Part shown: piece by piece, positions 1-64,000 of the stretch
Numbering within the stretch: position 1 is the stretch's first letter
Layout: every line of letters starts with the position of its first letter
From: Clostridia bacterium
GTDB taxonomy: Bacteria; Bacillota; Clostridia; Christensenellales; Borkfalkiaceae
Assembly: GCA_017507045.1 (NCBI GenBank)
Contig: JAFWBP010000001.1
Span: 1 to 64,000, forward strand
Direction: 5' to 3'
Length of the DNA stretch: 64,000 bases
The notes under the pieces: model-generated
What the model saw: the letters and a program-made list of their open reading frames with translations, nothing else
Told to the model about the DNA's origin: nothing
The model's database searches: none
Made by a program: the position numbers and the translations under genes

Positions 1-234
1 CTTCCTCAGTAGCCTCTTCCTCAACAGCCTCTTCAGCTGCTTCCTCAGTAGCCTCTTCCTCAACAGCCTCTTCAGCTGCTTCCTCAGTAGCCTCTTCCTC
101 AACAGCCTCTTCAGCTGCTTCTTCAGTAGCCTCTTCCTCAACAGCCTCTTCAGCTACTTCCTCAGTAGCCTCTTCCTCAACAGCCTCTTCAGCTGCTTCC
201 TCAGTAGCCTCTTCCTCAACAGCCTCTTCAACTG
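1..234. repeat. Six tandem 39-bp repeats
   Basis: Copies begin at 1, 40, 79, 118, 157 and 196, with a partial seventh from 235. They differ at only a few positions (for example at 118-124 and near 153-156). Each unit encodes 13 residues of the Glu/Ala tail, so changes in copy number keep the frame. Confidence 0.95.
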
Positions 235-445
235 CTTCCTCAGGCTCTTCGGTTACGGCTTCTTCTGCAAGGGCGGCCTTTTCCTTAGCGGCGATCTGTG
301 CCTTCTTCTTCTGCACCTTGGCCTGCAGCGCGATCATTGCGATAACGAGTGCAACGGCGAGCACGGCAATTACGGCGAGGAGAATGAAGAGAATCATATT
401 CTCTTCGAACATCTGCTGAAAATCAGCTAAAAGATTAGTAAACAT
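1..445 (-). CDS. Membrane-anchored Glu/Ala repeat protein (partial)
   Basis: Reading leftwards from the ATG at 445, the protein has a short polar N-terminus, one hydrophobic segment at about residues 18-41, a basic KVQKKK stretch, then an acidic tail built on EEAVEEEATEEA. The tail is made of 13-residue units encoded by 39-bp DNA repeats and runs off the window start, so the C-terminus is unseen. The topology suggests a single-pass inner-membrane protein with the acidic tail in the cytoplasm (positive-inside rule). A Shine-Dalgarno (GGAG) precedes the ATG and a sigma-A promoter lies at 473-501, divergent from the flavoprotein gene. I do not recognise a family. The low-complexity tail could be a flexible linker, with a functional domain beyond the window. 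Confidence 0.75.
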   Translation of the reverse strand, partial: MFTNLLADFQQMFEENMILFILLAVIAVLAVALVIAMIALQAKVQKKKAQIAAKEKAALAEEAVTEEPEEAVEEAVEEEATEEAAEEAVEEEATEEVAEEAVEEEATEEAAEEAVEEEATEEAAEEAVEEEATEEAAEEAVEEEATEE

Positions 446-472
446 AATTGCTTCACATCTCCATTTTTTTTT

Positions 473-501
473 AGTATAACATAAAAAAACGCTCCTGTCA
501 A
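473..501 (-). promoter_or_regulatory. Sigma-A promoter of the Glu/Ala repeat gene
   Basis: On the minus strand TTGACA (496-501) and TATACT (473-478) are separated by 17 bp. It lies back to back with the promoter at 506-534: the two -35 boxes are only 4 bp apart, so two polymerases should not be able to bind at once. Confidence 0.85.
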
Positions 502-505
502 TCCA

Positions 506-534
506 TTGACAAATTTTTTTAGTTGCGTTATGAT
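506..534 (+). promoter_or_regulatory. Sigma-A promoter placing the start at the ATG
   Basis: TTGACA at 506-511, a 17-bp spacer, and TATGAT at 529-534. Transcription would begin near 540-541, which is the A of the ATG at 541, so the mRNA is predicted to be leaderless. No Shine-Dalgarno is present. Confidence 0.85.
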
Positions 535-540
535 AAAAAC

Positions 541-1683
541 ATGCAAAAAGTTATTGTGATTGGCGGTGGGGCGGCAGGAATCGCCAGCGCCGTACATTTG
601 GCAAGGGCAGGGAAAAAGGTTACTATACTTGAAGGGGGCGAGCGCCTCGGGCGCAAGCTTTCCGCCACGGGAAATGGGCAAGGAAATGTTACCAACCTCC
701 ACGTGGATGCAACGCATTACTTTTCGGACGATCTCCCTAAGGTCGCCCGTGCGCTCGCATGCTTCGGTTACCGCGATACGGTAGAATTCCTCGAATCAAT
801 GGGCGGCATTTTCCTTCCGGATAGCCGCGGAAGGGTGTATCCTGCATCCAGGCAGGCTTCCGCCGTTACCGATCTTTTCCGTTTCGAGCTGGAAAGGTTG
901 GGCGTAGAAGTGTATACAGGTGTTCATGTTGAAGAGATTTTTGCGAATTCGAAGCTACGTGTGACGTGGGAGGGCGGTAGCATGTCTGCGGATGCAATTG
1001 TACTGGCGGCAGGGGGGAAGGCTGCGCCCAATTACGGCACGGATGGCTCTGCCTACCGTTTGGCGGAAAAATTCGGGCATACCGTAACGCCGCTTACTCC
1101 TGCGCTCGTGCAGCTCAAATGCGATCCAACCCTGGTGCGAGGGCTGAAAGGGATCCGCATAGAGGGTGGGGTTTGTGTACTGCGCAAGGGAAAGCTTCTC
1201 CATGAAGGGCGTGGCGATGTGCTTTTCACCGAAAGCGGAATTTCCGGTGATGCAATATTCCGTGCCTCCTCATATTGCCGTGATGGCGATGTGCTGGAAA
1301 TTGATCTGCTTCCTGATGTGGATGAGGCACGCCTTGCACGCATTCTTGCGCACGGAGAAGGTGAGCGCACGCTTCTTTGCGTACTGCCGAACGGGCTTTC
1401 TCGCTTCCTTTATAAAAAAGCAAACGGTGATAGATCTTTACTCATTCGCCTCATCAAATGTTTTCCGCTTCCGATCACGGGCAACCTTGGCTTCGTGCGG
1501 GCACAGGTTACAAAGGGTGGGATCCCCCTTGCAGAGACGGATGAAAATTTGCAGAGCGCGTTTTGCAAGGGCCTCTATTTTGCAGGAGAAATCCTCAACG
1601 TAGATGGTGAATGCGGCGGATACAATTTGCAATGGGCGTTTACTTCCGCTTATCTTGCCGCTAAGGGGGTAATCTCGTGCTGA
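541..1683 (+). CDS. HI0933/BaiN-family flavoprotein
   Basis: FAD-dependent oxidoreductase of about 380 residues. The N-terminal Rossmann motif VIGGGAAGIASAVHLA binds the FAD ADP moiety. GNGQGNVTN and the C-terminal FAGEILNVDGECGGYNLQWA block are typical of the HI0933/YhiN/BaiN family. In BaiN the family reduces unsaturated steroid intermediates, but for most members the substrate is unknown, so only a flavin oxidoreductase role is supported. A TTG at 523 extends the frame, but it lies inside the promoter spacer and cannot be in the transcript. ATG 541 is therefore the start and probably the first transcribed codon. The next flavoprotein gene overlaps its 3' end by 7 bp. Confidence 0.85.
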   Translation: MQKVIVIGGGAAGIASAVHLARAGKKVTILEGGERLGRKLSATGNGQGNVTNLHVDATHYFSDDLPKVARALACFGYRDTVEFLESMGGIFLPDSRGRVYPASRQASAVTDLFRFELERLGVEVYTGVHVEEIFANSKLRVTWEGGSMSADAIVLAAGGKAAPNYGTDGSAYRLAEKFGHTVTPLTPALVQLKCDPTLVRGLKGIRIEGGVCVLRKGKLLHEGRGDVLFTESGISGDAIFRASSYCRDGDVLEIDLLPDVDEARLARILAHGEGERTLLCVLPNGLSRFLYKKANGDRSLLIRLIKCFPLPITGNLGFVRAQVTKGGIPLAETDENLQSAFCKGLYFAGEILNVDGECGGYNLQWAFTSAYLAAKGVISC

Positions 1684-3194
1684 CGTTGCATAATCTTACC
1701 CTTCGCCCGCATGAGAAAGAACGTGCGCTCGTAAAGCTCTGCGAGAGGAAGCTGCGCGCTCCCGTAAAATATTTTCGGATCCTCAAAAAATCACTTGATG
1801 CACGCGATAAAGCGGATATCAAGTGGGTATACACTGTGGAATGCTCCGATCGTGAAGAACGAAAGGTAGAAGCGGTTTACGAACAAATTAAGGGTACCAT
1901 GCCCAAGGTCTACATTGCAGGAGCAGGCCCGGCCGGGCTATTTTGCGCCCTGCGCCTTATAAAGCACGGCATACGCCCCGTTATCGTGGAGCGAGGAAAA
2001 GCGGTGGAGGAGCGCGAAGCGGATATCCTTGCTTTTCAGAGGACGGGTGTTCTCAACCCCCACAGCAACGTACAGTTCGGCGAAGGGGGCGCCGGCGCGT
2101 TTTCTGATGGAAAATTGAATACGCAAACGAACAGTCCGCTCAATCGCGAGGTGCTTGAAGGATTCGTGCGTTTCGGTGCACCTGAAGAGGTTGGCTACCT
2201 CGGCAAACCGCACGTTGGAAGCGATAACTTGAAAAAAGTCGTTGCGAACATGCGGCGGTATATCACCGAGCACGGAGGAGAGGTTCGCTTTTCTTCGCAG
2301 CTCACCGATTTTGAAGTGAAAGACGGAAAGCTTTCCGCAGTGTATATCAACGGTACGCGCGAGGAAGCGGATGCATTGGTGCTTGCCGTAGGGCACAGCG
2401 CGCGCGATACCTTTGAGCTACTACTTAGAAAGGGCATATACATTGAACAAAAGGAGTTTGCCGTAGGAGTGCGCATCGAGCATTTGCAATCGGTAATTGG
2501 CAAGGCGCAGTACGGTGCAAGTTACGCCGCACTTCCACCTGCGGAATATAAGCTCGTTTCGCATGCGGCAGAGCGCGCAGTATTCACCTTCTGCATGTGC
2601 CCGGGCGGCGTCGTAATTCCCTCGGCCTCTGAAGAGGGCGGCGTTGTTACCAACGGCATGAGCTACTTTGCACGCGATGGTAAAAATGCAAACTCTGCGC
2701 TCGTAGTGCAGGTGAAGAAAGAGGATTTTGAAAGCGAGCATCCGCTGGCCGGCATCGCTTTCCAAAGAAAGCTCGAGCAAGCGGCGTTCCGTGCCGGCGG
2801 ATGCGATTATAAAGCGCCCGTTCAGCTCGTAGGTGATTTTCTTGCGGGGAAAGAAAGCTACTATTTCGGAGAAGTTCACCCTACCCATGCCCGCGGTACA
2901 GCCTTCGCGCCCGTGGAAGCCTACCTTCCAAAGCTCTTTACTGAGAGCCTCAAAGCAGGAATTTTGGATATGAATGGAAGGCTTTCGGGCTTTGCCGCGT
3001 ACGATGCGGTGCTCACGGGGGTGGAATCGCGCACAAGCTCGCCCTTGCGCATTTTGCGCGGGGAGAACTTCGAAGCGGTGAACTTTGCCGGCATCTACCC
3101 CTGCGGTGAAGGATGTGGCTATGCAGGCGGCATCACCTCTGCCGCCGCAGATGGGATCCGCATTGCCTACGCCATCGCGCGTAAATATTTTTAA
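1677..3194 (+). CDS. COG2509-type FAD-dependent dehydrogenase
   Basis: Predicted flavoprotein of 505 residues. An N-terminal alpha/beta domain of about 85 residues precedes the FAD-binding motif VYIAGAGPAGLFCALRLI (residues ~91-108). The segment NVQFGEGGAGAFSDGKLNT and a C-terminal GEGCGYAGGITSAAADG block match the uncharacterised FAD-dependent dehydrogenase family COG2509. The GTG start at 1677 overlaps the preceding stop and has an AAGGGGG ribosome site 7 nt upstream, so the two flavoprotein genes are translationally coupled and probably share an oxidoreductase pathway. The substrate is unknown. Confidence 0.85.
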   Translation: MLTLHNLTLRPHEKERALVKLCERKLRAPVKYFRILKKSLDARDKADIKWVYTVECSDREERKVEAVYEQIKGTMPKVYIAGAGPAGLFCALRLIKHGIRPVIVERGKAVEEREADILAFQRTGVLNPHSNVQFGEGGAGAFSDGKLNTQTNSPLNREVLEGFVRFGAPEEVGYLGKPHVGSDNLKKVVANMRRYITEHGGEVRFSSQLTDFEVKDGKLSAVYINGTREEADALVLAVGHSARDTFELLLRKGIYIEQKEFAVGVRIEHLQSVIGKAQYGASYAALPPAEYKLVSHAAERAVFTFCMCPGGVVIPSASEEGGVVTNGMSYFARDGKNANSALVVQVKKEDFESEHPLAGIAFQRKLEQAAFRAGGCDYKAPVQLVGDFLAGKESYYFGEVHPTHARGTAFAPVEAYLPKLFTESLKAGILDMNGRLSGFAAYDAVLTGVESRTSSPLRILRGENFEAVNFAGIYPCGEGCGYAGGITSAAADGIRIAYAIARKYF

Positions 3195-3282
3195 GATAGG
3201 CAACGGCAACCCTGCGTGAAATGTATTCGTGCTTTTTAATTTCTTTTTATTTCTTCTTCACAAATTTATCACTTTGAAGCGA

Positions 3283-3345
3283 TACAATAAAAGCGTAAAT
3301 TGAGGCAGTTTTTCTGCAAGCAACCTACGCTTATTTTTTCCTTCT
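3283..3345 (+). other. Structured intergenic element, terminator or small RNA
   Basis: A TACAAT (-10-like) at 3283-3288 is followed by AAGCGTA ... TACGCTT arms enclosing a nested GGCAG/CTGC hairpin and then ATTTTTT. Most simply it is the terminator of the flavoprotein pair. The -10-like box would also allow a transcript of about 50 nt, but no good -35 is seen at 17 bp. The rest of 3195-3417 holds nothing else apart from the next terminator. Confidence 0.4.
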
Positions 3346-3366
3346 TAAGTTTTTATACACTTCTCT

Positions 3367-3404
3367 TAGCAAAGCGCTCTCCTTCGTGGAGAGCGCTTTG
3401 CTGT
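3367..3404. terminator. Bidirectional terminator between convergent genes
   Basis: GCAAAGCGCTCTC and its perfect complement flank a 6-nt loop between the flavoprotein pair and the convergent tmcAL gene. T-rich stretches follow in both directions. Confidence 0.8.
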
Positions 3405-3417
3405 ATTTTGCGTTGTA

Positions 3418-4605
3418 TTACACGAACTGCGTATCAAAATCTCCGGTGTGCGTGCCCGAAAGGGCATTATAGAGATCGTTGGCGCGCGAATCCATCAAAA
3501 AGCAGGCGAGAGCATCCCTTTTGAGAAGGGAAAAATCACTTTTTCGTGCAATTAGTGGGAACGTGCCCTGTGCAAGCGCGGAGAGCAACTCTTCTGCGCC
3601 CTCCTTCTTTACGGCGAGCATATGGCAGTAGAGGGGAGCAGAGAGAAAACTTTTCACTTCTTTCAAGCGAATTCCAAGGAAGTTCTGCATAACGATGCGC
3701 TTGATGCGCGAACGGGTGTAGCGCTTGGAAACAACCTTCTCAAGCATTCCATAAAAAGTGGGATTGGTGCGCGCCATCGTGCGGATCCTGTTTTCAAGCC
3801 CCTCCGAGCAATCGGGCGTAAGCGCTATTTCTTCTTCGCTGTTGCTTAAAAGCGCGCAAAGGGCGGCTACTTCGTAATCAAGTGCCCGATAGTTGCGTGC
3901 ATCGGCATATACGTGCGCAGGGAGATTTCTCTTGAGCGCCCGCCTTGCCCGAAAGCCGTTTTTGCCAAGCACAGAGCGCAGTGCCGTTGCAGAGGAGAAA
4001 TCTTTCAAAATGGAAGTATCGGCATATCCTGCGCCTCTTCTCACAATGGGAAGGGGTACCATGTCTGCATTCTCGGCCAAGATAGCGCGGCAATATTCGG
4101 TGCCAAGTAGGTTGTTGGGTGAAGTGAGCAGGGTTTCATCCACATCTGAATTGAGCGCAAGAAGCGTTTGCATGCGTGCCACCTTATAGGAAGTACCTTC
4201 CTTCATCTGTGCCTTGAGCGCGGCCCTGAATGCCTTATCTTCGTGCAACATGGCGCGGGCGGCGCGCAGAAAGTCTTCTGCGTTTCCGCTCTCACTGCCG
4301 AAAGCAAGCACTTTCACAGCGGGAATGGAGGCAAGAATATGCACGGCGCCGCGTGCGAACAGTTCGGCAGGAGCCGTTGCAAACGCTGCGGGAAGTTCGA
4401 TCACGGCGTCCGCGCCGCTCATCACGGCGTGGCGTGCGCGAGTGTACTTCCCGAAAACGGCGGCATCTCCCCGCTGGGTAAAGTTTCCGCTCATGATGCA
4501 CAAAATCTTATCACACCCCGAAAGGCGGCGGATTTCCTCAAGCTGATATCGGTGGCCGTTGTGAAAGGGGTTATATTCACAAATTACTGCGCAAATTTTC
4601 ATCAA
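3418..4605 (-). CDS. tmcAL: tRNA(Met) cytidine acetate ligase TmcAL
   Basis: 395 residues, usual length for the family formerly called YlbM. The N-terminal nucleotidyltransferase-like block CAVICEYNPFHNGH carries the HxGH-type ATP site, followed by MSGNFTQRGDAAVFGKYTRA. TmcAL activates acetate with ATP and forms N4-acetylcytidine at the wobble position of elongator tRNA-Met. It needs free acetate, which fits the divergent acetate pathway genes pta-ackA next door, though that may be coincidence. Two ATG codons are adjacent at the start; the first has AGGGA 6 nt upstream. The gene is convergent with the COG2509 gene. Confidence 0.9.
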   Translation of the reverse strand: MMKICAVICEYNPFHNGHRYQLEEIRRLSGCDKILCIMSGNFTQRGDAAVFGKYTRARHAVMSGADAVIELPAAFATAPAELFARGAVHILASIPAVKVLAFGSESGNAEDFLRAARAMLHEDKAFRAALKAQMKEGTSYKVARMQTLLALNSDVDETLLTSPNNLLGTEYCRAILAENADMVPLPIVRRGAGYADTSILKDFSSATALRSVLGKNGFRARRALKRNLPAHVYADARNYRALDYEVAALCALLSNSEEEIALTPDCSEGLENRIRTMARTNPTFYGMLEKVVSKRYTRSRIKRIVMQNFLGIRLKEVKSFLSAPLYCHMLAVKKEGAEELLSALAQGTFPLIARKSDFSLLKRDALACFLMDSRANDLYNALSGTHTGDFDTQFV

Positions 4606-4621
4606 TTATCCCTGCTTGTTC

Positions 4622-4650
4622 TTTACAATTTCCCGTAAAAGGTGTATAAT
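4622..4650 (+). promoter_or_regulatory. Sigma-A promoter of pta-ackA
   Basis: TTTACA (4622-4627), 17-bp spacer, TATAAT (4645-4650). The leader to the pta ATG is about 80 nt and contains the palindrome AAAGGATATTCCTTT at 4666-4680. Confidence 0.85.
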
Positions 4651-4735
4651 GTGAGTAGAATTCAAAAGGATATTCCTTTACGTTGTTATTATACACGAAA
4701 CGCAAGGAAAAATAAAGAGTTTTACGGAGTAAATT

Positions 4736-5728
4736 ATGGCAATTGTAGATGTGATCAAGGCAAAGGCGGCGGCTAGGAACAAAAAGATCGTTCTCTGCGA
4801 GGGCGAGGATTCTCGCGTTGTTCGCGCCGCGGCGGACTGCGTGAAAGAGGGCGTAGCACAGATCGTCCTTCTCGGAAACGAAGAGGAGATCAAGGCAAAC
4901 AATCCTGAAATAGATCTTACGGGCGTGGAGATCGTAGATCCCGCAACTTCGCCCAGGCTTGCAGAATATGCGGCGCTCCTTTATAACCTCCGCAAAGCAA
5001 AAGGAATGACGGAGGAACAGGCAGAGATTCAGGCTAAGGATGCCACCTTCTTCGGGGCGCTCATGCTCAAAGCAGGTGATGTAGACGGCCTTGTTTCGGG
5101 CGCCTGCCATTCCACGGCGAATACACTTCGCCCCGGGCTTCAGATCGTGAAAACGGCTCCCGGCGTTAGCTCCGTTTCCAGCTTCAACTTAATGGTGGCA
5201 CCCATGTCCGGAAATCAGTACTGTGAAGACGGGATGTTGGTGTTTGCTGATTGCGGCCTCAACCCCACATACACGGCAGAAGGGCTTGCTGACTGTGCGA
5301 TCGCAACTGCGAAGAGCGCGAAGGAAATCGCCGGTCTCGAGCCGCGCGTTGCAATGCTTTCCTTCTCTACGAAGGGCAGCGCCAAGCATGATCTCGTTAC
5401 CAACGTGCAGGAAGCAACGAAGATCGCAAAAGAGAAAGCGCCCGAGCTTGCTCTTGAAGGAGAGCTGCAGTTCGATGCGGCGATGGTGCCTTCCGTTGCC
5501 GCACTCAAGGCGCCCGGATCCAAAGTGGCAGGCAGAGCAAACGTGCTCATCTTCCCCGATCTCCAATCCGGTAATATCGGCTATAAAATTGCAGAACGCC
5601 TCGGCGGCTTCCAGGCGATCGGTCCCATCTGCCAGGGCTTTGCCAAGCCCCTCAACGATCTCTCCCGCGGTTGCAAATCGGAAGATATCGTTTGCGCCGT
5701 TGCGATTACGGCGCTTCAGGCAGAGTAA
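4736..5728 (+). CDS. pta: Phosphate acetyltransferase
   Basis: 330 residues, the length of the short, single-domain Pta of Firmicutes. It converts acetyl-CoA and phosphate to acetyl-phosphate and CoA in the cytoplasm. Family hallmarks are the N-terminal VLCEGEDSRVVRAA, the SGACHSTANTLRPGLQIV block and the C-terminal VLIFPDLQSGNIGYKIAERL segment. ACGGAG lies 7 nt before the ATG. It heads an operon with ackA 25 bp downstream, the standard fermentative module giving one ATP per acetyl-CoA. Confidence 0.95.
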   Translation: MAIVDVIKAKAAARNKKIVLCEGEDSRVVRAAADCVKEGVAQIVLLGNEEEIKANNPEIDLTGVEIVDPATSPRLAEYAALLYNLRKAKGMTEEQAEIQAKDATFFGALMLKAGDVDGLVSGACHSTANTLRPGLQIVKTAPGVSSVSSFNLMVAPMSGNQYCEDGMLVFADCGLNPTYTAEGLADCAIATAKSAKEIAGLEPRVAMLSFSTKGSAKHDLVTNVQEATKIAKEKAPELALEGELQFDAAMVPSVAALKAPGSKVAGRANVLIFPDLQSGNIGYKIAERLGGFQAIGPICQGFAKPLNDLSRGCKSEDIVCAVAITALQAE

Positions 5729-5753
5729 TAATAAAAACATTTGAGGTGATATC

Positions 5754-6947
5754 ATGAAAATTCTCGTTATCAATGCGGGGAGCTCCTCGCTCAAGTACCA
5801 ACTTATCGATATGGAGAACGAATCCGTCCTTGCCAAGGGCGGTTGTGAGCGCATCGGAATTCCCGGTGGCAAGCTCATTCACAAAGCAAACGGTAAAGAA
5901 TTCGTCATTGAAAAGGAGATGCCCAATCATACCGTTGCAATCTCCCTCGTGCTTGAGGAGCTCGTAGATGAAACTGCAGGCGTCATTAAATCCATGGATG
6001 AGATTGATGCTGTAGGCCACCGTGTGGTTGCTTCGGGCGAGGCGTTCAAGAAGACGACGCTTGTAGACGACGCGGTCATGGTTACCATGGATGAGATCGC
6101 AGAGCTTGCACCACTCCATAACCCGGCGGCAATTTTGGGCGTGAATGCCTGCCGTGCGGTTATGCCGAATAAGAAGATGGCGCTGGTATTCGATACCTCC
6201 TTCCACGCTACCATGCCCGATTATGCTTACATGTACGCCATTGATTACGCCGATTATCAGGAATACAAAGTGAGAAGATACGGCGCGCACGGCACCTCGC
6301 ACAAGTTTGTTGCAGGCGAAGCGGCACGCTTTTTGGGGAAGGCTCCCGAGGAGCTTAAAATTGTTACCTGCCACCTCGGCAACGGCTCTTCCATCTCCGC
6401 GGTGAAGGGTGGCAAATGCATCGATACTTCTATGGGATTCACGCCGCTTGCAGGCGTTCCCATGGGCACGCGCAGCGGCGATATCGACGTTGCGGCAATC
6501 AACTTCATCTGCAACAAGAAGGGTATGGATCTCAACGAAGGGCTCACCTATCTCAACAAGAAGAGCGGTGTGCTTGGTATCTCGGGCGTTTCTTCCGATT
6601 TCAGAGATCTCATTGCGGCGAAAGAAGCGGGCAACGATAGAGCGCGCCTCGCCCTTGATATGTTCGGCTATGGCTGCAAAAAGTACCTCGGCGCATACAT
6701 GGCGGCGCTCGGTGGGCTTGATGCAATCGTCTTCACGGCAGGAATCGGCGAAAACACGCCTTCCGTTCGCGCTGCCGTTGTTTCGGATATGGAAGCTTTC
6801 GGTATTAAATTAGATGCTGAAAAGAACGCCATAAAGAATAACGGTGCCATCCGTGATATCTCTGCAGCGGATTCCAAGGTGCGTATCCTCGTGATTCCCA
6901 CGAATGAAGAGCTCGTGATCGCACGTGAGACGGCCGCTCTCCTTTGA
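5754..6947 (+). CDS. ackA: Acetate kinase
   Basis: 397 residues, full length for AckA. It transfers phosphate from acetyl-phosphate to ADP, giving acetate and ATP. It has the N-terminal phosphate motif VINAGSSSLKYQL, the RYGAHGTSHK block, GNGSSISAV, GVPMGTRSGDIDVA and the C-terminal TAGIGENTP and TNEELVIARET blocks. GAGGTG precedes the ATG. It is the second gene of the pta-ackA operon; together they drain acetyl-CoA to acetate, as in many gut fermenters. Confidence 0.96.
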   Translation: MKILVINAGSSSLKYQLIDMENESVLAKGGCERIGIPGGKLIHKANGKEFVIEKEMPNHTVAISLVLEELVDETAGVIKSMDEIDAVGHRVVASGEAFKKTTLVDDAVMVTMDEIAELAPLHNPAAILGVNACRAVMPNKKMALVFDTSFHATMPDYAYMYAIDYADYQEYKVRRYGAHGTSHKFVAGEAARFLGKAPEELKIVTCHLGNGSSISAVKGGKCIDTSMGFTPLAGVPMGTRSGDIDVAAINFICNKKGMDLNEGLTYLNKKSGVLGISGVSSDFRDLIAAKEAGNDRARLALDMFGYGCKKYLGAYMAALGGLDAIVFTAGIGENTPSVRAAVVSDMEAFGIKLDAEKNAIKNNGAIRDISAADSKVRILVIPTNEELVIARETAALL

Positions 6948-6983
6948 TTTTTCGCAAATTTACAAATAAAGCGCAAAAATCGG

Positions 6984-7012
6984 TTGACAAACCTATATAA
7001 ATATCCTATACT
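6984..7012 (+). promoter_or_regulatory. Sigma-A promoter of yceD-rpmF
   Basis: TTGACA (6984-6989), 17-bp spacer, TATACT (7007-7012). The ATG at 7023 is only 10 nt beyond the -10, so the 5' leader would be about 0-5 nt. No Shine-Dalgarno is visible. Confidence 0.8.
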
Positions 7013-7022
7013 TTTTAAGTCA

Positions 7023-7427
7023 ATGATTCCTGATATCGATGTGCGGAGCCTTTTGGCGAAGAAAATCTACGTGGGAACGCTCGTTTTTGAGTACGAGCCG
7101 GAGGAAGATATCCTCGATATTCCCTATACCAAGTTCTCTTCTCCCGTGAAAGCGGAGCTTCGCTACGAAATCTTCGAGGATAACTCGGTGGAAGTGAAAG
7201 GGAGCATCACGTTTTCCCTCAAGGGCGCGTGTTCGCGGTGCTTGGAGCCTGCGGAAAAGTGCTATACGGAGGAAGTGGAGGCGCTCTTTGAAACACCCGA
7301 GGGCGATGGCGAGACGTACGGCTATCAACACGTCGTAAAGCTCAACGAGTTCCTTCGGGATGCGCTCTTATTTGCGCTTCCTTCGCGCCTCCTCTGCGGG
7401 AACTGCGGCGATCCCGACGGGGAATAA
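7023..7427 (+). CDS. YceD family (DUF177) protein
   Basis: 134 residues from the ATG at 7023. The central CSRCLEP and the C-terminal CGNCGDPDGE Cys motifs with acidic surroundings match the YceD/DUF177 family, small proteins encoded before rpmF in most bacteria and linked to 23S rRNA handling and ribosome assembly. The gene lies 32 bp before rpmF, the conserved arrangement. Upstream in-frame codons fall inside the promoter and are excluded. The predicted mRNA has almost no leader. Confidence 0.85.
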   Translation: MIPDIDVRSLLAKKIYVGTLVFEYEPEEDILDIPYTKFSSPVKAELRYEIFEDNSVEVKGSITFSLKGACSRCLEPAEKCYTEEVEALFETPEGDGETYGYQHVVKLNEFLRDALLFALPSRLLCGNCGDPDGE

Positions 7428-7459
7428 TCAAACGGAAAAAATCGAAAAGAGGTGGAAAT

Positions 7460-7651
7460 ATGGCAGTACCCAAGCGTAAACAGTCGAAGAGCAGAACCGC
7501 AAAGAGGTTCGCGAACTACAAGGCAACGGCGGCTACGCTCGTCGAGTGCCCGCATTGCCACGAGCAGAAAGTCGCGCACAGAGTTTGCAAGAACTGCGGC
7601 TTTTACGACGGAAAGGAAGTCGTAGCTCAGGCTGAAGAGAAGAAAGCATAA
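7460..7651 (+). CDS. rpmF: Ribosomal protein bL32
   Basis: 63 residues. It starts [16 protein letters not shown], the basic tail that threads into the 50S subunit, and carries a four-cysteine zinc ribbon (CPHCHEQ ... [12 protein letters not shown]), so it is the zinc-containing form. GAGGTGG lies just before the ATG. It is co-transcribed with the YceD-like gene and followed at once by a strong terminator. Confidence 0.97.
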
Positions 7652-7658
7652 CCAAAGA

Positions 7659-7682
7659 GGCGGACATAAGTCCGCCTTTTTT
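7659..7682 (+). terminator. Intrinsic terminator of yceD-rpmF
   Basis: GGCGGAC, an ATAA loop and GTCCGCC are followed by six T residues. Confidence 0.92.
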
Positions 7683-7701
7683 ACAAATTTATAGGAGTAA
7701 C

Positions 7702-8334
7702 ATGAATCAAAAAGCACTCTTTAAGCTCTCGTACGGCGTTTACATCTGCACCTCGTGGGATGAGGGCCGCCCCGTTGGCTGTATTGCCAACAGTGCTATG
7801 CAGATCACTTCTTCACCGATGACGGTTGCTGTGAGCATCAATAAAAAAAATTATACCCACAAATGCATTGTGGATTCCGATCACTTCGCTATCACGGTGC
7901 TTGCGGAGGATAGCGATCCCAAGCTCATCGGCCGCTTCGGTTTCCGCACCTCAGAAAACTTTGATAAGTTTGAAGAAACGCAATACGCCGTTCGCGGCAA
8001 GATGCCCGTTCCCGGCGATGGCGTTGCCTACCTTAGCTGCAAGGTGATCTCCAAAATGGATGCGGTCACGCACACCGTATTTTTGGGCGAGGTGTACGAT
8101 TGCGATCTTTTACGCGAAGGGAAGCCGATGACTTACGCCTACTATCACGAGGTTCTCAAGGGGAAAACGGCAGCCAACGCGCCTACCTTCGTGCAAGAAG
8201 CGCCTGCCAAAGAAAAAGAGAAGTACGTCTGCTCCGTCTGTGGCTATGAATACGAGGGTTCCCTTGAAGAATTACCCGATGATTGGGAATGCCCGATCTG
8301 CGGTGTGGGGAAAGAATTTCTTGAAAAGGCATAG
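7702..8334 (+). CDS. Flavin reductase-rubredoxin fusion
   Basis: 210 residues in two domains. Residues 1-150 form a flavin-reductase-like FMN domain ([21 protein letters not shown] is the usual flavin loop). Residues ~172-210 are a compact rubredoxin, [10 protein letters not shown] ... [10 protein letters not shown], with the four iron-ligating cysteines but a short loop between the pairs. The order resembles high-molecular-weight rubredoxin (Hrb), which passes NAD(P)H electrons to flavodiiron proteins that remove O2 or NO in acetogens. No flavodiiron gene is nearby, so the partner is unknown. AGGAG precedes the ATG, and the gene lies between two terminators as a single-gene unit. Confidence 0.87.
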
Positions 8335-8362
8335 TTTGTAAAAAATTCGGGAAGAGCAATCA

Positions 8363-8394
8363 AAACCGTCGATGAATGAAATCGGCGGTTTTTT
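8363..8394 (+). terminator. Intrinsic terminator after the rubredoxin fusion
   Basis: AACCGTCGAT and ATCGGCGGTT form a stem (one G-T pair) followed by TTTT. Confidence 0.85.
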
Positions 8395-8423
8395 GCTATA
8401 TTTTAACAAAAAAATACTTAAAA

Positions 8424-8456
8424 AATATTATTTCGATAAATTTCGAAATAAATATT
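8424..8456. repeat. AT-rich inverted repeat
   Basis: AATATTATTTCGA and TCGAAATAAATATT arms around a 6-nt centre, between a terminator and the csoR promoter. It may be a regulator site or cruciform; no transcription signal is tied to it. The rest of 8395-8511 holds nothing recognisable. Confidence 0.5.
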
Positions 8457-8511
8457 GCGGCGCAGAACGAAGATGAAGGCAGGGCGATACACTTAAAATT
8501 TACGAAAACGA

Positions 8512-8541
8512 TTGACAAGATACCCCATAGGGGTATATAAT
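8512..8541 (+). promoter_or_regulatory. csoR-copA promoter with CsoR operator
   Basis: TTGACA (8512-8517) and TATAAT (8536-8541) are 18 bp apart. The spacer contains the perfect palindrome ATACCCC-ATA-GGGGTAT (8520-8536), the known CsoR operator pattern. Apo-CsoR bound there would block RNA polymerase, and Cu(I) would release it. Confidence 0.93.
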
Positions 8542-8574
8542 AAAAGCCCCCGAGGGGAGATAGGAGGTTTTCGT

Positions 8575-8868
8575 ATGGCGGAATGCTGTCATCATAAATT
8601 AAAGGCGAGAACGGCAGAGGAGAAGCAAAAGCTCAATTCGCGCCTGAATAGAATCATCGGGCAGCTCGGCGGAGTAAAGAAGATGATTGAGCAGGATTGC
8701 TATTGCGACGACGTGCTCATTCAGCTCGCCGCAATTGATAAGGCAGTGAAAAGCCTTGCCGCAGTCGTCTTAGAAGCGCATATGCACAGTTGTCTCATCG
8801 AGAATATTCAAAGTGGCAACGTTGCAGTTGTTGATGAGATCGTTGATCTTTTCAAGCGCTTTCAGTGA
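8575..8868 (+). CDS. csoR: Copper-sensing repressor CsoR
   Basis: 97 residues from the ATG at 8575, which follows AGGAGG. CsoR is an all-helical DNA-binding repressor that binds Cu(I) through Cys-His-Cys. The likely ligands are seen here: Cys in DCYCDDVL and His/Cys in EAHMHSC. The core RLNRIIGQLGGVKKMIEQD matches the family. A CsoR-type palindrome sits in its own promoter, so it is autoregulated and controls the copA gene 36 bp downstream. The longer frame from 8512 starts within the promoter and is not used. Confidence 0.95.
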   Translation: MAECCHHKLKARTAEEKQKLNSRLNRIIGQLGGVKKMIEQDCYCDDVLIQLAAIDKAVKSLAAVVLEAHMHSCLIENIQSGNVAVVDEIVDLFKRFQ

Positions 8869-8904
8869 AGGTTGCTCTGCAAATCCATGAAGGAGAAAAG
8901 CATA

Positions 8905-11439
8905 ATGAAAAAGAAATATATGATTACCGGTATGACGTGTGCCGCGTGCGCTTCGGGCATCGAGCGCACCGTGAGTAAGCTTAAGGGCGTTTCCTCGTGT
9001 AACGTTTCGCTTATGGCTGAATGCATGGAGGCGGAAATTGATGAGAGCATCGTAAGTGATGCCGAGATCAAGGCGGCGGTAACCTCGCTCGGCTACGGTA
9101 CTTATGATTACGACAAGCCGCCCGAAAAAAGAAAAAAGCGGCTTACGCTATTCGTTCGGTTTTTAATTTCCGCAATTTTGTTGATTCCGGAGATGTATTT
9201 TTCAATGGGGCATATGATCAGCAGTGCAATTGTTCCTCACGGGTGGTGGAATATCGGTCCTCAGATCGCAATCACGCTCGTAATCCTCGTCATCAATTAC
9301 GAGTTCTTCGTGAGCGGTGTGAAAGCGGCATGGAAGCTCGTTCCCAATATGGATACGCTCGTTACGCTGGGAACTGCCGTTTCCTTCGTTTTTAGCTTAG
9401 TACTCGCGATCTCCAATCCTACTTCTCACAATCTCTATTTTGAATCGGCGGCAATGATCGTTACCCTCGTTTGCCTTGGCAAGTGGCTGGAAGATAAGAG
9501 CAAGCGCCGCACGGGGCAGGAAATTGAGAAATTGAAGGCGCTCGCACCCGATACCGTAGCCGTAGAGAAAGAAGGAAAAGAGGTGCTCTTGCCCATTTCC
9601 GAAGTGAATGTGGGCGACCTCGTGATCGTAAAGCAAGGGGAGAGCATTGCGGTAGATGGCGTCATCGAAGGGGGGCATGCCTTTGTTGATACCTCCGCTG
9701 TTACGGGAGAGAGCCTTCCCGTGGAGGTTGCGGAGGGGAATCGCATTACGAGTGCATCCATTGTTGTGAGCGGCTATCTTAAGATACGCGCGTTGCACGT
9801 GGGCGAGGATACCACGCTCGCAGGCGTTATTCGCATGGTGCGTGAGGCAGGGGCAAGCAAGGCGCCCATTCAAAAGCTGGCGGATAAAATTTCTGCGGTA
9901 TTCGTGCCCGCTGTCGTCTTGCTTGCGCTTATCACTTTTATCGTTTGGATTTCCGTTACAGGCAATTTTGCAAGCGCAATCAACTACGCGGTGAGCGTAC
10001 TCGTGATCTCCTGTCCGTGTGCGTTAGGGCTTGCAACGCCCGTTGCCGTGATGGCGGCAATGGGGCGCGGCGCGGGCATGGGTGTGCTGTTTAAGTCCGC
10101 AGAAGCACTTGAACGCACTGCGGCGATCAAGGAAGTGCTTCTCGATAAAACTGCAACGATCACGGAAGGGAAGCCCAGAGTCGTATATTTTAAGGTTGCG
10201 GCAACGCAGCGAAAGCATCTCGGCGAAGGCGCTCAAATCGCGGATAAAGCAAAGAAAATTGCATATGCGCTCGAGAGCAAGCTCAACCACCCGCTTGCAC
10301 AGTGTATCGCTACTTACTGTCAAGCGGGATACGAAGCGGAAAGCGTGGAGTACGTAGTAGGTCAAGGCGCTGTTGGAACGGTAAACGGTAACATCTACTT
10401 TCTCGGCAACGAGCGCATGATGCAGGCACGCCGAATTCCCTTAGATGAGCAGCGTGAAATCTTCTTGAAACTAACGCAAGAAGGGAAAACGGTGCTATTC
10501 CTTGCAGACATGGGTGGGGTTATTGCCATCTTCGCACTTGCAGATACTCTCAAAGAGGGGAGCAAAGCCGCTATCCGTGAGCTTTATTCCCTTGGTATGA
10601 GGCCCGTTATGCTCACGGGTGATAATAAAGCGTGTGCACACTATGTTGCAGAGGAAGCGGGGCTTTCCGAAATACGTGCCGAGCTATTGCCGGAGGATAA
10701 ATTTCGAATCGTGAAAAGCACCATGGAGCGTGCGCTTGTGCAAAAACGCGGTGCCGTTGCTATGGTGGGAGATGGTATCAACGATTCCCCTGCCCTCAAG
10801 GAGGCAGACGTGGGAATCGCGATGGGAAACGGCACGGACATTGCCATTGAAAGTGCGGATGTGGTGCTCGTGCGTGGCGATCTGCGGGCTCTGCCTAAGG
10901 CGATCAAGCTTGCAAAGCATACGTTGAGAATCATCAAAGAGAACCTATTCTGGGCGTTCTTCTATAACTGCGTGGGGATTCCTCTCGCGGCAGGCGTGTT
11001 CGCATTTGCGGGAATCGCACTCAATCCCATGATCGCGGCGGCGGCAATGAGTCTTTCCTCGCTGTTCGTCGTAACGAATGCGCTGCGCCTCACGCGCTTT
11101 CTGCGCAAAGCACCGCCTATCCACCGAAAGGAAAGCGTGGAGCAAAGCGCAATTGAAGATTGTAACCGGGAAAGCTCTCCCGTAACAGTATGCCAAGAAG
11201 ATAAAATCAACGAAAAAGGGAATATAGATATGCATACGACGCTTAAAATTGAAGGTATGATGTGCGAGCACTGCAAAAAGCGCGTGGAGAGCGCGTTGAA
11301 GGCGGTTGAAGGAGTAAAAGTTGCAGAGGTCAATCTTGAAGGAAAGCTTGCCACCGTGCTATGGGAAAAGGCAGGTGATCCGCAAACGCTTGTGAAGGCG
11401 GTAACCGATGCAGGCTACGAAGTGATCGGTATCGAGTAA
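8905..11439 (+). CDS. copA: Copper-exporting P1B-type ATPase
   Basis: 844 residues. Order: N-terminal HMA domain (GMTCAACA, residues ~8-15), transmembrane helices, actuator TGES (in VTGESLPVEV), Cu site SCPCALGLATP, phosphorylation site, HP motif (LNHPLAQ), GDGINDSPAL, last helices, then a Ser/Glu-rich linker and a second HMA domain (GMMCEHCKKR) at the C-terminus. It pumps Cu(I) out of the cell at ATP cost. Two oddities: the phosphorylation motif reads DKTATITEG, with Ala replacing the near-invariant Gly of DKTGT; and the C-terminal HMA looks like a fused CopZ chaperone with its own AAGGG and ATG at 11230. Start chosen at 8905 behind AAGGAG. Functional state is uncertain because of the motif change. 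Confidence 0.93.
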   Translation: MKKKYMITGMTCAACASGIERTVSKLKGVSSCNVSLMAECMEAEIDESIVSDAEIKAAVTSLGYGTYDYDKPPEKRKKRLTLFVRFLISAILLIPEMYFSMGHMISSAIVPHGWWNIGPQIAITLVILVINYEFFVSGVKAAWKLVPNMDTLVTLGTAVSFVFSLVLAISNPTSHNLYFESAAMIVTLVCLGKWLEDKSKRRTGQEIEKLKALAPDTVAVEKEGKEVLLPISEVNVGDLVIVKQGESIAVDGVIEGGHAFVDTSAVTGESLPVEVAEGNRITSASIVVSGYLKIRALHVGEDTTLAGVIRMVREAGASKAPIQKLADKISAVFVPAVVLLALITFIVWISVTGNFASAINYAVSVLVISCPCALGLATPVAVMAAMGRGAGMGVLFKSAEALERTAAIKEVLLDKTATITEGKPRVVYFKVAATQRKHLGEGAQIADKAKKIAYALESKLNHPLAQCIATYCQAGYEAESVEYVVGQGAVGTVNGNIYFLGNERMMQARRIPLDEQREIFLKLTQEGKTVLFLADMGGVIAIFALADTLKEGSKAAIRELYSLGMRPVMLTGDNKACAHYVAEEAGLSEIRAELLPEDKFRIVKSTMERALVQKRGAVAMVGDGINDSPALKEADVGIAMGNGTDIAIESADVVLVRGDLRALPKAIKLAKHTLRIIKENLFWAFFYNCVGIPLAAGVFAFAGIALNPMIAAAAMSLSSLFVVTNALRLTRFLRKAPPIHRKESVEQSAIEDCNRESSPVTVCQEDKINEKGNIDMHTTLKIEGMMCEHCKKRVESALKAVEGVKVAEVNLEGKLATVLWEKAGDPQTLVKAVTDAGYEVIGIE
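11230..11439 (+). other. Possible internally initiated CopZ-like domain
   Basis: Within copA an in-frame ATG at 11230 has AAGGG (11216-11220) 9 nt upstream. It would yield a 69-residue CopZ-like protein containing GMMCEHC. In E. coli a free CopA metal-binding domain is made by frameshifting; internal initiation here is an analogy, not shown. Confidence 0.4.
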
Positions 11440-11576
11440 ATGCAAAACTTTTCGGCGAACCTTTGCAAGAACGGGCAAGGCTTCATATTCGACGCAATCG
11501 CTGCAAATACGACAAGCCTTTTCCGTATGCGCATGAAAACATATGCTATACTTTCACAAAAAGAACGAGGTGAAGT

Positions 11577-11912
11577 ATGGATACATTGTTGTTGGATCGC
11601 CGCACGCAGGGGCTCATTGAGGGCTACGTGCCCGAGGGTGAGCTCTTAGATTCGCTCACGCGCTTTTTCTCTATCTTTGCAGACGGCACACGCCTGAAAA
11701 TTCTCTCTGCACTCGCTATCTCGGAGATGTGCGTCACGGATATCTCGCGCGTTTTGGGGATCAACCAAACCACCGTTTCGCACCAGCTCCGCTTTCTCAA
11801 GGATGCGGGCATGGTATGTACCGATCGCCACGGAAAGATCATTTTCTATTCGCTCATCGATGAAATCGTGAACGATGTATTATTGAAAGGTGTAGAGTTT
11901 TTAGGGTTCTAA
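11577..11912 (+). CDS. ArsR/SmtB-family repressor
   Basis: 111 residues with a winged helix: ADGTRLKILSAL, then DISRVLGINQTTVSHQLRFLKDAGMV, the DNA-recognition helix and wing. The alpha3 motif reads SEMCVTDIS, matching the metal-site motif ELCVCDL but with only one cysteine, so metal sensing, if any, would use other ligands. GAGGTG precedes the ATG. A TATACT at 11547-11552 may be its -10, and GCATG-aaaa-CATATGC beside it could be an autoregulatory operator. It follows the copper operon, but the 137-bp gap (11440-11576) suggests an independent unit. Its target is unknown. Confidence 0.85.
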   Translation: MDTLLLDRRTQGLIEGYVPEGELLDSLTRFFSIFADGTRLKILSALAISEMCVTDISRVLGINQTTVSHQLRFLKDAGMVCTDRHGKIIFYSLIDEIVNDVLLKGVEFLGF

Positions 11913-11951
11913 CTGCAAAGAAAGAGCATTCGATACTCATTTGATAAATTG

Positions 11952-11985
11952 TCGCGCGCCGTGCAAAAAGCACGGCGCGCGCTTC
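11952..11985 (+). terminator. Probable terminator after arsR
   Basis: GCGCGCCGTGC and its exact complement around AAAAA form a very strong hairpin. The T tract is weak (CTTCTATT). It lies between arsR and the uvrC promoter. Confidence 0.7.
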
Positions 11986-12049
11986 TATTACGTTACACCA
12001 CTTCTCGCGGGGTTTTATAGGAATGAGGAGAGAAATTATCCCATTTCTC

Positions 12050-12078
12050 TTGAAAAATCTATGCAAGTTGTGTATAAT
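12050..12078 (+). promoter_or_regulatory. Sigma-A promoter of uvrC, predicted leaderless
   Basis: TTGAAA (12050-12055), 17-bp spacer, TATAAT (12073-12078). The ATG at 12085 begins 6 nt past the -10, where transcription should start. There is no ribosome-binding site. Confidence 0.85.
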
Positions 12079-12084
12079 AATGAT

Positions 12085-13896
12085 ATGAGTGAGAGTGTTA
12101 TCCGCGAAAAACTCAGGCTGTTGCCCGATTCGCCCGGCGTGTACATCATGTTGGATGCGGAAGGCACGGTGATCTACGTTGGCAAGGCGCGTGTTCTCAA
12201 GAACCGTGTGCGGCAGTATTTTCATTCCTCCGAAAAGCCCTACAAGGTGCAGGCGATGGTGGAATGTATTGCCGATTTTTCCTATATTGTCACGCCAAGC
12301 GAGGTGGATGCGCTCGCCCTCGAGAACACGCTCATCAAAAAATACAAGCCCAAATACAACATTCTTCTAAAGGATGATAAAACATATCCCTACATCAAAG
12401 TGCACACGCGCGAAGAATTTCCCCGCATCTCCATCACACGCCGTGTGAAAAAGGATGGAAGGTATTTCGGCCCCTTCATGGGGGGAGTGAACTGCAAAGA
12501 TATCGTGGATGTTGCCGTTAAGGTTTACAACGTTCGTGCTTGCGGCGTGGGGATCACGGAAAAGCCCAAAAAGCCCTGCCTTAATTACCACCTTGGGCGG
12601 TGTTTGGCGCCCTGTGCGCACTGCGTTACGAAGGAAGAATACGCACAGCAGGTGGCAAAAGCGATTGCTTTTTTCGGTGGAGACTATGAGGAGGCGCAAC
12701 GCCTTCTCGAGGAGAAGATGCAAAAATTCGCCGAGGAAGAGCAATTCGAGCTTGCCCTCGATTACCGCAACAAGATCCGTATGCTCGCAAAGCTTGGTGA
12801 GCGGCGCATTACCGCTATGCCGAAGGACGTAGACGCCGATATCTGGGCGTATAGCTCCAACGGCTTATACGCAGCCATTTCCCTTCTCGTAACGCGGCGG
12901 GGTGTGATGCAAGGGAGCCTCAACTTTTCCTTGGATGAAGGAGCGGGGGAGCGCGCGGAATCCTTCACGAGCTTTCTAACGCAGTATTATGCGAATAAAC
13001 CCATTCCGCACGAGCTCATCTTAGAAGAACCGTTTGACGACGCGCTTTTTACCGCATACTGCAAGAAAAAGGAGGGGCGCGGCGTGGAGATCACGCGCCC
13101 AAAATACGGTATCCGAAGGGAACTTTTAGACATGGGTACCCGCAACGCTGCCGAATATCTCGAAAAATCCATTTCGGCGATTGCCCATAAGAACGATATG
13201 ACGGTGAGCGCCTGCGAGCGACTTAAAACGTTGCTTGGCCTCAAACGCTATCCTAAGCGCATGGAATGCTACGATATTTCCAACATATCCGGCGTGGATA
13301 AAGTGGGGAGTATGGTCGTCTTTACAGACGGCGAGGCAGATAAGTACGAATACCGCCGCTTCCGCATCAAATCGGTGGAGGGAGCTAACGATTTTGCTTC
13401 CCTGCAAGAGGTATTAAAGAGGCGGCTGAGTAAACTGGGCGGCGAAGATGAGGAGCGTTTTGCTCGCCCTCAGCTCATCGTGATCGATGGTGGCAAGGGT
13501 CAGCTCTCCGCGGTGAAAGCGATTTTCGATGAGTTGGGAATCGATGATATCGATCTCATTTCTCTCGCAAAGCAGGAGGAAGAGGTTTACACAATGCACA
13601 GCGAAAAGCCCATTCGCCTGGCGCGGCGCGATTACGCGCTACGCATGCTCCAGCGCATTCGCGATGAGGCACACCGCTTCGCCATTACTTATTTCCGCAA
13701 CCTCCACTCCAAACGCAATCTTGCCTCTGTGCTCGATGAGATCGGCGGCATCGGCAAGCAAAAGCGCGCCACACTTCTCGAAAAATTCGGCACCATTGAT
13801 AAAATTATGCGCGCCGGTGAAGAGGAGCTCATGCAGGCGGAGGGGATCGGAAGGGAGCTTGCCGCCCGTATTCGGCAGTACTTTGAGGAATTATGA
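12085..13896 (+). CDS. uvrC: Excinuclease ABC subunit C
   Basis: 603 residues. UvrC makes both incisions around a bulky lesion after UvrAB recognition. Seen here: N-terminal GIY-YIG domain (SPGVYIMLDAEGTVIYVGKA), UvrB-binding UVR motif (EEAQRLLEEKMQKFAEEEQFE), RNase H-like C-terminal nuclease with ECYDISNISG and VIDGGKGQL, and a C-terminal (HhH)2 domain (IGGIGKQKRATLLEKFG). A longer in-frame reading begins at 11941 but crosses the promoter. The family N-terminus (IREKLRLLPDSPG) fits ATG 12085. The stop overlaps the next ATG by 4 bp, starting a coupled gene run. Confidence 0.96.
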   Translation: MSESVIREKLRLLPDSPGVYIMLDAEGTVIYVGKARVLKNRVRQYFHSSEKPYKVQAMVECIADFSYIVTPSEVDALALENTLIKKYKPKYNILLKDDKTYPYIKVHTREEFPRISITRRVKKDGRYFGPFMGGVNCKDIVDVAVKVYNVRACGVGITEKPKKPCLNYHLGRCLAPCAHCVTKEEYAQQVAKAIAFFGGDYEEAQRLLEEKMQKFAEEEQFELALDYRNKIRMLAKLGERRITAMPKDVDADIWAYSSNGLYAAISLLVTRRGVMQGSLNFSLDEGAGERAESFTSFLTQYYANKPIPHELILEEPFDDALFTAYCKKKEGRGVEITRPKYGIRRELLDMGTRNAAEYLEKSISAIAHKNDMTVSACERLKTLLGLKRYPKRMECYDISNISGVDKVGSMVVFTDGEADKYEYRRFRIKSVEGANDFASLQEVLKRRLSKLGGEDEERFARPQLIVIDGGKGQLSAVKAIFDELGIDDIDLISLAKQEEEVYTMHSEKPIRLARRDYALRMLQRIRDEAHRFAITYFRNLHSKRNLASVLDEIGGIGKQKRATLLEKFGTIDKIMRAGEEELMQAEGIGRELAARIRQYFEEL

Positions 13897-14702
13897 ATTA
13901 CGAACTGTTTATCTCTGATTTTGATGGCACGCTCGTTCGTGCCGACGGAACGATTTCCGGCCGCAACATAGAGGCGATTGCGGCATATCGCGAGGCAGGC
14001 GGAATCTTTGCCGTTTGCACGGGAAGGATGCTCGCCTCCATTCGGCCTCGGCTCAAGGATCTCGGGCTGGATGATGGTATCGTGATCGCCTTTCAAGGGG
14101 CGCAAGTTGCCGATATCGCAACCGGGAAGCTCTTAAAAGATGATGCCTTCACGCGCGAACAGGCGCTGGAAGTTCTCTGTTTCATGGAAGAAAACGATCT
14201 GCACGTTCACGCCTACGCAGGGGAACGAATGCTCGTAAACCGCCAGAACGCACTTTTAGAGGCGTATGAAACAATGTGCCGCGTGAAGGGGGACTTTTCA
14301 GACATGCCCCTATCAGAACGCGTCGTTCAGGAGAATTTGCGCATCGTGAAGATGCTTGTGATGTGCTCGGCCGATGAACAGCCCAAGGTTGAGGAATTGC
14401 TTTTGAAGCGCTTTGGAGAAACGTATTACGTAACATGCTCATCTGAATATCTCGTGGAGATCATGCCCAAGGGGCAATTGAAGGCGGCGGCGGTAGCGTT
14501 TCTTTCCAACTACTATAAAGTTCCCGTTGAAAAAATTGCCGCAATCGGGGATCAGAAGAACGATATTCCGCTCGTGGCGTCGGCAGGCGGAAAATTTGCC
14601 GTTGCCAACGCGGTGAAAGAATTGAAGGAGTTCGCAACTGTCGTTCCATCAGTTGAAGAGGACGGCGTTGCCTACGCCATCGAAAAATATGCAATGGAGT
14701 GA
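13893..14702 (+). CDS. Cof-type HAD phosphatase
   Basis: 269 residues. The HAD motif I is ISDFDGTLVRADG (nucleophile and acid/base Asp), motif II is around AVCTGRM, and motif III/IV is GDQKNDIPLVASAG. A type IIB cap lies between, as in the Cof/YkrA family that dephosphorylates sugar phosphates, FMN or PLP. Individual members are promiscuous, so the substrate is not assigned. Its ATG overlaps the uvrC stop (ATGA), indicating translational coupling. Confidence 0.87.
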   Translation: MNYELFISDFDGTLVRADGTISGRNIEAIAAYREAGGIFAVCTGRMLASIRPRLKDLGLDDGIVIAFQGAQVADIATGKLLKDDAFTREQALEVLCFMEENDLHVHAYAGERMLVNRQNALLEAYETMCRVKGDFSDMPLSERVVQENLRIVKMLVMCSADEQPKVEELLLKRFGETYYVTCSSEYLVEIMPKGQLKAAAVAFLSNYYKVPVEKIAAIGDQKNDIPLVASAGGKFAVANAVKELKEFATVVPSVEEDGVAYAIEKYAME

Positions 14703-14720
14703 ATGCTCCGTGGAGGAAAC

Positions 14721-16841
14721 GTGAAGGTTGAACTTCTCGCCCCTGCAGGAGATATGCAGGCGGCAATCGCGGCACTCACTTCGGGTGCAGACGCCGTATA
14801 TCTCGGTTTAAAAAAATTCTCCGCGCGTAGCAGTGCGGAGAATTTCGACGTAGATTCGCTTCAATCCATTTTGCGCCTCGCACACCTCTTAGAGGCGAAA
14901 GTGTACGTGGCCCTTAATACGCTCGTAAAGGACGATGAGCTCGATGCTTTTTTTGAATCGGCACGGGCGGTTTGGAACATGGGCGCCGATGCGATCCTCG
15001 TGCAAGATCTTTTTCTCGGGCGCGCACTGAAGCGCCGCTATCCTGAAATCGTTCTCCACCTCTCTACGCAGGCAGGCTGTTGCAATGTATATGGCGCTCA
15101 GCTTGCCAAAGAATACGGGTTTTCACGCGTGGTACTGGCTCGCGAAACGCCGATTGCAGACATGGTATCCATTTCTCAGGTCATCGAAACGGAGATCTTC
15201 GTGCAGGGTGCCCTGTGCTCCGCATTTTCGGGGCAGTGCTACTTTTCCTCGTTTGCCGGGAATAATAGTGGAAACCGCGGCAGATGCAAGCAGCCCTGCC
15301 GCAAGCAGTACACGATCGATCGAGCAGGGTATGAGGGTGCGGCATACGCACTCTCCACCTCCGACCTTATGGCGGCTCCACGCTTGAAAGAGCTTTTGGC
15401 GGCCGGTGTAATTTCTCTTAAAATCGAAGGACGCATGCGCCGGCCCGAGTACGTTGGTGCGGCGGTAAAATATTATCGCGCGTTACTTGGCGGTGCACCG
15501 GCAGAAGAAGCCTTTTCAATGTTGCGGCGCACCTATAACCGTGGCGATTATACCGAAGGGCTCGCCTTCGGGCAAGCAAAGAGTTTTCTCTCGCGAAAGG
15601 TGCAGGGGCACATTGGGGAGGAGATCGGAACGATCTCCTTCAGGCACGGTATGCCCTTTTGCCGTACGTCTTACGCAGCAGAGCGCGGCGATGGGTTCAA
15701 GATTCTAAGAGATGGAAAGGAAGTGGGCGGTGCCGTTTTTTCAGAAGCTTTAGAGGGAGGAATCGTGCTTTCTTCCAAGGAAAAGCTGAAGGTGGGGGAT
15801 GCGGTGCGCATCACTACCTCGCAACGTTCCAATACGCTTGCCTTGTTGCCCGTAAAATCCCGTACCGTTCACGTGAAGCTACAATTTTTTGGAGGAGAAG
15901 CTCCCAAGGCGGAATGCGAGGGCATGATCTATGCGGGTGATACGCCGCTTGCAGTAGCGGAAAGGGCACCGCTCACCGAAGCAGAATTGCACGCATGCTT
16001 CCAAAAGACGGACAGCCTTCCCTTTACAGTGGAGGTGGAGTGTGAAACGTGCGGCGCATTTATGCCGAAGTCCGCGCTCAACGCCTTCCGCCGTGCCTTC
16101 TATGAAGCGCTCGTGAAGCACCTGTGCCCGATGCGGCCACCCCTTCCATTGCGCGAGGGGGATGTTTCACTCACCATCGAGGAAGGAAAGCTTACCGCGC
16201 AAATCGCTGAAACGCCGCAAGGTAGCCCCGATATCTTCGTCTATAAACCGCAAGATTATGCAAAGCTTACTCGCCCTGAGAGAAAAAACGTTTACCTCTA
16301 TCTGCCGCCCTTTTTCACGCGAGAGGATGAAAGGGTGATTGCCGAAAAGATTGGGCTGTTCGATGGCATCTATTGCGAGGGCTATTACGGAATCAAGCTC
16401 GCCGAAAAATACGGCGTTGCCCTTTTTGCGGGCACGGGTTTCAATCTTACCAATAGGTACGCCGTTTCCGGTGTGCGCGAGGTTGCAAAGTATTTCGCGC
16501 TTTCAAAGGAAATATCCGCGCCGGAGCAAGATGCGCTTTCCGCTTCGGGCGCCTTCGTTCTCGCAGACGGAGATATCAAACTAATGGATCTCATCTATTG
16601 TCCCTTTGAGCGCACGTGCAATAAATGCGATCGAAAACAAAGTTACCGCCTTACCGATGAAGGTGGGCGTGTTTTTCCGCTCAGGAGATATCGCTTTTCA
16701 GGCATGGTATGCCGATTCGAGGTGTATAACTGTGCCATTTTACAGCGCGGCAATAGCCGCGCCTCCCGAATTTACGATGCTTCCGCAGGCACCTCTTTGG
16801 GGAATAAAACGAAGGGGCACGCGGAGAGGAGTATGCTATGA
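14721..16841 (+). CDS. U32 peptidase-family protein (RlhA-like)
   Basis: 706 residues from the GTG at 14721, which sits 4 nt after GGAGG; the ATG at 14703 lacks such a site. The N-terminal barrel LLAPAGDMQAAIAALTSGADAVYLG and the cysteine cluster CSAFSGQC ... RGRCKQPCRK match U32 proteins, likely a metal or Fe-S site. The long C-terminal part (DUF3656-like) is as in E. coli RlhA, which hydroxylates C2501 of 23S rRNA. The tail has extra CPFERTCNKCDRK cysteines. So an RNA-modifying role is at least as likely as protease activity. The gene overlaps mutS2 by 4 bp. Confidence 0.83.
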   Translation: MKVELLAPAGDMQAAIAALTSGADAVYLGLKKFSARSSAENFDVDSLQSILRLAHLLEAKVYVALNTLVKDDELDAFFESARAVWNMGADAILVQDLFLGRALKRRYPEIVLHLSTQAGCCNVYGAQLAKEYGFSRVVLARETPIADMVSISQVIETEIFVQGALCSAFSGQCYFSSFAGNNSGNRGRCKQPCRKQYTIDRAGYEGAAYALSTSDLMAAPRLKELLAAGVISLKIEGRMRRPEYVGAAVKYYRALLGGAPAEEAFSMLRRTYNRGDYTEGLAFGQAKSFLSRKVQGHIGEEIGTISFRHGMPFCRTSYAAERGDGFKILRDGKEVGGAVFSEALEGGIVLSSKEKLKVGDAVRITTSQRSNTLALLPVKSRTVHVKLQFFGGEAPKAECEGMIYAGDTPLAVAERAPLTEAELHACFQKTDSLPFTVEVECETCGAFMPKSALNAFRRAFYEALVKHLCPMRPPLPLREGDVSLTIEEGKLTAQIAETPQGSPDIFVYKPQDYAKLTRPERKNVYLYLPPFFTREDERVIAEKIGLFDGIYCEGYYGIKLAEKYGVALFAGTGFNLTNRYAVSGVREVAKYFALSKEISAPEQDALSASGAFVLADGDIKLMDLIYCPFERTCNKCDRKQSYRLTDEGGRVFPLRRYRFSGMVCRFEVYNCAILQRGNSRASRIYDASAGTSLGNKTKGHAERSML

Positions 16842-19189
16842 AACGGAGCGCCCAGCTTCTCGAACTTGATAAAATTTTAGCTCTGACGGCCTCGTACGCT
16901 GTGCTTGATGAAAGCAAGGAGGCACTTTGCAACCTTGCGCCCACGCGTGATCTTTTAGAGGCAAAAACGCTGCTTTCCTCCACCGAGGAAGCAACGCACC
17001 TTCTCTTTACGCTCGGCGTGGGCCGGGTGGAATACTTCCCGCCGCGAGGGGATATTTTAGAGCGCGCTGAAAAGGGTTCCACGCTTTCTTGTGGAGAACT
17101 TTTGGATTGTGCGCGCATGCTGCGCGCGGTGCGCGTCTTGCACGATAGCGTTACGGCGCTTGCCGATGATTCCATCGTCATCTTCCGCAATCTTGCGGAG
17201 CGCCTCACGTACGATCGCCGTCTTGAGCAGGAGATCGGGGATAAAATTTTAAGCGAGGATACGATTGCCGATAACGCGAGCGAACACCTCTTTTCTATTC
17301 GCAGGGAAAAACGCCTTCTTGGCGAACGTATCCGCCTCCGTCTTATGCAGTATCTTTCAGGCGACGAGAAGAAGTTTCTGCAGGAGTGTATCGTCACGAT
17401 GCGCGGGGATCGTTTCGTCATTCCCGTTAAGGCGGAATATCGCCGCAGTATCCGCGGTTTCGTGCACGATCGCTCTGCTAGCGGCGCCACGGTATTCATC
17501 GAGCCGGAAGAAGTGCTTGAGATGAACAACGAGCTGCGCGACCTCACCATTGATGAAAAAGAGGAAGAGGAGCGAATTTTAAAAGATCTTTCAAGAAGAA
17601 TCGGAAAGCTTCGTGCCGCCCTGGAGCTTTCACTCAAACTCGTTTCTGAAACGGATACTTTTTTCGCGCGTGCCGAGTACGGCTACAGTTTGCATGCGGT
17701 AAAGCCCATGCTCAACGCAAAGGGGATCGTGGATATTGTGAAGGGGCGGCATCCACTGCTCGATCAAAAAAAGGCCGTGCCCGTTTCGGTTGCCGTGGGC
17801 GAAAAGTATAAATTCCTGCTCATCAGCGGTGCGAACACGGGCGGCAAGACGGTTACTCTCAAAATGTGCGGGCTCTTCTGCCTCATGGCCGCATGTGGGC
17901 TTTTCGTGCCGGCTCAAGAGGGCACGCGCCTTTCCGTTGCAGGTGTTTATTGCGATGTGGGTGATAGCCAATCTATAGAGGAAAACCTCTCTACATTCTC
18001 TTCGCACATCGTTAGCATCAAACGCATTCTCGAGGAAGCAGAGGAATATTCCTTCGTGCTCATCGATGAGCCGGGCGGCGGCACCGATCCCGAAGAGGGG
18101 CAAGCGCTTGCTCGCGCCATTCTCTCTTCCCTTGCAAAAAAGGGTTGCCGCGGCATCGTTACAACGCATTACTCTGCGCTCAAGGAATTTGCGTATGAAA
18201 CGGAGGGCCTCGAAAACGGCAGTATGGAATTTAATGCGGAGGATTATAAGCCGCTCTACCGCTTAAAAATCGGCTCTCCCGGTTCTTCCAATGCGCTCGC
18301 CATTTGCACGCGGCTGGGGCTGCCTGAAAGCACGATCGAGGAGGCACGCTCTTACCTTTCCGATGAGGCACGCGCCTTTGAGCGCACCCTCCGTGCCGCT
18401 GAGGAGAGCAGGGTGCAGACGGAGGAGCTCCGCCGTGAAACGGAGCAACTCAAAAAAGATTGGCAAGCACGTAGCCGTAGCCTAGCCGCAGAAGAAGAAA
18501 AGTTTCGCCGTGAGCGAGAAAAATTTCTCACAGCTTCCAAGGCAGAGGCACGAAGAATCGTTTCCGAGCGCACGGCACGAGCCGAGGAGCTATTAGAAAA
18601 AATCGAAAAGATATTCGAAAAAGAAACGATCTCCGAGAGCGATTTAATTCAAGCAAGAACGCTCAAGAATACAATGAAACGGAGTACCATGCCCGAGGAA
18701 GAGGCTCCGATCCGTGCCGTTCCCATTGATCCGCAAACGCTGAAAGAGGGGGATTTTGTGCGCGTTGGGAGCATGAACGCAGAGGGTAGAGTACTTTCCG
18801 TAAATAAAAATAAGAGCGTGGCAGAAGTTCAGGTGGGCGCTATTCGCGTGAAGGCGAAATATGAAGATCTTTTCTCTGCATCTTCCAGAAAGGGGAAGGA
18901 GGATAAGAAGGTTACTGTTACGCGCGATCTTACCGCGCGCAGCGAGATACGCCCCGAAATAAACCTCATCGGCATGACGACGGCGGAAATGGAATCCGAA
19001 TTGGAAAAATTCCTCGATAGCGCTGTGCTTGCAAATTTTACGGAGGTGCGTATCGTTCACGGCATGGGCACAGGAAAACTTCGTGCCGCGGTGCACACGT
19101 TGCTCAAAAAACACCGTAGGGTGGAGAGTTTCCGCCTCGGCAAATACGGCGAGGGGGAATCGGGCGTGACGATCGCAACGCTGAAGTAA
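16838..19189 (+). CDS. mutS2: MutS2 ATPase/endonuclease
   Basis: 783 residues, typical. It has the MutS core and clamp, an ABC-type ATPase (Walker A SGANTGGKTVTLK, Walker B FVLIDEPGGGTDP), a long charged coiled coil (residues ~510-600), a KOW-like segment and a C-terminal Smr nuclease domain with HGMGTGKLRAAV. It lacks the mismatch-recognition domain of MutS. In Bacillus subtilis it acts on collided ribosomes and in other species restrains recombination. Start ATG overlaps the preceding stop (ATGA). Confidence 0.95.
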   Translation: MKRSAQLLELDKILALTASYAVLDESKEALCNLAPTRDLLEAKTLLSSTEEATHLLFTLGVGRVEYFPPRGDILERAEKGSTLSCGELLDCARMLRAVRVLHDSVTALADDSIVIFRNLAERLTYDRRLEQEIGDKILSEDTIADNASEHLFSIRREKRLLGERIRLRLMQYLSGDEKKFLQECIVTMRGDRFVIPVKAEYRRSIRGFVHDRSASGATVFIEPEEVLEMNNELRDLTIDEKEEEERILKDLSRRIGKLRAALELSLKLVSETDTFFARAEYGYSLHAVKPMLNAKGIVDIVKGRHPLLDQKKAVPVSVAVGEKYKFLLISGANTGGKTVTLKMCGLFCLMAACGLFVPAQEGTRLSVAGVYCDVGDSQSIEENLSTFSSHIVSIKRILEEAEEYSFVLIDEPGGGTDPEEGQALARAILSSLAKKGCRGIVTTHYSALKEFAYETEGLENGSMEFNAEDYKPLYRLKIGSPGSSNALAICTRLGLPESTIEEARSYLSDEARAFERTLRAAEESRVQTEELRRETEQLKKDWQARSRSLAAEEEKFRREREKFLTASKAEARRIVSERTARAEELLEKIEKIFEKETISESDLIQARTLKNTMKRSTMPEEEAPIRAVPIDPQTLKEGDFVRVGSMNAEGRVLSVNKNKSVAEVQVGAIRVKAKYEDLFSASSRKGKEDKKVTVTRDLTARSEIRPEINLIGMTTAEMESELEKFLDSAVLANFTEVRIVHGMGTGKLRAAVHTLLKKHRRVESFRLGKYGEGESGVTIATLK

Positions 19190-19283
19190 TGAATTAAGCG
19201 AATTTCACTTGCGAAAAAAGCATAATTACATTCCTCAAGCAATACAATGTGGGTGATAAATCCCGTATGTTTGAGGTAAACTG

Positions 19284-19988
19284 TTGAAAAAGCTCTCTGC
19301 GCGCGCAATTGCTATTCTCACGAATTGCACCCTTTCACTCATACTTATCGCCGTGGCGGCGGTATGCTTTCTTCCCGTGGCAGGACCTGCTGCAGGCATA
19401 GAGGAGAGGGTGTATCGGCATGGCATGTCTGAAGATGGCGTTTCACTCATGATCAACGTCTATTGGGGAACGAATGAAGTTTACGGCATGCTCGAAGTTC
19501 TTGAAGAGTATGATGCAACCGCTACCTTCTTCATTGGCGGAAGCTGGGCAGATGATAACACCGATTGTGTGCGTGAAATTGCGGCGCGCGGTCACGAGAT
19601 CGGTTCTCACGGATATTTCCATCGCGCACACGAAAAGCTTGATTACGAAGGAAACGTGCGTGAAATTGCCGCAAGCATAGAATTTTTATCTCTCGTGATC
19701 GATCGGCCCGTTACGCTGTTTGCACCGCCCTCGGGCGCGTATAACGATGAAACCGTGGAAGCGGCGGAGAACATGGGGCTGAAAACCATTCTCTGGAGCA
19801 AAGATACGATCGATTGGCGCGATCTTAACGAAGCGGATGCCTATCGGCGTGCAACGAGCGGAGTGGTGGGGGGTGATTTTATTCTCATGCATCCCATGGA
19901 GCACACGCTGAAAGCTCTTCCGCGTATTCTTTCGTATTATAGATCGCAAGGATTGCGCGCGATTAGTGTGAGTGAAAATCTGGCGTAA
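19284..19988 (+). CDS. Polysaccharide deacetylase-like, altered motif 1
   Basis: 234 residues with an N-terminal membrane segment (residues ~11-33), so it acts outside the membrane. The NodB fold is clear: ATATFFIGG, the zinc motif SHGYFHRAH, APPSGAYND (motif 3) and FILMHPMEHT (motif 5). Motif 1, normally TFDDG with the catalytic base and a metal-binding Asp, reads MINVYWG, so both Asp residues are missing. It may be inactive or use a different mechanism. The TTG start at 19284 follows GAGGT. The intergenic stretch 19190-19283 holds a TACAAT that could be a -10. Confidence 0.8.
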   Translation: MKKLSARAIAILTNCTLSLILIAVAAVCFLPVAGPAAGIEERVYRHGMSEDGVSLMINVYWGTNEVYGMLEVLEEYDATATFFIGGSWADDNTDCVREIAARGHEIGSHGYFHRAHEKLDYEGNVREIAASIEFLSLVIDRPVTLFAPPSGAYNDETVEAAENMGLKTILWSKDTIDWRDLNEADAYRRATSGVVGGDFILMHPMEHTLKALPRILSYYRSQGLRAISVSENLA

Positions 19989-20060
19989 TAATTTACGAAT
20001 TTTTTTATTTCAAGCTCCCTACGGGAAAAGATAAGAAACATATACATATAGAGGACAGTT

Positions 20061-21299
20061 ATGATTGAAACGAAAAAGCTACAAAGCGGCGTGCGCGTAA
20101 TCATTAAGCGCATGGAGGGGCTTTTATCCGTCACGATGGGGGTGCTCGTGGGCACGGGTGCCGCCTTTGAGACGGATGCGGAGGATGGCATCTCTCATTT
20201 CATCGAGCATATGCAGTTCAAGGGTACGCCCACGCGCACGGCATTTGAACTCTCCGATGCTTTCGATGCACTGGGCGCGCAGGTAAATGCCTTCACCGGA
20301 AAGGATCTAACTTGCTACTACAGCAAGGCAACGAGCGATCACGCGCGTGAGGCATTTGCGCTTCTTGCCGATCTCTTCCTGAATGCGAATTTCCCCGAAG
20401 AAGAGATGGAGCGGGAAAAGGGCGTCGTTTTGGAGGAGATCAATATGGATGAGGATTCCCCTGAGGATCTTTGCCTCGATCTCTTGGCGCGCGCAACGTT
20501 CGGAAAGGATAATTACGGCAGAAATATTTTAGGCCCTGCCGAGAACATCAAGCGTTTCACGCGAGAGGACATCTTCCGTTACAAAAAAGAGCGCTACTGC
20601 CCTGAAAACATCGTCGTTTCCTTTGCCGGAAATATCGAAGTTTCTGAGGCAATGGAGCTTGCGGAAAAGTACTTTGCAAATCTTTCCAACGTTCATTCCC
20701 CCGTGCGCCAAAAGCGCGTAATTCTTCACAAGGACAATCTTTTTAAGAAGAAGCCCATCGAGCAGGCGCACTTTGCGTTCGCTTTCCCTTCCGTTTGCCG
20801 TGATGCGGAAAATCTTCCTGCAATTCAGGTAATGAACGCTATATTGGGCGGCGGCATGAGTTCCCGTCTCTTCAAGCGGGTGCGCGAGGAGCTTGGGCTT
20901 GCCTATTCCGTATATTCTTATACCTCGCACTATGCAGAAACGGGGCTTCTCACCGTGTATGCCGGCGTCAATCCGCAAAAGGCGCAGGATGCGGCGGCTG
21001 CGGTTGCCGAGGTAATTCACGCATTCAAGAAAGAGGGCGTTTCGCAGGATGAGTTTGCGCGCGGAAGGGAGCAGCTCAAATCCGGCAACATTTTCTCGCA
21101 AGAGAATACCTCCTCGCAGATGCTCCTCTACGGCAGGCACTTGCTTTATACGGGGGAGGTATACGATTTTGAAAAGCGCATGGAAGCCATCTCTGCGCTC
21201 TCTCGGGAAGACGTCATGCAGGCGATCTCGCAGAGCCTTGATTTCGAAAAAATGTCTTCCGCAACCGTTGGAAATCTCGAAAATGGGATCCGCCTTTGA
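20061..21299 (+). CDS. M16-family zinc peptidase
   Basis: 412 residues, the length of single-unit bacterial M16B peptidases (YmxG/PqqL-like). The inverted zinc motif HFIEH (HxxEH) at residues ~50-54 and the downstream EREKGVVLEEINM glutamate are present, so it should be active. The C-terminal RLFKRVREELGLAYSVYSY is the usual substrate-clamp segment. It probably degrades peptides in the cytoplasm, as no signal peptide is seen. GAGGA lies before the ATG. Its 3' end overlaps the next gene by 17 bp. Confidence 0.92.
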   Translation: MIETKKLQSGVRVIIKRMEGLLSVTMGVLVGTGAAFETDAEDGISHFIEHMQFKGTPTRTAFELSDAFDALGAQVNAFTGKDLTCYYSKATSDHAREAFALLADLFLNANFPEEEMEREKGVVLEEINMDEDSPEDLCLDLLARATFGKDNYGRNILGPAENIKRFTREDIFRYKKERYCPENIVVSFAGNIEVSEAMELAEKYFANLSNVHSPVRQKRVILHKDNLFKKKPIEQAHFAFAFPSVCRDAENLPAIQVMNAILGGGMSSRLFKRVREELGLAYSVYSYTSHYAETGLLTVYAGVNPQKAQDAAAAVAEVIHAFKKEGVSQDEFARGREQLKSGNIFSQENTSSQMLLYGRHLLYTGEVYDFEKRMEAISALSREDVMQAISQSLDFEKMSSATVGNLENGIRL

Positions 21300-21783
21300 A
21301 AGGTATTCGGGCTTTGCGCCCGTGTTTGATGAAAACAGCCGCGTGCTCGTCCTCGGCAGCTTCCCTTCAGTGAAGAGCAGGCAAGATGGCTTTTATTATG
21401 GAAATCCGCAAAACCGATTTTGGCGCATGCTCTGCGGTTTTTTCCAAGAGGAGATCCCCGCAACCGTTGCGGGAAAGATTGAGTTTTTGCTTCGCAATAA
21501 AGTTGCGCTTTGGGATATGGTTGCCTCGTGTGAGATAGTAGGCTCGGCCGATGCTTCGATCAAGCGGGAAGAAGTGGTGGACGTGCATACCATTCTCGAA
21601 CATGCCCCCATTGAATGCGTTCTGTGTAACGGTACGAAATCTTATGAACTGCTGGTAAAGCAATTTCCGCAGTTTCTCTCGATCACGAAAAAAATGCCTT
21701 CCACTTCGCCCGCTAACCCGCGTTACAAAGAGGCGGAATGGCATACAGCACTCTACGAAATATTTTTTGGCAGGTACGAATGA
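21283..21783 (+). CDS. DNA-deoxyinosine/uracil glycosylase (UDG family 6)
   Basis: 166 residues. The motif LGSFPSVKSRQDGFYYGNPQN contains the GSxPS and NPxN blocks of the hypoxanthine-DNA glycosylase family, with Asn as the likely catalytic residue. STSPANPRY is the second active-site motif. The enzyme would remove deaminated bases (hypoxanthine, possibly uracil) from DNA. It starts at ATG 21283 inside the end of the M16 gene and ends in an ATGA overlap with an alkylation-repair gene, making a small coupled DNA-repair pair. Confidence 0.87.
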   Translation: MGSAFERYSGFAPVFDENSRVLVLGSFPSVKSRQDGFYYGNPQNRFWRMLCGFFQEEIPATVAGKIEFLLRNKVALWDMVASCEIVGSADASIKREEVVDVHTILEHAPIECVLCNGTKSYELLVKQFPQFLSITKKMPSTSPANPRYKEAEWHTALYEIFFGRYE

Positions 21784-22451
21784 TGCGCTATGAGGAGCTA
21801 TTGCTCGCGGAGCTATTTGCCAAGGCGGATGAAGGCTATCGCACCTTTATAAAGCGACTTTTGAAGAATGAGAAAATCAATGTTATTGGCGTGCGAATGC
21901 CCACGCTCCGTAAAATTGCAAAGGCGCGCAAAGGGGAGTTTGAAGCGATCCTTGCTTGCTCCAACCGTTATTACGAGATCAACCTTTTAAAGTGCCTCAT
22001 TGCGGGCATGCTCCCCTTCGATGCGTTCACAAAGTTTGTAGATTGCCTCGTTTCCTTGCTCGATAATTGGGCAGTTGTAGATAGTTTCACCGCGCCCTGC
22101 ATTGCAAAGCACCGTACAGAGTTTTTGCCTTTTATTGAAAGATTTTTTGCGGATGGAAGTGAGTTCGCTGTGCGGTATGCTCTGGTAACGTTGCTTCATT
22201 ATTATCTGGATGAGCAATTTTTGCCTCGAATTTTTGCATATCTGCGCACGTGTTCAATGGAGCAGTACTACGTTTCCATGGCGGCAGCTTGGCTGGTTGC
22301 CGAAGTACTCGTGAAATTTTATGATGAGGGTGTGCGTTTTTTAGAGGAGGGCAGCCTCGATTGCGCCACAAGAAGGCGCGCAGTGCGCAAAGCGTGCGAG
22401 AGCTTTCGCCTTTCTGCGGAGCAGAAGGTGGCAATAAAACGCTTTCGATAA
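21780..22451 (+). CDS. AlkD-like DNA alkylation repair protein
   Basis: 223 residues, all helical. RMPTLRKIAKARK and the SLLDNWAVVDSF ... SMAAAWLVAEVLVKF segments match the AlkD HEAT-like repeat glycosylase family that excises 3- and 7-alkylpurines. Some members of the same fold have no glycosylase activity, so activity is inferred. The ATG at 21780 overlaps the upstream stop, and a second ATG follows at 21783. Confidence 0.85.
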   Translation: MMRYEELLLAELFAKADEGYRTFIKRLLKNEKINVIGVRMPTLRKIAKARKGEFEAILACSNRYYEINLLKCLIAGMLPFDAFTKFVDCLVSLLDNWAVVDSFTAPCIAKHRTEFLPFIERFFADGSEFAVRYALVTLLHYYLDEQFLPRIFAYLRTCSMEQYYVSMAAAWLVAEVLVKFYDEGVRFLEEGSLDCATRRRAVRKACESFRLSAEQKVAIKRFR

Positions 22452-22466
22452 AATTCCGTAAAAGCA

Positions 22467-22495
22467 TTGACAAGCGGAAAAATTTAAAGTAAAAT
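22467..22495 (+). promoter_or_regulatory. Sigma-A promoter of acpP
   Basis: TTGACA (22467-22472), 17-bp spacer, TAAAAT (22490-22495). The leader has a small GCCG/CGGC hairpin before the GGAGG. Confidence 0.8.
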
Positions 22496-22539
22496 AAAGA
22501 AAAATGAATTGCCGCTTTTCGGCGGTTTTGGAGGAAAAT

Positions 22540-22767
22540 ATGTTTGAAAAAGTTTGTAAAATGCTCGCCGAGCAGCTCAACGTGCCCGTTGAATCCATGA
22601 AGCCTGAATCGGAGGTTGTTAAGGATCTCGGAGCAGATTCTCTCGACGTTGTAGAGCTCATGATGGCGCTTGAGGATGAATACGGCATCACCCTTCCCGA
22701 AACGGAGGTTGAAAACGTGAAAACGGTGCAAGATATCGTTGAAATGATGGAAAAAATCGCGAAGTAA
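22540..22767 (+). CDS. acpP: Acyl carrier protein
   Basis: 75 residues from ATG 22540, which follows TTGGAGG; an upstream in-frame ATG at 22504 lies before the ribosome site. The acidic four-helix protein carries GADSLDVVELMMALED, whose Ser receives the 4'-phosphopantetheine arm. It shuttles acyl chains in fatty-acid synthesis. It has its own promoter and no fatty-acid genes beside it in this window. Confidence 0.96.
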   Translation: MFEKVCKMLAEQLNVPVESMKPESEVVKDLGADSLDVVELMMALEDEYGITLPETEVENVKTVQDIVEMMEKIAK

Positions 22768-22777
22768 AGAAATGTAT

Positions 22778-22810
22778 GAAAGCGGCGGCCGAGAGCGGAC
22801 TGCCGCTTTC
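22778..22810. terminator. Hairpin downstream of acpP
   Basis: GAAAGCGGC and GCCGCTTTC form a 9-bp stem with a 15-nt loop 11 bp after the acpP stop. No T tract follows, so termination is uncertain. Confidence 0.5.
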
Positions 22811-22857
22811 ACGCAATAGCGTATCAAAACCCGAAAATTTTTAAAGGATAAAAGGGT

Positions 22858-23319
22858 ATGTGCAATTCGAAATTTGGAAGAAAAAACGATGATGCCGCCT
22901 CGATTTGCCAAGAGTGCGAGGCAGAGGAAGCAATAAACCTTCAGCCGCAGCGGCAAGTTGTTGCCGGAAGCAGAAAAGAAGGCTTAAAAGGTGCAATTAT
23001 AGCTACGATTTTGAGCATCGTTGCTATGATAGCGTGTATATTTGCGTTCTATTTTGTATACGTAACTATCTTGGTTATCGGGCTTGGTGGTACAACAGAA
23101 ATTCTTTTTATAAGCCTCGGCATATGCTTAATCGGCCTTGGGTTCGCTATCCCAGCATTGATTTTCGCGATTAAAGCAATCAGGTGCTATGTGAAAGCGA
23201 AAAAAGAGGAGAGAATTAAGCCTGTGGCTACGCTGGTATGTGGGATCATAAGTCTCGTAATGAGTGCAATCGCGCTAGGCGGGATCTTATTTTTCCTTCT
23301 GATATTAGCACTTATTTAA
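22858..23319 (+). CDS. Zinc-ribbon-like membrane protein
   Basis: 153 residues with three to four hydrophobic segments (residues ~42-68, 74-101, 122-150). The N-terminus MCNSKFGRKNDDAASICQEC looks like a short zinc ribbon (CxxC ... CxxC), but the second cysteine of the first pair is replaced, so zinc binding is doubtful. This layout, cytoplasmic ribbon plus DUF4190-like helices, is common in Firmicutes and has no known role. AAAGGA and GGG lie just upstream. Confidence 0.7.
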   Translation: MCNSKFGRKNDDAASICQECEAEEAINLQPQRQVVAGSRKEGLKGAIIATILSIVAMIACIFAFYFVYVTILVIGLGGTTEILFISLGICLIGLGFAIPALIFAIKAIRCYVKAKKEERIKPVATLVCGIISLVMSAIALGGILFFLLILALI

Positions 23320-23429
23320 GAATTAAAACTAAAGAAACAGCGGATAGTTTAGGATGGGAACATTGCATGCTTTATGGGACATTAGGAGTATATCAATCTA
23401 AAGAGGATATCAAAAAGTCGCTCCAATAA
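23320..23429 (+). pseudogene. Possible 3' remnant of an unrecognised gene
   Basis: A frame ending at 23429 reads ADSLGWEHCMLYGTLGVYQS and then KEDIKKSLQ. The composition is protein-like, unlike random intergenic DNA. There is no start signal and I do not recognise the family. It stops exactly at the terminator that follows and flanks the AT-rich cassette, so it may be the tail of a lost gene. Confidence 0.3.
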
Positions 23430-23442
23430 GGAGCGACTTTTG
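23413..23442. terminator. Bidirectional terminator
   Basis: AAAAGTCGCTCC and GGAGCGACTTTT form a perfect 12-bp stem around AATAA. Confidence 0.85.
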
Positions 23443-23522
23443 CGATTAAAGAAAAAGAACAAGTCGAATCCATCGTACCGTTACGAGGGTGTTCAACTTG
23501 TTCCCATCTGGTGAGCCAATTT

Positions 23523-23555
23523 GAGCGTAAAACGAACAATTTTACGCTCTTTTTA
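23523..23555 (+). terminator. Terminator at the cassette edge
   Basis: GAGCGTAAAA and TTTTACGCTC around a 7-nt loop followed by TTTTT. It reads well on the + strand. The A-rich side could also serve the leftward cassette. Confidence 0.75.
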
Positions 23556-23604
23556 TTGTAAAATTAAGGGCAGGACACAAAGTCCCACCCTATAAAGTTT
23601 TCTA

Positions 23605-24369
23605 TTAATGTTTACAATTCCCGCCCAAATTTGGGACAATGTGTATATTGCTTACATTTACGCCACATTCTTTCAAATCTTCATAAGTAATCAAATACTT
23701 TATGTTGTGCCTAATACAATTATCGTTATAATAATTAACAGCCCATTCCATTTTATTTAATACACTTGCATTTGTTAAATTACCACGTATGTTTAGCAAG
23801 ACATTAAATTTAAAAGTTCTTATTTTTTTCAACCATTCTTCTTTATTTTCAATAATACAAAATTGTATGTAGTCATAAAAATACAGTCCATCTTTATCTT
23901 GCACAATAGGTAATTTTTCATCATTTACCAACTCTAAGGCGGAGTTGTCTATTACCACACGAGGATAAACAGCATATTTGTTTTCTAACTCATAGGCTCG
24001 AACTAACGCTTTCCCATAAACAAAATTATCACTAAAATGCAAATCATCAACCACAACAGCTCCTCGTATAAATAGAGCCTTAGCAGTAAACATCAACTCC
24101 TCAATCTTATCTAATACTTCAATAATTTCTAAAACACATTGCTTAGGATTATCTTCATCAATTTCCCTACATATCAATATATTATCGGAGAAAATTTTAA
24201 ATTTAACATTTTCGTGTTGTTTGATTTCTTGAGTTATGCTTTTATAAAATAACCAAACCCAATCTAAAGCCCATTGTGAACCTATCTCAATTTTATGAGA
24301 AACGCCTAATAAATCAATAAATGCAACAACGCACTTTTTTTGTATTGGTAAACCTACATCATCAAACAT
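23605..24369 (-). CDS. Nucleotidyl-cyclase-fold-like protein (unassigned)
   Basis: 254 residues, AT-rich, unlike its neighbours. I do not recognise a named family, but the order of motifs recalls class III nucleotidyl cyclases: AFIDLLG (first metal Asp), KIFSDNILI (second metal Asp), ALFIRGAVV (Arg-Gly strand) and VYGKALVRAYELE (the G-x-x-V/A-x-x-A-x-x-L helix). Both candidate metal aspartates are present. This is a fold-level inference and enzymatic activity is not shown. It is the second gene of a leftward pair, 23 bp after the exonuclease gene. Signal peptide and membrane segments are absent. Cyclase-fold proteins serve in Pycsar defence, which makes the context interesting but does not prove it. 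Confidence 0.6.
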   Translation of the reverse strand: MFDDVGLPIQKKCVVAFIDLLGVSHKIEIGSQWALDWVWLFYKSITQEIKQHENVKFKIFSDNILICREIDEDNPKQCVLEIIEVLDKIEELMFTAKALFIRGAVVVDDLHFSDNFVYGKALVRAYELENKYAVYPRVVIDNSALELVNDEKLPIVQDKDGLYFYDYIQFCIIENKEEWLKKIRTFKFNVLLNIRGNLTNASVLNKMEWAVNYYNDNCIRHNIKYLITYEDLKECGVNVSNIHIVPNLGGNCKH

Positions 24370-24392
24370 TGATTTAACCTACTTTAATACTA

Positions 24393-25577
24393 TTATAAAA
24401 GACTCTTGATTGTTTGTAGTAATTTACATTTTTCATCATCACAAAACTCTCCATTATCTAAAAAGTTTTGTAAGGCATAAGCAACATCATTAAATTTTCC
24501 ACCTATAAGGTCAACAAAGTTTTCGTCACACCAATCTTGCAATTTGCTAATTTCATTAGGCGAAACAAAATCGTCTTCACATATTTTTTCTACCAAAATT
24601 AACAATTCATTGATTCTTTCATTTTCCGTCATTTGTGTTTCTCCTTTATTTTTCAACTTATCAGCAATCAAATCCATAAATACGTTTTCTGATAAGATTC
24701 TTATATCTTGTCCTTGAACAATATATTTTTCTGCTTTTTTATGCTTGGAACTTTTTTCATTTGATGAATAATCATAGTTCCCTAAAATCAAAAAGTTTGT
24801 GTCTTTCGTAACATTATCTTGACAAAAACCACCCAAATCTGCAACTATTTGCATTGCTTGTTTTCTTATTATTTGTAAAGCACCTGTAAATACGCAATTC
24901 TTTTTGTAAAACAAATGGTTTTCATCAAATGCTATATTATCAGTTGTTATGTTCCTTGCTTTTAATTTTTCACTCTTTTTAGGGGCAAATAATTCTTGTA
25001 ATTCAATTTTATTATTTACTAAATATCTTTTTATTTCTTCATAAACATTTTGTGTAATTTGACAATCTTGCAAAGCCCTATGATGACCAACAGTATCAAT
25101 ATTTAAAAAGGCACTAACTGTATCTAATTTATGATTATCTAAAGAAGTAAATAATCTTCTTGAAAGCCTTAATGTGTCAATAAAATCATTGAAAAACGGC
25201 TTGTTTAAAACTTGCATGGAGTTATCATATATAAAATTTATATCAAAATGCACATTGTGTCCTATAATAGTCATATCTGAAACAAATTCCATAAACTCTG
25301 GAAGAACTTTATCTATGCTTGGGGAATCTCTAAGCATATCGTTAGTAATTCCTGTTAATTGAACTATAAAATCAGAAACGGGTTTTGATGGCTTAACTAA
25401 TTTAGAAAAATTTGCGACACATTCTCCATTTATTACTTTAATAGCTCCTATTTCAATAATTTCATCAAAGAATGGGTCTAACCCTGTTGTTTCAATATCT
25501 AAAACAACATAGTCATTCAATGTATTGATTAACGACTTACCCTTAAATTGCCTACCACAATTATAAATTGTTATCAT
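24393..25577 (-). CDS. DEDDh 3'-5' exonuclease with BRCT domain
   Basis: 394 residues. Residues ~20-185 are a DnaQ-like exonuclease: VVLDIETTGL (ExoI, D-E), IIGHNVHFDINF (ExoII, D) and GHHRALQDCQIT (ExoIII, H-D), all four catalytic acidic residues plus His present. Residues ~225-310 form a BRCT domain like that of NAD-dependent ligase (FTGALQIIRKQAMQIVADLGG). A short helical tail with acidic residues follows. It should trim 3' ends, with BRCT giving DNA-end or partner binding. Low GC sets it apart from the host genes. It has its own promoter (25610-25638) and an AAAGGT ribosome site. Confidence 0.87.
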   Translation of the reverse strand: MITIYNCGRQFKGKSLINTLNDYVVLDIETTGLDPFFDEIIEIGAIKVINGECVANFSKLVKPSKPVSDFIVQLTGITNDMLRDSPSIDKVLPEFMEFVSDMTIIGHNVHFDINFIYDNSMQVLNKPFFNDFIDTLRLSRRLFTSLDNHKLDTVSAFLNIDTVGHHRALQDCQITQNVYEEIKRYLVNNKIELQELFAPKKSEKLKARNITTDNIAFDENHLFYKKNCVFTGALQIIRKQAMQIVADLGGFCQDNVTKDTNFLILGNYDYSSNEKSSKHKKAEKYIVQGQDIRILSENVFMDLIADKLKNKGETQMTENERINELLILVEKICEDDFVSPNEISKLQDWCDENFVDLIGGKFNDVAYALQNFLDNGEFCDDEKCKLLQTIKSLL

Positions 25578-25609
25578 TGTTTTACCTTTGTAAAAATTTT
25601 GGTAAGGTA

Positions 25610-25638
25610 ATTATAGCATAATTTTAGAAATTTTTCAA
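25610..25638 (-). promoter_or_regulatory. Sigma-A promoter of the exonuclease cassette
   Basis: On the minus strand TTGAAA (25633-25638), 17-bp spacer, TATAAT (25610-25615), with the start codon about 33 nt downstream. Confidence 0.82.
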
Positions 25639-25689
25639 TCCCTTATGGTATGCGTAAGCTAATAAAATGAACGAAATTTTATTTTTACA

Positions 25690-25857
25690 CACAAAATAAC
25701 ATAGTCACCCAAATTCCCTGTTTGGTTGTAGGACGTGTGCTTGTCTTAAACAAGTGAGTAAAAATAAGTGGAAAAGTTGTACCTCTTTTTCCCCCAAAAG
25801 TCACGGTAATTATACTTAGGTGGAATGGGGCGTGCGCTTGTATTATACAAGTCGGCT
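25690..25857. repeat. Pair of diverged direct repeats with small palindromes
   Basis: CTTGTCTTAAACAAG (25740-25754) and CTTGTATTATACAAG (25837-25851) are near-identical palindromes 97 bp apart. Each is preceded by CGTGYG and, further upstream, by AGTCAC. They may be two copies of a binding or recombination site. The rest of 25640-25870 shows no gene. Confidence 0.5.
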
Positions 25858-25871
25858 CCGCTTGAAAGAGC

Positions 25872-25912
25872 AAAAATCGAACCCCTCTCAAAAAGTGAGA
25901 GGGGTTCGATTT
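25872..25912 (-). terminator. Terminator of the tRNA-Glu transcript
   Basis: AAATCGAACCCCTCTC and its complement form a long stem; read leftwards it is followed by TTTTTGC. It lies 11 bp after the CCA end of the tRNA. Confidence 0.85.
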
Positions 25913-25922
25913 AGGTTTTTGT

Positions 25923-25997
25923 TGGTGACCTTGCCGGGAATCGAACCCGGGATTGCGCCGTGAGAGGGCGCCGTCTTAACCGCTTGACCACAAGGCC
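25923..25997 (-). tRNA. tRNA-Glu (CTC)
   Basis: 75 nt with encoded CCA. The acceptor stem GGCCTTG pairs with CAAGGTC (one G-T pair), the D arm is GTC ... GAC, and the anticodon stem GCGCC/GGCGC holds the loop CTCTCAC with anticodon CTC, reading GAG. The T arm is CCGGG-TTCGATT-CCCGG. It is the second unit of a leftward transcript that begins with a disrupted copy of itself. Confidence 0.96.
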
Positions 25998-26017
25998 ATA
26001 TTCAATTGCAATTCCCT

Positions 26018-26155
26018 CTTGCCGGGAATACTTCGTCGCTTAAGCTCCTCGTGAGCCGAAACGAGCATAAACGCATTCGTTAATCTCGCGCTCGGCTATC
26101 GAACCCGGGATTGCGCCTTGAGAGGGCGCCGTCTTAACCGCTTGACCACAAGGCC
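26018..26155 (-). pseudogene. Disrupted tRNA-Glu copy with a 70-nt T-loop insertion
   Basis: Positions 26155-26100 (leftwards) match the first 56 nt of the neighbouring tRNA-Glu with one difference (loop base 38, A for C). The match stops inside the T loop, is interrupted by 70 nt (26030-26099), then resumes for ATTCCCGGCAAG (26029-26018). The remainder of the acceptor strand and CCA are missing. The insert contains AGCCGA/TCGGCT arms and can fold. It cannot make a normal tRNA unless the insert is removed, and even then the acceptor stem is broken. Confidence 0.85.
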
Positions 26156-26175
26156 GCAATGAAGTTTACCTGCTG

Positions 26176-26204
26176 ATTATACCATATTCTCACGAGTCTT
26201 GCAA
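26176..26204 (-). promoter_or_regulatory. Promoter of the tRNA-Glu locus
   Basis: On the minus strand TTGCAA (26199-26204), 17-bp spacer, TATAAT (26176-26181). It lies directly before the disrupted copy, so both units would be co-transcribed. Confidence 0.82.
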
Positions 26205-26244
26205 CAATTTTTGCGCGTAATCAGCAAAAAATTTTCGGAGAAAT

Positions 26245-26430
26245 AAAAAAGACATCCGCCTGTGCCGCACTTCGAAAAAGGGTTAACCCGCTCTATGCAG
26301 GTGGGTGCGCCGCAGAGGGACATCGGACTTTCCGTATTCCGGTACAGACCTTGCCTAGTCCGCCTGACGCTCGCTCCCGTAGTTACTTTGTGGATTACGT
26401 ATTTCACGAACTCCGTACACTGCAGGTGTC
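26245..26430 (-). ncRNA. ssrS: Probable 6S RNA
   Basis: A transcript of about 186 nt is defined by a promoter (26437-26465) and a T run at 26245-26250. Its ends pair (5' GACACCTGC with 3' GCGGATGTC, one mismatch), enclosing an internal hairpin array and a 3' segment with GCGCACCCACCTGC and GGGTTAACCC. Length, closed terminal stem, large interior bubble and the ACCCACCT segment fit 6S RNA, which traps sigma-A holoenzyme in stationary phase. The assignment rests on remembered features, not on a covariance search. Confidence 0.65.
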
Positions 26431-26436
26431 GATTTT

Positions 26437-26465
26437 ATTATAGCAGAAACGCCCTCAAATAGCAA
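26437..26465 (-). promoter_or_regulatory. Promoter of the 6S-like RNA
   Basis: On the minus strand TTGCTA (26460-26465), 17-bp spacer, TATAAT (26437-26442); start predicted at 26430. Confidence 0.78.
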
Positions 26466-26556
26466 GGAAACGGGAGAGATTTTCTACGGGAATTTTTGGT
26501 ATAAAAAAGCAGTTGCAATGGGGCAACAGAGATTTTCACGAATTTCGAAAATTATC

Positions 26557-26584
26557 TTGCAAAATGAAAGAATCAGTGTATAAT
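26557..26584 (+). promoter_or_regulatory. Promoter of the HMA gene, predicted leaderless
   Basis: TTGCAA (26557-26562), 16-bp spacer, TATAAT (26579-26584). The ATG at 26591 is 6 nt past the -10, with no ribosome site between. Confidence 0.78.
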
Positions 26585-26590
26585 AGAATT

Positions 26591-26815
26591 ATGAAAAGAG
26601 TAATCGAGGTGAAAGACCTCTGCTGCAAAAGATGCGCTGAACGCGCAGAAAAAAAGCTGCGGCTTTTGGAGGGCGTAACGGGCGCTAAGGCGAACTTCAA
26701 GAAGGGCATCATCTTTGTTGAAACGAGCCTGCCGGATGCCGACCTCAAGGCATGCCTAGAGCTTGCAGGGTTTCCCGTTGTGGAAATTCGCGAGCGGAAG
26801 GGGATATTCGGGTAA
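26591..26815 (+). CDS. Stand-alone HMA metal-binding protein
   Basis: 74 residues, a single ferredoxin-like heavy-metal-associated domain. The metal loop is DLCCKRCAER, giving the CxxC pair with an additional Cys. It resembles a copper or other soft-metal chaperone of the CopZ type, but it is far from the copA operon and has no CsoR-type operator, so the metal and partner are unknown. Its basic C-terminus (IRERKGIFG) is unusual. The start codon lies where transcription should begin, so the mRNA is predicted to be leaderless. Confidence 0.82.
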   Translation: MKRVIEVKDLCCKRCAERAEKKLRLLEGVTGAKANFKKGIIFVETSLPDADLKACLELAGFPVVEIRERKGIFG

Positions 26816-26943
26816 ATGCAACCTCGGGCATGGTAGTGGCAAAATACGTCTACGATGCTTGGGGAAAGCATAAAATGCTCAATCCCGATGGCAGGGAAAA
26901 CACAAATAGCATCTTTTTTGGGAATATCAATCTCCTTCGCTTA
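26814..26943 (+). pseudogene. RHS/YD-repeat gene fragment
   Basis: In the frame overlapping the end of the HMA gene the DNA reads ATSGMVVAKYVYDAWGKHKM and then LNPDGRENTNSIFFGNINLL. This matches the core of RHS-repeat proteins, where VAKYVYDAWGK and GNINPxRYRGYYYD are characteristic. The frame then degrades and no start or flanking repeats remain. It is a relic of a polymorphic-toxin-type gene and marks this zone as a site of past gain and loss. Confidence 0.8.
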
Positions 26944-27004
26944 GCAATAATTCAAATTTTAATATTCAACATAAAAAATGGGCGGAGAAACGTTCGCAAA
27001 ACGC

Positions 27005-27033
27005 TTTACTTTTCTTATGGAAGGGGATATAAT
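27005..27033 (+). promoter_or_regulatory. Promoter of the T-box-ileS transcript
   Basis: TTTACT (27005-27010), 17-bp spacer, TATAAT (27028-27033). Start predicted near 27040, giving a leader of about 335 nt. Confidence 0.8.
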
Positions 27034-27039
27034 ATACGT

Positions 27040-27330
27040 ACAAGAGGTCACGAAATTCTGCTCTTTTTGATAGGGAACAGAATTTGTGCACATACGGCGC
27101 TTACAAAGGACGCGTCCGTTCCGTAAAACCGCTCAAAGAGAGTTCCCGTAAGGTGAGAGGGGAACAGCGGCACGGTGCGGGTATCACCTTTCAGCTTGCG
27201 AGGGGAATTGAGTAACTTCGCACGGTTTCGCGAACCGTTATCCTCGCGGCAAATGACGGTTTGTTTTGGTGGTTTTTTATGCGCGCCTGCGTTTTCCAAA
27301 CGCGAGCGCGTATTTTGTTTTTAGCCACAG
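27040..27330 (+). promoter_or_regulatory. T-box riboswitch, isoleucine-specific
   Basis: Stem I closes with AAAGG (27105-27109)/CCTTT (27187-27191), then CCG/CGG and ACCG/CGGT, and ends in GTTCCC/GGGGAAC with the AGAGAG segment. The specifier codon ATC (Ile) is at 27183-27185. Downstream come GAGTA and an ACGGTTTCGCGAACCGT hairpin (stem III), a TTTTGGTGGTTTTTT segment able to pair with an uncharged ACCA end, and a terminator (GCGTTT/AAACGC with outer CGCGC/GCGCG, then TATTTTGTTTTT). Uncharged tRNA-Ile would favour antitermination and ileS expression. The T-box sequence itself departs from the usual GGGTGGNACC. An unexplained hairpin AAATTCTG/CAGAATTT precedes stem I. Confidence 0.86.
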
Positions 27331-27373
27331 GAAGCGAACCGGTGAAAAGCGTAAAAAAGTGGAGGTATTCACG

Positions 27374-30300
27374 ATGTATAAAAAGGTAGAAACGTCGCTC
27401 GATTTCGTGGAGCGCGAGAAGGAGATCATCGCCTTCTGGAAAAAGAACAACGTCTTTGAAAAGTCCATTGAAAAGAACGAGGGCGGCGCGGAGTTTTCCT
27501 TCTTTGATGGCCCTCCCACGGCAAACGGAAAACCGCACATTGGGCACATTTTAACGCGCGTCATGAAGGACATGGTACCCCGCTATCAAACGATGAAGGG
27601 AAAGCACGTTCTTCGCAAGGCGGGCTGGGATACACACGGCCTGCCCGTGGAGCTTGAGGTGGAAAAAGTCCTCGGCATGGATGGCAAGCAGGATATCGAA
27701 AAGTATGGCATCGAGCCGTTCATCAAGCAGTGTAAGCAATCGGTTTGGAAGTACCAGAGCGAATGGGAAAAGATGTCTGATCGCGTGGGCTACTGGGTGG
27801 ATATGGATGAGCCTTACGTAACCTATCACGATAACTACATTGAATCGGAATGGTGGGCTCTCAAGGAGATGCACAAGAAGGGCCTGCTCTACAAGGGGCA
27901 CAAAATCGTGCCCTACTGCCCGCGCTGCGGCACGGCGCTTTCCTCGCACGAGGTTGCACAGGGATATAAGGACGTAAAAGAGACTTCCGCCGTTGCGCGC
28001 TTTCGGGTGATGGGAGCGGAAAATACTTATATTCTCGCCTGGACGACGACGCCCTGGACGCTCCCTTCCAACGTTGCGCTCTGCGTGAATCCGAATGAAG
28101 ATTACGTGGAAATTGCGGCGGAGGACGGCGCGCATTATATCCTCGCCGAGGCGCTCGTTCCCAAATTTTTCGAAAACTACGAAGTGGTGGAAAGAAGAAA
28201 GGGGAGCGAATATGAGGGTACCATGTACGAGCCACTCTTCGATTACGCGAAGGGAAGCTTTAAGGAAAAGGCGTGGTACATTGTTTGCGATACCTACGTT
28301 ACGCTCACCGACGGTACGGGCGTAGTGCACATTGCGCCTGCATTCGGCGAGGACGACTATAAAGTGGGCAAGCGCTATCGCCTTCCCGTGGTGCAGCTCG
28401 TGAACGAGCGCGGCTGTTTCGATGCGCGCTGCCCGGAAGTGGATGGGTTGTTCGCCAAGAAGGCGGATAAGCCGCTCATGAACTTGCTTGCTGAAAAGGG
28501 ATTGCTCTTCAAGAAGATTCCTTACGAGCATAGCTATCCGCACTGCTGGCGGTGCGATACGCCCCTTCTTTACTATGCGCGTGCAAGTTGGTTTGTTGAG
28601 GTTACGAAGGTAAAAGAAAGGCTGATTGCCAACAATCGCTCCGTGAATTGGATGCCCGAAAATATCAAAGAGGGGCGCATGGGGAACTTCCTTGAGAACG
28701 TGATCGATTGGGGGCTTTCGCGCGATCGTTATTGGGGCACGCCCCTGCCCGTTTGGGTATGTGAGGATTGCGGCGAGATCGAAGTGATCGGTTCGCGTGC
28801 AGAGCTTTGCGAGAAGACGGGTGCGCCCGAAACAATCGAACTGCATCGCCCTTACCTCGATGCGCTCACATGCACCTGCCCCAAGTGTAAGGGAAAAATG
28901 AAGCGCACGCCTGAGGTTATTGATTGCTGGTTTGATTCCGGGTCCATGCCGTTTGCACAATACCACTATCCCTTCGAGAACAAGGAGATCTTTGAAAAGA
29001 CGTTCCCTGCCGATTTCATCTCCGAAGCAGTTGATCAAACGCGCGGCTGGTTCTACACATTGCTCGTGATTTCCACCATTCTTTTCGATCGTGCGCCCTT
29101 CAAAAATTGCATCGTTTTAGGGCACGTTAACGATAAGGACGGCGTGAAAATGTCCAAGCATAAGGGCAACGTCGTCGATCCGTGGACGGTACTTGATAAG
29201 CAGGGTGCCGATGCCGTGCGCTGGTATTTCTATACGAACAGCGCACCGTGGATTCCTTCTCGCTTCTCTGCAGAAGCGGTTTCGGAGAGTCAGCGCAAAT
29301 TCCAAGGTACGCTGTGGAATACCTACGCGTTCTTCACCCTGTACGCGGATATCGATGGCTACGATCCTTCAAAGTTTGATTTAAAAGAATGCAAGCTCAC
29401 CCTCATGGATAAGTGGGTGCTCTCCAAACTCAACACGCTCGTGAAGAACGTGGATGCTTGGCTTGCGGAATATAATATCACCGACAGTGCGCGTGCCATT
29501 CAGGAATTTTCCGATGAGCTCTCCAACTGGTACGTGCGCAGAGGGCGCGATCGCTATTGGGGCAGTGAGATGACGGAGGATAAGGCGGCGGCATACACCA
29601 CGCTCTACACCGTGCTCGTAACCCTCTCCAAGCTCGTTGCACCCTACACGCCCTTCATGGCGGAGATGATCTATCAGAATCTCGTTCCGAATTTCTTCTC
29701 CGAAGAGCCGGTATCCGTTCACCTTTGCAACTATCCCGTTGCAGACATGGGGTACGTAGATTCCGCCTTAGAGGCAGGCATGGAGGACGTGCTCAAAATT
29801 GTAGAGCTTGGCAGAAGCGCACGAAACGGCTCCAACCTCAAGAACCGCCAACCTCTTGCCAAGATGCTCGTAGCTTCCGAACGCGAGCTTCGCCTTGCGG
29901 GCGAGCTCGAGGCGGTTGCGCTTGATGAGCTCAACGTGAAAGAGATGGTTCGCCTTGCGGGCGCGGATGATCTCGTGAGCTACAGCTTAAAGCCCCAGCT
30001 TCGTACGCTCGGCCCTAAGTACGGCAAGAAGCTCAGAGCAATCACTGAATTCTTGAATACCTGCAACGCGAAGGAAGTTGTGAATGCGGTGAAGGGCGGC
30101 GGCGCGTATAACGTTGATCTCGATGGCGAAGTGGTGCTCACGGAAGAGGATCTGCAGATCTTTACCTCGTCGGCAGAAGGCTACGCCACGGCGCAGAGCT
30201 ACGGTGTAACCGTTGCGCTTGATACCGCACTCACCGAAGATCTTCTCGATGAGGGAACGGAACGCGAACTGGTTTCCAAGATCCAAACGATGAGAAAGGA

Positions 30301-30493
30301 AGCAGGTTTCGAAGTGACTGATCGAATTGCGGTATATCATGTCGCTACAGGGCGGGCAAAAAAGATGTTAGAGCGCGCGGCCTTCGCTTCCGATGTGCTT
30401 GCAGAAAGAATTGAAGAAGGCCCGGCTGAGGGCTTTAGCAAAAAGCTCGATATCAACGGCGATGAAGCCACGCTCACCATCGTAAAGCTTTAA
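27374..30493 (+). CDS. ileS: Isoleucyl-tRNA synthetase, type 2
   Basis: 1039 residues. Class I synthetase with PPTANGKPHIGH (HIGH motif), the CP1 editing domain (WTTTPWTLPSNVALC), DSGSMPFAQYHYPFENK, KMSKHKGN (KMSKS loop) and an anticodon-binding C-terminal domain. Length, the N-terminus YKKVETSLDFVEREKEII and lack of the C-terminal zinc finger of type 1 enzymes place it with the eukaryote-like IleS2 group, whose members are often naturally mupirocin-resistant (general knowledge, not tested here). GGAGG precedes ATG 27374. Expression is under the isoleucine T-box. Confidence 0.96.
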   Translation: MYKKVETSLDFVEREKEIIAFWKKNNVFEKSIEKNEGGAEFSFFDGPPTANGKPHIGHILTRVMKDMVPRYQTMKGKHVLRKAGWDTHGLPVELEVEKVLGMDGKQDIEKYGIEPFIKQCKQSVWKYQSEWEKMSDRVGYWVDMDEPYVTYHDNYIESEWWALKEMHKKGLLYKGHKIVPYCPRCGTALSSHEVAQGYKDVKETSAVARFRVMGAENTYILAWTTTPWTLPSNVALCVNPNEDYVEIAAEDGAHYILAEALVPKFFENYEVVERRKGSEYEGTMYEPLFDYAKGSFKEKAWYIVCDTYVTLTDGTGVVHIAPAFGEDDYKVGKRYRLPVVQLVNERGCFDARCPEVDGLFAKKADKPLMNLLAEKGLLFKKIPYEHSYPHCWRCDTPLLYYARASWFVEVTKVKERLIANNRSVNWMPENIKEGRMGNFLENVIDWGLSRDRYWGTPLPVWVCEDCGEIEVIGSRAELCEKTGAPETIELHRPYLDALTCTCPKCKGKMKRTPEVIDCWFDSGSMPFAQYHYPFENKEIFEKTFPADFISEAVDQTRGWFYTLLVISTILFDRAPFKNCIVLGHVNDKDGVKMSKHKGNVVDPWTVLDKQGADAVRWYFYTNSAPWIPSRFSAEAVSESQRKFQGTLWNTYAFFTLYADIDGYDPSKFDLKECKLTLMDKWVLSKLNTLVKNVDAWLAEYNITDSARAIQEFSDELSNWYVRRGRDRYWGSEMTEDKAAAYTTLYTVLVTLSKLVAPYTPFMAEMIYQNLVPNFFSEEPVSVHLCNYPVADMGYVDSALEAGMEDVLKIVELGRSARNGSNLKNRQPLAKMLVASERELRLAGELEAVALDELNVKEMVRLAGADDLVSYSLKPQLRTLGPKYGKKLRAITEFLNTCNAKEVVNAVKGGGAYNVDLDGEVVLTEEDLQIFTSSAEGYATAQSYGVTVALDTALTEDLLDEGTERELVSKIQTMRKEAGFEVTDRIAVYHVATGRAKKMLERAAFASDVLAERIEEGPAEGFSKKLDINGDEATLTIVKL

Positions 30494-30511
30494 AGGCAAA
30501 CTTTTTTCTAC

Positions 30512-30554
30512 AAAAAAACCCGCCATGCGAATATTCCGCAGGGCGGGGTTTTTT
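30512..30554. terminator. Bidirectional terminator ileS/pepV
   Basis: AAAAAACCCGCC and GGCGGGGTTTTTT with an internal TGCG/CGCA stem, between convergent genes. Confidence 0.88.
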
Positions 30555-30569
30555 AATTGAATCAGTGCT

Positions 30570-31841
30570 TTAAGCGGTGAGGCGTTTAATTGCCTTTCTA
30601 TAGATATTCAGCAGAAGTTCAACGCGTTCGATGGTGATGTACTCATCTGCCTGATGCACGACGGCCTCATCGCCTGCCATTTCAGGCCCAAATGCAACGC
30701 CGTGCTTAAGCGCCCGCGCATACGTTCCTCCGCCAATGGCAATCGGCTCCGCTTTCTTGCCCGTGCACTCCTCATAAACGGCAAGCATCGTTTGGATGAG
30801 CGGGCTCTTTTTATCGCACATAATGGGCTCTTGGTGGTGTAGCGTTTCATACTGTACGCCGAATTTTTTCAATACCTCGTGAACGTCGTTTGCAGACATG
30901 GTAGCCGGATATCGGATGTCGCAGGTAATCTGCAAATCGTGCTTGCGGTATTTCACGATATTGGGCGAAATGGTGAGGTTGCCCGTTTCATCCTTTAAAT
31001 TTTTAATGCCGTGCACGTCGTCGAAGAGGCAGGCAATGGCATTTCGCACAACCTCGTGCTTTTCTTCAAAGTACTTAAGAATGGGCAAAATGGCGTTCGT
31101 GCCCTGCTCCGGAGTGGAGCCGTGCGCGCTCTTGCCGCGGGCAACAATTTTCTTTTTCGAAACTTCCAGCCCCAGCGCGTTCGCTCTGGAAACGTTCATC
31201 GTGCGTGGCGTTGCTTCGCAGAGGTCGCACACCATATTCGAGCTTGAGCCGCCCTGTAAAAAGCTAAAGGGAGCCTTTTTCAAGTGGAAGTGAAGGCGTA
31301 CGTGCAAAATTCCCTTCTCGGCATAGATGACGGGGAAATCCGCATCGGGGGAGAAACCCGTTTCCGGGAGTACGGCAACCTCTTTATAATGATCGATGCA
31401 CGCCCAACCCGTCTCTTCGTTACAACCTACGATGAGTTTAATCTTCTTGGAGGGGATGAAGCCCTCATCCTTAAGTGCCTTTAAGGCGTAGAGGCAGCAG
31501 ATCGCAGGCCCTTTATCATCCACAGCGCCTCGCCCCCAGATCTTCCCTTCCGAAACAACGCCGCCAAAGGGGTCCTTCGTCCAACCGTTGCCGGCGGGCA
31601 CTACGTCGAGGTGGCATAAAATCGCAAAGGATTCCTTTCCTTCGCCGAATTCCACATCGCCCACGTAGCCATCGTAATTATGCACAGTAAAACCCATTCC
31701 CTGTGCGAGCGCGAGAAAGTGTTGAAGGCATTCTAAGGCACCCTTACCAAAGGGAGCTTTGCGTGCTTTTTTTTGCCTCGATGAATCGAATCGAATGCTC
31801 TCCGAAATGCTTCTCACCGTGGAAGCAAGATATTCTTTCAA
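30570..31841 (-). CDS. pepV: M20 family dipeptidase (PepV/Sapep type)
   Basis: 423 residues. Metal ligands and catalytic residues are visible: CHLDVVPAGNGW (His-x-Asp), GRGAVDDKGP (bridging Asp), GCNEETGW (catalytic Glu and metal Glu) and a C-terminal GGGTYARALKHGVAFGPEM with later H-Q-A-DE. The central lid domain contains ARGKSAHGSTPEQG. It hydrolyses dipeptides, including carnosine-type ones in relatives. The start is TTG at 31841 preceded by GGGGGG; the promoter is at 31918-31946. Confidence 0.9.
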   Translation of the reverse strand: MKEYLASTVRSISESIRFDSSRQKKARKAPFGKGALECLQHFLALAQGMGFTVHNYDGYVGDVEFGEGKESFAILCHLDVVPAGNGWTKDPFGGVVSEGKIWGRGAVDDKGPAICCLYALKALKDEGFIPSKKIKLIVGCNEETGWACIDHYKEVAVLPETGFSPDADFPVIYAEKGILHVRLHFHLKKAPFSFLQGGSSSNMVCDLCEATPRTMNVSRANALGLEVSKKKIVARGKSAHGSTPEQGTNAILPILKYFEEKHEVVRNAIACLFDDVHGIKNLKDETGNLTISPNIVKYRKHDLQITCDIRYPATMSANDVHEVLKKFGVQYETLHHQEPIMCDKKSPLIQTMLAVYEECTGKKAEPIAIGGGTYARALKHGVAFGPEMAGDEAVVHQADEYITIERVELLLNIYRKAIKRLTA

Positions 31842-31917
31842 TCTGTTTTCCCCCCGTATGTTTTTTGAAAGACGGGTTTCCCAGTGTTACCGTTTTCAGC
31901 CCAAAGGATAGATTTTT

Positions 31918-31946
31918 ATTATACCATGAAAGGCAAAATATGTCAA
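31918..31946 (-). promoter_or_regulatory. Sigma-A promoter of pepV
   Basis: On the minus strand TTGACA (31941-31946), 17-bp spacer, TATAAT (31918-31923); leader about 70 nt. Confidence 0.88.
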
Positions 31947-32002
31947 TAAAAAATTTAGTATGAAATGTAGGGAAAAAAATTATCAAACCGATCCGCATTT
32001 TC

Positions 32003-32031
32003 GTGCAAATTCATGGAAAATATGCTACAAT
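32003..32031 (+). promoter_or_regulatory. Likely promoter of radC and the two-component genes
   Basis: GTGCAA (32003-32008), 17-bp spacer, TACAAT (32026-32031), then AGAGGT before the radC ATG. The -35 is weak. Confidence 0.55.
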
Positions 32032-32052
32032 TGATGGAAAGAGGTTGGTAAA

Positions 32053-32763
32053 ATGCACGAAGGTCACAGAAAGCGTATGCTCGAGCGAGTCCGCAGCAAT
32101 CAGGGCGGACTGCAGGATCATGAGCTTTTGGAGATTTTACTTTTCAATACGATTCCGCGCAAGAACACAAATCCGCTTGCGCACACCTTGCTTGCATCAT
32201 TCGGCTCGCTTGATGCCGTAATGAAGGCTTCCTATGAGCAGCTTCTCGAGGTGCAAGGGATCGGAGAAACGACGGCGGCTTATCTCAGCTGTATTGCCGA
32301 GCTATACCGGCGTCTTCCCGAGAAGAATGGGCCTCCAAAAATTTTCAGAGCAAAGGAATTTTGCGCGTACCTCGTTGAGCATTTCCGAAACGAGAAGGAT
32401 GAAGTGATTGAAATCTATTGCCTCGACGCAAAGGATTCTATCCGCTTTATGAAGCGCTTCACGGATGATAAAAAGAGCAGTGCCTCCGTGCGGCCGGAGA
32501 TCGTGAACGCTGTCATTCATGCGCATAAGCCCAAAGCGCTCGTTGTGGCGCACAATCACCCGAATGCAGCATGCAAGCCCTCCTTTGAGGATGATAGGTT
32601 CACGGCAAAGTTGCAAATGCTGTGTTCAATGAGCAACGTGAAATTTTACGATCATGCCATTGTTGGAACGGATGGCTGTTATAGCTACTATATGGCAGGA
32701 AAGATGGAGGAATTTCAAAGGAACTACAACATCGAGAAGCTTACCGGAGGGAGTGGAGAATGA
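32053..32763 (+). CDS. radC: RadC family JAB-domain protein
   Basis: 236 residues. A UPF0758 N-terminus with helix-hairpin-helix (LLEVQGIGETTAAYLSCIAEL) precedes the JAMM metalloprotease-like domain with VVAHNHPNAACKPSFEDD (HxHPx10D zinc site). RadC's role is unsettled: despite its name it is not required for repair in E. coli, and homologues are frequent on mobile elements. The stop overlaps the histidine kinase ATG by 4 bp, so it is coupled to a two-component system, an unusual pairing. Confidence 0.9.
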   Translation: MHEGHRKRMLERVRSNQGGLQDHELLEILLFNTIPRKNTNPLAHTLLASFGSLDAVMKASYEQLLEVQGIGETTAAYLSCIAELYRRLPEKNGPPKIFRAKEFCAYLVEHFRNEKDEVIEIYCLDAKDSIRFMKRFTDDKKSSASVRPEIVNAVIHAHKPKALVVAHNHPNAACKPSFEDDRFTAKLQMLCSMSNVKFYDHAIVGTDGCYSYYMAGKMEEFQRNYNIEKLTGGSGE

Positions 32764-33986
32764 AGGATCTCTTCGATAAAAATTTCCCCTCAAAGCTTGT
32801 TCTTGCAAATTATAAGATCATCCTTTTTGGGCTACTCGTTTTGGTTGAGATTTTTCTTGCCGCAAGTAATTGGAGCAACGTTTACTTTGCAAATATCCCG
32901 GCGTGGTATGCCATTCTGCCCGTTACCATCTTTCTTACCGCGGAGAACGCCGTTAAGCTGTGGGCGTTGAAAAAGTTTTCCGAGAAGCTTGCGTTCTATA
33001 TTATGGACGTTGCGGCGCTGCTCGTACTCACCATCTTTACGAACGGCGTGCTAATCTCAATTCTCTACATGATCATCCTCAGTGATTTCTATCTTTGTCA
33101 GGAAAAATTGCGCGATAACTTGATCATGGGTGCCAGTTGCATCGTCACCTTCCTCATTACGTTCGCGCTTTCCAACTCGCTCAAAGGAATAGAGGTAGAT
33201 GCGATTGCGCTCGTTTCCAACATGCTCAGTGATATCCTGCTTATTTCACTGCATTTCGTGATTCTTCATTTTTCTATTCGCCTTTATCGCAAAAATCAGG
33301 AGATAGAAGGAACGCTCGAGGAGCTGAATGAGAGCAACTCCAAGCTCCAGGCGGCGTATGCTGAATTGCACGAAATCACTGCACTTGAGGAGCGTCAGCG
33401 CATCGCAAAAGATATTCACGATACAGCGGGCCACTCGATCACGACGGTTATAATGCAAACGGAGGCCGCAAAGCTTATCATTGATGAGGACCCCTCCGAA
33501 GCGAAGCGAAAGCTTACGGCAGCGAACCTGCAAGCAAAGCGCGCCTTGGAGGAATTGCGAGAGAGCGTGCACGTTCTTTCAGGCATGGTAGGGGGGCACA
33601 CGCTCAAAGAATCCCTTCTTGAGATCATTCACGATTCTTCAGACGGCACCGGCGTAAAGATCCGCTACGATATTGATGATATTGAACTGTGCGATGCAAA
33701 GCGCAGATTTATTCTCAACTCGCTCAAAGAGGGCATCTCCAATGGGCTACGCCACGGCAACGCCACTGCTTTTTGGTTCGAGCTAAAAGCGGAGGAAGGG
33801 AAGGTTCATTTTCTGCTCTCGGATAATGGGGAAGGCCAACAAATCGCGGCGCTTAAGGAGGGCTTCGGGCTCTCGGGGATGCACGCACGCGCAGAATCGC
33901 TCGGTGGCGAGGTTTGGTTTGAAACGGAGCCGGGTGAAGGTTTTGAAATTCATCTTGTTTTGCCGGCAGATGGCAACATGGAGTGA
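32760..33986 (+). CDS. NarL-type sensor histidine kinase
   Basis: 408 residues. About six hydrophobic segments in residues ~17-185 with short loops suggest a membrane-embedded sensor, as in DesK-type kinases that monitor the membrane. A coiled coil (EIEGTLEELNESNSKLQAAY) leads to the HisKA_3 box ALEERQRIAKDIHDTAGHSI with the phospho-accepting His. The HATPase has LKEGISNGLRHGNAT (N box) and SDNGEGQ, GFGLSGMHARAESLGG (G boxes). The partner response regulator is 6 bp downstream. The signal and targets are unknown. Confidence 0.92.
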   Translation: MKDLFDKNFPSKLVLANYKIILFGLLVLVEIFLAASNWSNVYFANIPAWYAILPVTIFLTAENAVKLWALKKFSEKLAFYIMDVAALLVLTIFTNGVLISILYMIILSDFYLCQEKLRDNLIMGASCIVTFLITFALSNSLKGIEVDAIALVSNMLSDILLISLHFVILHFSIRLYRKNQEIEGTLEELNESNSKLQAAYAELHEITALEERQRIAKDIHDTAGHSITTVIMQTEAAKLIIDEDPSEAKRKLTAANLQAKRALEELRESVHVLSGMVGGHTLKESLLEIIHDSSDGTGVKIRYDIDDIELCDAKRRFILNSLKEGISNGLRHGNATAFWFELKAEEGKVHFLLSDNGEGQQIAALKEGFGLSGMHARAESLGGEVWFETEPGEGFEIHLVLPADGNME

Positions 33987-33992
33987 GGCAGT

Positions 33993-34637
33993 ATGATAAA
34001 AGTACTCATAGTCGATGATCAGGCAATTCTTGCCGACGGAATCAAAAGCGTGCTTTCCTCCTGCGCAGAGTTAGAAGTAGTTGGTATCGCGCAGGATGGC
34101 TTTCAGGCGCTCGAGGCGGTAGCCATGTACGCGCCGGACGTCGTGCTCATGGATATTCGCATGCCGAATATGAACGGTGTAATCGCCACACAGGAGATCA
34201 AGAGGAGGAGCCCTGAAACGAAGGTGCTCATTCTTACGACTTTCGACGATAGCGATTACATTCTCAATGCGATCAACTATGGCGCAAGCGGCTATCTTTT
34301 GAAGGATGTTTCCGCCGCCGCACTCATCGACGCGGTGAAAAACGCCTACGCAGGGGATACCATCCTTCCTGCCAAGATCGCTCGGCGCATTGCCGATGCA
34401 GCGAGAATGGTAAGCTCCGATCGGGAAATTCGCCTAAAGCGCGCCTTCGGGCTTTCCGATCGTGAGGTAGAAATCGCGCTTATGATCTACGAGGGATTTA
34501 CAAACAAACAAATCGCTTCCGCCTTAAAACTTTCCGATGGTACGGCGCGAAACTATATCTCCTCAATTTACGAGAAACTCTCCGCCGCCTCTCGCATAGA
34601 GGCAATGGAGAAGATGCGCGCGCTTTTGAAGGGATGA
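33993..34637 (+). CDS. NarL/LuxR-type response regulator
   Basis: 214 residues. Receiver domain with VDDQ acidic pair, DVVLMDIRMP (phosphorylated Asp), ILTTFDD and the Lys of GYLLKDVS. C-terminal LuxR helix-turn-helix: LSDREVEIALMIYEGFTNKQIASALKLSDGTARNYISSIYEKL. It should bind DNA as a dimer once phosphorylated by the adjacent kinase. It ends the radC-kinase-regulator operon, with two terminator-like hairpins downstream. Confidence 0.94.
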   Translation: MIKVLIVDDQAILADGIKSVLSSCAELEVVGIAQDGFQALEAVAMYAPDVVLMDIRMPNMNGVIATQEIKRRSPETKVLILTTFDDSDYILNAINYGASGYLLKDVSAAALIDAVKNAYAGDTILPAKIARRIADAARMVSSDREIRLKRAFGLSDREVEIALMIYEGFTNKQIASALKLSDGTARNYISSIYEKLSAASRIEAMEKMRALLKG

Positions 34638-34640
34638 TTC

Positions 34641-34704
34641 CAGACATGGTATAGTCTGTTTTTGTAAAAGAGACGCCGTGGGCTATTCTGCCCACGGCGC
34701 TTTT
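34641..34704 (+). terminator. Tandem terminators after the response regulator
   Basis: CAGAC-8 nt-GTCTG-TTTTT (34641-34663) is followed by CGCCGTGGG-CTATTCTG-CCCACGGCG-CTTTT (34674-34704). Confidence 0.85.
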
Positions 34705-34793
34705 CATTTCATTTTGAGAGGCCGGTGCGCAGAAACAGAAGAACATATGTTGTGCCAAAATATCTGAAAATTTTAGAATGTGTGCAAGAAACG

Positions 34794-34822
34794 TTGCGAA
34801 ACGGGCTCAGATGTGGTATAAT
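34794..34822 (+). promoter_or_regulatory. Promoter of rnpB
   Basis: TTGCGA (34794-34799), 17-bp spacer, TATAAT (34817-34822). Confidence 0.82.
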
Positions 34823-34828
34823 ACAGAT

Positions 34829-35182
34829 AATCCGAGTGAACTACGCGGTCGCGGCGCGATATCGCGATGAGGAAAGTCCGGGCATCACAGGGCAGGACGC
34901 CTGATAACGTCAGGTGAAGGCGACTTCAAGGAAAGTGCAACAGAAATAGACCGCCCTCCCAATTTGTTTGGGAGAGCAAGGATGGAAAGGCGAGGTAAGA
35001 GCTCACCGACGGGACGGTAACGCCCCGTGCCATGTAAACCCCGTTCGATGCAAGTTTGGGTCTCTCTCACAAAGGGTTGCCCGCCCGAGAGAGCACCGCC
35101 AATAACGCTCGAGCCGATCGGCGACGGTCGGTCTAGATAAATGACCGCGCACGACAGAACCCGGCTTATAGGTTCACTCGGA
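34829..35182 (+). ncRNA. rnpB: RNase P RNA, type A
   Basis: About 354 nt. The ends CCGAGTGAAC and GTTCACTCGG pair as P1. Conserved cores are present: GAGGAAAGTCCGGGC (CR I) and ACAGAACCCGGCTTATAGG (CR V). The ribozyme trims tRNA 5' leaders with the protein RnpA, which is not in this window. It has its own promoter and a strong terminator. Confidence 0.96.
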
Positions 35183-35197
35183 TAACTTCAAACCATG

Positions 35198-35236
35198 CGA
35201 CCTGCGCCATTTTTTCGCGCAGGTCGTTTCTTTTGT
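35198..35236 (+). terminator. Terminator of rnpB
   Basis: CGACCTGCGC and GCGCAGGTCG around a T-rich loop, followed by TTTCTTTTG. The stretch 35237-35558 beyond it is AT-rich and shows no gene. Confidence 0.85.
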
Positions 35237-35558
35237 GCGCCCTCGTAAATCTTCGTGGATGAAGCTAATTTGCGTACATGGTATGCCCATTTTATGCCGT
35301 TTGCGTGCTTTGAAACGATCACATGCGAGGGTTTTAATTATTTTTTGAATATCGCGCCTTTCAATCATCCAAAATAGCCACAAGGCGAAGGTAAAAATTG
35401 GCGGACCTGCACGGCAAAAAATATGGGGAACCCGAGAGCAATCTAAATTACTATGTGTGAAATAATATAATATATTTAAAAAATAATAATAAATTGATCA
35501 AATTTACGGTAAAACTTGCGGTTGCAAGCCTGTTTTCGATGTTTTTCAACGAAATATC

Positions 35559-35587
35559 TTTACTTTCGCGCAAAAAAATGCTATAAT
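35559..35587 (+). promoter_or_regulatory. Promoter of the giant exported-protein gene
   Basis: TTTACT (35559-35564), 17-bp spacer, TATAAT (35582-35587); leader about 90 nt. Confidence 0.78.
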
Positions 35588-35636
35588 TGTCGCGTACACG
35601 TATATGTGACAAATTTGTTCGCAGCAAAATCATCCG

Positions 35637-35680
35637 CACGGGAACCGTGCACTCAATCCGAAATCGGATGCTCAGGAGGA
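35637..35680 (+). promoter_or_regulatory. Two leader hairpins and a strong ribosome site
   Basis: GCACGG-GAA-CCGTGC is followed by ATCCG-AAAT-CGGAT, then AGGAGGA (35674-35680) 5 nt before the ATG. The hairpins could stabilise the long mRNA or control translation. Confidence 0.65.
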
Positions 35681-35685
35681 TTTTT

Positions 35686-38600
35686 ATGAAAAAAAGATGG
35701 ATATCGGCTTTAACGTTGCTCGTGATCGCCTTTGTGGCGGTATTCAGCTTTGGATGTGCCTACGTCTTTGAAGAAGAAAAATTTACGGTTACGTTTATGA
35801 GTAACGGTGCAATCGTCTTGGAGGAGGAGTATGAAGCAGGGGAGCAGGTTGTATTCCCTGAGGACCCTGCGCCCTATTCCGATGATCACTACGAATACAC
35901 GTTTGTGGGTTGGAATTATAATTACGGCGATCCGAACAGCGAATGCGTAACCGAGCTCACCGTTGCGCATCACGACGTAACGCTTTATGCAGCGTTCAAG
36001 CGTGATGCCATTGTGAATACGGGAACTTTCCGTGTTCGTTTCCGCGATGGTATCACGGGTGAACTTTTGAAGGCGGAGGATGTTCCGAACGGCGGCAGTG
36101 CCACTGCGCCCACACCCATTGATCATACTGGCTCGCACATGCAGTTCTCGCATTGGAGCGAATCTTTCGATATCGTTACGGCGAGCATGGAAGTTTACGC
36201 AATTTACAGCGGTGTTCCTTACCCCGTAGAGGAGCACGTTTTGGATGAAGTCCGCAGTATTGAAGTGCCCTACGGTGAGCGCCTCAATCGCCACGTTCTC
36301 GATCTCGGCAGTGGCGATGGCATTCCGCTTGCGTTCAAGTTCGAGGGTTGGTTCCTTGATGAAGAATACACGCAGCGAATCACTGCGGAAGATTTGATGC
36401 CGGCGCCCGAAAAAGCGGGCGAACCTCTTCACGTTTACGCAAAATTCAGCATTCGCAGCTTCACGGATACTTCCAATACCGCAACGATCGATACTTCCGG
36501 CGCACTCATCTACGGCGGTGGCGACGATTATCTTTACGTTCGCAACCTTGATGATGCGGATGGGCTCATCTATACCTACGAGTGGAACGTAACGTTCAAT
36601 GATAAGCCGTTTACCGGTTCCGAAAAGCAATACGATCTTTTCGGGGCAGGGGAGTACGCTGTGTCCGTGAACGTTACGGCAAATTATAAAAACGGCGTGC
36701 TCGTGCAGAGCAAGCAGCTTTCGCGCGCGGCAACCGTCACCAAAGCGGTGCTCTCGCTCAACAATATCGGAATCGATAGGAATACCCTCGTTTACGGCGA
36801 GGGCGCGCCCAGAGCCACCTTCGATGCGAGCGGCTTCCAATATGAGGATGGGGAAGAGCTTTTTAACATCACCTATCGCTACGTGCTCGGCGGCAATACG
36901 CAGGATTCTGCAGAAAATAACGACGACTTGAAAACCGTTCGCCTTCCCGTAGGCCGCTACGCCTTGATCGCGGAGATCGCCGAACTTGCGAATTACACCG
37001 TCGATTGTGAGGATATGGATGAGAACGGCGTTGCCGATCTCGAAGAGATTTCTTTCAGTGTCACGAAAAAAGAGGTGCGCTTAAATCTTACGGTTGCGAG
37101 CAATACCTATGGGGAAGACGAAGGCTTCCTTCCCACGCTTACGTTTGAGGATGGCTTCGGGCTTGCTTACGGCGAAGCCTTTGATTCCGTAACGGGCGGT
37201 GTTCTCGGCGCGCCGGAATACGTAGTTGCAGGTAGGGCAAACAGCGGCAAAGAATATAGCGGCCCGATGGACTACGGCTACCGTATCTATGCTGGCGAAA
37301 GCTACACGGCTTCCGTGAAGGGAATGAACGAGAACGGCAACTACACAGTAGTTCTTCCTGCAGCAGTTAACTTTGCAATCGCACGCAGAGATTTTAAGGT
37401 TACCGTTTATGTGAACGATACCTCTTTCATCTACGGCGAGATTCCGCAGTTTACGTTTGCAACGAACGCATTGGAAACCGATCGTGCGGATTTTGGCGTG
37501 AGGGCATGGGCATACACTCTTGGCGAGGGCTCAAGTACTTTCTACAATGCAGATTACTTGCTCGATGCAGGCAGCTATGCCGTTACCGTTTTGGCTGATA
37601 GTTTTGAGCGGCTTGGCGATAACGCTGCAAACTACGAGGCTCCTACGCAAGAAAACATCTCCGTTGCGAACTTCAAAATTGAGAAAACGGCTCTCAAAAT
37701 CGGCATAGAGGAGATCAAAAATTATACTTACGGCGATCACGGCGGAAACGATCCCGTGCCCAATGCCACCTTCGAGGGCTTTGTAAAGAACCCGAACGGT
37801 GAATACCAGAAGGCAGAAGTTTTAGGCGGCACGTTCTATTGGACGTATTATGCCGCCGATTCCGCCGTGTACAGCACTACGGATCCTGCAATCGGAAAAC
37901 GGGTGCAGGGCAACTACGCCGTAGGCACATACACGATCACGCCCTCCGGCTACACTTCGGAGAACTACGAAATTGAGTTCTTCAGCACCGAGCTTACCAT
38001 CGCGAAGGCAAGCCTTAAGCTTACCGTCGGCCTTTCCAATCTCAATGATGCGAACGCGCTCATCTATGGCACGCGCCCCAGCTTGCGCATAAGTTCGGGC
38101 TATACGAACGGCATCTTTTACGAGGGTTTCGTGCAAAGTAACGGCATGTATGAAACGGTGGAAGCCGTATTTGCCGATGCAGTGCCTACCGTTACCTATT
38201 TCGATGCGCAAAACAAAGTGATTTCTGCCAACGGCGTGTTCCACGTTGGTAGCTTTACTGCTGATCTTTTGGCTGAAACCCTTGCAAAGGCAAAGGCTAC
38301 CGCAACGAATTATGAGATCACGGTCACGCCCAAGGCGTTCAGCGTTACCCCGAAACAGCTCACGATCACGCCTATCGTAACCGCTGGCTTGATCTATGGC
38401 GATACATTTATGCCCGATTTTGTGGCAGAAGGCTTTGCATATGAGGATGGAAGATCGGTGCTCGATGCAAGCGGTTCCGTGTATTCCTATCAAAAGGGCG
38501 GCGCAAGCTACACGGGCAACGTGCATGAAGGTAAAACCTATTTCGATGCCGGCGATTACACCGTGAACGTAGCAGGTTTTGAAGCTGCCGATTATACCTT

Positions 38601-41600
38601 CCGTTACCTTTCCTCCACATTCAGAGTGGGAGTGCGGAATGCAACGGTCAACATCTCCGCAACGGGTGCAACCTACGGCGCGAATCCCATCGTATCCTAT
38701 ACGGCTCCCAATGTTCTTACTTGGGATATGGATGGATTTGCCTTCGCCTATGAATATCAGTGGTACGTAAACAACGGTTACAGAGATTACGATTCTGAGG
38801 CGTATACCTATTTCCAGGCGGCGGAATATCGCGTAACTTTGAACTATGAGCCGAATGCGAACTACAATCTCACCGTTCGCGGTGAAGGTGTGGCTATCTA
38901 TGCGCGCTTTGAAATCACGAAGGCACCGCTTTCGATCGGCGTGAAGAACGTGAATGCTTCCTATGTGTACGGAACCGCTCCCGCGCCTCAATTTACGTAC
39001 GCAGGTTTCGTAGAAAACGAAAACGAAAGCGTTCTTAACGGCGGCCGCTTCTTATACGCCGTTACAAGCGAAGCAAACAATACGAATGCAAATATCTCCC
39101 GATTTACGGTGGGTAAGTATACCGTTGCCGCGAGCGGTTTCAGCGCGAATAACTATGAAATCGAGCACGAATCGGCAACCGGCTTTGAGATCACGAAAAA
39201 AGCTCTCACGATCACCGTTTCCGTTGAGAATTTTACCTACGGCGAAAGCTTTGTTCCCATGCTTTCTTACGAAGGCTTCGTTTACGGTGAGAATGAGAAT
39301 ACGAGCGATCTTGTGGGATCTGCTATCTACACGGTAAACGGGAACCGTTATGCGCCGAACGCATTCTTCAGCGCGGGTGCAGGTGAGGGCTACACCGTAT
39401 CCGTAAGCGGACTCATCTCCCAAAATTACGAGATCACGTTTGCAGAAGGGCGTTTCAATGTTGCCAAGGCGATCCTCACCGTTACCATCAGCGGTGTCAT
39501 CGGTTTTACCTACGGAGAAAAGAACGTTCCCGCACTTATGGCTACGGTGAGCGGCTACGTTCACGGTGAAACGGATAGAACGGCCGGCATCGTAGGCACA
39601 ATATCCTACACCTACACCGGAGATACGAACGGCAACGAGGATAACACGGCAAACGGCCGCTTGCGCGCCGATACTTATACGATCGGGGCAAGCGGACTTT
39701 CTGCGGCGAACTACGAATTTGATTACGTGTTCGAGAATGGAATCAACACGTTCACCGTTGCGCCGCGCGCCATCACCATCACGCTCTTTGAGGGCTGGAA
39801 TATCTACGGAGGGGATCCCACGGCGTACGCTTGGTACACCCTCGAAGGCACGATTTACGATAGTGAGCTCACCTTTACGCCCGTAATCTTAAAGGGAGGT
39901 GAAAGCTACGAGGTTGCAAGCGAGCACCACTTCTCAATCGGCACCTACACGATCTCCGTTTCCTATGTAGCCAACCCCGATTATAAAGTAGGCGTAGGAA
40001 GCGTGGGCACCATATCCGGTAACACCGTTACGAAAACATTTACGATAGCGCCCCGCCCCATTGAAGTGGAGCTGACCGTGCGCGGCTCTGTGAATCCGGG
40101 AACGTACACCTACGGCCAAATTTCCGCAGCTGATTACGAGCCCGAATGGGAAGTTACGGGCAGATACAATATCTTTGCGGAAGATAGAGTTGATAATTAC
40201 TTTGTTGCCGCCGTTGCAAATGCAAACGGTTATTTCGGCGTGGGCACGCATACCGTCACTTTGATGATTCAGGTAGGCGAAAACTACGCAGTTACGTTCA
40301 ATACCCCGCAATTCACCGTTGTACCGAAGAGTGTCACGATCACGCTTTCGCAGATTGCGAATTACACCTACGGCGAGCTTGAAAAAACATTTGCGCCGAT
40401 TATCACCGTAGATGGGCTTCTCACTGCCGAGAGAGATCTACAATCTACTCTTCTGGAAGCGGTACTAGTAAGCTATTCCCGCAACGGTGGGGCATACGTG
40501 CCGAATACCGCCTTCTTCGATGCAGGCTCTTATGCCGCAACGATGGGTTTTGCCGTCGATTTTAATACGCAAGCAAACGGCTATGAGAATTATAATTTCA
40601 CTTTCAAATACGTAAGCGCAACCGGCTCCGCCGAGAACGTTTCGTTCAATATCGCAAAGGCGAAATTTGATATCAATCCCACGCTGCCTTCCATGTCTCC
40701 CACGAAGGGTGCGAATTGGGCATACGCGCCGGAATTCGGTAGCGGCTTCTTCGAGAGCAACGGTTTCCGCTTCAACGGCACGATCAAATTGCAAAGCGCC
40801 ACGCCGGGTACCTACACTGCAACGAGTGAAGCAACCTTCAACACCTTCTTTGAATGGGAAGAAGGGAAATTCTCCATCACTTTGAATGGCTTGGAAGTAA
40901 CCGATAACTTCGAATTAACCTACCGCTTATCGCTTTTGATCAGCTCTTCAAACTATAAGGTAACGCCTCACCTCATCAATGCAAACGGAGGAATGCAGGA
41001 TGTTGACGTCGGTGGTGATAACGTTTATTCTGCAGATTTCACCTACGACGGCCGCACTTACGCATTCACCATCGAAGCGTACGCCTTGAAAGATGACACG
41101 GTTACCGATGAAACCGATCCTTCCGTGTTCATCACGGTTGAATACAGCACCCAAAGAGAGGGTGGTTGGAGCGAAGAGCCGTTCGCATTCCTGAGTGTGA
41201 ACGATAGCACTACCGTTTACTACCGCATTTCTACGGATAACGCGAACTACGGTGAGCAGATCGGCTCCTTCCAAATCGATATCGCAAGGGCGCAGAATGC
41301 AATCAGCACGCAGAACGTTGTGGGTACTGAATTCACCTATGATAGCGATGCACATACGGTCGATTTCACCAAAGCAACGGCTTCCTTCGGTGCGATCACG
41401 TATGCAGAAGGCGGTATCGCGATTGAAAATGGAAAGAAGGCCTATACGAATGCAGGCACGTACACCGTAACGCTCTTCGTTGCGGGAACGGATGATTACG
41501 ATGGCGCCACGGCAACCGTTACCGTCAGCGTTGGAAAAGCTGCTTTGGGCAACGTAAAATTTAACACGCCCAATGTATTCACCTATAATGGCGCAAAACA

Positions 41601-44600
41601 GGGCTATGGCATTTCCGAAGTGGAAGGTGTAAAGAATTCTTCTATCCCGGCAAACGATTTCTCGATTACCTATCAAACGGGCGAGGAAGCATATTCCGAA
41701 GCGATCAGGCAGTTCATGAGAGCCGGCACCTATACTGTTCGATATAACATCGCAGAAAGCGAGAATTATTTCGGCACGAGCGGGGAGTTTACCATTAGAA
41801 TCGCAAGAGCAACACTCAACGTAACGAATCCTGCCGATATGCAAAAAACTTACGCCGCCACTGCGTATTGGTCTGGGCTTTCCGATGCAAGCTTTGATAA
41901 TCTTCAAACGGGGGATACTTTCGCGCCAACCTATCTTTGGAAGGAAGCGCCTTACACAGGAAGCGGATTTACGAATGTTGGCACCTATCAGCTTACGTAC
42001 ACGGTAAAGCTCTACCATGGCAATGAAGACGTAACTGATTGCTATAATATCACCTACGGCGCAGCAAACGCGGCAAACTCCGCGAACGGTGCGTTCAAAA
42101 TTCAAATCGATAAGGCGCCGCTTACGGTGAATAAAGCCGATGTCTCCGGACTCACTTACGATGGTCATGATCAATTCAGTGAGCTTTTGGCTTCCGAAGT
42201 TAGCGGTCGGTATAACGATGGCTCCACGTTAAGCTTCACCTACAGCACGAGCGAAGCGGGAAGCTACGGCGAACCGTTTGAAGCGAAAAACGCCAATACC
42301 TACACGGTTTATTACAAAGTCTCCGCAGGTTCCAATTACGAGGAGGCTACGGGTTCGTATACAATCACGATCGCCCCGAAAGAGCTGACCGTCACGCTTC
42401 CTGCAGCGCAGAGCGGCACCTTTGGAAACACGTTCGAATGGCAAGGCGCATTCGCGGAAACGGGTGTTGAGGGCGAGGCAATCTCCTTCGTGTATTCCTA
42501 CACGGGTAACTATATGATCGGTGGTGCTTCCGTGGATATTAACGGCAACGATCTCAGCCTTGAATACCTGAAAGCCATCGAGGACGCCGGAAACTATACG
42601 TTTGCTTTCGAATACCTTATCAACGGCAACGAGGATATCGGAAACTATAGTATCACGAATGCAGATGCCACCTTCAAGATCACGATCGGCAAGGCGCAGG
42701 GCGAAATTACGTTGCCTACGCTCACTACGGAATTTACCTATCTTGGCGAAGAGCAAAAGGTAGATCTTTCCGCCGTAACGAAGGTTGGCGATGGCGTGCT
42801 TACCTACACGGTTAACGGCGAGCAAAAGGCGATGGCAACGCCTTTCACCTTCACCACCGTTGCAGATGGAAACAAAACGCTCACCGTAAATCTTTCTGAA
42901 ACGCGCAATTATAAAGGCGCTTCGGAAGAAATTGAAATCACGGTCAACAAAGCTATGCCGGTGTTGGATAGCTATACAGAGGAAACAGAATATACCTACA
43001 CTGCAGGCAACACGTCTCTAATTGCTAATAATAAGAATGATGAGCATATCATCTCCATAATTAAAGGGCTTGATGCGCATGAAAACGTTTACAGTGATGC
43101 TCAATTCACGATCATCGGTATCAAATACGTTACCGCGGATGGGGAAGAGCATGCTTTTGATGAGAGCAACTTAAATTCTGCCCTCTCCGAAGCCGGAACT
43201 TACGCCGTCACGGTTCAAGTAAGCGGTGCGAATTATGAAGAGGCTACCACCACCTTTACCTTCACCATCAATCCGGCGCCGCTTACGGTATCTAAAGATA
43301 ACATTTCCGGTTTAACCTATAATGGCTCGGATCAGTTCAGTGCGCTCACAGATTCCAACGTTAGCGGTCGGTATAGCGATGGTTCCTCGTTTAGCTTCAC
43401 TTACAGCACGAGCGCAGAGGGCGATTACGAGGGAACGTTTGAAGCGAAAAACGCCAATACCTACACGGTTTACTATAAAGTCTCCGCAGGTTCCAATTAC
43501 GAGGAGGCTACGGGTTCGTATACGATCACGATCGCCAAGGCGCAGCTTACGGTATCTAAAGATAACATTTCCGGGTTAACCTACAATGGCTCGGATCAGT
43601 TCAGTGCGCTCACAGATTCCAACGTTATCGGTCGGTATAACGATGGCTCCACGTTAAGCTTCACCTACAGCACGAGTGAAGCGGGAAGCTACGGCGAAAC
43701 GTTTGAAGCGAAAAACGCCAATACCTACACGGTTTATTACAAAGTCTCCGCAGGTTCCAATTACGAGGAGGCCACGGGTTCGTATACAATCGCGATCGCC
43801 AAGGCGCCGCTTACGGTATCTAAAGATAACATTTCCGGGTTAACCTACAATGGCTCGAATCAGTTCAGCGCGCTCGCATTGGGAAATGTTACGAGTACGC
43901 TTTATGGAAACGATAGCGCTCTTCTTTCTTTCACTTACAGCACGAGCGCAGAGGGCGATTTCGAGGGAACGTTTGAAGCGAAAAACGCCAATACCTACAC
44001 GGTTTACTATAAAGTCTCCGCAGGTTCCAATTACGAGGAGACTACTGGTTCGTATACGATCGCGATCGCCAAGGCGCAGCTTACGGTATCTAAAGATAAC
44101 ATTTCCGGGTTAACCTACAATGGCTCGAATCAGTTCAGTGCGCTCACAGATTCCAACGTTAGCGGTCGGTATAGCGATGGTTCCACGTTAAGCTTCACCT
44201 ACAGTACGAGCCTAGCGGGAAGCTACGGCGAAACGTTTGAAGCGAAAAACGCCAATACCTACACGGTTTATTACAAAGTCTCCGCAGGTTCCAATTACGA
44301 GGAGGCTACGGGTTCGTATACGATCATGATCAACAAGGCAAATGCTCCTGCGCCTACGAATCTTCCGGCGTCTATTGATGGCGGATTCCGTTATTATGGT
44401 CAAACGCTTGAAAGCATTGCGATCAAAACCCTTTTGGGAGAATATTATAGTTGGGTAAATGTGAGCGAGCCGATCAAGGGATCTGATAGTTCCGTGTATG
44501 CCTTTATTTACAATCCGAACCCTGACAATTACAACGATTATGAGGGCGAAATAACTGTCATTACAGAAAGAACGGTAATCACGCTCACTCCTTCCTCTGC

Positions 44601-47600
44601 TGAGATTGCCGTCAACTATGGTAGCACTGCTGCAGATGCCGTGGAGCAATTTGATTATAGCCTTGCGACTGAAGCCCGTGCACTTTCCGAAACGGAACAG
44701 AGCTATCTCACGGGTAAATTTAATATTTCCATTTCGGATGGTGTTGATTTCAGCATCGGTAGCACGTATCTTGCAATATTCAACATCGAGCTTAACGATG
44801 ATTATTATGAAATTGCAGATGGTGCAGAATGTGATCCTGCAGTTCTTCTTAAAATCAGGTCTGTACAAATTGGTGTGCGAGATGTATCCAACAATAATGC
44901 TTGGAACGATCCTACCGAATGGGGAAATGAGGAGAATTGGTATACGATTGAAGAGGCATTGCATGCGGCACAACCGACTGGCGATCCGAATCTTGAAACG
45001 ACGATTCGCATTGTAGGCAATATTTCCGGTACGATAGAAACCAAGTTCTCTGAACTAGATTCGTTCATAACCGGGTATGATGATAGTAGCTACTACACGA
45101 TTAAAAATGGTGTGGCGTTACTTTTGCCTGTTGTTGATATAAATAATACGAATCAAAGCGGTGCTGCCCGTGCATATACTACCGGAACGAATGGAGAATA
45201 TTTCTCCGGTTTTACTGCTTCGGGGAGCATGTCGGGCTTGTTTGGAGGCAGTAGGACGGTTCCTTCGAGAGGGAATGCGGATACCGTTCCTGTGAATTTC
45301 AATCAAGCTACGCCGCTCTATTCTCGCCTTACCGTGCCGAGCGAAGTCACGCTTAATATTGCGGATGGTGGAACTCTCACCGTGGGCGGTATTACAGGTG
45401 CTGGTGTACGCGTAACATTGATCGGACATCTCAACCGTGTTTCCGGCAGTTATTCGGAGCTTAAGCTTGAAGGAAACATTGAAAGCGAGGGGACAATCAA
45501 TGCCTATGGCAATATCGTGGGCAATGGTAGCATCAATGCAAAGGCCGGTATTGTGCGCGAGCGTTTTGAAGTACTCGATTCTCCTGCTTTAGCTAATTTC
45601 GTTGGTCGATATTTTGGCAACCGAAAGGTTAGTCCATCAGATCTACTCGGTGGCAACGATATAGTTGTTGCTAACCCCAACGAATTCCCGTTAGAAAACT
45701 ATCAACTCGTTGCTATTAGCACTATGTTGAACGTCCATTCCGGCGCACAATATTTAGGGAATTTCCGGATGTTTGTGGAAGGGATTTCCATTTCGGCATC
45801 CAGTATGGCAATTATTAATGCCGGTGCACAATTTTCGATTGCCGATTTCGTGATTACAAGCAAATATGAGGGCGATTCAGATGCCAATGGCTTTGTCTTG
45901 CTTCAAGATGGAGCAGTTCTCACGAAAACGGTGTACGAAAGTACTGATGAAAACAATGAAGAGCTAAAATATCTTCGATTTAAGTTTGAAATTAACGGTG
46001 GGGCTGTCGGCGGAATCGTTTCCCTGGGGTTAAGTGTTTTTGGCACGATAATACGAGTAAATAGCAGTGAGCTTAAGTTCCCTATATCCAGTACTATGGA
46101 TTTAGTGTTAAAGAACGGAAGCTATTTGTTCGAGCACGGTTATGAATTTATTGGAACTACCCTGATTGGCTTTAATAATAAGGATGATGAAAGCAGTGAT
46201 GACGATGCAGGGCATACCGATCCGGCTATCAATCCTAATGTCAGAACCGCAACGGGTGCAATTCTTACGCTTGCAGATAATGCGAATGTTACGTTGCGGA
46301 GCCCGCGCGCTAATAGCAGTAATGGAAAAGGAATTATTTTCTATACCGGTTCTAAGCTTACTGTTGGTGGCGGATGCGCGCTTACCATTGGCGGTCAGCT
46401 TGGCGGCAATATCATAGGTGAAAAAGGGGCAATCATCAACGTTGAGAGCGGCTTAGCGCAGGCAATAGGCTACAATGGCGGCACAGGCAACTTTGTTATC
46501 AGTCCGACCGATATTATATCGCAGTTGACGGGTTATAAAATCCCGATTACTTTTGAAGGCACGGAAACAAATTCTTCTGCAATCGGAGCACTTAAGGAGG
46601 GGAACCAGAAGGAGTTCGGCAAAGGAGTAACTTATTATCATAACGGAGAGTATTGGGTAAGCGGGGATGCGCAGTATTCTATTACCTACAAATACTTCTA
46701 CCGCGATGCAGAAGGCAGATTGCAGGCAATTGATTCTGCTCTTATCGCAGATGAAAGCGGGAACCCTACATTCGTTACACCTAATAGCGGAGTCACTTAT
46801 CTCTCCTTTGGCGGCATCACATATCCCGAGTACACGTTCACGGGTTGGTATGCAGATGAAGCATGCACGCAAACCACGAATTCGATTAATGGTTTGGAAA
46901 TGCGTGAATATATCATTTACGGTCTGTTTGAAAAGGTGCCGGTATACAATTTCTCGTATAATACGAACTACAACACGTTAAATGATAATGGTTCTGTGAA
47001 TGAAAGCGGCACAAATAGTGGAATCAACATGAATAAAGTTCCCGTCACAAAAGAGCTGCTTGATGATTTTGTTAGCGGTTCGCAGATCAACGCGCAGGAT
47101 AACGATGTATCCATGCAGCGCTACTTTGCAGGCTGGTATCTCTATGATGGAACAACGGGCAAGTGGATGCCTTACTCTGCAGAAAATGTGATCGCAATTT
47201 ACGGAGAATTGGATGCGCTCGATATTGAAGTACAACTTTATGCCGTTTGGGCGGATAAGATTCATGTAATCTTTGAAGCAGATACTGAAGCCTCGTATAA
47301 CAGATACGATGCTGGCTTCTATAGAATGGGAGATACGGTTTCTCCGCTCGGCTACAATAATGGCAACAAGGATCCTGAGATTTCTACTTACTTTGTAGAT
47401 TGGAGAAATGAGAACGGCGAAATTAGATTTGTAAATTCGTACACGATTCCCATGGGCACGGCCGATGGTACGGTAATCACATTTATTGCGCATCGACAGA
47501 ACAAGGTATACGTAGAGTTCATAGATGAAACTGAAAAAATTGAATATGCATGGGAAGGTTATTATATGGCAGGTTCTTTGGTTGCACCTTCCAATTATAG

Positions 47601-49089
47601 CAATGGGAATAATGATCCTACCGTTACAACGTATTTTGTCGAATGGATAAGCGATAGTGGGATCACGATTACCAACTCCTATGAGATTCCTGCAAATACG
47701 GCCGGTGGCACGGTAATCACATTTACTGCCAACCGTGCGGCTAAGATTACGGTTAACTTCACAGATAGCGTGAAGGATCCGAAAAAGGTTTACACAGGAA
47801 CAGGTTATTATATGCCCGGCAGTTTGGTTGAGGCTCCCGGTTATATCAGTGGAAATGCAGATCCGAACATATCGACGTACTTTATCGAATGGCAGCATAA
47901 TGGAGAGCCGTTCGATAGAATTCCGGAAAACACTCCTGTAGGTACGACAATTGAGCTAATTGCTTCTAGAGAATCGAAAATAAAAGTTAGCGTTGAGAGG
48001 CAATTGGTTGATGCAAACGGAAAGGAAGTTAATAAAAATGTTGGAAAGTATTTGCAACTCGATATAATAGCTACTGATCCGTCAGGAGAAGAAATCGCGT
48101 GGATTGATGATACGGATACCACGCAAACGTCCAGCAAGACAGGATATTTTATATCTGGCACGAACCTTACAATTAGCATAAAATATTGGAAAGATACTGG
48201 TACTCTCGTAGAAAGTAGTTGTGTAAACGATTCTGGCTGGATCACGATAGGCAATGTAAAGACAGCTGTTAAGAGTGAGGAAAAAACAAATGTTGAAGTT
48301 ACGAATGAACTCAACATTATTTTCGGTGCACAATACGCGTCAAGTGAAGGGCTCGGCAGCCTCTGTCTTGTTGAAGGCACGCTCGTTATGCTCGCAGATG
48401 GTACGCAGAAGAAGGTAGAAGATCTTGCTATGGGCGATATGCTTCTTGCGTTCAATCATCTAACTGGTCAATATGAGGCAAGTCCGATGCTGATCAACCT
48501 GCACGCGCTGGATGAGAGTATGTGGTGTAGAGTAATCTATTTGACGTTCTCCGATGGAACAAGAATCGGCGTCATCACAGATCACGCTTTCTTCGATCGC
48601 GATTTGAACAAGTATGTTTACATCAATGAAGAAAATGCAGCCGAGTATATTGGGCATAAATTCGTTCAGGTTCAAAGCGAGGGCGGCGAGTTCGTCAGCG
48701 GTGAAGTCGTGCTTACAGGAGTGGAAGTCGTTGAAGAGTTTGTTAGAAGATTCTCGCCTATCAGCGGCTTGATTAACGTGGTTACGGGAGGATTGTTGAG
48801 CTTCACCGAGGTCATCAATGAGGAAGGCCCGATTCACGGTGCGATCAATATCTTCGAATTCGATGAGAACATGAAGTACGATGAAGAGAAGATGCAGGCG
48901 GATATCGAGAAGTACGGCCTCTACACCTATGAGGATTTCAAGGATTATATGAGCTATGAAGAATTCATAAGCTTCCCTTGGGCGTATTTCAAGGTCGCAG
49001 TCGGCAAGGGTAACCTCACGTGGGAAGATATTCTTTGGAATATTCAATATATCCAAGAGCAGTTAATTTTACAGGCTAAAGCTGAGTAA
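35686..49089 (+). CDS. Giant exported repeat protein with C-terminal Hint domain
   Basis: 4,467 residues. N-terminal signal with possible lipobox (VFSFGC, Cys24). Residues ~34-257 are InlB/Listeria-Bacteroides-type beta-grasp repeats (VTFMSNG, FVGWNYNYG). Residues ~260-2140 are many MBG-like modules marked by YTYGD, GFVY, NYEIxF and LTIxKA. Five near-identical ~88-residue units lie at ~2144-2231 and 2531-2884. Residues ~2885-3655 are Gly/Asn-rich, probably beta-helical. InlB-like repeats return at ~3660-4100. The end is a Hint domain starting at Cys4227 (SLCLVEGTLVMLADG, then DLAMGDMLLAF and ITDHAFF), with TGGLLSF where inteins have the terminal HN, so splicing is unlikely but N-terminal cleavage is possible. 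No LPxTG or C-terminal anchor is seen. Start at 35686 behind AGGAGGA. Probably a surface adhesin or matrix protein; function inferred from architecture only. Confidence 0.88.
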   Translation: MKKRWISALTLLVIAFVAVFSFGCAYVFEEEKFTVTFMSNGAIVLEEEYEAGEQVVFPEDPAPYSDDHYEYTFVGWNYNYGDPNSECVTELTVAHHDVTLYAAFKRDAIVNTGTFRVRFRDGITGELLKAEDVPNGGSATAPTPIDHTGSHMQFSHWSESFDIVTASMEVYAIYSGVPYPVEEHVLDEVRSIEVPYGERLNRHVLDLGSGDGIPLAFKFEGWFLDEEYTQRITAEDLMPAPEKAGEPLHVYAKFSIRSFTDTSNTATIDTSGALIYGGGDDYLYVRNLDDADGLIYTYEWNVTFNDKPFTGSEKQYDLFGAGEYAVSVNVTANYKNGVLVQSKQLSRAATVTKAVLSLNNIGIDRNTLVYGEGAPRATFDASGFQYEDGEELFNITYRYVLGGNTQDSAENNDDLKTVRLPVGRYALIAEIAELANYTVDCEDMDENGVADLEEISFSVTKKEVRLNLTVASNTYGEDEGFLPTLTFEDGFGLAYGEAFDSVTGGVLGAPEYVVAGRANSGKEYSGPMDYGYRIYAGESYTASVKGMNENGNYTVVLPAAVNFAIARRDFKVTVYVNDTSFIYGEIPQFTFATNALETDRADFGVRAWAYTLGEGSSTFYNADYLLDAGSYAVTVLADSFERLGDNAANYEAPTQENISVANFKIEKTALKIGIEEIKNYTYGDHGGNDPVPNATFEGFVKNPNGEYQKAEVLGGTFYWTYYAADSAVYSTTDPAIGKRVQGNYAVGTYTITPSGYTSENYEIEFFSTELTIAKASLKLTVGLSNLNDANALIYGTRPSLRISSGYTNGIFYEGFVQSNGMYETVEAVFADAVPTVTYFDAQNKVISANGVFHVGSFTADLLAETLAKAKATATNYEITVTPKAFSVTPKQLTITPIVTAGLIYGDTFMPDFVAEGFAYEDGRSVLDASGSVYSYQKGGASYTGNVHEGKTYFDAGDYTVNVAGFEAADYTFRYLSSTFRVGVRNATVNISATGATYGANPIVSYTAPNVLTWDMDGFAFAYEYQWYVNNGYRDYDSEAYTYFQAAEYRVTLNYEPNANYNLTVRGEGVAIYARFEITKAPLSIGVKNVNASYVYGTAPAPQFTYAGFVENENESVLNGGRFLYAVTSEANNTNANISRFTVGKYTVAASGFSANNYEIEHESATGFEITKKALTITVSVENFTYGESFVPMLSYEGFVYGENENTSDLVGSAIYTVNGNRYAPNAFFSAGAGEGYTVSVSGLISQNYEITFAEGRFNVAKAILTVTISGVIGFTYGEKNVPALMATVSGYVHGETDRTAGIVGTISYTYTGDTNGNEDNTANGRLRADTYTIGASGLSAANYEFDYVFENGINTFTVAPRAITITLFEGWNIYGGDPTAYAWYTLEGTIYDSELTFTPVILKGGESYEVASEHHFSIGTYTISVSYVANPDYKVGVGSVGTISGNTVTKTFTIAPRPIEVELTVRGSVNPGTYTYGQISAADYEPEWEVTGRYNIFAEDRVDNYFVAAVANANGYFGVGTHTVTLMIQVGENYAVTFNTPQFTVVPKSVTITLSQIANYTYGELEKTFAPIITVDGLLTAERDLQSTLLEAVLVSYSRNGGAYVPNTAFFDAGSYAATMGFAVDFNTQANGYENYNFTFKYVSATGSAENVSFNIAKAKFDINPTLPSMSPTKGANWAYAPEFGSGFFESNGFRFNGTIKLQSATPGTYTATSEATFNTFFEWEEGKFSITLNGLEVTDNFELTYRLSLLISSSNYKVTPHLINANGGMQDVDVGGDNVYSADFTYDGRTYAFTIEAYALKDDTVTDETDPSVFITVEYSTQREGGWSEEPFAFLSVNDSTTVYYRISTDNANYGEQIGSFQIDIARAQNAISTQNVVGTEFTYDSDAHTVDFTKATASFGAITYAEGGIAIENGKKAYTNAGTYTVTLFVAGTDDYDGATATVTVSVGKAALGNVKFNTPNVFTYNGAKQGYGISEVEGVKNSSIPANDFSITYQTGEEAYSEAIRQFMRAGTYTVRYNIAESENYFGTSGEFTIRIARATLNVTNPADMQKTYAATAYWSGLSDASFDNLQTGDTFAPTYLWKEAPYTGSGFTNVGTYQLTYTVKLYHGNEDVTDCYNITYGAANAANSANGAFKIQIDKAPLTVNKADVSGLTYDGHDQFSELLASEVSGRYNDGSTLSFTYSTSEAGSYGEPFEAKNANTYTVYYKVSAGSNYEEATGSYTITIAPKELTVTLPAAQSGTFGNTFEWQGAFAETGVEGEAISFVYSYTGNYMIGGASVDINGNDLSLEYLKAIEDAGNYTFAFEYLINGNEDIGNYSITNADATFKITIGKAQGEITLPTLTTEFTYLGEEQKVDLSAVTKVGDGVLTYTVNGEQKAMATPFTFTTVADGNKTLTVNLSETRNYKGASEEIEITVNKAMPVLDSYTEETEYTYTAGNTSLIANNKNDEHIISIIKGLDAHENVYSDAQFTIIGIKYVTADGEEHAFDESNLNSALSEAGTYAVTVQVSGANYEEATTTFTFTINPAPLTVSKDNISGLTYNGSDQFSALTDSNVSGRYSDGSSFSFTYSTSAEGDYEGTFEAKNANTYTVYYKVSAGSNYEEATGSYTITIAKAQLTVSKDNISGLTYNGSDQFSALTDSNVIGRYNDGSTLSFTYSTSEAGSYGETFEAKNANTYTVYYKVSAGSNYEEATGSYTIAIAKAPLTVSKDNISGLTYNGSNQFSALALGNVTSTLYGNDSALLSFTYSTSAEGDFEGTFEAKNANTYTVYYKVSAGSNYEETTGSYTIAIAKAQLTVSKDNISGLTYNGSNQFSALTDSNVSGRYSDGSTLSFTYSTSLAGSYGETFEAKNANTYTVYYKVSAGSNYEEATGSYTIMINKANAPAPTNLPASIDGGFRYYGQTLESIAIKTLLGEYYSWVNVSEPIKGSDSSVYAFIYNPNPDNYNDYEGEITVITERTVITLTPSSAEIAVNYGSTAADAVEQFDYSLATEARALSETEQSYLTGKFNISISDGVDFSIGSTYLAIFNIELNDDYYEIADGAECDPAVLLKIRSVQIGVRDVSNNNAWNDPTEWGNEENWYTIEEALHAAQPTGDPNLETTIRIVGNISGTIETKFSELDSFITGYDDSSYYTIKNGVALLLPVVDINNTNQSGAARAYTTGTNGEYFSGFTASGSMSGLFGGSRTVPSRGNADTVPVNFNQATPLYSRLTVPSEVTLNIADGGTLTVGGITGAGVRVTLIGHLNRVSGSYSELKLEGNIESEGTINAYGNIVGNGSINAKAGIVRERFEVLDSPALANFVGRYFGNRKVSPSDLLGGNDIVVANPNEFPLENYQLVAISTMLNVHSGAQYLGNFRMFVEGISISASSMAIINAGAQFSIADFVITSKYEGDSDANGFVLLQDGAVLTKTVYESTDENNEELKYLRFKFEINGGAVGGIVSLGLSVFGTIIRVNSSELKFPISSTMDLVLKNGSYLFEHGYEFIGTTLIGFNNKDDESSDDDAGHTDPAINPNVRTATGAILTLADNANVTLRSPRANSSNGKGIIFYTGSKLTVGGGCALTIGGQLGGNIIGEKGAIINVESGLAQAIGYNGGTGNFVISPTDIISQLTGYKIPITFEGTETNSSAIGALKEGNQKEFGKGVTYYHNGEYWVSGDAQYSITYKYFYRDAEGRLQAIDSALIADESGNPTFVTPNSGVTYLSFGGITYPEYTFTGWYADEACTQTTNSINGLEMREYIIYGLFEKVPVYNFSYNTNYNTLNDNGSVNESGTNSGINMNKVPVTKELLDDFVSGSQINAQDNDVSMQRYFAGWYLYDGTTGKWMPYSAENVIAIYGELDALDIEVQLYAVWADKIHVIFEADTEASYNRYDAGFYRMGDTVSPLGYNNGNKDPEISTYFVDWRNENGEIRFVNSYTIPMGTADGTVITFIAHRQNKVYVEFIDETEKIEYAWEGYYMAGSLVAPSNYSNGNNDPTVTTYFVEWISDSGITITNSYEIPANTAGGTVITFTANRAAKITVNFTDSVKDPKKVYTGTGYYMPGSLVEAPGYISGNADPNISTYFIEWQHNGEPFDRIPENTPVGTTIELIASRESKIKVSVERQLVDANGKEVNKNVGKYLQLDIIATDPSGEEIAWIDDTDTTQTSSKTGYFISGTNLTISIKYWKDTGTLVESSCVNDSGWITIGNVKTAVKSEEKTNVEVTNELNIIFGAQYASSEGLGSLCLVEGTLVMLADGTQKKVEDLAMGDMLLAFNHLTGQYEASPMLINLHALDESMWCRVIYLTFSDGTRIGVITDHAFFDRDLNKYVYINEENAAEYIGHKFVQVQSEGGEFVSGEVVLTGVEVVEEFVRRFSPISGLINVVTGGLLSFTEVINEEGPIHGAINIFEFDENMKYDEEKMQADIEKYGLYTYEDFKDYMSYEEFISFPWAYFKVAVGKGNLTWEDILWNIQYIQEQLILQAKAE
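42115..42378 (+). repeat. 88-residue repeat unit, copy A
   Basis: 264-bp copy of the unit repeated at 43276-44337, starting APLTVNKADVSGLTYDG. Its 3' half is almost identical to the later copies, while its 5' part has diverged. Confidence 0.88.
43276..44337 (+). repeat. Four tandem 264-270-bp near-identical repeats
   Basis: Copies start at 43276 (264 bp), 43540 (264), 43804 (270) and 44074 (264). Each encodes LTVSKDNISGLTYNGS ... EAKNANTYTVYYKVSAGSNY ... and ends in YTI(T/A)IAKA. Copy three has a two-residue-longer central segment. In-frame lengths allow copy-number change without frameshift. Confidence 0.95.
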
Positions 49090-49097
49090 TCGGCAGT

Positions 49098-49126
49098 CCA
49101 TCGCCCACCTTGCGTGGGCGATGGGA
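49098..49126 (+). terminator. Hairpin after the giant gene
   Basis: CCATCGCCCA and TGGGCGATGG form a perfect 10-bp stem with a 7-nt loop. No T tract follows, so read-through into the ABC genes is possible. Confidence 0.55.
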
Positions 49127-49202
49127 AACGCCGCAAAAATCACTTTGTTTTTCAGCTCCCCCAAAGGGGCGCCGAGCTTGAATCAATAAATAGGAGAGAA
49201 GT

Positions 49203-50000
49203 ATGGCATACTACAATCAACCGAATGGGGCGCCCGTGGCAGGCGCACAGCGCCCCAAGAGCGAGCGCAAAGAGGTCGTTCGCGTGAAGGGGCTCTGCAA
49301 AAAGTACTCCAAAAACGCAGATTGGGCGGTGAAGAACATCTCGTTCAGCTGCTTTGAGGGGGAGATCGTGGGCCTTCTCGGGCATAACGGCGCGGGAAAA
49401 TCTACCACGATCAAGTGCCTCGAGGGCATGCTGCCTTATGAGCGTGGGGAAATCGCCATTGCAGGCCACGATATCCAAAAGGATCCCCTCGCGGCGAAGG
49501 CGAACATGGGCTTCGTTACGGATAACCACGCCGTATTCATCAAGATGACGGGCATGCAGTACATTAACTTTATGGCAGACGTCTATAAAGTTCCCACGCA
49601 GCTGCGCGTGAAGCGCCTTGCCGCGCTCGAGAAGGTATTCCAGCTCGGCTCGGCCATTCACAACCTCGTCTCCTCGTACTCCCACGGTATGCGGCAGAAG
49701 GTGTGCATGATGGCTTCGCTCATCCATCACCCCAAGCTTTGGATCTTGGACGAGCCCATGACCGGCCTTGACCCGCGCACGATGAAAGCAGTGCAGGATT
49801 TTATGCGCCGCTACGCCGCCGCAGGCAATACGATCATCTTCTCTTCGCACGCGCTCAACACCGTTGCGAAGTTGTGCGATCGCGTCGTGCTCATTCGCAA
49901 GGGCAAGCAGCTGAACGAGATCAACGTGAAGCAGATCTGCGCCATGAACCCTAACTTTGACTTTGAGGAGTACTTCTTAAGAAATGAAAGACAAGATTGA
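49203..50000 (+). CDS. ABC transporter ATP-binding protein
   Basis: 265 residues. A Pro/Gly/Asn-rich N-terminal extension of about 22 residues precedes the nucleotide-binding domain: Walker A LGHNGAGKSTTIK, signature SYSHGMRQK (a variant of LSGGQ common in ABC-2 exporters), Walker B LWILDEPMTGLD and the switch His in IIFSSHALN. GGAGAG precedes the ATG. It overlaps the permease gene by 17 bp. It lies 113 bp after the giant exported-protein gene, and the pair looks like a dedicated exporter. Confidence 0.94.
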   Translation: MAYYNQPNGAPVAGAQRPKSERKEVVRVKGLCKKYSKNADWAVKNISFSCFEGEIVGLLGHNGAGKSTTIKCLEGMLPYERGEIAIAGHDIQKDPLAAKANMGFVTDNHAVFIKMTGMQYINFMADVYKVPTQLRVKRLAALEKVFQLGSAIHNLVSSYSHGMRQKVCMMASLIHHPKLWILDEPMTGLDPRTMKAVQDFMRRYAAAGNTIIFSSHALNTVAKLCDRVVLIRKGKQLNEINVKQICAMNPNFDFEEYFLRNERQD

Positions 50001-51690
50001 TTTTTCGCTCGTGAGGGCGCTCCTTCGAAAACAGCGGCAGGAGCGGCACTTTGCCTATGCGAAGGGAAACTTTGATGCGCTTGGCTTCTTCCTGCGGCTG
50101 GTGCTTGTGGGAATCTTCGTGGCGGTATTCGTGGTGTTCTTCGGGCAGTTCATGGAGATCTATCTCCAGCAACGCACGAATAATCTCCTTAACCCCGATG
50201 CGCGCCTCTACGAAATACTTACGTTTGCGTATCTCGTGATACTCGTTGCAATGACGTTCGGTGGCGTTTCCGCCATCACGCGTGAGATCTTCCTCGCCGA
50301 CGATATGAAGGTCTTTTCAGCGATGCCCGTGAGCGCAAAAACGCTCTTCGTTGCCAAGCTTATCACGATCTACCGCAGCCAGCTTCTCATTGGACTCCTT
50401 GCAGTATTCACGGTGAACGGCACGGCGCTTCTTCACTATCAGGCCGAGCTTTGGTTCTATCTCTCCTCGGTGGCGCTCTGCTTCGTGTTGCCGCTCATAT
50501 CCATCGCACTTGCTTCCATCATCGCATTGCCTTACTTTATGCTTCGGCAATACATCATGCCCCGCTTTGTGCTCATGTTCATCGTGATCACCTTCCTTGC
50601 GGCAATGGCAATTTGGCTATACTCTCTCCTTTTAGGCATGGTGGAACATATGCTCAGCGGGGATAGGGATTGGACGTACTTCTTCGATGAATCGGTAATG
50701 AACGTCATTCGCACGGCCGTCTCCTATTGCTATCCCGCAAACTGGATGGCGAGCTTGATTATGCAACGTAACGTTCTTACGTGCAGTATCGGCATCACGA
50801 TTCTCGTAGCAGTGTGTATTGCGATCACGATGCTTGTCATCGGCAATATTCTCACGCGCATCCTGCAATCGCGCATTTCGGGTGACGTGAACTTCATCTA
50901 TCCCGCACAGGATGTTGGCGAGCGGCAAACGACGACGGCCGCACTCCTAAAAAAGGAGTTCGTAATGATCTTCCGCACGCCTTCGTATATGTTCTCATAT
51001 TTCTCTGTTGCGCTGTTAATGCCGCTCATGACGTATTTCTGCATGAACGTGGCCGGCTCGCTCATCTCCTCAACCGTTGGCATAGCCTTCGATTTCAGCG
51101 TTGAGCTTGCAGTATTCTTAACGTTGCTCTTCTCGGCGCTCACGAACGTTTTCTGTTCCACAAACATCAGCAGAGAAGGTTCTATGCTCTACACGGTGAA
51201 AGCGTTGCCCGTGAGCCATGGGCAGTTCTTCTTCTCAAAGGTCATCTTCTGCATGCTCGTTACCGTCGTTTCGCAAACGATCTCGGCGATCGTGCTCGCG
51301 GCAACGGGCTACGTGAATTGGCTGGTGGCGCTCTTCCTGTTTGCGGTTGGCGTGGTATTTAGCTTCGCGCAGATCTGCTTTGCAACGCGCTACGATTTCA
51401 ATCACGCGCGCTTCTCTACGGAGGATGACGGCGAGATCAAAGAAGCCGGTAGTACCGCTTCTACCATCATCGTCTTGGGCATGGTAGTCTCATTTCTTAT
51501 CGGTATTGCCACGATCGTTGTGAAAATGGTGCTTTCCTTCAATGCCGGTGGAGAAACTGCTTCCTTCGATTACCTCACGTACCTGATCGTTGGCGGCAGC
51601 GTTATCTTCGTTGCGGCGCTTGCCTGCATCTACTTAGTCTTTAGGCTCAAGAGAAAATATTATGAGTTTAGCGGAGGAGGTCTTTTATGA
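49984..51690 (+). CDS. ABC-2-type permease, 568 residues
   Basis: A long polytopic protein with about 12 hydrophobic segments in two halves (residues ~30-290 and ~330-555), so one polypeptide may supply both transmembrane halves. The segment AITREIFLADDMKVFSAMPVSA and its later echo REGSMLYTVKALPVSHGQF are the coupling regions repeated in each half, typical of ABC-2 permeases acting on large substrates or regulating membrane proteases (EcsB-like). It starts inside the end of the ATPase gene and overlaps the next gene by 4 bp. The substrate is unknown. Confidence 0.88.
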   Translation: MKDKIDFSLVRALLRKQRQERHFAYAKGNFDALGFFLRLVLVGIFVAVFVVFFGQFMEIYLQQRTNNLLNPDARLYEILTFAYLVILVAMTFGGVSAITREIFLADDMKVFSAMPVSAKTLFVAKLITIYRSQLLIGLLAVFTVNGTALLHYQAELWFYLSSVALCFVLPLISIALASIIALPYFMLRQYIMPRFVLMFIVITFLAAMAIWLYSLLLGMVEHMLSGDRDWTYFFDESVMNVIRTAVSYCYPANWMASLIMQRNVLTCSIGITILVAVCIAITMLVIGNILTRILQSRISGDVNFIYPAQDVGERQTTTAALLKKEFVMIFRTPSYMFSYFSVALLMPLMTYFCMNVAGSLISSTVGIAFDFSVELAVFLTLLFSALTNVFCSTNISREGSMLYTVKALPVSHGQFFFSKVIFCMLVTVVSQTISAIVLAATGYVNWLVALFLFAVGVVFSFAQICFATRYDFNHARFSTEDDGEIKEAGSTASTIIVLGMVVSFLIGIATIVVKMVLSFNAGGETASFDYLTYLIVGGSVIFVAALACIYLVFRLKRKYYEFSGGGLL

Positions 51691-54600
51691 GAAAAAACGT
51701 TATCGCTCTCATGCTCGTTTTGCCTCTGCTCTTCATGTTTATCGTATACACGGCAACGAGCGGACTCAGCCTTGATACGGAGATCGCCGTTACAAGCATC
51801 TCCATTCTCGGTGCCGATGTAAACCGCACCGTCAGCATCGATCTTGCGGAGGAGCCCGAGTTCGTTATCGAGGTAGACGTGCAGCCCCGCCGCGCTTCCA
51901 ACCGCGATTACGATTACACCGTAACCCCTTACGATGAAAATTCGGAAACCGCCGAGGTGAAGGTGGAGAAGGGTGAGGATGGGCGAGATACCATTATCGC
52001 CAATTCCACGGGTATGGCACGCATCACCGTAACGAGCCGCAGCGGCGGTCACGTTGATTCGATCGTCGTGCGAGCCTATGCTTCCGGTACCTATGATTTT
52101 AACTTCTTCCTCTTTGCGGAAGGGGAAGAAGAGGGCGTGCTTGGAGACGACGTATTCGGCGTCTATTCCGCCACGGTTCCCGTGGGCAAATATGATTACA
52201 GCACGCAGGTTTTGCCTTCCGGCTACATGAGCCCCCGCATTGCAGTTTCGGAAGAGGGACAGGGCGGTGCCGTCGTCGACGCAGCAGCCGGTACCATTCT
52301 TTTCCCGTATGTGGGCAAAGAGGTGTTCACGGTCACCATTCCCAATCCCAACAACCCCCAAAAGGAAATTTCCAAAAAGGTAGAGCTAAACGTAACCGCT
52401 GAAGCGCTCGAAGAAGAAGCTTTCCTCGTGAACGGAAACGTTCTTTCCGATTCGGTTGACGATCCAAACAACACGATCGATCTGGGTACGATCTCCGCGA
52501 GCGGCGAACAGGCGCGTGCGGAAAGTACCTCGCTCTACGTGCAAACGAACAGTGAAGAGATAGCCGTCGACGTAGGCACAACGGGAATCGAATATGAAAT
52601 CGTTCCCATCGGAAAGGGGCAGTACCGCGTTGATCTCACGTTCGCGACCGTTGATGATAAGCAGAGTATCGTGCTTACGAGCGGCGAAACCTCGCGCACG
52701 GTGAACTTCAATTTCACGGCTTTCTCCTTCGCAATCAAAACGGATATCGGCCAAGAAGAGGGCGGCGATGCAATGATGGAAATTAATTCCACAACGCTTC
52801 TTTTGAACACGCCCATCTCCTTCAGCGCCGTTCCTGAAACCACGCTGTCCGGCGTCGTGTATCTGTGGGAAATTCTTACTCCCATGGGCGCGCTTCTCCC
52901 GCCGCAGGATTACGCAGATACCCTTCAAATTGAAATCAATGCAGATGGCTCCGTTTGCACGATCACACCCAGAGCGTACACAAGCTTCATTCTGCGTGCA
53001 CAGGCGGCCTTCCGCCTCGATGATTCGCAGGATCCGCCTACGGCAGAGAACAGCAGTGCATACAGCGATGTGCAAGCCGAGAGGATCTCGCTCAGCGTGA
53101 TCCGTCAAGTGGCGCAGATCCAGATCGTAGAGGGCAATAATAAGGCGTTCACGAGCCTTGGCGGCACACTCGCAATTGCAGGATCTCGCTATGAAGGCAG
53201 TGGAAGCGCACTGAAAACGGTTGCGAATACCTATGCGCTGAACATTCTCGCTTACGATGGGCAAGGGCAGCAGATTTCCGGAATTTCCGATCTCGATCTC
53301 ATCTCGTCGAATGAAAATTTCGCTACAGTGGATAGTTTCGGCGTTCTCACGCCCGGAATTACATCGGGATCCGTTACCATCACTGCCGCATGGAAGGGCA
53401 ACGATAGATTCCAGGCAGATCGCCCCGTTCGCGCATCCATTACGTTTGATATCGCCCGTTTTGCATACGAGGTACGTACGAGCGAACAGATCTTGCATGC
53501 AATGGGGCAGAACAGAGAGGTCGTGCTCGGTGCCGATATCATGCTCGGAACGAATGCTACGGGCGGCAAGCTTGCCTTAGAAGAGCTCCGCGCAATGCTC
53601 GCGCAGCATAGGATGCGCTCCACCTACAACACGGAGTTCTATAAGAACAATCCCAACCTCTCCATTGATGATGCCTACGTCAACTACGTGCTTGAATTCA
53701 CGAACAACGTTTACGGCAACGGCTATACCATCAACGCCGAATACTTTACCAACGCAGTGGATTCCACGGGCGCACCGCAACTCTTCAAGGGGCCGCTTGA
53801 TCTCGTCAGCGCCGGTGCAACCGGAATTTCCGCTTCCGTTGCCGCACAGGATAATATCGCATATCTTTGCAGAACGAACAATATCACGCTCTACAACGTT
53901 GAGCTTCTCGGTTGTAGCGATAGTTCGCTTGAAACAGAAAACGGCACCTACGATCTTACCAAGCTCAACAACATGGGCACCACGTTGGAGATCAATGCAG
54001 ATGTGAACGTTATCAACTGCCGTATCCGAAACGGAAGGAATGTGGTGCGCGTGTACGGCGGCAATCGCGACGGTAGCAGGTATTTCATTGAGAGCCTCAA
54101 CGAAATTGATGCACAGAACGGCGTCAGCAACGATCGTATCAACGTCAACATTGAGGGCTGTATTATCACGCAGGGCAGAGAGTTCCTCGTAAAGGTTGGC
54201 ACGAACCGCGCGCTCCGTGCGAGTACGCTTGCCGGCTCCGATCCGATGGAACCCTACCTCGGCATTGCGGGCACGGTATATGAGAATCCCGGTAGCGGGC
54301 ACCGTACCAACGATGCGCTTCTTTCTGATGAAGAGTTCTACAAGATGTTCGTGATGACCGATCTCACGATCGCAGATAGCGTGCTCGAAACGAGCGGACT
54401 CTTCTCCATCGGTGTTGAGAGCAATTTCGCAGGCATGCTGCTCTATGAAACGCTCGATGAGCGAATTCCTTGGGGGGGCACGGGTGGCACCTCGTTCGCA
54501 TCTGTCCTTCGCCTTAAGGGCGATGTGCGCCTTTACGATTGGAAGAACCTCGGGCTTGTGGATAGTAGCACGCTGATCGAGGTGGATGCAGGTGCGGAAG

Positions 54601-55034
54601 CAAACGAACTCTTCGCCGGCCTCCAGCTTGATATCGCGGCGATGATCAATCTCGTAACCGATCTTTCTCCCGAAGCTTATAACCTCATTGAGGAGCGCGA
54701 GGAGGTGCAGTACGTGCACGGTGGCATCGCCTTCTACGGCGGCGGAAGAAACTATTCCATGTTCGATATCTCCGAGCTCAATGCGGAATATAAAAACGGA
54801 TTCACCACACAAGACGGTGCACTCACAGAGTACTACGTAAATATCGGCATTCTCGCGCAGAGCTCCGATACCACGTTACAGCTATTGGGGCAGGTCCTTC
54901 CGTATGCGGCAGGCACGCAGGATTTCCGCTTCTATATGTACAGCGCGGATTGCGCCAACAACTATGATAAGCAGCTCAAGGATGCGAAGGAAGGAACGAA
55001 ATATATCGGTGTAAAACCGGTTGAAAGATTTTAA
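51687..55034 (+). CDS. Anchored beta-rich surface protein
   Basis: 1,115 residues. An N-terminal hydrophobic segment (residues ~5-27) directs export or anchors it. Beta-sandwich-like and Big-type segments follow (SGVTITAAWKGND-type blocks near residues ~545-590). Residues ~600-1000 look like a parallel beta-helix (INAEYFTNAV, NNITLYNVELLGCSDS, VNIEGCIITQGREF, DLTIADSVLETSG). It belongs to no family I can name. The ATG overlaps the permease stop, so stoichiometric co-expression with the ABC transporter is expected; it may be the extracytoplasmic partner or the cargo. A perfect terminator follows. Confidence 0.8.
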   Translation: MRKNVIALMLVLPLLFMFIVYTATSGLSLDTEIAVTSISILGADVNRTVSIDLAEEPEFVIEVDVQPRRASNRDYDYTVTPYDENSETAEVKVEKGEDGRDTIIANSTGMARITVTSRSGGHVDSIVVRAYASGTYDFNFFLFAEGEEEGVLGDDVFGVYSATVPVGKYDYSTQVLPSGYMSPRIAVSEEGQGGAVVDAAAGTILFPYVGKEVFTVTIPNPNNPQKEISKKVELNVTAEALEEEAFLVNGNVLSDSVDDPNNTIDLGTISASGEQARAESTSLYVQTNSEEIAVDVGTTGIEYEIVPIGKGQYRVDLTFATVDDKQSIVLTSGETSRTVNFNFTAFSFAIKTDIGQEEGGDAMMEINSTTLLLNTPISFSAVPETTLSGVVYLWEILTPMGALLPPQDYADTLQIEINADGSVCTITPRAYTSFILRAQAAFRLDDSQDPPTAENSSAYSDVQAERISLSVIRQVAQIQIVEGNNKAFTSLGGTLAIAGSRYEGSGSALKTVANTYALNILAYDGQGQQISGISDLDLISSNENFATVDSFGVLTPGITSGSVTITAAWKGNDRFQADRPVRASITFDIARFAYEVRTSEQILHAMGQNREVVLGADIMLGTNATGGKLALEELRAMLAQHRMRSTYNTEFYKNNPNLSIDDAYVNYVLEFTNNVYGNGYTINAEYFTNAVDSTGAPQLFKGPLDLVSAGATGISASVAAQDNIAYLCRTNNITLYNVELLGCSDSSLETENGTYDLTKLNNMGTTLEINADVNVINCRIRNGRNVVRVYGGNRDGSRYFIESLNEIDAQNGVSNDRINVNIEGCIITQGREFLVKVGTNRALRASTLAGSDPMEPYLGIAGTVYENPGSGHRTNDALLSDEEFYKMFVMTDLTIADSVLETSGLFSIGVESNFAGMLLYETLDERIPWGGTGGTSFASVLRLKGDVRLYDWKNLGLVDSSTLIEVDAGAEANELFAGLQLDIAAMINLVTDLSPEAYNLIEEREEVQYVHGGIAFYGGGRNYSMFDISELNAEYKNGFTTQDGALTEYYVNIGILAQSSDTTLQLLGQVLPYAAGTQDFRFYMYSADCANNYDKQLKDAKEGTKYIGVKPVERF

Positions 55035-55042
55035 TGAGCCAA

Positions 55043-55086
55043 GAAAAGCGCCGCGCGGCAATCTGCCGCGCGGCGCTTTTCTTTCT
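55043..55086 (+). terminator. Terminator of the ABC operon
   Basis: AAAAGCGCCGCGCGGC and its perfect complement around a 5-nt loop, followed by TTTTCTTTCTTCTT. Confidence 0.93.
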
Positions 55087-55132
55087 TCTTGAAAAATTTC
55101 CAAAAGTTTTCTATTATTTTTTCCACAATGCC

Positions 55133-55161
55133 TTGACAAGTTTTCCCGAAAGTGTTAATAT
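55133..55161 (+). promoter_or_regulatory. Promoter of the SdpR-like repressor
   Basis: TTGACA (55133-55138), 17-bp spacer, TAATAT (55156-55161). Confidence 0.85.
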
Positions 55162-55180
55162 TTAGATAATCATCGAAATA
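55159..55180. promoter_or_regulatory. Putative ArsR-family operator
   Basis: A 22-bp imperfect palindrome, left half TATTTAGATAA and right half TCATCGAAATA, 18 of 22 positions symmetric. It overlaps the -10 end and the transcription start, so binding of the encoded repressor would shut its own promoter. Confidence 0.6.
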
Positions 55181-55196
55181 CGGAGGAAGAAGCCTT

Positions 55197-55454
55197 ATGA
55201 TGGACGTGTGGGGAGCACTTGCGGATAAAACGCGCCGGGAAATTCTCGATCTGCTCAAAGGGCGCCCGTACACGGCAGGGGAGATTGCAGATCAGTTTTC
55301 TCTCTCGGCAGCCACGGTCTCGCACCATCTTTCTGTACTCCGTGAGAGCAAGCTTGTAAACACAACGCGCCGTGCACAAACGATTATCTATTCGCTGAAC
55401 GTGCGCATTTTAAGGCAGCTCATGAATGGGCTCGCCGAGTTTCTGAATAGCTGA
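55197..55454 (+). CDS. ArsR-family autorepressor (SdpR-like)
   Basis: 85 residues. The winged helix is compact: WGALADKTRREILDLLKGRP, then AGEIADQFSLSAATVSHHLSVLRESKLV and the wing RAQTIIYSLN. There are no cysteines or metal motif. The sequence start and size resemble SdpR/YvbA repressors, which respond to membrane partners rather than metals; no SdpI-like gene lies beside it. GGAGG precedes the ATG. A palindrome in its promoter suggests autoregulation. Confidence 0.87.
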   Translation: MMDVWGALADKTRREILDLLKGRPYTAGEIADQFSLSAATVSHHLSVLRESKLVNTTRRAQTIIYSLNVRILRQLMNGLAEFLNS

Positions 55455-55472
55455 AAGGCATTTTGCAATGCG

Positions 55473-55497
55473 AAAACACACCCTCGGGTGTGTTTTT
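55473..55497 (+). terminator. Terminator after the repressor
   Basis: AAAACACACCC-TC-GGGTGTGTTTTT. Confidence 0.9.
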
Positions 55498-55597
55498 AAA
55501 AATTTTTCAAAAATATTTTACGAAAAACTATCCCAAAAAGCAAAAAGTGTGATAAGATAGGGAATGATTGGGCGGTTTTTCGCCATGGCGGGAATTT

Positions 55598-57961
55598 ATG
55601 AAAGAAAAGGGAAAAATTCATGAGCGGTTGAGCCCGAAAAAGCTTGCCGATAAGAATTGGTATCTCTCCCTACTCGAAGAGGGGGAGCAATTTGCGTATG
55701 AAGAGGAGCACTTAAGGCTCGTACTCGTGGCGCTCAAAGTGCTCCACATCTCCCGTATCACCAAGAAGATCCGCGAGGCGAAGGCGGAAATTGAGCGGCT
55801 ACGCACGCAAGAGAACTATGCGGCAGAGGATTATCGTCGTCTTTTGGAAAAGAATGCGGAGGTCGCCGCGGAAACGAAGAAGCTAAATACATTCCGTCCC
55901 TTTTTTACGGAACCGTATTTTGCGAGAATGGATGTCGTAGATGATGCCGAGGGCTATAATAGCTACTACATTGGAAAGAAAGGGGACGTCAATCTTGAGA
56001 TCGTTGATTGGCGTGCTCCGCTTGCAGTTCGCTACTATCAGAAGAGCCGTGTCAATTTCTCAATCAACGAATACAACTATCGCACAGTGCTGCGCCGCGC
56101 GCTTTCTGTGAGAAGCGGCAAGCTCCTCGATTTCAAGAACGAATACCTCTCCGTTAAGAACGAACTCACCTCCGAGGAGATTGGCGGAAGGGATGAAGAG
56201 ATCCTTTTCGATCCCTATCTGCGCAGTATTATCAAAAGCAGAAAGGATGACGTGGGCATTCGGGATATCATCCAAACCATTCAGGAACAGCAGTTTGATA
56301 TCATCACCCGTCCCGAACGGGAAAGCTTTGTATTGCAGGGCTGTGCCGGAAGCGGTAAAACGATGATCCTGCTTCACCGATTGAGCTACCTCATGTATAA
56401 CAACGAGGCACTTCGCCCGCGCGATGTGCTTGTGATCACGCCTTCCGATTCCTTCAACGCCTTTATTGATGAGCTCTCACAGGTGCTCGAGTTGCAACGT
56501 GTGAGCACGGTAACGCTAAAAAACTATTTCTTCCGAGCGCTAAAAAATGAAGGGATCGATCTTGAGACCCGCCTTACCGGAGAGCGAGAAGAGCGGGAAT
56601 ATCTCACCTATCTCTATTCAGAGCGCTTTTTGCACGATGTTGCAAAGCAGATTGCGAAAATTTATAACGGTGTGTATGGGCTTGTTGCGGGAGAGGAATG
56701 CCGAGAGGTTTCTCAGCGCATCCTTTCCGAATGTGCCGCGAGAAGGGAGGGCTTTACACGCGTAAAGAACTCTTCCACGCGCGTGCGGCGCGCCGTTCTT
56801 GGCGAGATGAAGGAGAGCAAGGAGGATGGGTTCTACTTCACCAAGCCTTTTCGCAGCCTTATGGGCGCCTTCATGCAGGTGGAGGATTTTCTTTCCTACG
56901 CGCTGAACGAGCCGCCCAGATCGCCCGATTATTTTTTCCGCCAATTCACGGAATTTTATCGTTGCGCACACTATATTTCCGCAAACGGAACGAAAATCTT
57001 CAAAGAGGCGGTGGAGGATCTTCTAAAGCTTGGAGAAACGATCGATCGCGAGATCTTCGATCTGAAACGGTACCGTTTAAGAAAGGGCAGCGAAGAGGTT
57101 TACACCTATGCAGAACGCATCGCGCGCCGTGAGGAGCTTAAGGAAGAAGCAAAGCGTATCGAAGCCATTATTGCGGACATGGATGGTGGATTAGAGCTCT
57201 TCCGCGAATTTTTCGCCGTGATGCGCCTCACTGGTCACTGCGCTGAACTCGGCAAATGCAAGGATGCCGTGGATATTGCGCGGTGGCTGTATCGCGAAAC
57301 GGTAAAGAAATATAAGAATAAGTACGGTATGAAGGGGATCTATCCCTCCGATGGCTATGCGCTCTGCCAAGTGCTTGCCGAAGCAGGAAGGCAGCTCACG
57401 CCCAGGTATGGGCTCGTATTTATTGATGAGGGTCAAGATATCTCAGAAGGAGAGTATGCACTTCTCAAAAAGATCCATTCCGACGCGGCGTTCAACGTTT
57501 TTGGAGACCTTCAGCAGAATATCACGCGTTGGCGGGGCGTGAAGGCTTGGAATGCACTCGACTGCCCTGTGTATACCCTCAAACAGAATTATCGCAACAC
57601 CAACGAAATCGTTGATTTCGTTTCGGGGGTGTTGGATTTGGATATGCTTCCCATTGGCCTTCACGGAGAGCCCGTGGCACACATCAAGATCCGCCAAATA
57701 TCCTCCTTCTTCCGCGGAAAGCACGGGCTTAAGGCTGTTATCGCGAAAGAGGAGTACCTCCCGCTCTTTCAAAAGCGCGGTTTCCGCTTGCTTTCGGATA
57801 CGGGCAAGCTATCAAAAACGCATACCAACGTGATGACCGTTTACGAAAGTAAAGGTCTTGAATTTTCAGCGGTGGCGGTGTATGATAGGGGCATGTCTGA
57901 GCATGAGAAGTACATTGCCTATACCCGTGCCCTTGCCTCGCTCGCCGTATTGGAGGATTAG
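55598..57961 (+). CDS. helD: HelD-like superfamily 1 helicase
   Basis: 787 residues from ATG 55598. A long N-terminal coiled coil (residues ~45-105, rich in KIREAKAEIERL) would reach into the RNA polymerase secondary channel. Then comes Walker A VLQGCAGSGKTMILLHRLSYL, a central insertion, Walker B GLVFIDEGQDIS, motif III NVFGDLQQNITRW and motif VI-like IAYTRALASLAVL. HelD removes and recycles stalled RNA polymerase; its homologues protect it from rifamycins in actinobacteria. A TTG at 55568 is a possible longer start with no better ribosome site. Confidence 0.87.
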   Translation: MKEKGKIHERLSPKKLADKNWYLSLLEEGEQFAYEEEHLRLVLVALKVLHISRITKKIREAKAEIERLRTQENYAAEDYRRLLEKNAEVAAETKKLNTFRPFFTEPYFARMDVVDDAEGYNSYYIGKKGDVNLEIVDWRAPLAVRYYQKSRVNFSINEYNYRTVLRRALSVRSGKLLDFKNEYLSVKNELTSEEIGGRDEEILFDPYLRSIIKSRKDDVGIRDIIQTIQEQQFDIITRPERESFVLQGCAGSGKTMILLHRLSYLMYNNEALRPRDVLVITPSDSFNAFIDELSQVLELQRVSTVTLKNYFFRALKNEGIDLETRLTGEREEREYLTYLYSERFLHDVAKQIAKIYNGVYGLVAGEECREVSQRILSECAARREGFTRVKNSSTRVRRAVLGEMKESKEDGFYFTKPFRSLMGAFMQVEDFLSYALNEPPRSPDYFFRQFTEFYRCAHYISANGTKIFKEAVEDLLKLGETIDREIFDLKRYRLRKGSEEVYTYAERIARREELKEEAKRIEAIIADMDGGLELFREFFAVMRLTGHCAELGKCKDAVDIARWLYRETVKKYKNKYGMKGIYPSDGYALCQVLAEAGRQLTPRYGLVFIDEGQDISEGEYALLKKIHSDAAFNVFGDLQQNITRWRGVKAWNALDCPVYTLKQNYRNTNEIVDFVSGVLDLDMLPIGLHGEPVAHIKIRQISSFFRGKHGLKAVIAKEEYLPLFQKRGFRLLSDTGKLSKTHTNVMTVYESKGLEFSAVAVYDRGMSEHEKYIAYTRALASLAVLED

Positions 57962-58010
57962 AAAGCCGCGCTCCGGGCTTTTACGAGGCATGCTCTCATT
58001 TGGGTGCAAC

Positions 58011-58679
58011 ATGAAAGATATCTTTTTGCTTGATATGGATGAAACTTTGCTTGATTTTTTAAAAGCAGAGGAAGAAAATTTTCTGTGGGCGCTGCACCGC
58101 TTTGGCGTTCAAACGGATGCGCGCACCTATCCCCGTTTTCACGAAATCAACGATGGTCTATGGAAAATGCTGGAACGGGGCGAGATCGCGCGTGCGGAAA
58201 TCAATTACCGCCGCTTTGAGCTTTTATTTCAGGAATTCGGCTACCGTGCAGATTTTAAGGCGGTTGCAAGTGCTTATTTCAAACACTTTGAAGAAGTTTG
58301 CTATCCCTATCCCGGCGCAATCGTATTTCTAAAAGCGCTCAAAGAAAGGGGGAGAACGTATATCGTCACGAACGGCTCGAAGCCCATTCAAGAGCGGCAC
58401 ATTGCAGACGCAGGATTTTTATCGCTCATTGAGGGCGCGTTTATTTCGGAAGACGTTGGCTTCAATAAGCCTTCAAAAGAATACGCAGATTACGTAAAGG
58501 CCAACATCGAGGGCTTTGAAAACAGCCGTGCCGTTTGGATTGGTGATAGCCTTACTTCAGACATGGTGTGCGCACAAAACGCGCAAGTAGATTTTATTCT
58601 CTATTCCCCCACGGGAAGGCCGCAAGGCTACGGGGGCGAGTTGGCAAGAAATTACGATGAGCTTTTGCAGCTTTTATAA
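58011..58679 (+). CDS. HAD hydrolase, YjjG-like
   Basis: 222 residues. HAD motif I LLDMDETLLDF (the second acidic residue is Glu, as in some nucleotidases), helical cap domain, motif II IVTNGS, motif III Lys in DVGFNKPSKE and motif IV WIGDSLTSDM. The pattern fits the YjjG/YfnB group of nucleotide 5'-phosphatases. ATG 58011 has a weak GGGTG nearby; an ATG at 57990 sits too close to its GAGG. It lies 49 bp after helD, probably the same transcript. Confidence 0.85.
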   Translation: MKDIFLLDMDETLLDFLKAEEENFLWALHRFGVQTDARTYPRFHEINDGLWKMLERGEIARAEINYRRFELLFQEFGYRADFKAVASAYFKHFEEVCYPYPGAIVFLKALKERGRTYIVTNGSKPIQERHIADAGFLSLIEGAFISEDVGFNKPSKEYADYVKANIEGFENSRAVWIGDSLTSDMVCAQNAQVDFILYSPTGRPQGYGGELARNYDELLQLL

Positions 58680-58686
58680 CCAAAAA

Positions 58687-58722
58687 TAAACGCCCCTGCG
58701 GAAAATTCCGCAGGGGCGTTCC
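58687..58722. terminator. Terminator between convergent genes
   Basis: AACGCCCCTGCGGAA and its complement around AA. Read leftwards it is followed by TTTATTTTTGG, the stronger T tract, so it mainly serves rubrerythrin. Confidence 0.87.
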
Positions 58723-58730
58723 TATGATAA

Positions 58731-59276
58731 TTAATAGTTATCCTTTTTAATTTCGAAGTATGCTTGCGGGTGGAAGCAAACGGGGCAAACTGCGGGAGCG
58801 TTGGTGCCAACCACGATGTGTCCGCAATTTCTGCACTCCCAAACCATCACGCCGCTTCTTTCAAAGACCTGCTTCATCTCAATATTGTTGAGCAGTGCTC
58901 TATAACGCTCCTCGTGCGCCTTCTCAATCGCCGCAACGCCGCGGAACTGCGCCGCAAGCGCCGTGAAGCCTTCCTCTTCGGCTTCCCTTGCCATGCGATC
59001 GTACATATCCGTCCACTCAGCGTTCTCGCCCAGGGCGGCTGCAAGCAGGTTTTCTTCCGTGGTGCCCAGCTCGCCGAGCGCCTTGAACCAAAGCTTTGCG
59101 TGCTCTTTCTCGTTTTCAGCCGTTTTCAAAAACAGCTCTGCGATCTGCTCGTAGCCGTTCTTCTTCGCAACGGAAGCAAAATATGTATACTTGTTTCTCG
59201 CCTGCGATTCGCCTGCGAATGCCTCCCATAAATTCTTTTCCGTTTTTGTTCCCGCATAGGGATTCTTCTTTTCCAT
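58731..59276 (-). CDS. rbr: Rubrerythrin
   Basis: 181 residues. The N-terminal four-helix di-iron domain has [26 protein letters not shown] and [12 protein letters not shown], giving the Glu/His ligands. The C-terminal rubredoxin-like site is [10 protein letters not shown] ... [13 protein letters not shown]. It reduces hydrogen peroxide to water in anaerobes using electrons from NADH via rubredoxin; the flavin reductase-rubredoxin fusion at 7.7 kb could be a donor, though this is inference. ATG 59276 follows ACGGAGG; a longer frame would run through the promoter. No PerR-type box is seen. Confidence 0.95.
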
Positions 59277-59316
59277 AATCAATGTCCTCCGTGTTATTGG
59301 GCCATTGCCCAAAAAT

Positions 59317-59345
59317 AGCATAACATGAAATGCCGGATTTGTCAA
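59317..59345 (-). promoter_or_regulatory. Promoter of rubrerythrin
   Basis: On the minus strand TTGACA (59340-59345), 17-bp spacer, TATGCT (59317-59322). GGGC-AATG-GCCC in the leader is a short hairpin. Confidence 0.82.
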
Positions 59346-59448
59346 GATATAGTTTAAAAAATTTACGCAAGAGTTTCGCGAATGGAACCATGGCGCATAT
59401 TTACCGAAAAAGGTCTGAGCGCGCAAACCACAAAATCCTGTGAAATGC

Positions 59449-59478
59449 TTTACAAGTACCCACAATTTATGGTATAAT
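59449..59478 (+). promoter_or_regulatory. Promoter of the topoisomerase genes
   Basis: TTTACA (59449-59454), 18-bp spacer, TATAAT (59473-59478), then GAGGT before the ATG. Confidence 0.8.
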
Positions 59479-59511
59479 TGATTTGATATATCGACATTTT
59501 ACGAGGTAGCC

Positions 59512-61572
59512 ATGGAGAAAAAACGTTACGACGCCAGCGATATTACAGTTCTTGAAGGATTGGAAGCTGTGCGTCTTCGCCCGGGCATGTATATCGGCTC
59601 AACAGGTCCGAAGGGTTTGCACCACGTTCTGTGGGAAATTGTGGATAACGCCATAGATGAGGCGGCCAACGGCCATGCGGATAAAATCGACGTGCGCATC
59701 TATAAAGACGGAAGCGTTTCAGTAGAGGATAACGGCAGAGGCATTCCCACCGATATTCACCCCAAAACGAAGGTATCGGGCGTGCAAGTAGTTTTCACGC
59801 AGCTTCATGCGGGCGGTAAGTTTGATGAACACAACTATTCCTTTTCCGGTGGACTTCACGGCGTTGGTGCTTCCGTTACCAACGCGCTCTCCGAATGGTT
59901 GAAGGTGCGCGTTTGGCGAGGCGGTACCACATGGGAGATGGAGTTCCATTCCTACTATAACAAGGCCAAGAAAAAATACGAATCGGGTGTGCCGAAGAAG
60001 CCGCTCGTTGATACCAAGGTAAAAACGAAAAAACACGGCACTTTCGTGCACTTCATGCCCGATCGTGAGGTGTTTGCAACGACGGATTTCCAGCTTACCA
60101 CCATCACACATCGCCTCAACGAGCTTGCCTTCCTCAATAAGGGGCTTACGATCACCTTCACCGATGAGCGCATTACGCGAAATGAGTTCCTCTCGCAGGG
60201 TGGGGGGGATACGAACGTTCAGCTCGATCTTTTGGGCGCCACCGAGCCCTATTCCGTTACCTATCGCTACGAGGGCGGCATCTCCGATTTCGTGCTCTAT
60301 TTGAATGAAGGAAAAAACAAGCTCTATTCTAAGCCTCTGTATTATAAGGGCGAGAAGGATGGGATCCTCGTTGAGTTCTCCATTCAGCATACCTCGGAAT
60401 TTACGGAGAGCATGTTTTCCTTCGTAAATAACATTCCTACGCCCGAGGGCGGTTTCCACGAAATGGGCTTCCGCGGAGGGCTTTCCCGCGTGCTCAATCA
60501 ATATGCACGCGATAACAAGCTCGTGAAGGAAAAGGACGCACACTTCCTCGGCGATGATTTCCGCGAGGGCCTCACCGCCGTTCTCTCCATCAAGATGAAG
60601 AACGTGCAGTTCGAGGGGCAAACGAAAACGAAACTCGGAAACCCCGAGGCGCGCACGCCTGTGGATAATATCGTGGTAGAGGGGCTTCGCAAGCTCGCAG
60701 CGGCGCCTGCCTACAAGAAGGCGTTTGAGGATATCATCAAAAAAGCGCAGGGTGCGGCGAAGGTACGCATTGCGGCGCGGCAGGCAAAGGATACTGCGCG
60801 CGCTAAAAACAGCATTGATAACATCACACTCGTGGGCAAGCTTGCTGCTTGCTCGGGCAGAACCCCCGCACACAACGAACTCTTCATCGTTGAGGGTGAT
60901 TCGGCAGGCGGCACGGCAAAGCAAGCGCGCGTGCGGCAGTTTCAATCCATTCTGCCCCTCAGGGGAAAACCTCTCAACGTGGAGAAAAAGCGCCTCGATC
61001 AAGTGCTCGCAAACGAGGAGATCCGCACGCTCATTTCAGCGCTCGGCACAGGCATTGGTAACGATTTCAATCTGGAAAAGCTCAACTATCATAAAGTTAT
61101 CATCCTCTCGGATGCCGATCAGGATGGATTTCATATCCGCTGTATACTCCTCACGTTTTTCTTCCGATATATGCGTCCGCTCGTCTCTGCCGGGCACGTA
61201 TACATTGGCATGCCCCCCTTATACAAGGTCTATAAAGCAAACGGCAGTGTGGAAGAATACGCCTACGACGATAAAGAACTGCAAGAAAAGATCGAAAAAG
61301 TGGGGCGCGGCTACCTCATTCAGCGCTATAAAGGCTTGGGCGAGATGAGTGCAGAGCAGCTATGGTCAACAACGATGGATCCTATGCGGCGCAACCTCAC
61401 GCAGGTAACGTTGGAGGACGCCGTTGCCGCCGAAAACATGATCACCATGCTCATGGGCGATAAGGTGGAAGGCAGAAAAGAATTTTTGAACCGCAACGCG
61501 AACTTTAACAAGCAGGATGCGTTCATTGATAAGGTAAAGCTCAACAAGGAGGGTGCAAATGAAGAAGAATGA
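59512..61572 (+). CDS. parE: Type II topoisomerase subunit B (ParE-like)
   Basis: 686 residues. GHKL ATPase with [20 protein letters not shown] and the loop [14 protein letters not shown]; transducer domain; TOPRIM with [13 protein letters not shown] and [12 protein letters not shown]-terminal [16 protein letters not shown]. Together with the next gene it forms an A2B2 enzyme that passes one duplex through another. ParE and GyrB are close, and the length of about 690 without the E. coli GyrB insert fits both Firmicute forms. I favour topo IV because the pair lies away from dnaA-recF-type genes. Confidence 0.88.
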
Positions 61573-64000
61573 GAAACTCACCGAACCGCAAGGTCAGCTC
61601 TTCGTAACCCCCTTGGAAGAGGTGCTTCCCGCATCCATGCTCCCGTATGCCGAGTTCGTAATAATGGACCGTGCGCTCCCCCGCGTGGAAGATGGGTTGA
61701 AGCCCGTTCAGAGGCGAATCCTCTATACCATGTTCGAGATGGGGCTTCTGCCGGATAAGCCGCACAAGAAATCTGCGCGCATCGTTGGCGATTGCATGGG
61801 TAAATATCATCCCCACGGCGATAGCTCGGTATACGATGCGATGGTGCGTATGGCGCAGGATTTCAACATGGGCAGAACGCTCGTAAACGGCCACGGCAAC
61901 TTCGGCTCGGTAGATGGCGATCCTGCCGCGGCAATGCGTTATACGGAAGCGCGCCTCGAGCCGCTTGCTTTGGAGCTGCTTCGCGATCTCGATAAGGATA
62001 CCGTTTCCTTCTCGCTGAACTTCGATGATTCCCTCAAGGAGCCGGATATGCTCCCGGGAAGATTTCCAAATCTACTCGTAAACGGCGCTTCGGGCATTGC
62101 AGTAGGGCTTGCCACGAACATTCCGCCGCACAACTTAAATGAGACGATCAACGGCGTTATCGCCTACATCAACAAGCCTTCCATCAAAACGGAAGAATTG
62201 ATGAAGTATATCCCTGCGCCCGATTTTCCCACGGGCGGTTTCATCATTCCGCACGAGCTCGTGCAGGCGTATAAAACGGGTAAGGGAAAGATCTCCATTC
62301 GCGCAAAGATCCGCGTGGAAGAGGGGGATGGGGATAAGAAACTCATTGTAATCACCGAGCTTCCCTATCAAGTGAATAAATCCGCCCTTCTTCGCAAGAT
62401 AGCAGAACTTCGCAACGATAAAAAGGAAGAGCTTGCCTGCGTTATGCGTGTGAGCGATGAGAGCGATCGCGTAGGTATGCGCGCCGTTATCGAGGTCAAG
62501 GGCGAAACGGATATCCCCAAGCTTCTCAAATATCTTTACAAGTATACCGATCTTGAAGTCACCTTCGGCATCAACATGGTGGCAATCGCTGGGGGCAAGC
62601 CCATGCTCATGGGGCTGCGCGATATCGTAAAATATTATGCCGAGTATCAGCGCGAAGTTGTTCTTCGCCGCACGAATTACGATCTGGCGCAGGCAAAGGA
62701 GCGCTGCCACATCCTCGAAGGCTTGATCATCGCGGTGAAAAATATCGACGAGGTCATTCGCATCATCAAGAAGGCGGAATCCACGCCCGATGCGCGCGAA
62801 AAGCTGAAAAAGCGCTTCGATCTTTCCGATCGCCAAGCGCAGGCGATTCTCGATCTCAGGCTCGCGCGCCTCACCAAGCTCGAGGTGTATAAGCTGGAAC
62901 AGGAGCTGAAAGATCTCAAAGAGCTTATCGCAAAGCTTGAGGCAATCGTCGCAAGCAAGCAGTTGCAGTTTGGCGTGGTAAAATCAGAGCTTCTCGAAAT
63001 CCGCAAAAAATACGGCGCGCCGAGAAGATCCTCCATCGTGGGGGAGGCAGAAGAGCCTGAATTAGAGCGCAACGATATTCAAGAACCCGGCGTTCCCGCA
63101 GTGCTCTGTATCACTGCGGATAACAAGATCAAGTGCGTTGAAGAGGGAAATTACGAGCAAGTGAAAAAGCCCGTAACCGCAAGCACCAAGCGGTGCAGTG
63201 TTGTGCTGAGAAGCCTTAACATGATGTCGGATGAAGTTGCCCTCATCTTTTCCGACCGCGGCAATTGCTTCCGCCTGCGCGGGCAGCAGTGCATGAAAAA
63301 ACTCACGGAGAGCGGTTTTGCTCTTGCCGATCTTTTCAGCGATGCCGAGGATGGCGAGCTTCCCGTAGCTCTCTATAAAGCGGATATCAAGGAAGGAACT
63401 CTGCTCTTCATCACCAGGCAGGGTATGCTCAAGCGTACTGCCTGGGCGGAGTATTCCGTTGCAAAAACGGCGTTCCAAGGCATTCGCCTCAACGAGGGCG
63501 ATCGCCTGCTTGAAGTTCAGCCCGATTCTGCGGAGGAGGGCGTTACCGTATTCTTCGTAACGAAGAACGGCATGTGCCTCAATGCAAAGAAGGATGATAT
63601 CCCCATGCAAGGGCGCGTTGCCGGCGGTGTTAAAGGTATGAACTGCAGCACAGGCGACGAGGTGCTCTTCGCTTCGCAGATCGATGGCGAGGGCGAAATT
63701 GTGCTCGCGCTCTCGGGCGGAAGATTCAAGCGCGTGATCGCCGCGCAGATCGATCCGCTTCCCCGCTACCGCAAGGGCGTGCATATCGCCTCCCTGAAAG
63801 AGGAAGATACAATCCTTTTCGCTGATTATGTAACCGTGCCCTACATGCTCGCCGTGACGAAGGACGACGGCACCATGACCGAGATCTCCACCGAGGAAGT
63901 TCCCATCGACGCAACGAATACCCGTGGCAGACCGCTCAAGGGCGCCAAGTGGAAGGCGGCGGAAGTGTTCGCCATGAAGTACCGCGAGGATAAAAATTAA
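61559..64000 (+). CDS. parC: Type II topoisomerase subunit A (ParC-like)
   Basis: 813 residues, complete; its TAA is the last codon of the window. Winged-helix [12 protein letters not shown], the quinolone-resistance region [20 protein letters not shown] with both Ser residues, and [11 protein letters not shown] with the DNA-cleaving Tyr. The coiled-coil gate follows, then a beta-pinwheel C-terminal domain with [13 protein letters not shown] in the position of the GyrA box but lacking QRRGGKG, which favours decatenation (topo IV) over gyrase. ATG 61559 has AAGGAGG 5 nt upstream and overlaps parE by 14 bp. Confidence 0.88.

Follow-up and report, generated by a model that had tools for sequence, protein, structure and literature searches.

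A C-terminal HINT module with a conserved helical tail, carried by exported and phage proteins, suggests an undescribed bacterial way of processing protein ends

The last 241 residues of a 4,467-residue exported protein from a Clostridia bacterium (family Borkfalkiaceae) form a module in which a HINT fold with a conserved Cys/His pair, lacking the residues used for splicing, is followed by a conserved helical tail; computation establishes each of these features, as well as the C-terminal position that the module takes in its carriers. The same ending, about 230 residues long, is found on numerous exported proteins of gut Bacillota that are otherwise unrelated, and on a protein encoded beside the portal gene in their phages; this points to an as yet undescribed way in which bacteria may cut, and perhaps chemically tag, protein ends. 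In the leading reading, to which we give an even chance, these 241 residues are a Hedgehog-like HINT autoprocessing module, with a thioester formed at Cys4227 and resolved by an outside nucleophile with the help of the tail.

A giant repeat protein ending in a HINT domain

The window analysed here comprises positions 1 to 64,000 of contig JAFWBP010000001.1 (assembly GCA_017507045.1), and the giant gene, its parts and the genes described downstream of it lie on the forward strand. The gene occupies positions 35686–49089 as an uninterrupted ORF, its start at the ATG at 35686 being favoured by a ribosome-binding site (AGGAGG, 35674–35679) located 6 bases upstream. The translation opens with a signal sequence (35686–35757), recognised by hydrophobicity and a permissive lipobox pattern. 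Its lipobox-like motif FSFGC ends in Cys24, and a Cys in the same setting is kept in the orthologues L033, L034 and L039; judged from the sequence, the N-terminus looks lipid-anchored. A Flg_new (InlB B-type) repeat (Pfam; residues 33–102, 35782–35991) is followed downstream by MBG_2 repeats (best Pfam match at residues 1087–1165), and Tandem Repeats Finder identified an 88-aa MBG-like repeat in four 264-bp tandem copies (43275–44339). These copies are near-identical, and their number is likely variable. Directly upstream of the giant gene lies a pair of genes for a histidine kinase and a LuxR-type response regulator (32760–34637).

The HINT fold spans residues 4227 to about 4386 (48364–48843) and is identified by profile matches, AlphaFold, Foldseek and the family alignment. 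Pfam Hint (PF01079) matched from residue 4226 with an E-value of 1.2e-4, a match that falls short of the curated cut-off, and comparison of the family profile with solved HINT domains returned BIL2 (8e-6) and Hedgehog 1at0 (1e-3). The AlphaFold model of the module, computed from a 57-row alignment, reached a pLDDT of 93.6 and a pTM of 0.90. Foldseek assigned it the HINT fold with a probability of 1.00, the matching part covering about 155 of 251 residues and the best matches being the Mtu RecA intein (2.3e-8) and Hedgehog structures 6tyy (3.9e-8) and 1at0 (6.5e-8). In a viral structure library, the top match was a Gaeavirus Hint protein, with 241 columns aligned. Given the profile matches to solved HINT domains together with the Foldseek probability, the assignment is not due to chance. 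The predicted nucleophile is Cys4227 (codon 48364–48366) and the block-B His is His4300 (codon 48583–48585); the Hog domain 1at0 aligns to the family profile without gaps between Cys1 and His72, so that His4300 corresponds to Hog His72/H329. Membership of the HINT superfamily by fold, first-residue Cys and block-B His is therefore confirmed, and the initial annotation of a giant exported protein with a C-terminal Hint domain beginning at Cys4227 agrees, in both coordinates and Cys position, with the ORF, the profiles and the AlphaFold model.

A module family with an invariant Cys/His pair and a constant tail

Among 301 genomes of the family, 62 contain a match to the last 261 residues of the protein. 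Its own genome has a second copy (G000:C7), which belongs to a subtilase-domain protein. Scanning 84,980 species genomes yielded 207 relatives. The 79 loci retained all bear titles that place them in Bacillota or Mollicutes; most come from gut MAGs, and the named strain Pumilibacter muris CLA-AA-M08 (carrier L119) is also represented. Copies per genome are few (1–3). No description of the module was found in the open-access literature searched.

Residue counts rest on an alignment of 125 distinct copies, which were taken from Clostridia and Bacilli and again mostly from gut MAGs. Just 5 of its 237 columns are fully invariant, and two of these are the predicted catalytic pair, Cys1 and the block-B His (125/125 each); no functional copy without the Cys was seen among the 125. 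The terminal His-Asn, already reported as absent from the window copy, does not occur in any relative either (0/125), and splicing by the module is excluded on the grounds of these missing residues. The Thr of the TxxH motif is present in only 3 copies. The previous interpretation of ITDH in the window copy as a Thr shifted by one, weakening this copy in particular, consequently falls away: the T is incidental, and the Thr is absent family-wide. A Glu adjoins the block-B His in 80 of the 125 copies. In the column of the Hog general base (D303, which is D46 when counted from the start of Hint), 61 copies have Asp or Glu, and 53 of the 64 others have a His no more than 3 residues away; the window copy has Leu at this column with His as the next residue, in a gapped stretch of the alignment. 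Immediately before the Cys, a small residue is found at position −1 in 70% of copies, versus 42–46% at positions −4 to −6.

In place of the sterol/adduct recognition region of Hedgehog, the module carries a tail of about 80 residues (residues 4387–4467, 48844–49086), delimited by column entropy and AlphaFold helices, of which there are four at the C-terminal end. At 1.72 bits, its mean column entropy is the same as for block B, compared with about 2.2 for most of the remaining HINT domain. The tail was without a match among solved structures and without detectable sequence kin in the PDB, and a search of its own genome with the tail alone returned the two known copies and one insignificant match, nothing more. 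The family consensus ends in LLSMP, the window copy in LLSFT. The distance from Cys to protein end is 215–249 aa in 123 of the 125 copies, and only a single copy among those seen is not C-terminal. The exception, L203 (IMG/VR contig, 4448–7033), is a beta-helix-like protein with a signal peptide and a divergent module in mid-protein, beyond which about 260 residues resemble more of the same protein; a search for relatives of L203 found only L203 itself.

These patterns bear on two readings of the module as a derived form of something else. The match of intein-type profiles to its first blocks, along with the internal position in L203, is what a relic of a selfish intein could leave behind; this origin is largely refuted by the invariant Cys, His and tail, and we give it almost no credence; also against it are the missing His-Asn, the nearly constant C-terminal position, the conserved extra tail and strong constraint across 125 copies on unrelated passengers. 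A pretoxin HINT whose task is to detach a C-terminal toxin from its long stalk on the cell surface is very improbable as well. The large repeat stalk followed by HINT near the C-terminus does recall polymorphic toxins (PMC3482391), and weak PT-HINT matches occur in 6 of 57 members, but throughout the family the 80 residues past the HINT domain stay constant and show no polymorphism, the Asn for a cut after HINT is missing in all, and most members have nothing past the tail. Neither varied toxin-like tips nor immunity genes were seen among the clustered neighbours, and a Pfam search of the own genome for PT-HINT (PF07591) returned none. Taken as Hint plus tail, the module forms a HINT subfamily of its own whose anatomy is Hog-like and which extends beyond the single protein first noticed.

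Passengers, phage carriers and genomic neighbourhood

The N-terminal parts of the carriers are diverse: of 41 scanned, 16 contained Flg_new repeats, 6 subtilases and 4 BspA LRRs, and further passengers include MBG repeats, esterases/hydrolases and one pilin N-terminus. A strong hydrophobic N-terminal segment is present in 44 of 52 complete carrier proteins. Several carriers have unusual architectures. L055 (3461–8422) has a type IV pilin methylation signal at its start and the HINT module at its end; L051 and L054 extend 30–40 residues past the tail to LPxT-like ends (LLPTTSG, LPPSTASG) with no membrane segment; and a carrier of ~4,000 residues (L090, G080:C8) has an in-frame TAA within the HINT domain. 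In one other Clostridia family, tandem clusters (L197, L180, L198, L181; genomes G361, G414, G461) consist of 2–3 adjoining genes that each end in the module.

Phages carry the module too. On two groups of IMG/VR contigs (L283/L284/L287 and L291/L292/L293), it ends a protein without a signal peptide that is encoded directly after the portal, and the starred branches in a quick tree require that phages acquired the module on two separate occasions. Because these carriers lack a signal peptide, the module needs no Sec export. In phages with portals 77–99% identical, the corresponding protein has other C-termini, one of them weakly NlpC/P60-like. Accordingly, the C-terminus of the post-portal protein of gut phages appears as a swappable part (L283, 3320–5620; L286, 5557–7395; L289, 9971–12160; L291, 3330–5708), with the HINT module, the weakly matching NlpC/P60-like domain and an unknown domain as variants next to near-identical portals. 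A tblastn search of plasmid and phage record collections returned no match to the module. Alternation with other C-terminal domains on related phage proteins would also be in keeping with a module that has become unreactive and now serves, as a folded domain, in binding or targeting, as would the loss of the TxxH Thr in 122 of 125 copies. We regard this as quite unlikely, given that the Cys and His, needless for binding, are invariant, and that small residues are preferred at −1.

Downstream of the giant gene, a perfect hairpin read from the sequence, CATCGCCCAC...GTGGGCGATG (49099–49123), stands just 3' of it and separates it from a block encoding an ABC ATPase (49203–50000), an ABC permease (49984–51690) and a surface-type protein of 1,115 aa with a weak Big_2 match (51687–55034). 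The three genes are syntenic in close orthologues only, about a dozen of which have parts of this block (ABC ATPase, permease and a surface protein of 1,100 aa) in common. Except for this ABC exporter block of close orthologues, no conserved partner gene was found among the neighbours.

No sortase was found in the own genome, nor in 300 of 301 sampled genomes of the family, and the translation of the window protein contains neither LPxTG nor a membrane anchor. In a class-wide sample, sortase was present in 5 of 13 module carriers versus 214 of 378 other genomes, and with 5 of the 13 carriers possessing a sortase, the idea that the module substitutes for sortase yielded no clear rule. Covalent attachment to the surface, as earlier envisaged, is a possible use of the module; it is not the sole one, in view of the signal-less phage carriers and the sortases in carriers from other families. 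The other fate proposed at that time, release of the protein, is unlikely for the window copy, whose N-terminus looks lipid-anchored: a lipid-anchored carrier cannot be freed by cutting off its last 240 residues, which would favour trimming or tethering of its far end.

Proposed chemistry and relation to known HINT systems

In the proposed mechanism, Cys4227 would attack the Leu4226–Cys4227 peptide bond (N–S acyl shift), assisted by His4300, to give a thioester. An outside nucleophile, placed with the help of the tail, would then resolve the thioester, so that the passenger is cut from the module and joined to the nucleophile; where no other nucleophile is admitted, water would do so, amounting to simple trimming. 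The window passenger being probably lipid-held at its N-terminus, its far end is what the reaction would modify or tether, without freeing the protein. The lost Thr would call for compensation, perhaps by the Glu next to the His, or may point to a slow or conditional reaction.

That an autoprocessing reaction takes place is, in our assessment, likely. The mechanism draws support from a Cys/His pair that is invariant where so few columns are, from the complete lack of His-Asn, from the fold, the conserved tail and the diversity of passengers, and also from the preference for a small −1 residue and the general-base column with Asp/Glu or a nearby His. Among Hedgehog mutants, H329A is inactive and T326A has greatly reduced activity, while D303H is still active (PMC9163320). 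Counting against it are the loss of the Thr in 122 of 125 copies, the Leu in the general-base column of the window copy, and the search for an acceptor, partner or processed product, which found none; the absence of sortase is not tracked across the class, a number of 1–3 copies per genome is unlike that of a general sorting signal, and the module of L203 is internal. Whether a nucleophile other than water is used is a closer call, which we place at, or slightly short of, the halfway mark. A lipid or a cell-wall amine or alcohol are candidates for such a nucleophile; a self-made sterol-like lipid was considered and set aside, as no squalene-hopene cyclase was found in the own genome.

The main rival is pure self-cleavage, in which water hydrolyses the thioester and the module trims or matures its passenger, as has been proposed for B-type BILs. 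These possess all intein motifs save the C-terminal one, undergo N-terminal cleavage and occur in variable bacterial proteins (PMC7765530; PMC4031507), a precedent for hydrolysis that fits both the universal lack of His-Asn and the diverse passengers, subtilases included. Trimming leaves unexplained, however, why conservation of the tail should match that of the catalytic block and why the module stands at the very end of nearly all carriers, and we hold it to be somewhat unlikely. The resemblance to BIL-B extends to the bacterial hosts, the intein motifs without the C-terminal His-Asn motif and the variable, often exported proteins; the module is set apart from BIL-B, by description, through its fixed 80-aa helical tail at what is nearly always the C-terminus. 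Against the BIL-B motif definition (PMC7765530), His-Asn is absent and passengers are variable, yet the block-B Thr is missing from the module also. It differs from type A BILs and class 1 inteins in that no copy has the terminal His-Asn and the gene ends after the tail.

Hedgehog-type chemistry, which the initial annotation had preferred over splicing, gains from the wider family: every copy keeps Cys and His, none has His-Asn, and the module, C-terminal in all copies seen but one, has a conserved helical tail as in Hog. Like the Hog domain (Hint plus sterol recognition region, or Hint plus ARR in nematodes), it stands at the C-terminus, combines a Cys nucleophile and a block-B His, lacks His-Asn, and places a helical region C-terminal to the HINT fold; in about half of the copies, though not in the window copy, the general-base column has Asp/Glu. 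It differs from Hog in its bacterial and phage carriers, in the missing TxxH Thr and in having no SCYA motif (motif J), where the consensus reads LSMP and the window copy LSFT; its counterpart of the recognition region is such by anatomy alone, the tail having no detected sequence kinship to the SRR. As TxxH and SCYA were both looked for and are lacking, we do not file the module as a Hog domain, and that it works like Hog is retained as the leading reading.

Similarities to other groups are more limited. PT-HINT domains likewise occur on long surface stalks in Bacillota, but the module has neither their variable toxin tip nor His-Asn. Vint (VWA-HINT) and the other C-terminal bacterial Hint-like group of Burglin 2008 (PMC2362128) are also C-terminal with motifs A and B best conserved; unlike Vint, the module has no VWA or Vwaint domains (one phage member gave a sub-threshold Vint match), and the comparison with the other group is by description and not by sequence. 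As with LPxTG signals of sortase substrates, a C-terminal module is common to diverse exported proteins, but here with no LPxTG or membrane anchor, with a reaction that would be self-catalysed and in a genome without sortase.

Even if it does nothing beyond cleavage, the module still represents a distinct HINT subfamily, widespread and overlooked by Pfam and NCBIfam when their cut-offs are applied to the window protein. Hedgehog proteins are described as singular across life in being covalently ligated to cholesterol (PMC7242414). For the question of how such a ligation arose, a bacterial module that shares the Hedgehog anatomy and is found in phages and on many unrelated passengers offers a compact test system. 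More tentatively, we propose that this portable module may join the C-terminal end of its passenger, be it a surface repeat protein, a subtilase or the post-portal phage protein, to one specific nucleophile other than water, as a bacterial and phage counterpart of Hedgehog that dispenses with a sortase-like enzyme. If conjugation of this kind is true, it would constitute a sortase-independent modification of protein C-termini and a possible ligation tool.
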